A stretch of 33,167 bases of DNA from the NCBI GenBank assembly GCA_026983775.1, contig JALSTK010000121.1:1-33167 (forward strand). The letters are read 5' to 3'. Under the pieces are notes generated by a model. The model was not told the DNA's origin, ran no database searches, and saw only the letters and a program-made list of their open reading frames with translations. Made by a program: the position numbers and the translations under genes. This DNA is from Calditrichia bacterium. GTDB lineage: Bacteria > Calditrichota > Calditrichia > Calditrichales > Calditrichaceae. Position 1 is the stretch's first letter. Every line of letters starts with the position of its first letter. This document shows, piece after piece, positions 1-33,167 of the stretch.

Positions 1-1563
1 ATCATTGGGGTCTTGATATCCCTCAGCGGTATATTCGGTCCAGCAATGTCCCTCGGGTTGGGACCAGAGGCCGCCGTATTCCCCGCAAACACCGGCTCTA
101 TTTTTTTCGGGCGAAGGCGCCACAGGTCCCGGATAAGTATGCAGATCGTTAATATTACCTACTCCGTCATCAAATCCACCCACATTCCAGCCGCTGTTTG
201 GATTGATTAATCGGGTAGAATCCAACTGTTCTACCAGAGTAACCATTGCCGGGGCGTTGTATTTGCCCCAGTTTTCATTAAAAACATCCCACTGAACAAT
301 GGAGGGAAAATGCTTCAGATTTTCCACCATAGCCGTCAATTCGGCCTGAAACTGGGCCTTTGCCTCGGTGCCATCATTACCGGCGTTGGGCATATCCTGC
401 CAGACCAACATACCGATTTTATCCGTCCAGTAGTACCAACGGGCCGGTTCCACTTTAACATGCTTGCGAATCATATTAAAGCCCAGTTTTTTAGCGTATT
501 CGATATCGAACTTGAGCGCCTCATCACTCGGTGCCGTGTACACGCCGTCCGGCCAATATCCTTGATCCAAAGGGCCGAAATTAAAACATACTTTATTGTT
601 CAGCATAATGCGTGTAAAACCATTTTCATCTTTCCCCAGACCGATTTTCCTTAATCCCGTATATGTACGGACCGTATCATCTTCCGTGGCAAAATTATCC
701 AGAATGATTTTGATATCATATAAAACCGGGTCGTCAGGCGACCATAAACGGGGATCAGGAAGTGTTATTTCGAAAGGATGGACACCGTACATCTGTTTTT
801 GCGCCACCAAATCACCATTCAATCGGACTGTCGTTTGCAGAGATGCATTGACTGCTGCATCATTGGGGTGCGGATCAATATACAGCGTACCGTTTTCAAT
901 ATTCGTCCTGATTGCTACTTTCGTCAGATAAAACGAAGGAAGCTGCTCTATCCAGACCGTTTGCCAAATACCGCTACAGGAAGTAAACCAGATAGATTCG
1001 GGTATTCTTTTTTGTTTACCAAGGGGTTGCTGTCCGGCGTCGGTTGGATCGAAAACCCAGACGATCAACTCGTTACTGTTTCCTTCAGCCACATAATCGC
1101 TAATATCAACGGTAAAAGGATCGTATCCACCTTTATGCTCACCAGCCAAGTTACCGTTTATCCATACCTTGGCATGCCAGTCAATGGCACCGAAATGCAA
1201 AAGAACATGTTCGTTGGAGAATCTGGCATGATATGAAAAATAGCGTTTATACCACATTCTTTCCATTGGCTGCATAATGCCGGAGAGCGCTGCTTCCACC
1301 GGGAAAGGTACTAATATCGTATCGCTTAAAACAACGGAACCGAAAGGAGTATCTTCACCCACCGCCGCCTGCTGGAACTGCCAGAGACCGTTCAGGTTTA
1401 TCCAGTGTGTGCGTTGCAGCTGAGGCCGTGGATATTCCGGCAAAACGTTTTGCGGGTCAACAGCTTCCCCCCAGGAGGTCATCAGGGGCGCTTCTTTAGG
1501 CTGCCAGCCTGCATTTAAAAATACGAAATAGATTAAAATTATAAGTATCATTTTGAATATCAT
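1..1563 (-). CDS. Glycoside hydrolase family 2 enzyme, secreted (3' part outside window)
   Basis: The reading frame is open from an ATG at 1563 to the window edge (521 residues seen; the C-terminus is missing). GAGG lies 7 bases before this ATG. The product starts with a short Sec-type signal peptide without a lipobox cysteine, then shows GH2 architecture: a jelly-roll sugar-binding domain (MWYKRYF, HFGAIDWHAKVWING), an Ig-like middle domain, and a TIM barrel. The barrel carries VFNENWG, with the expected acid/base Glu at residue 430, and CGEYGG, with the probable nucleophile Glu at residue 495. GH2 enzymes are retaining exo-glycosidases (beta-galactosidase, beta-glucuronidase, beta-mannosidase and others); the exact sugar cannot be told from this. 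It begins 17 bases after the GH43 gene stop, so it belongs to the same operon. Any sorting domain would lie beyond the window. GH2 assignment is secure; specificity is open. Confidence 0.93.
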   Translation of the reverse strand, partial: MIFKMILIILIYFVFLNAGWQPKEAPLMTSWGEAVDPQNVLPEYPRPQLQRTHWINLNGLWQFQQAAVGEDTPFGSVVLSDTILVPFPVEAALSGIMQPMERMWYKRYFSYHARFSNEHVLLHFGAIDWHAKVWINGNLAGEHKGGYDPFTVDISDYVAEGNSNELIVWVFDPTDAGQQPLGKQKRIPESIWFTSCSGIWQTVWIEQLPSFYLTKVAIRTNIENGTLYIDPHPNDAAVNASLQTTVRLNGDLVAQKQMYGVHPFEITLPDPRLWSPDDPVLYDIKIILDNFATEDDTVRTYTGLRKIGLGKDENGFTRIMLNNKVCFNFGPLDQGYWPDGVYTAPSDEALKFDIEYAKKLGFNMIRKHVKVEPARWYYWTDKIGMLVWQDMPNAGNDGTEAKAQFQAELTAMVENLKHFPSIVQWDVFNENWGKYNAPAMVTLVEQLDSTRLINPNSGWNVGGFDDGVGNINDLHTYPGPVAPSPEKNRAGVCGEYGGLWSQPEGHCWTEYTAEGYQDPND

Positions 1564-1580
1564 TTATGATCCTCGCCGAT

Positions 1581-3533
1581 CTATTTGACCAGCAACATTT
1601 TGGCTGCGTGGATCTGCTGATCGTATTTAAGAGTATAGACATATATACCGCTGGCTAAATGACTTCCTTCAAAAAAAAGACGGTGCCAGCCGGCATTTTC
1701 ATTATCCGGTCCATATTCTTTAACCAGCCGCCCATCGCTGGTATAGACCCGAACTCTTGTCATACCGCTTCTAGGCAGATAGTAATCAATCCAGGTGGAA
1801 TCATTAAAAGGATTGGGATAATTCTGTTTTAAATAAAAATTGCCCGGCAGTACTTCCCCACTTCTAATGGAAACATATTTGCTGACGATTAAAAAGTTAT
1901 CAAAACGAACACCGCTATCAAGCGTACGTATGCCGACAGAACCTTGTTTAAAGTCCGTATCGTAAATGTAAATATACTGCTTGCCATCGATATAAACGCC
2001 AATAGATGAACCGTCGGTTTGTACCTTTAAATGGTACCATTCTTTGGCCTCACCGTCCAAGCTTGTGCGGGCCATTTCCGTCTCCGTACCATTCTTTATT
2101 TTGTTCAGAAATACTTCGTGCGTATTTTGATCGATAGCAGCAAAATAACCGCTAAAAAGCGTGAGACCAAAACCGGGATTCTGCACTCGGAAAATGACAC
2201 CCCCTTTCCGGGCGAATGTATCCGGACGGATATCCGTTTCCATGGTAAAATCGCTCCAATTATAGCCGCGTACCACCGCCTTGTCCCCGTTCCAAAGCTG
2301 GAAGTCGCCGAATCCCAGCAAAAGCTGTCGATCTTTGATTTCCAGATTACCGTTCCAACCAAAAAACTGCCAGTTGTCGTATCCGTCGATAGTATTGTCT
2401 ACATCAAAATTATACGTAAACTCAACGCCTGTTCTATTGCCCTTTTCACCGGACGGTAAGGCCATAATTGTGCCTGCTTTCTGTGGAACGCCAAAATTAG
2501 GCGACCCGTCGCCGTTCCATGTAAACTTCTGCAAACGCACATCGCGGTACCATCCTCCTTGCGGAGTTTGTTTGGAGCGGTACATCAACCAATTTTCCGT
2601 ACCATCCGGCGAGGTCGTGAAACTACCATGGCCCACACTATAAACGTCATCTGTGCCCGTGAATACAGGAATCGGTTTTTTGTACCAATTAGCTGGATTC
2701 ATCGGGTCTTTTCCCATCTCAATTTCCATCTGTCCCATTTTATATTCGATAGTCCAATAGTCCGGCGTGGAAAAAATCAGATAGACCTTGTTTAGGTGCT
2801 TTAATACTTGCGGACCTTCATCAAGCTTTTGAGGAGAGATATACGATTGTTCCCAATCATAGATTGGCTCGGCAATCTTTACCCGATTCGTTTTAACAGT
2901 GTATGGATTTTTCATTTCGGCGATATATAGATTCTGCTGAGTAAAACCGTTGTTTTCCATATTGGCGGTGCTGTCCCAACCGGACCATATAAGGTATAAT
3001 TTATCACCCATTTCCAAGGGGGTCGCATCGATGGCCCAGATATTGGAATCCCAATTTCCATTCCAATGTTCGATATCATCACCTGTATACAACATACCAC
3101 GATCAACCCAGGCCGTGGTTTGCGGGTCTTGTAGAACACACTCCAACACGCCTACCCGTTGTGTATGCCAAATCAATTGTCCCGTAACCGGATGAGGTTC
3201 GGCTCCCCTGCCTGCCGTATAAAAGATATACCATTTTCCGTTAATGTAATGCAATTCCGGGGCCCAAATATCGGTTAGATTCCAGGCATCCGGATTGGTA
3301 GGGGTGTGCCAGACGGTACGGCGAATGCCGCGGTCGGTCAATTTATCTGATTTCCAGACTACCAACGACTCTCCCCAGTTATCACTAAGGCCGTAATATA
3401 CGGAATCTTTTTTTATCACCCAGGGATCGCTGCCTTCCATAATCGGATTGACGAACGTCTGTTGGGCCAAAAGAATATGCAAGATAAAAAGGAGAAAAAA
3501 ACCAATTTTTATGCGAAAAGAAGGACTATCCAT
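1581..3533 (-). CDS. Secreted GH43 family glycosidase with LamG-like module and type IX sorting domain
   Basis: 650 residues. Residues 1-24 are a signal peptide. The five-bladed propeller of GH43 follows, with the three expected acids: Asp36 (SDPWVI, general base), Asp169 (AIDATPL, pKa modulator) and Glu239 (LDEGPQ, general acid). Residues of roughly 370-555 form a concanavalin-like module of the kind attached to many secreted hydrolases (WQFFGWNGNLEIKD, GGVIFRVQNPG). The last 85 residues are the FlgD-like type IX sorting domain (NYPNPFNDS ... GIYVYTL). GH43 members are inverting arabinofuranosidases, arabinanases or xylosidases, so the target is probably an arabinose- or xylose-bearing polymer; that is an inference from family. 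No convincing Shine-Dalgarno sequence precedes the ATG. It lies between the PorV-like gene and the GH2 gene and is the second GH43 in this operon. Confidence 0.93.
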   Translation of the reverse strand: MDSPSFRIKIGFFLLFILHILLAQQTFVNPIMEGSDPWVIKKDSVYYGLSDNWGESLVVWKSDKLTDRGIRRTVWHTPTNPDAWNLTDIWAPELHYINGKWYIFYTAGRGAEPHPVTGQLIWHTQRVGVLECVLQDPQTTAWVDRGMLYTGDDIEHWNGNWDSNIWAIDATPLEMGDKLYLIWSGWDSTANMENNGFTQQNLYIAEMKNPYTVKTNRVKIAEPIYDWEQSYISPQKLDEGPQVLKHLNKVYLIFSTPDYWTIEYKMGQMEIEMGKDPMNPANWYKKPIPVFTGTDDVYSVGHGSFTTSPDGTENWLMYRSKQTPQGGWYRDVRLQKFTWNGDGSPNFGVPQKAGTIMALPSGEKGNRTGVEFTYNFDVDNTIDGYDNWQFFGWNGNLEIKDRQLLLGFGDFQLWNGDKAVVRGYNWSDFTMETDIRPDTFARKGGVIFRVQNPGFGLTLFSGYFAAIDQNTHEVFLNKIKNGTETEMARTSLDGEAKEWYHLKVQTDGSSIGVYIDGKQYIYIYDTDFKQGSVGIRTLDSGVRFDNFLIVSKYVSIRSGEVLPGNFYLKQNYPNPFNDSTWIDYYLPRSGMTRVRVYTSDGRLVKEYGPDNENAGWHRLFFEGSHLASGIYVYTLKYDQQIHAAKMLLVK

Positions 3534-3602
3534 TCAATTTATCCAGACTGCTTAAAAGACCAAACCGTTTTTATTACCCGATGATATCACTACCAATAGT
3601 TG

Positions 3603-4520
3603 CTAATCCAGCGCTAAATACAAACCGAAACGATGGGCAGCGCCTAATAAACTAAAATCCGAATAAGAATAATCAACACTAAATCTCTGCCGTAGAACCC
3701 GCCAGTTAATTCCCAATCCAAAGGAATAGGTCTGTACAAGGCTGTTAACCTGATATCCACCACGAATAAAGATATGTCTAAACACCTTTAATTCCAACCC
3801 CAATGAGCCCAGCGGTTTGCCTACATTCGGCTTTTTGGCTTTAGCGCTTACCAAAATGCTATAGTTTTTTTGTTCCAGAGCGTAAGCCGAAAGACCAAAC
3901 TGAAAATTTGTGGGCAGAGGATAGGCCTCATTAATATATTTCATTTCAGAACCGAAGTGTTCGATTTTCATGCCGAAGCTAAAGCCATGGTAATGGGTTC
4001 GGTAAAGTACCGAAATATCCGCTGAAACAGCAGAAGCCGTAAAATCCTTGTATAAACTGCCATAGATATAATTGAGTGTACCCCCAAAAGAGACGTGGTT
4101 CGTTAGCTTTCTGGCATAGGCAATCCCGAAACGGTAATAAGCAGAATAAAAAGTTTCACCCGTACCGTCCGGCTGCAAAGGTGTTCGTACCTGCATTTCT
4201 CCCGTCATCAGGCCCGAACAAAGAATTCCGAAACTGCCGATTTCATCTAAATTAAAGGCTACAGAAGCAAAATCATAATTGATATTGGCAAACCATTTTG
4301 TATGGTTAACACTAAGGGTTATACGCGGACTATAAACTAAAAAAGCAGGGTTATAGGTTATTGTTTCCGCTCCCTTTCCGATTGACATATAAGCTCCACC
4401 CATTGCTGCAGCACGCGGATTTACATCAATTTCTAAAAATTGGCCTCCGGCGCTTCCGGGCCGTTCGTACTGTGCTAATAATATCATCGGGAAAAGGATA
4501 AATAGTAAAAGTCTTTTCAT
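3603..4520 (-). CDS. PorV/PorQ-like outer-membrane beta-barrel protein
   Basis: I start this at the ATG at 4520 (MKRLLLF), because AGGTGA sits 6 bases before it; an ATG 15 codons upstream lacks such a site. The 305-residue product has a signal peptide ending near LLAQ. It then has the FLEIDVNPRAAAMGGAYMSIGKGAE segment (read here in two parts: FLEIDVNPRAAAMGGA and YMSIGKGAE) that marks the PorV/PorQ (UPF0164-like) family, followed by alternating aromatic strands to the C-terminus, typical of a 14-strand-like barrel. PorV carries type IX cargo from the translocon to the attachment complex in Porphyromonas, but many FCB genomes have numerous paralogues of unknown role. Its position directly after a TonB receptor inside a sugar operon suggests a dedicated outer-membrane partner for substrate or enzyme handling. 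That role is inference; family membership is well supported. Confidence 0.85.
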   Translation of the reverse strand: MKRLLLFILFPMILLAQYERPGSAGGQFLEIDVNPRAAAMGGAYMSIGKGAETITYNPAFLVYSPRITLSVNHTKWFANINYDFASVAFNLDEIGSFGILCSGLMTGEMQVRTPLQPDGTGETFYSAYYRFGIAYARKLTNHVSFGGTLNYIYGSLYKDFTASAVSADISVLYRTHYHGFSFGMKIEHFGSEMKYINEAYPLPTNFQFGLSAYALEQKNYSILVSAKAKKPNVGKPLGSLGLELKVFRHIFIRGGYQVNSLVQTYSFGLGINWRVLRQRFSVDYSYSDFSLLGAAHRFGLYLALD

Positions 4521-4644
4521 TAAATTCACCTGTTGTTTATATTTATGGAACGACATCGTTTCCACAAATCATTCAAGCCTTTATCTATGTAAACGACTGA
4601 TCAAACCGCATTAAGCCCGAGTACAATTCCTAATTGCTTACCGG

Positions 4645-7458
4645 TTAAAAATCCAACCTCAGCCCCAATTTGATATATCTGCCTGTTGAAAATTGGCGTG
4701 GATCCATAAACCGATAGGCATCATAGTAATTCCAAATCTGATTGCCAGGTTTATGTATATCCCCGTATCGGAACGGCTTGCCAGTCCATGGATTAAAACC
4801 ATAGCCAATTTGGATATTGTTCACATCAAATAAATTAAAAATATCCACCATGAATGTAATTTTCGGTCCTTTTCCGAATCGAAACCATTTCTGGAATTTT
4901 AAATCGGTAGAAAAGCTAACCGGCCCGGATGCCGTGTTTTCTTTTACCTGTGCTTCAACCTCATCGCTCGTTCCTGGTGTATATGGATATCCGGAACTGA
5001 AAGAAGATAAAACCGTTGCGCTCCACCGTTCCGGAAGACGATATCCGAAAAGCTTAGGCTTAGACCCACTCGGGGCCGCAAAATTTGCCTCCAATACAAT
5101 TTGGTGACGCACATCCCAGCTTAGCCTTCGTTCACGAATGGGTTTGGGAAAATCAGTGGTGGAACGTATATAATCATCAAAGGCCGAAGAGGAATAACCG
5201 TCCGCCCATTGAATGGTATAGGTAATGTTTCCTGCATAGAATCCGGACCGTCGTTTGGTAAGGCGCAGTTCAAATCCTCTGGCTCTGGCGTAGCCGGTAT
5301 TATCATATACCGATATTTTCTGTTTACCCTCTTTGCCCAGGAGGGTTGTGCCCACCTGTTTTGATATATCTTTTGTATAACTTTTAATATCAATAGCCCA
5401 GTTAGCTGCGAATTGATTGGTAAAGCCGAACTCGTACAGCACGCTTTGTTCAAAATCCAGATGTGGATTTCCGATCAAATTGAGAGAATAAGGATCGCGA
5501 TACATAAATTGCAGTTCCGGCAGTTGAGTAAAATGCCCATAAGAAAAGAATAAAACCGATCGATCACTGATGGGAAACGATACTCCGAATCTGGGACTTA
5601 TTTTCATCTTATAGCGTTTCCAATCGGCCTTTTCTCCGGTTCGTTTTTCCCAAATCCGTTTATATTCCGCATTAAAGATTTCATCCCCATGACGCAGAAA
5701 GTCTAAGCGCACCCCGGCGTTAATAATCAGGCTTTCATGCTCAAATTTATCTTGGATAAAAAAGCCACCGATAACAGGTTTCGTGTAAAACACCCAGCGG
5801 TTTTGGCCGAACTCTTTGAAAGGACCGGGAGGCATCGGTGCTACCGGGCCATTTTCGTATTTCCATTTTCCGTAGTCGGAAAGTGCCTGACCGCCATCCT
5901 GAATATCGATATATTGCAAATCATTAAATTGTAGCCCCATACCGGTCTTGATTAAATGAAGATTCGTAATTTGCGACGTTAAATCTGTTCTAAAAGAATA
6001 GGTCGTTGTATAATCGTCACGCCAATAGGTTTCAAAGCCTTCATCCGTATAGAATCCGGTTGTTTCGTCGGCAATGGGACCAGAAACGGATTTGGCGGAA
6101 TAGGGTCGTTGCCCGGGATAAAGACGTTCCCAGTCTCTATAAGAATATCCGGTCGAATCCAGACTATCGGCATAAAATGTCCAAAAATCGCCAGGTTGTT
6201 TTCCGAACAGTGACGATTTATAAGCCACACCCAGATAACCTAAGTATATATTATAAAAAGTCGATTTTGATAAGGTATGGTTAAACCTGAAAGATACATG
6301 ATGGTTCGTCCGTGAATAATCAACCGTGTTATCAGGATTGTTTTTCCACAACCAGTCGAAGCGCGACCATGTATTCCAGGAGCCGTGATAATTAAGGTCG
6401 AACTTAATTTGCGGTGAAAGGGTCCAATTAAGTTTTGCATTGAGATTGCCGCTGTTATTCTGACGTTCGTTAATGGTAAGACCCGCAATGGATGTTTTCC
6501 CACGTCGGCGGTGATTATTGTATTCCGTATCGGTTAATGTACCATTTCCGGAAAAAAAGAAATTAAGGTGTCCCGGTAGCTGCAACCCGATTCGCGAAAG
6601 AATAAATTTGTTAATGACCTCCGGACCGCCTAGAAAAAAAGTAAGATAATCCGTATTATAGCCTGGACCCAGAGGGTGCCACTGATCGGTTTTATATTCG
6701 ATACCTCCTTCATAATAATTTTTACCGGAACGGGTTGTAATATTAATGACGCCGGATTGCGCCTGTCCATACTCCGCATTAAACCCGCCTGTCAACAACT
6801 CAATTTCGTCCACATCGTTCACGTTCAGGTCCAGCACACTTCGCCCGCCATATAAGGGATGGGTTACAGGTACTCCATCCACCATATACAAAATTTCACC
6901 ACCGCGTCCGCCGCGAATATGTATATCTTTAAGACTTTCGTCTCGTACCTGCAGTCTTACCCCGGTGCTAAGCTGAATATTTTGCGGTGCTATGTTAGTA
7001 ATAGCACCGGCCTGCATTTTGAACATATCCAAAGCATTATCAACACCGGGGGTGTTTTTCATTTCATCGCGGGTAGCCTGGGTCCGGGTCGAAGTAATAT
7101 CACGCTGAATCAGAGGCCGTTCTGCAACAATTACAATTTCATCGGTCTGGAATGTTTCACTTTCCATTTTAATATTAATTTCCACGGTTAAATCGCTTTG
7201 CACGTGAATATTGCGGACTGTTGTTTTTTTATAACCTACATATTCAACCACCATCTCATATACACCGGGAGGAACCTGTAAAATATAGTAGGCCCCGTTG
7301 GCATCGGTGGACGCTCCAAGCGTTGTGTTTTTAATGGAAATATTTGCACCGATCAGCGGTTCACCACTATTTTTATCGAATACATAACCTGCGATTTTCC
7401 CGGTATTTCCGGCAAAAAGAAGACTGTTAAGTAAAAATAAAATGAATATTTTTTTCAT
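4645..7458 (-). CDS. TonB-dependent outer-membrane receptor with N-terminal carboxypeptidase-regulatory-like domain
   Basis: 937 residues. Signal peptide 1-16; residues 20-97 form a CarboxypepD_reg-like beta-sandwich (GYVFDKNSGEPLIGANI). A TonB-box-like stretch DEIVIVAER lies near 106-114. The plug follows at about 115-245, with IRGGRGGEILYMVDGVPV and the VDEIELLTGGFNAEYGQA segment that closes the plug. The rest is a 22-strand-type barrel ending in an aromatic residue (LGLRLDF). Such receptors import bulky ligands across the outer membrane using TonB/ExbBD energy. The SusC-like layout and the surrounding glycosidases suggest oligosaccharide import. There is no SusD gene next to it; instead a 193-residue lipoprotein ends 11 bases upstream and a PorV-like gene follows. 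It is shorter than most Bacteroides SusC proteins (about 1000 residues) but complete. Confidence 0.95.
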   Translation of the reverse strand: MKKIFILFLLNSLLFAGNTGKIAGYVFDKNSGEPLIGANISIKNTTLGASTDANGAYYILQVPPGVYEMVVEYVGYKKTTVRNIHVQSDLTVEINIKMESETFQTDEIVIVAERPLIQRDITSTRTQATRDEMKNTPGVDNALDMFKMQAGAITNIAPQNIQLSTGVRLQVRDESLKDIHIRGGRGGEILYMVDGVPVTHPLYGGRSVLDLNVNDVDEIELLTGGFNAEYGQAQSGVINITTRSGKNYYEGGIEYKTDQWHPLGPGYNTDYLTFFLGGPEVINKFILSRIGLQLPGHLNFFFSGNGTLTDTEYNNHRRRGKTSIAGLTINERQNNSGNLNAKLNWTLSPQIKFDLNYHGSWNTWSRFDWLWKNNPDNTVDYSRTNHHVSFRFNHTLSKSTFYNIYLGYLGVAYKSSLFGKQPGDFWTFYADSLDSTGYSYRDWERLYPGQRPYSAKSVSGPIADETTGFYTDEGFETYWRDDYTTTYSFRTDLTSQITNLHLIKTGMGLQFNDLQYIDIQDGGQALSDYGKWKYENGPVAPMPPGPFKEFGQNRWVFYTKPVIGGFFIQDKFEHESLIINAGVRLDFLRHGDEIFNAEYKRIWEKRTGEKADWKRYKMKISPRFGVSFPISDRSVLFFSYGHFTQLPELQFMYRDPYSLNLIGNPHLDFEQSVLYEFGFTNQFAANWAIDIKSYTKDISKQVGTTLLGKEGKQKISVYDNTGYARARGFELRLTKRRSGFYAGNITYTIQWADGYSSSAFDDYIRSTTDFPKPIRERRLSWDVRHQIVLEANFAAPSGSKPKLFGYRLPERWSATVLSSFSSGYPYTPGTSDEVEAQVKENTASGPVSFSTDLKFQKWFRFGKGPKITFMVDIFNLFDVNNIQIGYGFNPWTGKPFRYGDIHKPGNQIWNYYDAYRFMDPRQFSTGRYIKLGLRLDF

Positions 7459-7469
7459 AATACGTAGCT

Positions 7470-8051
7470 CTAATAATAGGTTATTTGTTTAATCCGTATT
7501 TTGCGTAAAAACCGATAACTGTCTTTATACCTTACAATAGAGCGCAACGGTTCGATCCCTAACAAAATCTCTGTGGTCGTATTTTCTTTCACCCAAAATT
7601 CCTGTTCCAAATCCACCAACAATTTTTCATCTTGGGGGAGTTGGACCGGAATTTCAAAGCCGCCTATTTTGAGTACAGAAGCATTTAAGGAGAATTCCAG
7701 CTTTTCAAAAACTTCTGCCGGCGCATATGTTTCAAACAGTTTTATCTTTTTATATTCCCCCTTATCCCGGTCAAGAACATTATAACTCTTACCGCTATCA
7801 TAATAATCGTCTAGATTCGGCATTAAGTCGCTATAAAAACTATCAACATATATTTTCCCCTGGCCAACCTGAATAGAAAAGACGCTGCTCGTATCGACGG
7901 TATATGTTTTCCCAAGAATTACAATAGTCGTATCAGAAGAGTTGGCCTGAATGACAACTTTCACAATTCCCGGGTCTTTAGAGCGTTCCACCCCGGTACT
8001 GCAACTCATCGTAAATAAAAAAAATAATAAAAATAAAATCTTTCCTGTCAT
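7470..8051 (-). CDS. Small predicted lipoprotein of unknown function, partner candidate of the TonB receptor
   Basis: 193 residues with a lipoprotein signal peptide and lipobox at TMSC (Cys17). The mature part is predicted beta-rich, with GKTYTVDTSSVFSIQVGQGKI (read in two parts: GKTYTVDTSS and VFSIQVGQGKI) and an acidic middle. The C-terminal ILLGIEPLRSIVRY ... RFLRKIRI pattern faintly recalls the end of DUF4382-type lipoproteins; I do not rely on that. AGGG precedes the ATG. It lies 11 bases before the TonB receptor and 13 bases after the GH43 gene, so all are surely co-transcribed. Position and lipid anchor make it a plausible surface glycan-binding or receptor accessory protein, standing where SusD would be in a Bacteroides locus, but it has no TPR-like SusD features and is far too short. 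Function unknown. Confidence 0.75.
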   Translation of the reverse strand: MTGKILFLLFFLFTMSCSTGVERSKDPGIVKVVIQANSSDTTIVILGKTYTVDTSSVFSIQVGQGKIYVDSFYSDLMPNLDDYYDSGKSYNVLDRDKGEYKKIKLFETYAPAEVFEKLEFSLNASVLKIGGFEIPVQLPQDEKLLVDLEQEFWVKENTTTEILLGIEPLRSIVRYKDSYRFLRKIRIKQITYY

Positions 8052-8064
8052 TATTGTTACCCTG

Positions 8065-9396
8065 CTATCTTATTAAAAGTAATTTTTTCGAATCCAGTAA
8101 GCGACCTTTTGATGATAGAGTACAGATATATATACCCGACGGCACTTCTTTTTGGCTAGAACTTCTTCCATTCCATTTAAGCCGGAATCTCCCTCTCGGA
8201 TGAAAGCCCTCTTGTAACTTAGCGAGTAGTTCCCCTCTGATATTATAAATATTTATGGTAAAATAGACCGGATTATTTACCTGATAATCAATCATCACCG
8301 TGCTATTAAAGGGATTGGGATAAATGGATTTTATTTTGAGTTCATGAAGAAGACTCGACCTTTTCTCTTTGATGGCTGTTGCTTTATTCGAAGGCATGGG
8401 TTGTGGAGTATTCGTTGGTCCGTCAATAACAATCCCTGTATAATTAACATGCATCCGGTCAATATATATCGTACGTCCGGCATCAGGATTATCCGGATTA
8501 ATATGGGCATGATACACAACAAACATTTCTGTATGATCCGGCGACCAGGTTACGCAATTATGCCCGGGTCCGCTGATACCAATATCCAGTCTGGACGAAA
8601 GGATGGGATTATCCTTCGATTTGTAGAATGGCCCCATAGGTGAAGCAGCTTTCGCATAACCTATCGCATAATCCGGACTGTTAAATACATTGGCTGAGAA
8701 CATTAAATAATAGGTGCCTTTGTCTTTAAACACAGTCGGGCCCTCATTCCAGCGCCAATCACCGGTTTTTAATTCCCATTCTTGTTCCGGAGTGGCTACT
8801 AAAACAGGATCTCCGATGGGTCGTAAATAATGGGACATCTTTTGAACATATATTTCTGCGGTATGATGGCCGTTAACAATATTCGAATTAACCTCAATGG
8901 AATAATATAGATAAATTGAATCATCATCGTCGAAGAAAAAATGTCCGTCGATAGCTTCAAGGTTATCACCCAAGAGAGGGGCAGCGTCATTGATAAAAGG
9001 CCCCAGTGGACTGGCCGCTTTAGCTAAAGCAAGCTGAAGTTTACCTTCGGCAGAACGAGCACTATAAATCATATAAAACTGACCCTGATAGGAAACAACC
9101 TCCGGTGCCCAGAAATTTGCCGTACCCCATTCGTTCCCTTGCCAGTCATTCCGAAAACAGTCACCGCGGGGAATCCAGTTAACCAAATCATCCGATTCCC
9201 ATACTTTGTAGCCGTATGTATGTGTTTGCGCGGAAGTGGCATAAAGATAATACTTATGATTATAATGCAGAACATAAGGATCGGCCGTATCTCCGTCCTG
9301 AATAAAATTACCGACCGGATTCGTATAAGTACTATCTCCGGCATAAAGAATAAATGGCACTACATGGATTAGTAAAATAATCAGCTTATATTTCAT
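8065..9396 (-). CDS. Secreted GH43 family glycosidase with type IX sorting domain
   Basis: 443 residues. Signal peptide 1-20, then a compact GH43 propeller with Asp39 (TADPYVL, base), Asp150 (EAIDGHFF, pKa modulator) and Glu218 (WNEGPT, acid); SGPGHNCV is the conserved SGxGH-type loop. The last 90 residues are the sorting domain (IKSIYPNPFNSTVMIDY ... GIYICTL). This places it among GH43 subfamilies that cleave arabinan or xylan side chains outside the cell; the substrate is not determined. It shows little similarity beyond catalytic motifs to the other GH43 of the operon (1581-3533), and lacks that protein's LamG-like module, so the two probably attack different linkages. The ATG at 9396 has only a distant AGGAT upstream. 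It follows the Fn3 protein gene by 19 bases. Confidence 0.94.
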   Translation of the reverse strand: MKYKLIILLIHVVPFILYAGDSTYTNPVGNFIQDGDTADPYVLHYNHKYYLYATSAQTHTYGYKVWESDDLVNWIPRGDCFRNDWQGNEWGTANFWAPEVVSYQGQFYMIYSARSAEGKLQLALAKAASPLGPFINDAAPLLGDNLEAIDGHFFFDDDDSIYLYYSIEVNSNIVNGHHTAEIYVQKMSHYLRPIGDPVLVATPEQEWELKTGDWRWNEGPTVFKDKGTYYLMFSANVFNSPDYAIGYAKAASPMGPFYKSKDNPILSSRLDIGISGPGHNCVTWSPDHTEMFVVYHAHINPDNPDAGRTIYIDRMHVNYTGIVIDGPTNTPQPMPSNKATAIKEKRSSLLHELKIKSIYPNPFNSTVMIDYQVNNPVYFTINIYNIRGELLAKLQEGFHPRGRFRLKWNGRSSSQKEVPSGIYICTLSSKGRLLDSKKLLLIR

Positions 9397-9415
9397 AAAA
9401 TGGGATTATCCTGTA

Positions 9416-11239
9416 CTATTTAATAATTACGAATTTACCTACCTGCACGTCATGGGAACGGCTATCCTCTACGGTAAACAGATAGATACCACTGGCAATG
9501 GCCTGTCCCACTGAGGAAGTCAGATTCCAGTCCTGATAACCCTTGTTTGATCCCAATTCGTCATGATTAATGGTATTTACCAGTACACCGGAAAGTGTAT
9601 AAATTTTTATTTTACACCGTGCCGGCAGATGAATGAATTGGATACGTCGATCCTGTTCCATCCAAAATTGGCGTGACCCTTCTGGCTTTTCCCAGGCCGG
9701 ACGATAGTCGCGATACTTTATATCCCCTCGATAAGGATTCGGAACAACCGCCACTTGTCCTATCTTTTGGGGTGGAGCGGTCCCGGGAACCACTGTTCGG
9801 GCATTAAGCCTTTTGGATGTTTCCAGCGAAGGCCAATTAAGGGCTCTATCCGGTTTGTTAAAGGCCGTCACTGAATAATAGTACTCCAAATTATTAACTA
9901 AACCGGAATCCACATACGTATGCTCAATCCCTAAATCATGATTATAGCCGTCACCCACCACATCATATTCTGCCAATAACTTCCATGGGCCGTCAATGGA
10001 ATTCTCACTTTTATAAACCCGGTAGCCGGCAAAGGGTTTATTATCGCCATCAGCTCGGTTGGGATCGTAATACTCTTCCGGATTTACCTTATCCGTAGGA
10101 TACCAGGATAAAGTCACTTTGTGATTATCGGTTGTTACAATTAAAGGCGGCCGCGGAGGGGGTCCGGGAACTTGAAAGTTTTTTTCCTTTAAAAGTTCAA
10201 GACTTTTTGCATTTGAGAGAGTACCTTCAATTCCATTGCCCATTACTTCAGCCGTAAAAAAATGCAGAGTATCTCCAACTGAAAGATTAAAACTGCCAAA
10301 CGACAGCACAAAGTGGCTACCGGTAGCCGTTTGTTGATTATCCATTATTAAACGGGATTTCATCAACTCAGAATATTTATCACTATCTTTAGCCGGAGTC
10401 AGCCCTGGCGGATTCGGGCTACCATTCCAGATAAAGGTCCAATTGATCGCACTGGGAGGAACATCATCCGGAGGGAATATCTTAAAGCCAACCGGGCTAT
10501 AGGAGTCGCCGTCAGGACCGCCAGGCGCATCGACACCCATAGCCATGTTAAGCTTCGGATAATAAACAGAATAATCATCGGCCAGCATAGAAAGAAAATC
10601 CGTCGATCGGAGACCGACATTGGGGTCTACCCATTGCGTAATATAGGTTTCTTTTAAAGTAAACTTGGTCGGAATGATATAATATTCGTATACAATTACC
10701 TGAGCCAATACATCAGGAGCACTCCAGGTATGCGCAATCTGGATAACATCCACAAAAAGAGGATGGTGGTTTTTTACTTTCAGACTCACAGGATTATAAT
10801 CATTGTAACGAAAAACGTAATCTTTATCAGCTAATCCTTTATATCCGTGTAAATACGGAATATCAGCTATTTCACCGCGCTGAACCACCCAGATGGAATC
10901 CCATTCTTCACCTGTGGGTGGCCAAAATTCAAAAGCTCCACCTTGTGAAATATGCGGATTCCAACTCGAGGTAACCGAGACAAGCGTATCATTTTGCGGA
11001 GTAATAGCACCCACCCAAATACCGGCCTCACCGATATGTTCTTCAAAACTACCGGGAGGAAACTCCGCGTTAATTATAACCGGAATGGAATATCCGCCGA
11101 ACCACAGCAATCCCTGGTTGGTAATTAATTGCCTGATTTGCCCGGCATCTGTGATTACGTAATCTGTTGTCAGCGTTTGTCCGTTAAGCGTCACAGCAAT
11201 CAGGAATGATAAAATAGTAAATATAAATTTGGTTCGCAT
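9416..11239 (-). CDS. Secreted Fn3-containing protein with type IX sorting domain, function unknown
   Basis: 607 residues. Signal peptide 1-20 (ending LNGQ). Residues of about 22-370 are a beta-rich region I cannot assign (QGLLWFGGYSIPVII, PPGSFEEHIGEAGIWVGAI); it carries many Trp/Tyr and may be a surface glycan-binding or structural domain. About 375-490 is a fibronectin type III-like domain (VTLSWYPTDK ... GYRVYKSE ... YYYSVTAFN). The C-terminus is a divergent sorting domain in which the usual NPF becomes VVPNPYRGDIKY and ends in GIYLFTVED ... GKFVIIK. Proteins of this shape are common in Calditrichota/Ignavibacteria-type genomes and are often encoded beside TonB receptors. AAAGG lies before the ATG. 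It follows the 477-residue lipoprotein gene by 11 bases. A role in binding the polysaccharide at the surface is only inferred. Confidence 0.8.
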   Translation of the reverse strand: MRTKFIFTILSFLIAVTLNGQTLTTDYVITDAGQIRQLITNQGLLWFGGYSIPVIINAEFPPGSFEEHIGEAGIWVGAITPQNDTLVSVTSSWNPHISQGGAFEFWPPTGEEWDSIWVVQRGEIADIPYLHGYKGLADKDYVFRYNDYNPVSLKVKNHHPLFVDVIQIAHTWSAPDVLAQVIVYEYYIIPTKFTLKETYITQWVDPNVGLRSTDFLSMLADDYSVYYPKLNMAMGVDAPGGPDGDSYSPVGFKIFPPDDVPPSAINWTFIWNGSPNPPGLTPAKDSDKYSELMKSRLIMDNQQTATGSHFVLSFGSFNLSVGDTLHFFTAEVMGNGIEGTLSNAKSLELLKEKNFQVPGPPPRPPLIVTTDNHKVTLSWYPTDKVNPEEYYDPNRADGDNKPFAGYRVYKSENSIDGPWKLLAEYDVVGDGYNHDLGIEHTYVDSGLVNNLEYYYSVTAFNKPDRALNWPSLETSKRLNARTVVPGTAPPQKIGQVAVVPNPYRGDIKYRDYRPAWEKPEGSRQFWMEQDRRIQFIHLPARCKIKIYTLSGVLVNTINHDELGSNKGYQDWNLTSSVGQAIASGIYLFTVEDSRSHDVQVGKFVIIK

Positions 11240-11250
11240 TAAACAAGCCT

Positions 11251-12684
11251 TTAAAATTTTTGTTGTATTCCTTTTAAAAGTTCATCAGCCATAGTGGCGG
11301 CATCATCTGGCATCAGAAAAAACATTGGGAAACCGATAACAATGACATTGAAATCGGTTCCTATATAACGGATACCACATATGTGACCAATAAAGTTTTC
11401 ATCGCTGGCACCGAAATACGAATAAATTCCTTCGGTAAAGCCACCACGCTCTTCAATGGTGTTTATCAAATTCATTTTTCCCTGGTAAGGAAAATACGGA
11501 ATTAAGTCGGGATTAATATTTACCGTACTAAATCCGTTCATTCCTGCAGCACCAAGAAAATCACCGGGAATATAACCTGATTCTTTAGCTCTATTAATAT
11601 GTAGGTAATCATGAACGAACGTACCTTGTTCAAAAACTGTATTATCTAAATTACTACCATAAGCAAAGGAAGAAATAAGTTGCCATCCCGTTGCTATAAA
11701 ACTGCCGCCGACATTCATATAGTCGGCCATTTGCGCTTTATATAACGGTAGTTGATGAGGGCCTGTTGAGGCTGGGCTATCTGCATGCCAAAGCACCTGT
11801 TTGTAGCGCCCTAAGATCTTCTTTGAAGGAAATCCGTCCGCTATCAGGTCCCAGGTTGTATCCGGGTGAAACAATGCATTATAAAAAGAGTCCACATCAG
11901 CATCCGTTGCTTTTACGGTTGCAGGAAAAGAACTTTCGTTCGTTTCATCTATGATTAATAACTGTTTATTAAAAGTTGGCTTTACAAATTCAATTTCTAT
12001 TTCATATCCTTGAGGATCAAACAAATTAGTATTATCCCTTGCTGTAACGCGGATTGTATGTTTACCTTGAAGAGGCTGTGAGAACATATCCGGAGTCAGT
12101 ATTTGAGATGTATCCTGCGTCCACATCCAATCACTTCCATCAATAGAGAAAGCATATTCTTCAACCTCTCCGTCCTGATCATAGGCGGTAAATCGCAGAG
12201 GTACACCTTTCCACCAATCCGTTGGTTTGTCCAAATAAAAAAAATCATCTTTATTATTTGGAAACAAAATAGTAGTGACAGGCAAAATAGTCTGTGGCGT
12301 GTAAATAGTAAGAGTCGCAGGAGTAGGATCAACTGTGCCCTTGTTATCAATAGCACGTACTTTCAATACCTGGCGGTTCATTACATCGCTGGACTCAAAA
12401 ATAATATTGAATATTTCGTCTTCTGTATAGGTCCAGTCGAGATGAAAGGAGTCTCCTTTCGTGAGATGATAGGTTGTATAGCTATACTGGCAACCCGTGA
12501 TATAGCCGTCTTCATCCCCGCCGTCCCAGGTTATTTGTACAACCGGGAAAAGAGTATCATTTTGAACCGGAATATTGGACAGAGTCGTATTCGGAGGTTT
12601 ATTTTCAGCCGGCGGTGACGTGGCTGGTTTGCAAGCCCAACCTGCTAAAAATACGATAACAACTAAGAGTAATTTCTTTTTCAT
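11251..12684 (-). CDS. Lipoprotein with Ig-like domains and ThuA/GATase-like C-terminal half
   Basis: 477 residues. Lipobox at GWAC (Cys18), then a proline-rich linker. Two Ig/Fn3-like repeats cover about 30-240 (ITWDGGDEDGYI ... VRAIDNKG and LRFTAYDQDGEVEEYAFSIDG ... VTARDNTN). The second half from about 245 has an alternating alpha/beta pattern (KQLLIIDETNES, KQVLWHADSPAS, ADYMNVGGSFIATGWQ, DFNVIVIGFPMFF) resembling the flavodoxin/ThuA or class I glutamine-amidotransferase-like fold; no catalytic cysteine of a GATase nucleophile elbow is apparent. Anchored in the outer membrane, it may bind glycans or assist the receptor. No Shine-Dalgarno sequence is seen. The gene is preceded by a perfect 20-base palindrome that may set its expression below that of the LamG gene. 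Lipoprotein status is firm, the fold moderate, the function unknown. Confidence 0.78.
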   Translation of the reverse strand: MKKKLLLVVIVFLAGWACKPATSPPAENKPPNTTLSNIPVQNDTLFPVVQITWDGGDEDGYITGCQYSYTTYHLTKGDSFHLDWTYTEDEIFNIIFESSDVMNRQVLKVRAIDNKGTVDPTPATLTIYTPQTILPVTTILFPNNKDDFFYLDKPTDWWKGVPLRFTAYDQDGEVEEYAFSIDGSDWMWTQDTSQILTPDMFSQPLQGKHTIRVTARDNTNLFDPQGYEIEIEFVKPTFNKQLLIIDETNESSFPATVKATDADVDSFYNALFHPDTTWDLIADGFPSKKILGRYKQVLWHADSPASTGPHQLPLYKAQMADYMNVGGSFIATGWQLISSFAYGSNLDNTVFEQGTFVHDYLHINRAKESGYIPGDFLGAAGMNGFSTVNINPDLIPYFPYQGKMNLINTIEERGGFTEGIYSYFGASDENFIGHICGIRYIGTDFNVIVIGFPMFFLMPDDAATMADELLKGIQQKF

Positions 12685-12711
12685 ATTAATTACTTTTATG
12701 TTAAGTAGAAA

Positions 12712-12731
12712 GAGGCAGGATATCCTGCCTC
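12712..12731 (-). terminator. Perfect 20-base palindrome between operon genes, possible attenuating terminator or RNA-processing hairpin
   Basis: GAGGCAGG-ATAT-CCTGCCTC forms an 8-bp GC-rich stem with a 4-base loop (or a 10+10 perfect palindrome). It lies 17 bases after the LamG-gene stop and 27 bases before the next ATG. On the transcribed strand it is followed by TTTCTACTT, a broken T-run. This could end part of the transcripts or protect the 3' end of the LamG-gene message. Sequence is clear; function is inferred. Confidence 0.55.
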
Positions 12732-12748
12732 ATTATCTGAAAAATATT

Positions 12749-15700
12749 TTACCGAATAAACATCATTTTCTTAACCGCACTAAATTCACCGGCCTTAATC
12801 CGGTAAAAATAGATGCCACTTGGTAATTGCAATCCTTGATCGCTCTTTCCATTCCAAGTAATTTTATGATATCCGGCAGTGAGGTTCTTACTTAATAACG
12901 TTCTTACTTTTTGACCCAAGATATTATAAATCTGCAATTCCACAGTATTTGCAGCTGGAATAGAAAAACGAATTTCAGTGGACGGATTGAATGGATTAGG
13001 AAAATTCTGTTTCAAAGCATATTGGATTGGTACAAGATCCTCATGATCATCGATCGCAGTTCCAACTTCTTTCTTGGAATAATTATAAATCTTAATATCG
13101 TCAAATAAACCATTAAAAACCGGAGCCGGTTCCCACCATGAACGACCTAAGGTAAACAACCCGCCCACCTGATTTATATGCTGACCATTGATATCCATAC
13201 TTGCCTTATCCAATAGATTATAATCAGCGTCATAAAGTTCCACGTAAGCAGAATCGCTGCCAACATCCAGCACATAATGATACCATTTGTCCACTTCGAT
13301 TCTGGTATCATTGACTAACCACAAATCTTTCCATTCCCAGTTTGCTTCGGCAGGATCATTCGCTATAAGATGGATTTCATTGCGTATTTTCCCATCCGGT
13401 TGAAAAGAAATACGATAGCCGAAGCGCCAGGTGTTGGCCGGATCAGGATATTTGGCAATTAAATCGGTACCGTCTGCCGGTAGTTGACCAAGTGCTTTAA
13501 AACTAACTTCCACAGTAATCTGATCATTCACTAGAAAAGGAGCCGGCGGAAGTACCTGAATATAGCTGGTATCATTATACTGCAAAGAATAGCTACCGCT
13601 AGCGGCATCCGCATTGTATTGGGGGGATCCAATGACAGTCACTTCACTCCCATAACCGGATTTGTCGAGAGGAACGCCTGAACCTTCTTCAAAATCCAAC
13701 GAAAAGGTAAGCGTGTTTTGATCTGCATAAGCTAACGTATTTGCACCACTACCCGGAATCATAACCGTCTTACCGGCATCATTTTTGGCTTCGATGTAAT
13801 AATACAGTACCGTACCCTTAGTCTGCCCGGGTATATCTGTAGAGAAGGTCATGGTGCCATCATAGTTCATTGCATGTTCATTATAGTTGGTACCGTCTGT
13901 GCTGTAGAAGAGTGTCGCCTTACTGGCATGTTCAATGTCGGCCGAAATAGTAACCGTCTGATCAGGCAGCACCTGTTTCGTTGCCGGCTCCGTAAACTTT
14001 CGTACTGCAGGTGGCAGATTTGCCGCATAATTATATAGCTTCAGGTTATCGATTTTACCTATATAATGCCAGGGTAACATAAAATCGTACCGATCCCCTC
14101 CCAAAGTCCATTCTCCGGCACGGGGCTTTAATCCGCCGGGAAAGGAGGTTGCCGTTTCCTGGATCAGATTGTCGTCCGCATCATACAGTTCCAAAATCGC
14201 CTGGCCGTTTTCAGTTGAATATTTTACGATTAAATGATACCATTTATGCGCTTCCATCGTAGAATCGATATAGGCTTGCGCCCAATCTTTTTCATTTGTG
14301 AAAAATTCAAGCGTTAGACGTCCATCCCAAAAATTCCACCATAAACGATAACCGAATCGCCAATCATTACGATCGTAAGGCCATTCCTGCCACTTAGCCA
14401 TGATGACTTCATTGGGAAAAATGGAATCCGGATTCAACCAAAAATCAATGGTCATATCTTCTGAAGAAAGATAGGCGGCCGGTTTTTCCACTTTTAAAAT
14501 ATAGCTGGAATCGCATTGCAAAGAGTAATTTCCAAATTTTGCTACATCAGAATATTTAACCGTACCATATGAATCCACGACGGTATGATGTAAAGCAGAA
14601 GAATCATACAGACTTTGTTCAAAATCCATGGCGAGGACCATACTATGTTCCATGCCATATGTAATGCCGTAGTATGCGCCTGAATCACTCATGGTTGATT
14701 TTTGGGAATTGGCTATAAATCCATACGAATTCTGAGCAGTAATATAATACTTTACCTCAACACCTTCCGCCTGGCCGGGAATTGTCGCCGAATAAACAGA
14801 ACCTTGCTGGTGTGTCATCGCCACTTCGGTAAATTCATCTCCGGTTGAATAAAATAAATTGACATCGGTCAGGGTACCTGATGGTGATACAACCTCCGCC
14901 TGAACTTCCAAATCTTCATTCGGTGTTAGATGTACAATTACACCATTTAAAACTTTCTTAATAACAGGAGGCATAGGAAATTGCCGCACTACATTACTAA
15001 TACGAAATTCATCCAGGAGGCCGTTTAAAGAACCGTCATGCCATTCATAAGAAAAACCGATAGTGAGAGGATCGTCATTGAGCCTGGGACGTTCCGTCGG
15101 ACTATCTTCCTGAACAATATAATTGAAAGCCACTAAATTACCGGACACATCATGCACAGCAACCATAAACAGATTGTCGGCATCATCCCGTATTGAAGCC
15201 AAATGGTACCAGGTATTTAACTGAAAGGATTGGACATCTGTCCAAACATCGCCCCATCCGTTCTCTACTTTTTCATAGCCGGTTTGAAAAAAACGGCGAC
15301 CGGGGTCTCCCATGGCACCCACCCAATAATTATGTCCTTTTACTGCTAGCTTGGGATATGTGTGCCAATCTTCGTTAGACACTCCCACAGAGAACACATT
15401 AATCCAACCTTCAATCGTCCATGTTTTGTCAATATCTAATCCGGATGTGTCTGGAATTTCAATAAAAGAGGAATCAGAACGGGCATCATTATCCAGATAA
15501 AGATACTTCCCAAACTCACCGCTGCTTCCCAAATCGGTATTGTTCAAGTACATTAAATTACCAAATCCGGTTCCGTCACGGGTAGAATCAGATACATTGG
15601 TGAGATCATCATTGAGATGAAGCAGCACCACGGTATGATCGTCCAGCGTATAAGGCTGGGTCAGATCATCCACATTTTGCGCCATGCCACTATTGAAAAA

Positions 15701-15754
15701 TAGTATCATGAGTGCAAAGATAAAACTGAAGTGTAACATTTTAAGCGATCGCAT
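12749..15754 (-). CDS. Large secreted protein with three LamG/concanavalin-like domains and type IX sorting domain
   Basis: The start is taken at the ATG at 15754 (MRSLKML), since AGGAGG lies 4-5 bases before it; an ATG 13 codons upstream has no such site. The 1001-residue product has a signal peptide (to SGMAQ) and then three similar units. Each has a LamG-like jelly roll (VVLLHLNDD, MVLAMDFEQSLYDSS, LTFSLDFEEGSG; each with DKWYHY- or HKWYHL-type strands), and the first two are followed by an Ig-like spacer with FYSTG/FYSTDG and KYYITAQN/YYYIEAKN. It ends with a canonical sorting domain (LKQNFPNPFNPSTEIRF ... GIYFYRI). LamG-type folds often bind or cleave glycans; no catalytic motif was recognised, so a multivalent glycan-binding surface protein is likely. 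It is the first gene after lacI and has its own operator. Confidence 0.88.
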   Translation of the reverse strand: MRSLKMLHFSFIFALMILFFNSGMAQNVDDLTQPYTLDDHTVVLLHLNDDLTNVSDSTRDGTGFGNLMYLNNTDLGSSGEFGKYLYLDNDARSDSSFIEIPDTSGLDIDKTWTIEGWINVFSVGVSNEDWHTYPKLAVKGHNYWVGAMGDPGRRFFQTGYEKVENGWGDVWTDVQSFQLNTWYHLASIRDDADNLFMVAVHDVSGNLVAFNYIVQEDSPTERPRLNDDPLTIGFSYEWHDGSLNGLLDEFRISNVVRQFPMPPVIKKVLNGVIVHLTPNEDLEVQAEVVSPSGTLTDVNLFYSTGDEFTEVAMTHQQGSVYSATIPGQAEGVEVKYYITAQNSYGFIANSQKSTMSDSGAYYGITYGMEHSMVLAMDFEQSLYDSSALHHTVVDSYGTVKYSDVAKFGNYSLQCDSSYILKVEKPAAYLSSEDMTIDFWLNPDSIFPNEVIMAKWQEWPYDRNDWRFGYRLWWNFWDGRLTLEFFTNEKDWAQAYIDSTMEAHKWYHLIVKYSTENGQAILELYDADDNLIQETATSFPGGLKPRAGEWTLGGDRYDFMLPWHYIGKIDNLKLYNYAANLPPAVRKFTEPATKQVLPDQTVTISADIEHASKATLFYSTDGTNYNEHAMNYDGTMTFSTDIPGQTKGTVLYYYIEAKNDAGKTVMIPGSGANTLAYADQNTLTFSLDFEEGSGVPLDKSGYGSEVTVIGSPQYNADAASGSYSLQYNDTSYIQVLPPAPFLVNDQITVEVSFKALGQLPADGTDLIAKYPDPANTWRFGYRISFQPDGKIRNEIHLIANDPAEANWEWKDLWLVNDTRIEVDKWYHYVLDVGSDSAYVELYDADYNLLDKASMDINGQHINQVGGLFTLGRSWWEPAPVFNGLFDDIKIYNYSKKEVGTAIDDHEDLVPIQYALKQNFPNPFNPSTEIRFSIPAANTVELQIYNILGQKVRTLLSKNLTAGYHKITWNGKSDQGLQLPSGIYFYRIKAGEFSAVKKMMFIR

Positions 15755-15815
15755 CGCTCCTCCTTTGGTTAAGTGAAACATAAATGCGTTCATTTTTTTT
15801 AGAGATCAACAATAA

Positions 15816-15825
15816 CACACGTGTG
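15816..15825. promoter_or_regulatory. LacI-type operator upstream of the LamG gene
   Basis: CACACGTGTG is a perfect 10-base palindrome with the central CG step usual for LacI-family operators. On the minus strand it sits in CGCACACGTGTGT, identical over 13 bases to the copy at the lacI promoter. It lies 61 bases before the LamG-gene start. A TATAAG that could be a -10 element (15829-15834) ends 3 bases before the palindrome, similar to the geometry at lacI, though no good -35 is seen. Repeated sequence is certain; binding by the adjacent LacI-type protein is inferred. Confidence 0.75.
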
Positions 15826-15842
15826 CGTCTTATAAAAACAGA

Positions 15843-16877
15843 TCACGACGACGCTCGAACGATTAATCGTGTAGGAAGTACGATCTCTTCTTTCTGTCCG
15901 TCTTCATTTAATATTTGCTTAATTAACAGATCCGCCGCCGCTTTCCCCATTTCAAACGATGGTTGCTCTACAGTGGTAAGCGCCGGATTCACAAATGCGG
16001 AGATGGGATTGTTCGAAAATCCGACAACACTCAGATCCTCCGGAATCTTCAATCCTTTCTTTTTCAGCACCTCATACACACCCAGAGCGACAGGATCATT
16101 TACGGCAAAAACGGCATCCGGCATATTGGCGCTATCGGCAAGCAATTCTTCCATACCGGCAACGCCATCCTCTTCCTGCAGCCCTTTCCAAACTACTTTT
16201 TGCTGCTCAATGGGAAACCCGTTATCCTTTAAGGCGGCTTTGTATCCTTCGTATCGTTTACGCGAAATTTCCAATTGTTTGGTTCCTCCTATATGGTAAA
16301 TGCGCTTGCGCCCCTTTTGGATTAAATGATTCACCGCTTGATAGGCCCCTCGAAAGTCATTAACAATCACAGATGCCGTGTTGAATTCCCGGCATACTCG
16401 GTCGAAAAATACCAGGGGAATACCTCTTTCCTGATATAATTTAAAATGATCACACTTATGGGTTGTTTGTGACATGGAGACCAACAGGCCGGCCACCTTA
16501 TTGGATAAGAGAGCCCTGGCGTTCATAACTTCACGCTCGTATTGTTCATTGGATTGGCATACCATAATCACATAGCCTTTGCTATAGGCCACGTCTTCTA
16601 TTCCGCTGATAACCGCCGAGAAGAAATGGTGTTTTATCTCGGGAACAATTACACCGATGATATTGGTGGTGTTCTGTTTTAGATTGCGGGCAAAAATATC
16701 GGGTTCATAATTCATGGCTTCGGCGGTTTCCAGGATCAGCTTTCGGGTCGCTTCCTTTACATCGGGATGATTATGCAAGGCCCTGGATACCGTACTATGA
16801 TGAATATTCAGCTTCTTGGCTATATCTTTTATTGTAGGACGATGGTTTATGATGATTTTCCCCACACGTTTGCGCAC
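15843..16877 (-). CDS. LacI-family transcriptional regulator of the polysaccharide locus
   Basis: 344 residues from a GTG at 16877; a second in-frame GTG at 16865 is an equally possible start, and neither has a Shine-Dalgarno sequence, so the message may be leaderless. The N-terminal LacI helix-turn-helix is complete (TIKDIAKKLNIHHSTVSRAL, residues 15-34), followed by the hinge (NYEPDIFARNLKQNTTNIIG) and a periplasmic-binding-protein-like sensor domain (GVIVPEIKHHFFSAVISGIE, DAVFAVNDPVALGVYEVLKK, NPALTTVEQP). Such proteins are dimeric repressors (rarely activators) released by a sugar or sugar phosphate. The gene lies 88 bases upstream of the LamG gene on the same strand, and the two shared operators predict autoregulation plus control of the whole operon. 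The ligand is not predictable, probably a mono- or disaccharide released by the GH43/GH2 enzymes. Confidence 0.95.
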   Translation of the reverse strand: MRKRVGKIIINHRPTIKDIAKKLNIHHSTVSRALHNHPDVKEATRKLILETAEAMNYEPDIFARNLKQNTTNIIGVIVPEIKHHFFSAVISGIEDVAYSKGYVIMVCQSNEQYEREVMNARALLSNKVAGLLVSMSQTTHKCDHFKLYQERGIPLVFFDRVCREFNTASVIVNDFRGAYQAVNHLIQKGRKRIYHIGGTKQLEISRKRYEGYKAALKDNGFPIEQQKVVWKGLQEEDGVAGMEELLADSANMPDAVFAVNDPVALGVYEVLKKKGLKIPEDLSVVGFSNNPISAFVNPALTTVEQPSFEMGKAAADLLIKQILNEDGQKEEIVLPTRLIVRASS

Positions 16878-16884
16878 ACGTGTG
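16875..16884. promoter_or_regulatory. LacI-type operator overlapping lacI transcription start
   Basis: Second copy of the palindrome CACACGTGTG, one base downstream of the lacI -10 box and overlapping the GTG start at 16877. A protein bound here would cover the predicted +1 site, the classic place for autorepression. A further partial copy (CACACGT, 16863-16869) lies 12 bases away inside the first codons. The sequence match with 15816-15825 is exact; regulation is inferred. Confidence 0.8.
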
Positions 16885-16885
16885 T

Positions 16886-16914
16886 ATTATAATCATTATT
16901 TTTCGATTTGTCAA
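16886..16914 (-). promoter_or_regulatory. Consensus sigma-70 promoter of lacI
   Basis: Read on the minus strand, TTGACA (16914-16909) is followed by a 17-base spacer and TATAAT (16891-16886), a perfect match to the housekeeping sigma-70 consensus. The predicted start of transcription falls inside the operator palindrome, 6-8 bases downstream, at or next to the GTG start codon. Confidence 0.85.
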
Positions 16915-17210
16915 GAAAAAAATTTTTTTTACCCTTTGACCCTCTTGCTAAAAATGTTTTTCCACTATTGATCTGATTCTTTAGGTGACAAGAAGGATAC
17001 CAGGAAGCGATTATTGATTAAATAAAAAATCCGGATCGTACCGATATAGCCATAAATATCGACGGAAGATTCCAACCGCTCGTACCGGAACCCGAGGCCC
17101 TAAACCATCAGCCGTGTCTTACTCTTTCCTGTATTTTTATTCCGCTTATCCCTACTCCCTGCATAATTCATCTTACCCAGGCGCCCTTCCGAATTCCCGG
17201 ATCTGTTGAC
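16915..17210. other. Intergenic region between the alpha-galactosidase gene and the lacI promoter
   Basis: About 300 bases without a gene. It lies downstream of the alpha-galactosidase stop and upstream of the lacI promoter. I see no RNA gene, no strong terminator hairpin with a T-run and no repeat of note; the part next to the promoter (16915-16960) is a run of A/T. Confidence 0.6.
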
Positions 17211-18452
17211 CTATTTTGTTATTTTTATCATCACGGCAGCATGCGCAGGAACGGTTACCGAATATTTGTTTTTATAGATTCCCAAATTCTTTTTTAGCCA
17301 CAAGTCGCGTACTCTAGCCTGTTTGGTGTTATCCCACCCGATATCCTTCCACGAAACAGACATCACAGCGTCATTTTCCCCTCTGTTAAACAGAACAACC
17401 GCCCGATTCCCATCGCTCAATTCTCTGGCCCAGACTTCAAGATCACCGGAATCTTTTATTTTCCTTCCTTGTTTCCCTAATCGATCCTGATCAACGGCAA
17501 TGACTTCTCTATTGGTCAGAATCTCTTTGATTTCCGGAGACATATTTCTCAGGTCATTTCCAGCCATAAGAGGAGCCGCTAAGATCGCCCACAGACTGAA
17601 ATGGGCACGGCTTTCCCCCGGGGTCAGTCCGCTGTTTCCGACCTCAAGCATATCCGGGTCGTTCCAGTGGCCGGGACCGGCATATTTCGCCAAACTATCC
17701 TGGGCATCCAGAATAAAAATAAAACCCATTCCGCCCCAGTCCGTTCTGCAATCCCAACAATTCAGAATATCTTCCGTGGTACGCCATAAATTACCGCCGA
17801 CCTCTTTGCCCCATCTCCACGGTTGATTCGTGCCCCATTCACAAATACTGTATACAATCGGCCGGCCGGTTTTGCGCAACGCCTTCCCCATGATTTCATA
17901 AGAAGCGCGAGCATTTTGAAAACCGTGATGACACCAGTCATATTTTAAATAGTCCACACCCCATTTTGCATACTGCCGGGCATCCTGAAATTCATATCCC
18001 CTGCTTCCCGGTCTGCCCTGACAAGTCTTTGTTCCGGCATCTGAGTATATTCCGAATTTCAACCCTTTGGAGTGAATATAATCGGCCAAAGCCTTGATAC
18101 CGGATGGAAATTTTTCGGGATCCGCCATTATATTCCCTGATGAATCTCTGCTTTTCTGCCAGCAGTCGTCGATAACCACATATTCGTATCCTGCATCTTT
18201 CATCCCGCTTTGCACCATGGCATCGGCAATTTCTTTAATTAAATTTTCATTAATATTACAGGCAAAAAGATTCCAGCTATTCCAGCCCATGGGAGGGGTC
18301 GGCGCTAATGTATCCGCCCCCGTTTCGGAAAAAGCCAGGGCTAAACTATCGGTGCCTTGGCCATACAACCCTGCGTTAAAGACAAACGTACTAAACAGAA
18401 TCAAAATGACCATATACAGGGTAATCGTTTTCAAATCTTCTTTTTTAATCAT
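17211..18452 (-). CDS. GH27 alpha-galactosidase, secreted
   Basis: 413 residues, GGAG about 9 bases before the ATG. Residues 1-32 form an uncleaved or cleaved N-terminal hydrophobic segment. GH27 hallmarks follow: PPMGWNSWNLFACNINE (54-70), VIDDCWQ, the nucleophile Asp172 in DYLKYDWC, and the acid/base Asp228 in WRTTEDILNCW. The barrel continues with GHWNDPDMLEVGN and the C-terminal beta-sandwich (ALFNRGEND-like segment VVLFNRGEND). GH27 enzymes are retaining and remove terminal alpha-1,6-galactose, for example from galactomannan or raffinose-type sugars, and some members act on alpha-N-acetylgalactosamine or beta-L-arabinopyranose. No type IX sorting domain is present, so it is probably periplasmic. 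It is transcribed toward lacI but is separated from it by 333 bases and has no copy of the operator, so co-regulation is unproven. Confidence 0.95.
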   Translation of the reverse strand: MIKKEDLKTITLYMVILILFSTFVFNAGLYGQGTDSLALAFSETGADTLAPTPPMGWNSWNLFACNINENLIKEIADAMVQSGMKDAGYEYVVIDDCWQKSRDSSGNIMADPEKFPSGIKALADYIHSKGLKFGIYSDAGTKTCQGRPGSRGYEFQDARQYAKWGVDYLKYDWCHHGFQNARASYEIMGKALRKTGRPIVYSICEWGTNQPWRWGKEVGGNLWRTTEDILNCWDCRTDWGGMGFIFILDAQDSLAKYAGPGHWNDPDMLEVGNSGLTPGESRAHFSLWAILAAPLMAGNDLRNMSPEIKEILTNREVIAVDQDRLGKQGRKIKDSGDLEVWARELSDGNRAVVLFNRGENDAVMSVSWKDIGWDNTKQARVRDLWLKKNLGIYKNKYSVTVPAHAAVMIKITK

Positions 18453-18766
18453 AGATATTTTCTCCGGTAATAAGGTAAGAGATCGGATTCCGTCAGGTAA
18501 AATGAGTATCCGACCGGATAGCCGGATTATTTTTGCTCAGAGCCCTCGTTTTTAAATGAAGCAATCATTTGAACCGGAACGGATAGTTCCACGGTATTTC
18601 CGCAAATCTGATCTTTTAACTTTCCCCATGCAAGAGAGGGGAAAGAGGGGTGAGTTGTTTTTTTGTCCATTCAACTCGAATCGAGCGTATTTTCATCTAA
18701 TATGTGTCTATCATAACTAAATTGGCTCTACCGGGATTCTTGCGGTTAAACGCCGCATCCATAAAT

Positions 18767-18781
18767 CATCACGAAGTGATG
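18767..18781. repeat. Hairpin CATCAC-GAA-GTGATG
   Basis: Perfect 6-bp stem with a 3-base loop inside the MITE-like element; REP-like palindrome. Confidence 0.7.
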
Positions 18782-18921
18782 CAATATGAGTAGACACACC
18801 CGCCAGCCGCCGGGCAGGAGCAAAGCCTGGGGGTAAAATGCAACCGAATAGGGTTAAAATAAACCAGGCCTTTCAATGTATACGGTCTCCTATTTCGTTA
18901 GCATGCTCTGTGTTCCACATT

Positions 18922-18938
18922 CGACGCCTTCAGCGTCG
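18922..18938. repeat. Hairpin CGACGC-CTTCA-GCGTCG
   Basis: Perfect 6-bp GC-rich stem with a 5-base loop inside the MITE-like element. Confidence 0.7.
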
Positions 18939-18958
18939 CGCTCTCTTTTTCCGCTTTA

Positions 18959-18977
18959 CCACAGGCCTAGCCTGTGG
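18959..18977. repeat. Hairpin CCACAGGC-CTA-GCCTGTGG
   Basis: Perfect 8-bp GC-rich stem with a 3-base loop inside the MITE-like element, adjoining the inner inverted repeat at 18978-18988. Confidence 0.75.
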
Positions 18978-19531
18978 CTACTCATATTCGTATTCTTCGG
19001 ATACTATTGTTTTTATATACAATATGAATAGAACCATAAAAAATTGTTTCATTCCTTTTATCCGTCTTCCGTTAATATACGGCTTCACAAGAAACCCGGT
19101 AGAGCCAAGTAAGGATTTATTTACATCGCAGATTTTTCATTCGCTTAGCCTTGAATGAAAAGAATATCTGCTGCAGAGCCCAATTCTTTTTTTACGTAGT
19201 TTTGTAAATCCCGCTATCTTGCCCATAAAAATGGATAGCCTATCCAGATCGACATAGAACCATATTTTATCCTCACAGGTTTTAAAGGATATCGGTATAT
19301 CCAGGGAACATTATAACAAAAAGAATTTAATGTTGTCAAAAAAAAATGCGCGTATCCTCGAACAGGCAACAACCGGATTTTCCTTATGCTTCATCTGAAT
19401 AATATTTTTACTCATATGGTAAATTCCGTAAATTCTTATGGATATCGATTGTAGGCGTATTGCATCACACATTAATCACTCAGGTGAAATCAGATCGATA
19501 CATTGGAACAAATTAAATTAAAGGTGAATTA

Positions 19532-22294
19532 ATGAGCAAACTGCGTTCTTTTAAAATCATTTTATCCTCTGTATTTATTTTAAGTCTCGTAAGCAGCGCC
19601 GTTTCTGCCGGAAAAGTGTACCTGGTAATCGGTTCCGATACAGCCATCTGGGACGGTATGAATGTGGGAAGATATAACTGCACGTATAATCAATCCCTCT
19701 ATACCGACCCTTCCCGCAATGCGTACAAGGTAATGGATCCGGCTTTTCGTGCTGATTTAACCGATTCATACGGCCAACCCATGAAGATGACCTGGTGGAT
19801 GATGGCCGGGAATATTTTTCGTTATGCGACCAACACCAATGTTCCTGTCCCGAATATCATGACCCTGTATTTAATGAAAAAATACCACGGCGACGAGCTG
19901 CGGATCAATGGCGATGAATTGACATTGCACTATCATACTTTCTATTGGTCCGATTACGATCAGGATGGCATATACTACTGGAATCAGGCCAAAACTTTTC
20001 TGGAATCCAAGGATGATTTTAAGGTAACTCTCGCCCAATTTCTGTTGGAAGAGCAGGTCTTCCCCGTTTCTTTTCGCAGCGGCTGGCACTATATGGATAA
20101 TGACTGGCAGAACTACTTGGATGAGCGTGTTTTACCTTATAGCATGCATAATGATTATCCCCATAAAAAAACATCCGATCCGGAACCCATCGATAATATT
20201 TATGACTGGTCCGAAGCACCCTCGGCATTCGTGCCCTACCATCCTTCGAAAGACAATTACCAGGTTCCCGGCGACAGCCCCGGATGGGAGGTGCGCTCCG
20301 CCTCCTTCTGGAATACACGGGTCAATGATTATATGGATACGGTTTTTGCCGCCGCAAGTCTGGGAACCGACCAGGTGGCCTGTTTTTGGTCCCACCTGCC
20401 GCAAAGCGACTTCCCGGAAAATATGCAGATGATCGACAGTTTAGCCCATCGATATGCAGACAAATATCCCGATGTAAAATTCCGTTATTGTACGGCGATC
20501 GAAGCCATGCAACGCTGGCGGAAGACGGACGATTTCGATCCGCCCAACCTTCAATTTTCAGATCTAATTACGGGTGATGAGGTTTATTTTACAATCAAAA
20601 CGGATGAAGCTATTTTCCAGCAACAACCTTTCGTGGCTGTTAAAGATATCTATGGAAATTATGAAGTATTGGACTGCGAACGAACCGGTTTAAATCAGTG
20701 GCAAACCATTCAAGCCGTTCCTCTTAATACCTTAGCCAAGGCGGGAGTTACAGCCTGCGATACGCTCGGAAATCAGGCCATGAAATTCATCAACTACCTA
20801 CCGGACGATGCTTTTATCGATAATAAGGACCCGGGTTATACGGAGTCCTATGGTAACTGGCATACCACTTCGGCCTATTCATGGGGCACGGATTCGCGTC
20901 TGGCTGAGTTATCCGAAGCTGATTCGGCCCAAGTGTCCTGGACGTATCCCGTGCCGCAATCGACTTTTTATAATATTTTTATTCAGTTTCCGGACATAGC
21001 CGATCGTGCCCGGCGGTTCAGAGTGCTGATTTTCGATGATCAGCTACCTCTGGATACGGTTGGAGTTACGGAAGGGATGCCCTCAAAGAAGTGGAATTAC
21101 CTGTCCACGGTACATCCCGATGAGGGGAGTACACTTACAGTGGCATTGAACGCTTCGGGGAAAAATCAAAACGGAAAATTTTTATCTGCCGATGTCATAA
21201 AAATTTCTGCGCTGGTTCGGGAAAGAGATATAGCCGTCAAGGAAGACAGGATCGATTTCGGCCAGGTAAGCGTGGAGGATTCTGCCGATTATGCACTGAA
21301 TTTGTATAATCAGGGAATTCATGATTTGCATATATCGGACATTCATTCCATTCAACAATCGATTACCGTCGGTTCCTCTTTTCCCCTCACCGTTCCGCCC
21401 ATGTCCGATATTACCGTGCCTTTATCACTATTGGCAACGGAAACGGGAAATATAAGCGATACACTGGAAATAGTTTCCGATGACCCGGTGAAGCCCGATA
21501 TTAAATTGAGTATATCGGCAGAAATAGTACCGTATTTCCATACCATTGATAAAGAGGATAGCGCGGAGTATGAAGAATTCGGCGACTGGCATACCAGTGT
21601 GGCCAATATTTACGGCGCTACCAGCCGTTATGCGTATCTGAATGCCCATCCCTTGGCCTCGGCACGGTTTACGGCCAGGCTGAAAAAAAACGGAAGATAC
21701 GCCCTTAAGGAAATTGTTCCTTCTACCCTTAATTCCACAAATGACGCCCTATATGAGATAAAAGTCGACGGGCTTACCCGGGCCGTATACCACGTAGATC
21801 AGAATCAGGGCAGCGGACAATGGGTAACTATAGACACCTTATACCTTCCTGCAGATACCGATATCGAGCTGTGGGTAAAGGATAGCGGACACAGTAGCGC
21901 GGGAGCCGTGATCCGAACCGACGCCGTTCGGTTTTCTCTGATTGAAGAAGGTACCTCAATCGGATTCTCAACCGATCATCCGGTTAAAACATTCCGGCTG
22001 GAGCAAAACTATCCGAATCCGTTCACTTCCAAAACAGCCATCCGTTATTCCTTAAAAAGCCCTTTTTCCGGAAAGCTGCCAAAACGGGTTATAAATAATT
22101 CCGAAATTAAGCAAGTGGAGTTGATTGTTTATAATGTCCTGGGACAAAAAGTAGCCACTCTCGTATCCAAACCGCAAGCAGCCGGTACCTATCAGGTATA
22201 TTGGGATGCCACCGGCATATCCAGCGGCATCTATTATTATCAATTGAAAGCAGGCTCGTTTCGGTGCGTTCGAAAAATGATTCTTATGCGATAG
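19532..22294 (+). CDS. Secreted polysaccharide-deacetylase-like protein with two golvesin-like domains and type IX sorting domain
   Basis: 920 residues; AGGTGA lies 6 bases before the ATG. Signal peptide 1-26. Residues 28-330 look like a distant NodB-type polysaccharide deacetylase barrel: DELTLHYHTFYW (128-139) matches the place of the metal-binding HxH turn and FRSGWHYMD (181-189) the usual FRxG motif, but the canonical TFDD is not seen, so activity is uncertain. Two golvesin/Xly carbohydrate-binding-like domains follow (GNWHTTSAYSWGTDSR ... FLSADVIKI, about 430-560; GDWHTSVANIYGATSR ... RTDAVRFSLI, about 675-805). They flank a HYDIN/ASPM-like Ig domain (IDFGQVSVEDSADY). The C-terminus is a sorting domain (LEQNYPNPFTSKTAIRYSL) with an unusual 15-20-residue insertion (SPFSGKLPKRVINNSEIK) before the VYNVLGQKV strand. 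It probably acts on cell-surface or environmental polysaccharide. Confidence 0.85.
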   Translation: MSKLRSFKIILSSVFILSLVSSAVSAGKVYLVIGSDTAIWDGMNVGRYNCTYNQSLYTDPSRNAYKVMDPAFRADLTDSYGQPMKMTWWMMAGNIFRYATNTNVPVPNIMTLYLMKKYHGDELRINGDELTLHYHTFYWSDYDQDGIYYWNQAKTFLESKDDFKVTLAQFLLEEQVFPVSFRSGWHYMDNDWQNYLDERVLPYSMHNDYPHKKTSDPEPIDNIYDWSEAPSAFVPYHPSKDNYQVPGDSPGWEVRSASFWNTRVNDYMDTVFAAASLGTDQVACFWSHLPQSDFPENMQMIDSLAHRYADKYPDVKFRYCTAIEAMQRWRKTDDFDPPNLQFSDLITGDEVYFTIKTDEAIFQQQPFVAVKDIYGNYEVLDCERTGLNQWQTIQAVPLNTLAKAGVTACDTLGNQAMKFINYLPDDAFIDNKDPGYTESYGNWHTTSAYSWGTDSRLAELSEADSAQVSWTYPVPQSTFYNIFIQFPDIADRARRFRVLIFDDQLPLDTVGVTEGMPSKKWNYLSTVHPDEGSTLTVALNASGKNQNGKFLSADVIKISALVRERDIAVKEDRIDFGQVSVEDSADYALNLYNQGIHDLHISDIHSIQQSITVGSSFPLTVPPMSDITVPLSLLATETGNISDTLEIVSDDPVKPDIKLSISAEIVPYFHTIDKEDSAEYEEFGDWHTSVANIYGATSRYAYLNAHPLASARFTARLKKNGRYALKEIVPSTLNSTNDALYEIKVDGLTRAVYHVDQNQGSGQWVTIDTLYLPADTDIELWVKDSGHSSAGAVIRTDAVRFSLIEEGTSIGFSTDHPVKTFRLEQNYPNPFTSKTAIRYSLKSPFSGKLPKRVINNSEIKQVELIVYNVLGQKVATLVSKPQAAGTYQVYWDATGISSGIYYYQLKAGSFRCVRKMILMR

Positions 22295-22322
22295 ACGAAC
22301 TTCCTGTTTTCGGTTCATGAAA

Positions 22323-23327
22323 TCATTTAATCGAACGAAAGCCGACCAGTCTCTGTTGATCTTCATCCCATAAATGCAGTCCGGGAGAGCGCAGACTTTC
22401 CCTTAGGGTCAGGGGCGGAATCTGTTGCATTGCTTTAATGTTTTGATTACAACTTTGCAGATTATAATTGGGTATTCCGGGCCGCAGGTGATGTATATGA
22501 TGAAAGCCGATATTTCCGCTGAACCATTGCAAAACTGCGGGTAGTTTATAATACGAGCTCCCCTTTAAGGCCGATTGTAATAAATTCCATTCCTTATTCT
22601 TCGACCAATAGGCGTCTTCATACTGATGCTGCACATAGAAGAGCCAGATGCCCAGAGAACCGGCAAAGAAAAGAATTGGAATCTGGATCATCAGATACGT
22701 TTTGAACCCGATCCACAAGCTGAAGCCGACGATGATCAGCAGTAAACTTAGATTGGTAATCAGGACGCTGCGTTTTTCCGCTTTTTGGGCCCCGGCATGA
22801 ACCGATCGATTGCTGAAGAGAAAAAGGAAGATGGGACCGAAGAAAAACATCACAAGGGGATGGCGAACCAGCCGATAAGCCAATCGCTTATTTGCTCCGG
22901 CCGCCCGGTATTCCTTTACGGTCATGGTCCAGATATCGCCTGTACCCCGGCGATCCAAATTTCCGGATGTGGCATGATGGATATTATGCAAGCGACGCCA
23001 CTCCTCAAACGGTGTGAAGGTCAATATACCGGTTAGATAGCCCGTTATCTTATTCGCCTTGCGCGAGGCAAAAAAGGATCCGTGGCAGCAATCATGAAAA
23101 AGAATAAAGATACGTACCATCAAACCGGCTGCCGGTAAGGTAAGACCTAAGACGAACCCGTAGGAATAGCCGTTGAGCATCAGATAAATCATTCCTGCCC
23201 ACAGGGCCAGATAAGGCAGGATCGTATTCGATAATTGCCGGAGTGCCTTTCCCGTAGAAGATTTCGCATAGGTGGATAGTTCCGACGACCAGGACGGATA
23301 TGTTTCGATGGACGCATTTACGGACAT
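22323..23327 (-). CDS. Membrane fatty-acid desaturase (DesA / delta-12-type family)
   Basis: 334 residues from the ATG at 23327 (MSVNAS), chosen because GAGGT lies 8 bases upstream; the ATG five codons earlier has no ribosome binding site. The three histidine boxes of the di-iron membrane desaturases are present: HDCCHGS, HNIHHAT and HHIHHL, with about four hydrophobic membrane segments around them. The enzyme inserts a cis double bond into membrane acyl chains using O2 and reduced ferredoxin or cytochrome b5, which implies the organism meets oxygen. The HDCCH/HNIHH/HHIHH spacing matches bacterial delta-12/omega-type desaturases rather than acyl-CoA delta-9 enzymes. It is convergent with the deacetylase-like gene (28-base gap) and divergent from tadA. 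TTTTACAA occurs twice in its upstream region. Confidence 0.93.
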   Translation of the reverse strand: MSVNASIETYPSWSSELSTYAKSSTGKALRQLSNTILPYLALWAGMIYLMLNGYSYGFVLGLTLPAAGLMVRIFILFHDCCHGSFFASRKANKITGYLTGILTFTPFEEWRRLHNIHHATSGNLDRRGTGDIWTMTVKEYRAAGANKRLAYRLVRHPLVMFFFGPIFLFLFSNRSVHAGAQKAEKRSVLITNLSLLLIIVGFSLWIGFKTYLMIQIPILFFAGSLGIWLFYVQHQYEDAYWSKNKEWNLLQSALKGSSYYKLPAVLQWFSGNIGFHHIHHLRPGIPNYNLQSCNQNIKAMQQIPPLTLRESLRSPGLHLWDEDQQRLVGFRSIK

Positions 23328-23556
23328 ATTTGTATACCTCATTGTATATTTTATCTTGTTTTCTTATAACTGGAACGCAAGGTAAAAGAGAATATTCTGC
23401 AGTTTTGTAAAAAGATTGTAAAACATGCGTATGAAGTTCAACCTGATTTCGGATAAACGGGGCCTGTGTACCAGGGTCCTTTCAATTTTTTTTAAACTAC
23501 AACTCCTCCGGTACCTCTCTCTTTGATCGTTTTGAAAAAAATAGTATCTTTCTGCT
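23328..23556. promoter_or_regulatory. Divergent promoter region of desaturase and tadA
   Basis: 229 bases between two divergent starts. It should carry both promoters. On the desaturase side there is a close direct repeat of TTTTACAA (23413-23432 area). On the tadA side the last 40 bases are AT-rich with no Shine-Dalgarno sequence. No consensus promoter could be fixed. Confidence 0.4.
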
Positions 23557-24021
23557 ATGGATAAACAAGATTTGGATTTTATGCGCGAAGCCATTCGTGA
23601 AGGCAGAAAAGCGCTGGACAGCGGTGACGTACCGGTGGGAGCGGTCGTGGTAATGGATAATCGTATTATCGGTCGGGGACATAATCAGGTGGAACTATTG
23701 AACGATCCCACTGCCCATGCCGAGATGATCGCCATTACCTCGGCAACGGCTACCATAAGAGAAAAATGGTTGTATGACGCTACTTTGTACGTGACTGTGG
23801 AGCCCTGCGCCATGTGTGCCGGCGCCAGTGTTCTGGCACGAATCAAACGTCTGGTGTACGGCGTTCAGGAGATAAAGACCGGTGCCCATTCCAGTCTGTT
23901 CAATTTGCTTAATGATCCCCGCTTAAATCATCGCATTGAAGTGATCCCCGGAGTGGCGAAAGAAGAGTGTGCTGCTTTGATGCTGGAATTTTTTGAATTG
24001 CTTCGCAAACAGAATGAATAA
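23557..24021 (+). CDS. tadA: tRNA-specific adenosine deaminase TadA
   Basis: 154 residues, normal length for TadA. It deaminates adenosine 34 of tRNA-Arg(ACG) to inosine, an essential wobble modification. The zinc deaminase signature is intact: HAE (His54 ligand, Glu56 proton shuttle) and PCAMC (Cys84 and Cys87 ligands). VPVGAVVV and the C-terminal EECAALMLEFFELLR fit TadA rather than guanine or cytosine deaminases. No Shine-Dalgarno sequence is seen before the ATG. It is convergent with the glutamine synthetase gene, with a gap of only 6 bases. Confidence 0.95.
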   Translation: MDKQDLDFMREAIREGRKALDSGDVPVGAVVVMDNRIIGRGHNQVELLNDPTAHAEMIAITSATATIREKWLYDATLYVTVEPCAMCAGASVLARIKRLVYGVQEIKTGAHSSLFNLLNDPRLNHRIEVIPGVAKEECAALMLEFFELLRKQNE

Positions 24022-24027
24022 CCCCCT

Positions 24028-25401
24028 CTATAAATCGAAATACATTTCATACTCGATAGGATTGGGCCAATTAGAGACGCGGTTGAATTCTTCGTTCTTG
24101 GTATGAATCCAGAGCCGAATCAATTCTTTACTAAAAATACCGTCCCGTAATAAAAAGTCATGATCTTTTTCCAAATTTTCCAGGGCCATATTCAAACTGA
24201 ACGGCAAATAGTTCATTTCGATTTTGGGATTAAAATCCTCCGCCTCATAGGGTCCGTACCCCGCTTTCACCGGGTCTATTTTATTGAGCACTCCATCCAG
24301 ACCGGCCAGCATGATGGCATTTAATGACAGATAAGGATTCGCTGTGGCATCCGGAGGACGATATTCGAAACGAGTCTGCTGCCTGTTTCTTACATAACGG
24401 GGGATACGAACACAGGAGGCCCGGTTGGCCTGACCGAAATTGATGGCAGTGGGCGCTTCCACGCCGGGAACCAGCCGTTTGAAAGAATTCGTTGTCGGAT
24501 TGGTCAGTGCAGTCAGGGCCGGAGCGTGCTTCAATACACCTCCTATATAGTACATGGCGGTCTGACTCAGGTTGGCATACTTCCCTTTTTCATAAAACAC
24601 ATTTTGCTGCCCGCGCATCAGGTAGTGATGCACATGTAAACCGGAACCGGCCTGTTTATATAAAGGTTTGGGCATGAAAGTTAAAAAGAGACCCTTCTGC
24701 CGGGCCAGGTTATGTAAGATATATTTAGCTATGATTATTTTATCCGCTGTGGGCAGAAGCGCATCGAAATTAGCCTCTATCTCCTGCTGTCCTAAATTAC
24801 CCACCTCATGATGGTGATATTTTATGGATAATCCGGCTCGCATCAGTAGACGGGTTGCTTCATCCCGGAAATCATCATAGACATCCAGCGGATTGGCAAT
24901 ATGATAACCGTTGGGACTAAATCCTTCGTCGGATTCGATCCTGAAAAAGGCATTTTTAGAAGAAGCTTTAAATCCTACTTGTGATAGAATATAAAATTCG
25001 AATTCCGGCCCCCACAGGGTATATTCGGCTATATCATACTTTTTTAATAGATTTTCGGCAGCCTGAGCCATATTGCGCAGATCATATTGATATGGAGTGG
25101 TTTGATCATCCGTATTAAAAATTTTGGTAAAAAAGCTTAAAGTAGGTGCCGTCCGGAAGGGATCGATTAAAGCCGTATCCATATCCGGTTTCATAATCAT
25201 ATCACTATTTTCCACGCGACGGAAGCCGTAACTGGAACCGTCAAATCCCGTACCTTCGCTATTAAGGCGGTCCAGCGTCTCTTCGGAATAAGGCAGGCTT
25301 AAATGATGCAAACGGCCGATTAAATCCGTTACCTTCAGATCAATGAATTCGATCGTACGTTCTTTGGCTATTCGACGAATCTTATGTTTGGGTACACGCA
25401 T
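24028..25401 (-). CDS. glnA: Type I glutamine synthetase
   Basis: 457 residues from the ATG at 25401, preceded by AGGAGG; a TTG six codons upstream overlaps that site and is rejected. It condenses glutamate and ammonia to glutamine using ATP. Signature parts are intact: GTGFDGSSYGF (latch region), the metal-binding WGPEFEFYIL and HHHEVGNLGQQEIE, the ATP/glutamate loop GSGLHVHHYL, and NPTTNSFKRLVPG with RFEYRPPDATANPYL. The E. coli adenylylation motif NLYDLP is replaced by KIEMNYLPFSL, so control by adenylylation is unlikely; it resembles the GSI-alpha group. It follows the nitrilase-family gene with a 124-base gap that contains a small hairpin, so it may have its own promoter or belong to the BMC/ACT/UPF0210 run. 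Confidence 0.95.
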   Translation of the reverse strand: MRVPKHKIRRIAKERTIEFIDLKVTDLIGRLHHLSLPYSEETLDRLNSEGTGFDGSSYGFRRVENSDMIMKPDMDTALIDPFRTAPTLSFFTKIFNTDDQTTPYQYDLRNMAQAAENLLKKYDIAEYTLWGPEFEFYILSQVGFKASSKNAFFRIESDEGFSPNGYHIANPLDVYDDFRDEATRLLMRAGLSIKYHHHEVGNLGQQEIEANFDALLPTADKIIIAKYILHNLARQKGLFLTFMPKPLYKQAGSGLHVHHYLMRGQQNVFYEKGKYANLSQTAMYYIGGVLKHAPALTALTNPTTNSFKRLVPGVEAPTAINFGQANRASCVRIPRYVRNRQQTRFEYRPPDATANPYLSLNAIMLAGLDGVLNKIDPVKAGYGPYEAEDFNPKIEMNYLPFSLNMALENLEKDHDFLLRDGIFSKELIRLWIHTKNEEFNRVSNWPNPIEYEMYFDL

Positions 25402-25525
25402 TCCGCCTCCTTTATTCAAATGGAAATTTTACGATTTTGGTACGCGTATTTAAAGTTGACGGAAGAAGTTCTGGTATCCGGAAGATAAACCCGGGCGGTT
25501 TGGGGATGAAAATCATCCGATATAC

Positions 25526-26386
25526 TCAATAGTTTTTCCGATCCTCATAAATTCGACTCAGTTCTTCAATCACTACATGCAAATTCTCATCACTCAACAG
25601 GGTCGTATTAATCCGGGCGTGTTTCAATTTGAGCATATCGATTTCGGCATAGAGCATGGCCTCATCAAAATAGGGAGCTTTAAAAAGCCGGCTACCCAAA
25701 GGCCCGTTCACTTCCGACCCCCCCCAAAACATCAGGCCGTCTTCCACGCCGACCCGATTGGCAAAAACCATATAGGAGGTGGTATAAATAGACAAAGAGC
25801 GGTTCAGTGCTTCCCAGTCATGGACATTCTCGGGTTTGGAGTCGGCCTGCAACCCGCGGGCAATACCGGCAGCGGAAGCAAAAATCACCGAAGCGCCATC
25901 CTGAGCCAGAATAACTCCGGAAGTAGGATGCCATACATCCTCGCAGATTAACAAACCGAAGCGTCCGAACTTCGAATCAAAGGCCCGGAAACGGTTGCCG
26001 GCACTGAAGTAGCGTTTTTCTTCGAATAAACCGTAGGTCGGTAAATAGACTTTGCGATGGTGAGTCAGCAACCGACCGTCTTCAAAGAAAAATACACTAT
26101 TATATATCTCATAGCGCTCACTCAGTTCTACGGCACCGACAACAATCGATATTTTTCGGCTTAATTCTTTTATCCGGTCAAAGCGGGAATCGTCTCGGTG
26201 CAAAGCCACATCATAGACCGCATCTTTTAGAGAATAGCCTGCTAACGATAGTTCCGGAAAGATGATGATATCCTGTTTTTGCTCAATAGCCTTCTCGATA
26301 TAACGATAGTGCGTATCCAGATTTTTTTCCAGATTTGCCAAGACGGGATTAATCTGGGCCAGGGCAATTTTGATTTTCTGTTTCAT
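25526..26386 (-). CDS. Nitrilase-superfamily carbon-nitrogen hydrolase
   Basis: 286 residues. The Glu-Lys-Cys triad is visible: Glu45 (IIFPELSLAGY), Lys112 (HHRKVYLPT) and Cys148 (LLICEDVWH). The sequence around the triad (SLAGYSLKDAVYD, HRKVYLPTYGLFEEKRYF) resembles the glutaminase domain of NAD synthetase, but there is no synthetase domain, so it is a free-standing amidase. Substrate unknown; it would release ammonia from an amide. It lies 36 bases downstream of the UPF0210 gene and upstream of glutamine synthetase, which could recapture the ammonia. That functional link is inference from order only. Confidence 0.9.
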   Translation of the reverse strand: MKQKIKIALAQINPVLANLEKNLDTHYRYIEKAIEQKQDIIIFPELSLAGYSLKDAVYDVALHRDDSRFDRIKELSRKISIVVGAVELSERYEIYNSVFFFEDGRLLTHHRKVYLPTYGLFEEKRYFSAGNRFRAFDSKFGRFGLLICEDVWHPTSGVILAQDGASVIFASAAGIARGLQADSKPENVHDWEALNRSLSIYTTSYMVFANRVGVEDGLMFWGGSEVNGPLGSRLFKAPYFDEAMLYAEIDMLKLKHARINTTLLSDENLHVVIEELSRIYEDRKNY

Positions 26387-26422
26387 TTTTTTGTTTTCCG
26401 CATAGTTGATCCGAGCGGCGCA

Positions 26423-27787
26423 TTAATTATTGGCCCCGCGGGTGGGTGCCGGGAATCGTCCGCCGCGACGGATAAAGATATTATTGGACAATTGGGAGAC
26501 CGGCATGATCGGCGCTTCCCCCAGCAAGCCGCCGTAATCCACACTATCCCCTACGTCTTTACCGGGTACGGGAATGGCGCGCACGGCAGTGGTTTTATTA
26601 TTGGTAATGCCAATAGCCGCCTCATCGGCAATCATACCCGCAATCACTTCGGCGGGAGTTTTGCCGGGGATGGCTACCATATCCAGGCCGACACTACACA
26701 CACTGGTCATGGCCTCCAGTTTTTCAATAGAGATGTGACCTTTTTTCACGGCCTCAATCATACCGGCATCTTCGGAAACGGGAATAAAGGCCCCGCTCAA
26801 TCCGCCTACATGGGAAGAAGCCATCAATCCGCCGCGTTTTACGGAGTCATTCAAAAGAGCCAGGGCGGCCGTTGTTCCCGTGGCGCCCACGTCTTCCAGA
26901 CCCATGGCTTTTAGAATATCGGCTACGCTATCCCCTTGCAGCGGGGTCGGCGCCAATGAAATATCGACAATACCGAAAGGAACGTTTTGCAATCGGGCTA
27001 CTTCATGACCGATAAAGATACCGGCCCGGGTTATTTTAAAGGCCATGGCCCGGATACGATCGGCCAGCGCGGAAAAGTCCAAATCTTCTTCCGCTTCCCG
27101 AACCGCCCGTAGGACTACACCGGGGCCGGAGATACCGACATTGACCACAACATCGGGCTCGGAGACGCCGTGAAAGGCGCCGGCAATGAAAGGATTATCC
27201 TCCGGCACATTGGCAAAGACAACCAGTTTGGCACAACCAATGGCATCCCGATCGGCCGTGGCCCGGGCCGTCTCTTTGACTATTTCCCCCATCATGCGAA
27301 TCGCTTCCATATTCATTCCCGCTTTGGTGGAAGCGACATTAACCGAGGAGCAAATATGTTCGGTAGAGGCCAATGCCTCGGGAATGGCCTGAATCAACTG
27401 GCGGTCGCCCGGGGTAAAGCCCTTTTGGACCAGGGCGGAAAATCCACCCAGATAATCGATTCCCAGCTCGTCGGCCGCTTTATCCAGGACCCGGGCAATT
27501 TCAATATAGTCTTCTTTATAGAATCCCTCGGCGGCAATCGCCAGGGGAGTGACGGCCAGCCGTTTATTGGCGATGGAAATGCCATAGGCCGATTCGACCT
27601 TGCGGGCCATTTTCACATGTTCTGCGGCAATACGGGTTACTTTATCGTAAATATTGGTCTTTAATCGCTGCAAATCATCACTGCGACAATCCAGTAAACT
27701 GATTCCCATGGTCACCGTGCGGATATCAAAATGTTCCACTTCGGTCATGCGGATGGTTTCCAGAATTTCCTCAAGAGATATGGGCAT
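26423..27787 (-). CDS. UPF0210 (DUF711) family protein
   Basis: 454 residues, the usual length. The N-terminus [11 protein letters not shown] ... [15 protein letters not shown] and internal segments ([57 protein letters not shown]) are those of the DUF711/UPF0210 family, which is structurally related to the pyruvate formate-lyase fold but lacks a glycyl-radical domain. Its biochemical function is unknown. It starts 2 bases after the ACT-domain gene; the pairing of UPF0210 with a UPF0237 ACT protein is conserved in many bacteria and archaea and suggests that the ACT protein senses a ligand or regulates this enzyme. Confidence 0.93.
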
Positions 27788-27789
27788 AA

Positions 27790-28233
27790 TCAGATCCTGT
27801 GCATGGCGTTAAAAATGTCTTCGTGCTGAACAATTACTTTCAGGTCCAGGTCCTCACCGCGACGCACGACTTCCTGCTTTATTTCTTCAAAACTCATATT
27901 GCAATTGCTGATGTCAACCAGCAGCATAATCGTAAAAAATTCCTGTAAAATCTTCTGGCTCAGGTCCAGGATGTCACATTGATGTTCGGCCAGAATTGCG
28001 GTTAGTCCGGCAAGAATCCCGATCCGGTTCCGACCGAAAGCCGTGATGATGATGCGGTTATGGGTCTGATTGATAGGAGTGGTTTGCCTGGACACCGCTC
28101 CCGGTTCTTCGCGGGCCACACGTTCGGCCGCTTCCCGGACCACTTGTTCTATTTTTTCTTCCGTGGCATCCTTACCGAGCTGACGAACCGCTTCCTCGGC
28201 AATTTTTCGAATTTCCTGTTCATTCAAGGTCAT
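27790..28233 (-). CDS. UPF0237-type ACT-domain protein with encapsulation-peptide-like N-terminal extension
   Basis: 147 residues from the ATG at 28233 (GGTAAG 4 bases upstream); an ATG four codons earlier has no ribosome binding site. The C-terminal ~90 residues are the UPF0237 ACT domain ([20 protein letters not shown] ... [15 protein letters not shown]), normally a stand-alone protein of about that size that binds small ligands such as amino acids. Here it is preceded by an extra ~55 residues: [20 protein letters not shown], a second helix ([19 protein letters not shown]) and a polar linker. That helix-plus-linker layout resembles the tags that target enzymes into bacterial microcompartments, and a BMC vertex gene lies just upstream (37 bases). 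The ACT assignment is firm; the targeting role is inference. Confidence 0.88.
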
Positions 28234-28270
28234 ATTGCTTACCATTTTATTATTTTATTACGGCCGGGAT

Positions 28271-28588
28271 TCAGGTTTGCGCCTTATCCTTTTGCAATTT
28301 TTTCAGATAGTCTTCATCCACATCCATCCGATCGACAATCCCCACCACCGCTGCTTCCAGACTCAGGCTGGAGGGGTCTTCGGGATAGATGGCCTGACGG
28401 GCGGCATGGCCGTAAGCACAAATTACGGTCTCCCCCACTCCGGCTCCCAACACATCCGCGGCCACCACCACATCGGTTAACGGAGCTTTTTTAAGATTGA
28501 TGGGATGAATCAATAAGAAGCGGAGATTGGTCAGATTATCCGTCTTTTTGGTCGACCATACCGAACCGACAACTTTTCCCAGAAACAA
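28271..28588 (-). CDS. Bacterial microcompartment vertex protein, EutN/CcmL family (BMC-P)
   Basis: 105 residues from a TTG at 28588, preceded by AGAGGT 6-7 bases upstream. The start MFLGKVVGSVWSTKK, the middle VVAADVLGAGVGETVICAYGHAAR and the end AAVVGIVDRMDV are the pentameric EutN/CcmL fold that caps the vertices of microcompartment shells. The C-terminal tail (DEDYLKKLQKDKAQT) is a little longer than usual. No hexameric shell gene (BMC-H or BMC-T) or signature enzyme lies in the window, so it is an orphan here; other shell genes may be elsewhere. It appears to be the first gene of the run ACT protein - UPF0210 - amidohydrolase. A weak promoter candidate (TTGTAC-19-TATAAA, minus strand, 28678-28648) lies upstream. 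Confidence 0.88.
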   Translation of the reverse strand: MFLGKVVGSVWSTKKTDNLTNLRFLLIHPINLKKAPLTDVVVAADVLGAGVGETVICAYGHAARQAIYPEDPSSLSLEAAVVGIVDRMDVDEDYLKKLQKDKAQT

Positions 28589-29141
28589 AACGCGACCTCT
28601 TGTTATTTCTTAGTTTCCAATTTATGATACCCGGAATGTAGTGGTTTTTTATAATAGTTTCAACATCCTGTGGTACAATGTTTTGCAAAGGGCTTCCGGA
28701 GGTTTTTCGGTTTTTCTTTGCCGCACGGGTATTCCCATTACGAACGAAGCGACATCTTTAGGGAAATGCCCTGTACCTGTTTGAGCGGAGCTGTACCGGG
28801 TCCGGCCGATACCTACCGTTTAGCGATTACCGATTAGCTGCCCCAAAGAAGTCGTTGGTCACGGATTCACGAGCGACAGCGGGGTTTGTTGTCGTGGTGA
28901 TTTAACCGATTATTTTATACGGAAAAATTCCTGATAAAAACGGATCTTTATAAAAAATCGGTTTTAATCTAAAAAAATATTTTTATGAGGAAGGATTCCG
29001 GAATAGTATCTGTTTTTATTTATTGATCATTTTAAGGGTAATTGATGTATGTTCTGTTAAAATCGGGTCTTATCAAACCGTCCCGGCCCCTGGTTAATAA
29101 TTTAAAAGGATCTTTATCGGGTTTTGCAAAAGGGAGAAAAA

Positions 29142-29171
29142 ATGCGTATTATGGGTAAGTTTTCGGTATAA
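29142..29171 (+). other. Nine-codon mini-ORF with strong ribosome binding site, possible truncated gene start
   Basis: AGGGAG (29131-29136) lies 5 bases before an ATG that opens MRIMGKFSV and then stops. The ribosome binding site is better than that of the following 745-residue gene. It may be a leader peptide, or the surviving first codons of a host gene cut by insertion of the AT-rich DNA that begins here. Either reading is inference. Confidence 0.35.
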
Positions 29172-29172
29172 T
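29167..29172 (+). promoter_or_regulatory. Candidate -10 element (TATAAT) before the nuclease-like gene
   Basis: TATAAT lies 71 bases before the ATG at 29244, overlapping the mini-ORF stop. No TTGACA-like -35 is found at 16-18 bases upstream, so this is a weak candidate in an AT-rich context. Confidence 0.3.
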
Positions 29173-29243
29173 TAATAGTTAAATTTGCTTTTTTCGCTCA
29201 ATATAAATCTTTAATTTATTTTTTAATTTTAATGTGAGTAAAA

Positions 29244-31481
29244 ATGAAATTTTTTGAAATGAAGAATCCCTTTGCTGGGCTAAATACTAGTGAACGAGAA
29301 AAACTTGTTCACGATATTGGTCAACAGTTTAAAAAAGAAGTTGACGATGGGCTTGGTGAGTTAAAAACGATTTTAAAATCATACAGTATTGTCGATTTAT
29401 TAAGCTGGTTATCAACATACTTTTTGACTTCAATTAGTTCAAAGTTTTATGAAAAATTCGACTTAAAAGAGTTTCATCAATTTCACGCAGAAATACTTCA
29501 AGCTCTTTATTTACAATATGAGAAAAATGAATTCAAGGAATGGAAACCTGTACTACCTGATGATGCAATAAAGATTTCAGAATTAGTCGATAAAGTGTCT
29601 TTTGCCTTTGCTAATCTTAGACTTTCTGAAGTTAAACTTGACGATGAAGATGAGATGAAAAGGTTTTTGTTCCTCGAAAAAATGCGCACAATGACAATGT
29701 CAATTAGAAATTGGGGGTATCCAGAGCAAATTGATAAAATTGTGACAGAAATATATAGTGAAATTGATTCAGAAATATTGGAAGAAACCTCTATTAGCAT
29801 AATTGGCATATTTAATATGTTCACTTCTATACAAAGCAAAGTTAATGACAATATCAACATACATTTTGATGGAATTAATAAAATACTTGGTTCTGATAGC
29901 ATAGAAGCTCTTCGCAGTAATTATAAAATTCTCCATAAGGATGTTGAACTAGATTTGAATGAATTAGAAAAATTACAAAGCGAATATGGTGATTTTAATA
30001 AGTTAAAATCAATGTTTGCTTATCATCACGATTCATTTTTAAGAGATAAATATACTTTTACTATTTCCGAGCTTCTTGATTTTTATGGTAATGAAATTGA
30101 TAAGGATTTAATGATAAATGTTTTAGATAATTTTTCATATACAATTGGGGGGCTAAAGGATTATAGGACTGAGTATATATTTTTAGCAAATCCAATTTGG
30201 AAAAAACCATTTATCAAGATTGATTCAGAAACCTATGCTTTACCTATTCCAGGTATTCTGAATAGTTTTGTTCTCGAACTATTAGAATCAATTTTTTCTA
30301 AGAATTCAAAACTAAAAAAACTTTATGAAGATCGTAGGGCAGAATTTTTAGAAAACGCAATTTCTGATTTATTTAAATCTTCTTTTCCTGATTGTGAAGT
30401 TTTTCAGGGAAGTCTTTATGATGAATATGAAAACGACTTAACGGTTATTGTTGATAAATATGCGTTTGTAGTTGAAGCAAAATCAGGGAAATTTACTGAT
30501 CCGGCTAAAAGAGGTGCACCAGACCGGTTAAAAAAACATATTGAAGAATTAATTAGCGAACCTTCTATTCAAGCCACTCGATTCGCTGAATATTTACAGC
30601 AACAGAATACAGTTGTTACTTTAAACACAAAAAGTGGGATAAAAAATACTATTGACCTTTCAAATGTAAGTAGGGTAGTTAAAATAGGTGTCACATTAGA
30701 ATTGCTTGGTAATCTTTCCTCTTCATATAAACAAATGTATGAATTGGGTTTTATTTCAGATTTTAAAGATTTATCAATAAATTTTTGTTTCCCTGATCTA
30801 TATCTTATTTTTGACTTCTTAAAATTTCCTTCTGAAAAAATTCACTTTCTAATTAGACGAGAAGAATTTGGTAAAAATGCAAACTTCTTTGCCGATGAGA
30901 TAGATTTACTTGCTTTTTATATGGAAACTGGTTTCAATATAGGTGATGAAGAATTTAATGGTAGAGAATTAATGTTATATGGAATATCTGAGGTATTCGA
31001 TGATTATTTTCTACAGAGACAATTATCTTCAACCTCATCATCAGCCTATACTCCAAAACCAAAGCGAACAAAATGGTTCAATGATATCTTGAAGAGATTT
31101 GAATCGAAAAAATTTCCTGGTTGGACTGAGATTTCTATGAATATATTAAATCTATCTTATGAAGATCAGGTAAAATTTGAAGAGATGTTCCGTAAACGAA
31201 TTGAAACAAGTAAATTAAATTGGGGTAATGAGGATAATGAGAACACTGTTGTTCTCTATAATGGGCCTCCACAAAGAAGAGAATTGCTAATTGGATTCGC
31301 CTATAAAGATTGGGTGAAATCAAAGAGGGATGATATTATTGGAACATTTGCTCAAAAAGTTATGGAAGAAGAGAATTTACCTAGAGCAGTTGTGTTAGTT
31401 GTTAATATTGAACAAAACCATTATCCCTATAGTTGTATGATGGTTTTTTTAAATTCTCGCTTAAACACAGAGCAAATTTAA
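29244..31481 (+). CDS. Large protein with PD-(D/E)XK nuclease motif, candidate defence effector
   Basis: 745 residues, very AT-rich codon use unlike all genes to its left. I recognise no named family. Residues 1-360 are mostly helical and acidic, without signal peptide or membrane segments. A PD-(D/E)XK-type core follows: an alpha helix with Glu370 (RRAEFLENAISDLF), Asp398 (ENDLTVIVD), then Glu411-x-Lys413 on the next strand (FVVEAKSGK), and a helix with SIQATRFAEYL like the Q-x-x-x-Y motif of RecB/NERD-type nucleases. Residues 470-745 are alpha/beta and unassigned. The ATG has only a weak GAG upstream. A UvrD-like helicase gene follows after a 150-base gap on the same strand. Nuclease plus SF1 helicase recalls Gabija-like logic, but the nuclease here is not the OLD/Toprim type of GajA. 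Defence function is inferred. Confidence 0.75.
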   Translation: MKFFEMKNPFAGLNTSEREKLVHDIGQQFKKEVDDGLGELKTILKSYSIVDLLSWLSTYFLTSISSKFYEKFDLKEFHQFHAEILQALYLQYEKNEFKEWKPVLPDDAIKISELVDKVSFAFANLRLSEVKLDDEDEMKRFLFLEKMRTMTMSIRNWGYPEQIDKIVTEIYSEIDSEILEETSISIIGIFNMFTSIQSKVNDNINIHFDGINKILGSDSIEALRSNYKILHKDVELDLNELEKLQSEYGDFNKLKSMFAYHHDSFLRDKYTFTISELLDFYGNEIDKDLMINVLDNFSYTIGGLKDYRTEYIFLANPIWKKPFIKIDSETYALPIPGILNSFVLELLESIFSKNSKLKKLYEDRRAEFLENAISDLFKSSFPDCEVFQGSLYDEYENDLTVIVDKYAFVVEAKSGKFTDPAKRGAPDRLKKHIEELISEPSIQATRFAEYLQQQNTVVTLNTKSGIKNTIDLSNVSRVVKIGVTLELLGNLSSSYKQMYELGFISDFKDLSINFCFPDLYLIFDFLKFPSEKIHFLIRREEFGKNANFFADEIDLLAFYMETGFNIGDEEFNGRELMLYGISEVFDDYFLQRQLSSTSSSAYTPKPKRTKWFNDILKRFESKKFPGWTEISMNILNLSYEDQVKFEEMFRKRIETSKLNWGNEDNENTVVLYNGPPQRRELLIGFAYKDWVKSKRDDIIGTFAQKVMEEENLPRAVVLVVNIEQNHYPYSCMMVFLNSRLNTEQI

Positions 31482-31607
31482 CAAAGTAATGCACCTGAAT
31501 TTAAACGCGTCCGGTTCTTTTGCAATTTCATCGAACCGAGCAATAGTATTAGCATACTCAAAGTAATCGCCGCTTGGTTTAAATCAGGTGATTACCGTCC
31601 GTTAGAG
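31476..31607. repeat. attC-like imperfect inverted repeat between nuclease and helicase genes
   Basis: Left arm: ATTTAAC (31476-31482, fits RYYYAAC and contains the TAA stop of the upstream gene), then GTAATGCACCTGAATTTAAAC. Right arm: GTTTAAATCAGGTGATTAC (31578-31595 area) then GTTAGAG (31601-31607, close to GTTRRRY but ending in G). The arms pair almost perfectly except for two unpaired bases on the left arm, as in integron attC sites with extrahelical bases. The centre holds smaller hairpins (CGGTTC 31512-31517 / GAACCG 31533-31538; AGTAT/ATACT 31545-31558). Total 132 bp, within the attC size range. No integrase gene is in the window. Confidence 0.5.
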
Positions 31608-31631
31608 AGCGTTCTTAAAATTTGAGTTATT

Positions 31632-33167
31632 ATGAAAATATTATTAGCAGGGCCAGGAACAGGAAAAACAACAAAAATAAAATCTCTTATTAGAAATGAA
31701 TATCGAGATTTTGAAAATATACTTGTTTTATCATTTACTAATGCTACTGTTAATGATTTAAAAGGTAGTTTTAGAGATTTTGAAAATGTTGAAATTTATA
31801 CATTACATAGCTATGCACTAAAAATTAATCATTTGCCACACTTACACGTTCTAAATGATAGAACTGAAACGCAAGTTATGGAAAGATATGCAAGGATTGC
31901 TAATATTGAATTCAATGAGTTTTGTTCTCTTGTCAATTGTGTAACTTTTCAATACATGATTGAAAATTGTATTTCATTTATTAAAGCTAATCCTGCCTAT
32001 GCTATTGAAAATATTGGCGAAATTGATTTATTAATAGTAGATGAATTTCAAGATTTTAATGAAATAGAACGTGAATTGGTATATTTATTATCTGAATATT
32101 CAAAAGAAACAATTATTTTAGGGGATGACGATCAATCAATCTATGGTTTTAAAGATGCTGATCCAGATGGCATAATTAGCCTTTATAATAATGATGGAAA
32201 TATTGAAAAATTAGAACACGAGAATATTTGTTATAGATGTCCAGATACAATTGTAGACCATTGTACAAATTTAATAAATAAAAATAATCATAGGATACCT
32301 AAAGAATGGAAAAAATCTAATAAGGAAGGAAGTCTTTATTTCTATCAGTTTGTTACTAATGAAGATACAAACCAATTTTTAATTAAAGAAATTAAACAAA
32401 TTAAAAGTAATTTTAAAGATGATAGTATGCTTATTTTAAGTCCTGTTAGATTTTATATTCCTGGATTACTAAATTATTTAGATATCAATAACATTAAATA
32501 TTTAGATTTTTGGTCGAATGATATTGAAGATGAATTAAGGATCAAAATTTGGTGGTTAAATGCTTTATATGGTAAACATCGTATTCTTTTTCTTTTATTT
32601 CTAACTAAATATTATAATTTTACTAGTAATAGAAGATTTTTAAAATCAATTATATCTTTATTTAAAGAAAATTTTCGTGAAGATACTTTTATAGATTTAA
32701 TTTTATCTTTTAAAATTTTCCCTGATACTTTTTCTGAATATATTATTAAACCAATTCCTATTAAGAGTTTTTTTGAAAAATATCCAGATTATATGATATT
32801 ACAAGATTTTATTGATGAAGATGATCTGGATGATAGTCTAAATAATCTTATGAAAAATATTAATCCAAATCTTCTCTTCGATAAAGAAAAAGTAAATATC
32901 ATGTCAATCCATAAGTCAAAAGGCTTACAAGCAGATAATGTATTTATTTTGAATTTAAATGAAGGTATTATTCCTAATGTTATATCTGGTACAGACACAA
33001 TTGAGGCACAGCGTAGATTACTATATGTTGGTATGACACGAGCAATTAAGAATTTATATTTAATTGCTACTTTATCTTGGGAAGGTAGATATGTACACAG
33101 AGTAGATAAATCTCAATTTAAATATCAGTATCAGAAAAAAGTTTATTTTGGGAAAACATCTAGATTT
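31632..33167 (+). CDS. UvrD-like SF1 helicase lacking the Q-motif (3' end outside window)
   Basis: 512 residues are read from the ATG at 31632; the frame is open at the window edge. An in-frame TGA three codons upstream fixes the start. All SF1A motifs are present: Walker A AGPGTGKTT (6-14), Ia VLSFTNATV (32-40), Walker B IVDEFQD (135-141), III LGDDDQSIYGF (163-173), IV CYRCPDTI (200-207), V IMSIHKSKGLQADNV (423-437) and VI RRLLYVGMTRA (461-471). The Q-motif usual for UvrD/PcrA is missing because the protein starts five residues before Walker A, and the 1B/2B insertions are short. Size and compactness resemble GajB-type helicases. DNA is very AT-rich like the preceding nuclease-like gene, so the two probably arrived together. 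Function in defence or plasmid/phage DNA processing is inferred. Confidence 0.9.
   Translation, partial: MKILLAGPGTGKTTKIKSLIRNEYRDFENILVLSFTNATVNDLKGSFRDFENVEIYTLHSYALKINHLPHLHVLNDRTETQVMERYARIANIEFNEFCSLVNCVTFQYMIENCISFIKANPAYAIENIGEIDLLIVDEFQDFNEIERELVYLLSEYSKETIILGDDDQSIYGFKDADPDGIISLYNNDGNIEKLEHENICYRCPDTIVDHCTNLINKNNHRIPKEWKKSNKEGSLYFYQFVTNEDTNQFLIKEIKQIKSNFKDDSMLILSPVRFYIPGLLNYLDINNIKYLDFWSNDIEDELRIKIWWLNALYGKHRILFLLFLTKYYNFTSNRRFLKSIISLFKENFREDTFIDLILSFKIFPDTFSEYIIKPIPIKSFFEKYPDYMILQDFIDEDDLDDSLNNLMKNINPNLLFDKEKVNIMSIHKSKGLQADNVFILNLNEGIIPNVISGTDTIEAQRRLLYVGMTRAIKNLYLIATLSWEGRYVHRVDKSQFKYQYQKKVYFGKTSRF

Follow-up and report, generated by a model that had tools for sequence, protein, structure and literature searches.

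An EutN-ACT-UPF0210 gene unit as a probable satellite of a dispersed bacterial microcompartment in Calditrichota

In the main text of a 2014 survey of microcompartment (BMC) loci (Axen et al. 2014; PMC4207490), the Caldithrix abyssi locus, which encodes AldDH, a pta-type PTAC and PduS, was classed as a metabolosome with incomplete core (MIC), no signature enzyme being apparent, and sugar phosphate utilising (SPU) compartments were defined by DeoC. The main text of the 2021 catalogue (Sutter et al. 2021; PMC8217296) describes fragmented (FRAG) compartments, whose shell genes lie at up to six sites and which, like MIC compartments, have no signature enzyme, as well as HO compartments, proposed for nucleic acid catabolism, some of which have a tagged aldolase encoded elsewhere in the genome. 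These missing signature enzymes are what makes the locus described here relevant. The UPF0210 family has a ten-stranded barrel as in ribonucleotide reductase and glycyl radical enzymes such as pyruvate formate-lyase, without a candidate radical glycine (PMC4390871). Among the papers of the library searched, none ties UPF0210/DUF711/PF05167 or an ACT protein to a microcompartment.

We analysed a stretch of 33,167 nucleotides from a Calditrichia bacterium (hereafter, the window), on the minus strand of which genes for a EutN/CcmL vertex protein, an N-terminally extended ACT-domain protein and UPF0210 follow one another. In our assessment, this EutN-ACT-UPF0210(-CN hydrolase) unit is probably a satellite of one dispersed metabolosome, a nucleoside/deoxyribose-type BMC into which the tagged ACT protein, as an adaptor, would carry UPF0210. 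The genome, which is 99.5% complete, contains five PF00936 matches, which all lie on contig C51; its four EutN genes are spread over three contigs, the fourth being that of the window. The main locus on C51 encodes a long BMC-H, a ParA-like ATPase, a EutQ-like protein, a phosphotransacetylase, two BMC-H, an AldDH that matches the PRK15398 (EutE-type) subfamily model, EutJ, an RnfC/PduS-like protein and BMC-T. One satellite (C21) combines phosphopentomutase (DeoB) with two EutN genes, and another (C16) consists of EutN, deoxyribose-phosphate aldolase (DERA) with an N-terminal extension and pyrimidine nucleoside phosphorylase. DERA and all EutN genes thus lie away from the main locus, and the same holds in a relative with a closed genome (G005), which has a single PF00936 locus and in which the main locus, a EutN triplet and EutN-ACT-UPF0210-CN hydrolase are found at mutually distant sites. 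The initial annotation had called the vertex gene of the window an orphan, which is ruled out by the BMC-H and BMC-T genes of the same genome.

This system fits the FRAG/MIC/SPU picture, as drawn in the main texts of the two surveys, and adds a type of satellite to it. As in FRAG and MIC compartments (PMC8217296, PMC4207490), shell genes occupy several distant sites and the main-locus AldDH is without an obvious signature enzyme; in contrast to them, the present satellites carry tagged DERA, DeoB and pyrimidine phosphorylase as possible signature enzymes, and an ACT/UPF0210 satellite is not mentioned in the main texts of either paper. With SPU compartments, as presented in the same texts, the system shares a DeoC aldolase (PF01791) supplying acetaldehyde to AldDH and the proposed catabolism of DNA detritus, but its genes are dispersed instead of forming one main locus, its PTA is of the EutD type and not PduL, and it has four EutN. 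The EUT-module satellites of HO and SPU compartments (main text of PMC8217296) likewise join a remote shell gene to enzymes and are proposed to let the main compartment take a wider range of substrates, whereas the present satellite has a pentamer as its shell protein, and its enzyme belongs to a family without an assigned reaction.

Within the dispersed loci, the EutN-DERA-pyrimidine phosphorylase satellite (L012:184-2662, L159 and L256), which in G016 and G024 is preceded by a phosphomannomutase-like gene, is a candidate signature module of the compartment. A ParA-like ATPase gene located between the main-locus shell genes (L010:1196-1960), and conserved in G005 and G016, may position the organelle. 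The EutQ-like protein of the main locus (L010:1974-2306; 111 aa) has two terminal encapsulation-peptide-like segments, helix-loop-helix like the ACT tag, and is possibly an assembly factor.

In the window, transcription proceeds from EutN (28271-28588, minus strand, as for all genes of the unit; 105 aa, TTG start) through the ACT protein (27790-28245; 151 aa) and UPF0210 (26423-27787) to a CN hydrolase of the nitrilase superfamily (25526-26386) and glutamine synthetase (24028-25419). This order agrees with the initial annotation, which had placed a vertex gene directly upstream of the ACT gene and UPF0210, an amidohydrolase (the CN hydrolase) and glutamine synthetase after it. The EutN protein matches PF03319 over its full length (84 bits, with a cut-off of 25; profile positions 1-83 of 83), and its nearest solved sequences are CcmL and EutN/CcmL vertex proteins. 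UPF0210, the proposed passenger of the ACT adaptor, matches PF05167 (DUF711) above the cut-off (612 bits; profile positions 1-412 of 413) and has a solved relative, 2HA9. The CN hydrolase (PF00795), the fourth gene of the satellite, is kept in most lineages; glutamine synthetase is a neighbour only, outside the conserved unit.

The ACT protein matches ACT_6 at residues 64-139 of 151 and NF001220, a 90-aa UPF0237-type model, with 98.8 bits vs. a cut-off of 74. The NF001220 alignment covers residues 63-151 only, leaving about 62 extra residues, and untagged ACT relatives, of about 89-96 aa, start at or near the ACT domain. Because its sequence is conserved among homologues, we rule out that the extension is a start-codon artefact: 11 divergent homologues share the pattern LxExxIRxLAEEAxKQLGxxATPxxVExVVxEAxxR ahead of a variable linker, with R13, L23, A27 and V35 invariant. 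Judging from the sequences of relatives, which begin 1-3 residues ahead of the LNEQEI motif, the true start may be Met5. An AlphaFold2 model built from the alignment of the 11 homologues (mean pLDDT 84) predicts helices at residues 9-26 (28168-28221) and 29-45 (28111-28161; conserved V35, V36 and A39), followed by a flexible linker of variable sequence and length at residues 47-62 (28060-28107), of which residues 47-59 are disordered (pLDDT < 50). The ACT fold begins at residue 64 of the model, and the ACT domain proper, as delimited by the profile matches and the model, comprises residues 63-151 (27793-28059; solved relative 1ZPV). The claim that a UPF0237 ACT protein, normally of about 90 residues, here carries a long N-terminal extension of two helices and a linker is therefore borne out.

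The extension has features of an encapsulation peptide, namely, an amphipathic helix of 15-20 residues at the terminus of the cargo (helix 9-26) and a flexible linker (47-59) that separates the helix from the cargo domain. A scoring matrix derived solely from 15 Calditrichota AldDH N-terminal peptides was applied to the N-terminal sequences of 1,037 further ORFs in the retrieved loci. Most ACT tags scored above every non-AldDH N-terminus; the sole ORFs ahead of most of them were three AldDH proteins, and the tag of the window ranked directly after these. Tag scores were weakest in L093/L094, which represent the most distant lineage (rank 32 of about 1,037), and in G024 (rank 7). The DERA N-terminal peptide likewise scored high on this matrix, and the spacing of hydrophobic residues in the AldDH peptide LSSQEIAQIVNSVLTKL is identical to that in the helix 1 motif of the ACT tag. 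These sequence statistics support the two-helix N-terminus of the ACT protein as a candidate encapsulation peptide, and the matrix ranking is in line with the initial annotation, according to which the extension resembles a microcompartment targeting tag. The resemblance to the encapsulation peptides of metabolosome enzymes consists of the N-terminal amphipathic helix, the AldDH-like hydrophobic spacing within the same organisms and the flexible linker; the ACT tag differs in its second conserved helix and in its cargo, an ACT protein and not a core enzyme. A classical encapsulation peptide is a single helix, and a second helix is unusual for the class.

The same tag was not found on unrelated enzymes: a tag-profile search of 385 genomes recovered only ACT proteins, two short proteins in genomes of another family (G235 and G366) and one probable chance match, a GatB/YqeY-like protein in G049 (identity judged by eye). 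The short proteins, of 118-128 residues (L247:1504-1887 in G366 and L248:1495-1848 in G235), bear the tag but have no ACT domain that could be recognised, and the stretch read around them showed neither shell genes nor UPF0210 or EutN. In the genome of the window, the main-locus EutQ-like protein matched the tag profile weakly (E = 1.4, positions 3-35), which is suggestive only. The other weak non-self matches there (C108 and C135) were judged to be due to chance.

A scan of the genome collection yielded 80 loci with an ACT relative, 19 tagged and 61 untagged; most of the tagged loci are titled Calditrichota or Caldithrix, and some other titles ('Acetofilamentum', 'Caldisericaceae') may represent misnamed metagenome bins. 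EutN is upstream of the ACT gene in 19/19 tagged loci vs. 0/61 untagged loci, and the CN hydrolase follows UPF0210 in each of the 16 tagged loci that extend far enough downstream vs. 0/61 untagged loci. UPF0210 itself lies downstream of ACT in 19/19 tagged and 54/61 untagged loci, the untagged pair being known from Bacilli, Clostridia and archaea. The co-occurrence of the vertex gene with the ACT/UPF0210 pair, a point on which the initial annotation staked its reading, is kept among relatives for tagged ACT proteins only. Glutamine synthetase gave no match in any relative's locus and is adjacent in the genome of the window only; it was rejected as a member of the unit, the conserved neighbour being the CN hydrolase. 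The pair has the same two families in the same order as the SP0238/SP0239-type pair (solved relatives 1ZPV and 2HA9); the difference is that those untagged relatives have no shell genes alongside. UPF0210 has no tag of its own and is about 54-63% identical to the copies of Bacilli and Clostridia, so that its chemistry is probably unchanged and its location alone different, as far as can be judged from sequence.

In a census of 40 Calditrichota genomes, 20 had the tag and 20 did not. The tagged genomes encode EutN in 20/20 cases, UPF0210 in 20/20 and PF00936 proteins in 19/20, compared to 9/20, 0/20 and 10/20, respectively, among the untagged genomes; the BMC-H/BMC-T genes whose presence in related lineages had been proposed as a check are thus found, and the distribution of the tag is nested inside the shell-bearing genomes. 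The tagged genomes are not independent events because most of them belong to one clade. No tagged ACT protein occurs without EutN among the genomes searched for both. As for the tag in a genome without shell genes, a finding that the initial annotation regarded as adverse, nearly all tagged genomes have BMC-H/T, and the single possible exception is G006, in which the tag and 4 EutN genes occur without a PF00936 match, likely due to a lost contig, given that the AldDH of the same locus is also missing. The CN hydrolase can exist apart from the unit, as indicated by a 57% identical protein in G026 (C88:1365-2207), a bin that is 80% complete and in which no tag, UPF0210, EutN or BMC-H/T was found.

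Three cases extend further than a single inherited operon. In G024, from another family of the class, EutN, a PduS-like gene, BMC-T, the tagged ACT gene and UPF0210 form a single run, and in G196, from outside the phylum, BMC-H, EutN, the tagged ACT gene and UPF0210 do so. In G092, also from outside the phylum, three different contigs carry the tagged ACT gene, UPF0210 and a EutN belonging to the same clade, so that linkage is not the sole basis of the co-occurrence; the CN hydrolase is absent from this genome, and an ORF that by eye looks RpiB-like is located close to PduS/BMC-T. The dispersed plan is repeated in G090, again outside the phylum, with DeoB plus a EutN pair, EutN-DERA and EutN-ACT-UPF0210-CN hydrolase. 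In a tree of 98 EutN sequences, all 22 ACT-linked EutN and one EutN of G092 form one group (support 100/99), with about 71-88% identity within the order; the protein is short, and long branches elsewhere in this tree are unreliable. The tree has four main EutN groups.

Under the proposed mechanism, the tag of the ACT protein would act as an encapsulation peptide and the ACT protein, as the gene pairing suggests, would bind the untagged UPF0210 and carry it into the lumen. The co-encoded pentamer would be among the four paralogous vertex proteins that the shell has, in keeping with co-occurrence, the tree and the operons. The fuel of the organelle is most likely acetaldehyde set free from deoxynucleosides, as indicated by the EutE-type AldDH and phosphotransacetylase of the main locus and by the phosphopentomutase, tagged DERA and pyrimidine nucleoside phosphorylase of the satellites. 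Combining the encoded enzymes with established pathway knowledge, the route would lead from pyrimidine deoxynucleosides through deoxyribose-1-phosphate, deoxyribose-5-phosphate, acetaldehyde and acetyl-CoA to acetyl phosphate; alternatively, the main locus may have an ethanolamine role. UPF0210 might then provide a further substrate branch or act on a by-product inside the shell, and the ACT domain would serve as an adaptor and, possibly, a ligand sensor. That relatives of the ACT protein (1ZPV) and of UPF0210 (2HA9) were solved as separate entries counts against the adaptor model. We regard as somewhat short of an even prospect the more specific reading that UPF0210/DUF711 works as an enzyme in the lumen of a fragmented microcompartment, imported by the tagged ACT adaptor and handling a reactive or volatile intermediate, which would give a first functional handle on the family. 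The finding would assign an organelle location to a widespread uncharacterised enzyme family and suggests the import of an untagged partner by a tagged adaptor. The EutN genes can be read as bookmarks, each satellite naming its likely cargo (DeoB; DERA and pyrimidine phosphorylase; ACT-UPF0210), and this makes the function testable.

The alternative that survives best, although we consider it unlikely, is that the tag is an ordinary helical hairpin for dimerisation or partner binding, the vertex protein serves the shell independently, and ACT-UPF0210 is cytosolic and merely co-regulated. The two helices of the tag, its retention on a degenerate ACT-like protein away from shell genes in G235 and G366, and the pairing of UPF0210 with untagged ACT in Bacilli, Clostridia and archaea are all compatible with this possibility; it is opposed by the ranking of the tag above all non-AldDH controls on the encapsulation-peptide matrix, by the constant company of EutN in the genomes searched for both, and by the similar two-helix end of the EutQ-like main-locus protein with its weak tag-profile match. 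There is little to recommend a second microcompartment that would be nitrogen-related, a link that the initial annotation had considered possible, and would share shell proteins with the first, with the pair as its signature module and the CN hydrolase releasing ammonia inside. The conservation of the CN hydrolase beside UPF0210 speaks for it, but a single BMC-H/T set is present in both the genome of the window and the closed genome, the remaining genes of the set suggest acetaldehyde and deoxyribose chemistry, the CN hydrolase is untagged, missing in G092 and present in G026 apart from the unit, and the glutamine synthetase link is not conserved. Finally, a use of the pentamer apart from shells, which was also raised initially, for instance to scaffold or cap an ACT-UPF0210 complex, is scarcely credible given that BMC-H/T genes are present in almost every tagged genome and share an operon with the pair in G024 and G196, even if the EutN clade is distinct, strongly conserved and linked to ACT-UPF0210 in nearly all cases, and G006 has no PF00936 match. 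A satellite of one dispersed metabolosome thus continues to be the reading that we prefer.

The remainder of the window contains other features. Secreted glycoside-hydrolase-like proteins, a TonB-dependent receptor and a LacI-type regulator (ORFs judged by eye) at 1581-18452 seem to form a carbohydrate utilisation locus with no relation to the BMC satellite. Just past the EutN gene, the G+C content drops from about 0.51 to 0.25-0.34 (28600-33167), and this stretch, which includes an ORF of 745 aa of unknown function on the plus strand (29244-31481), looks like recently acquired DNA.
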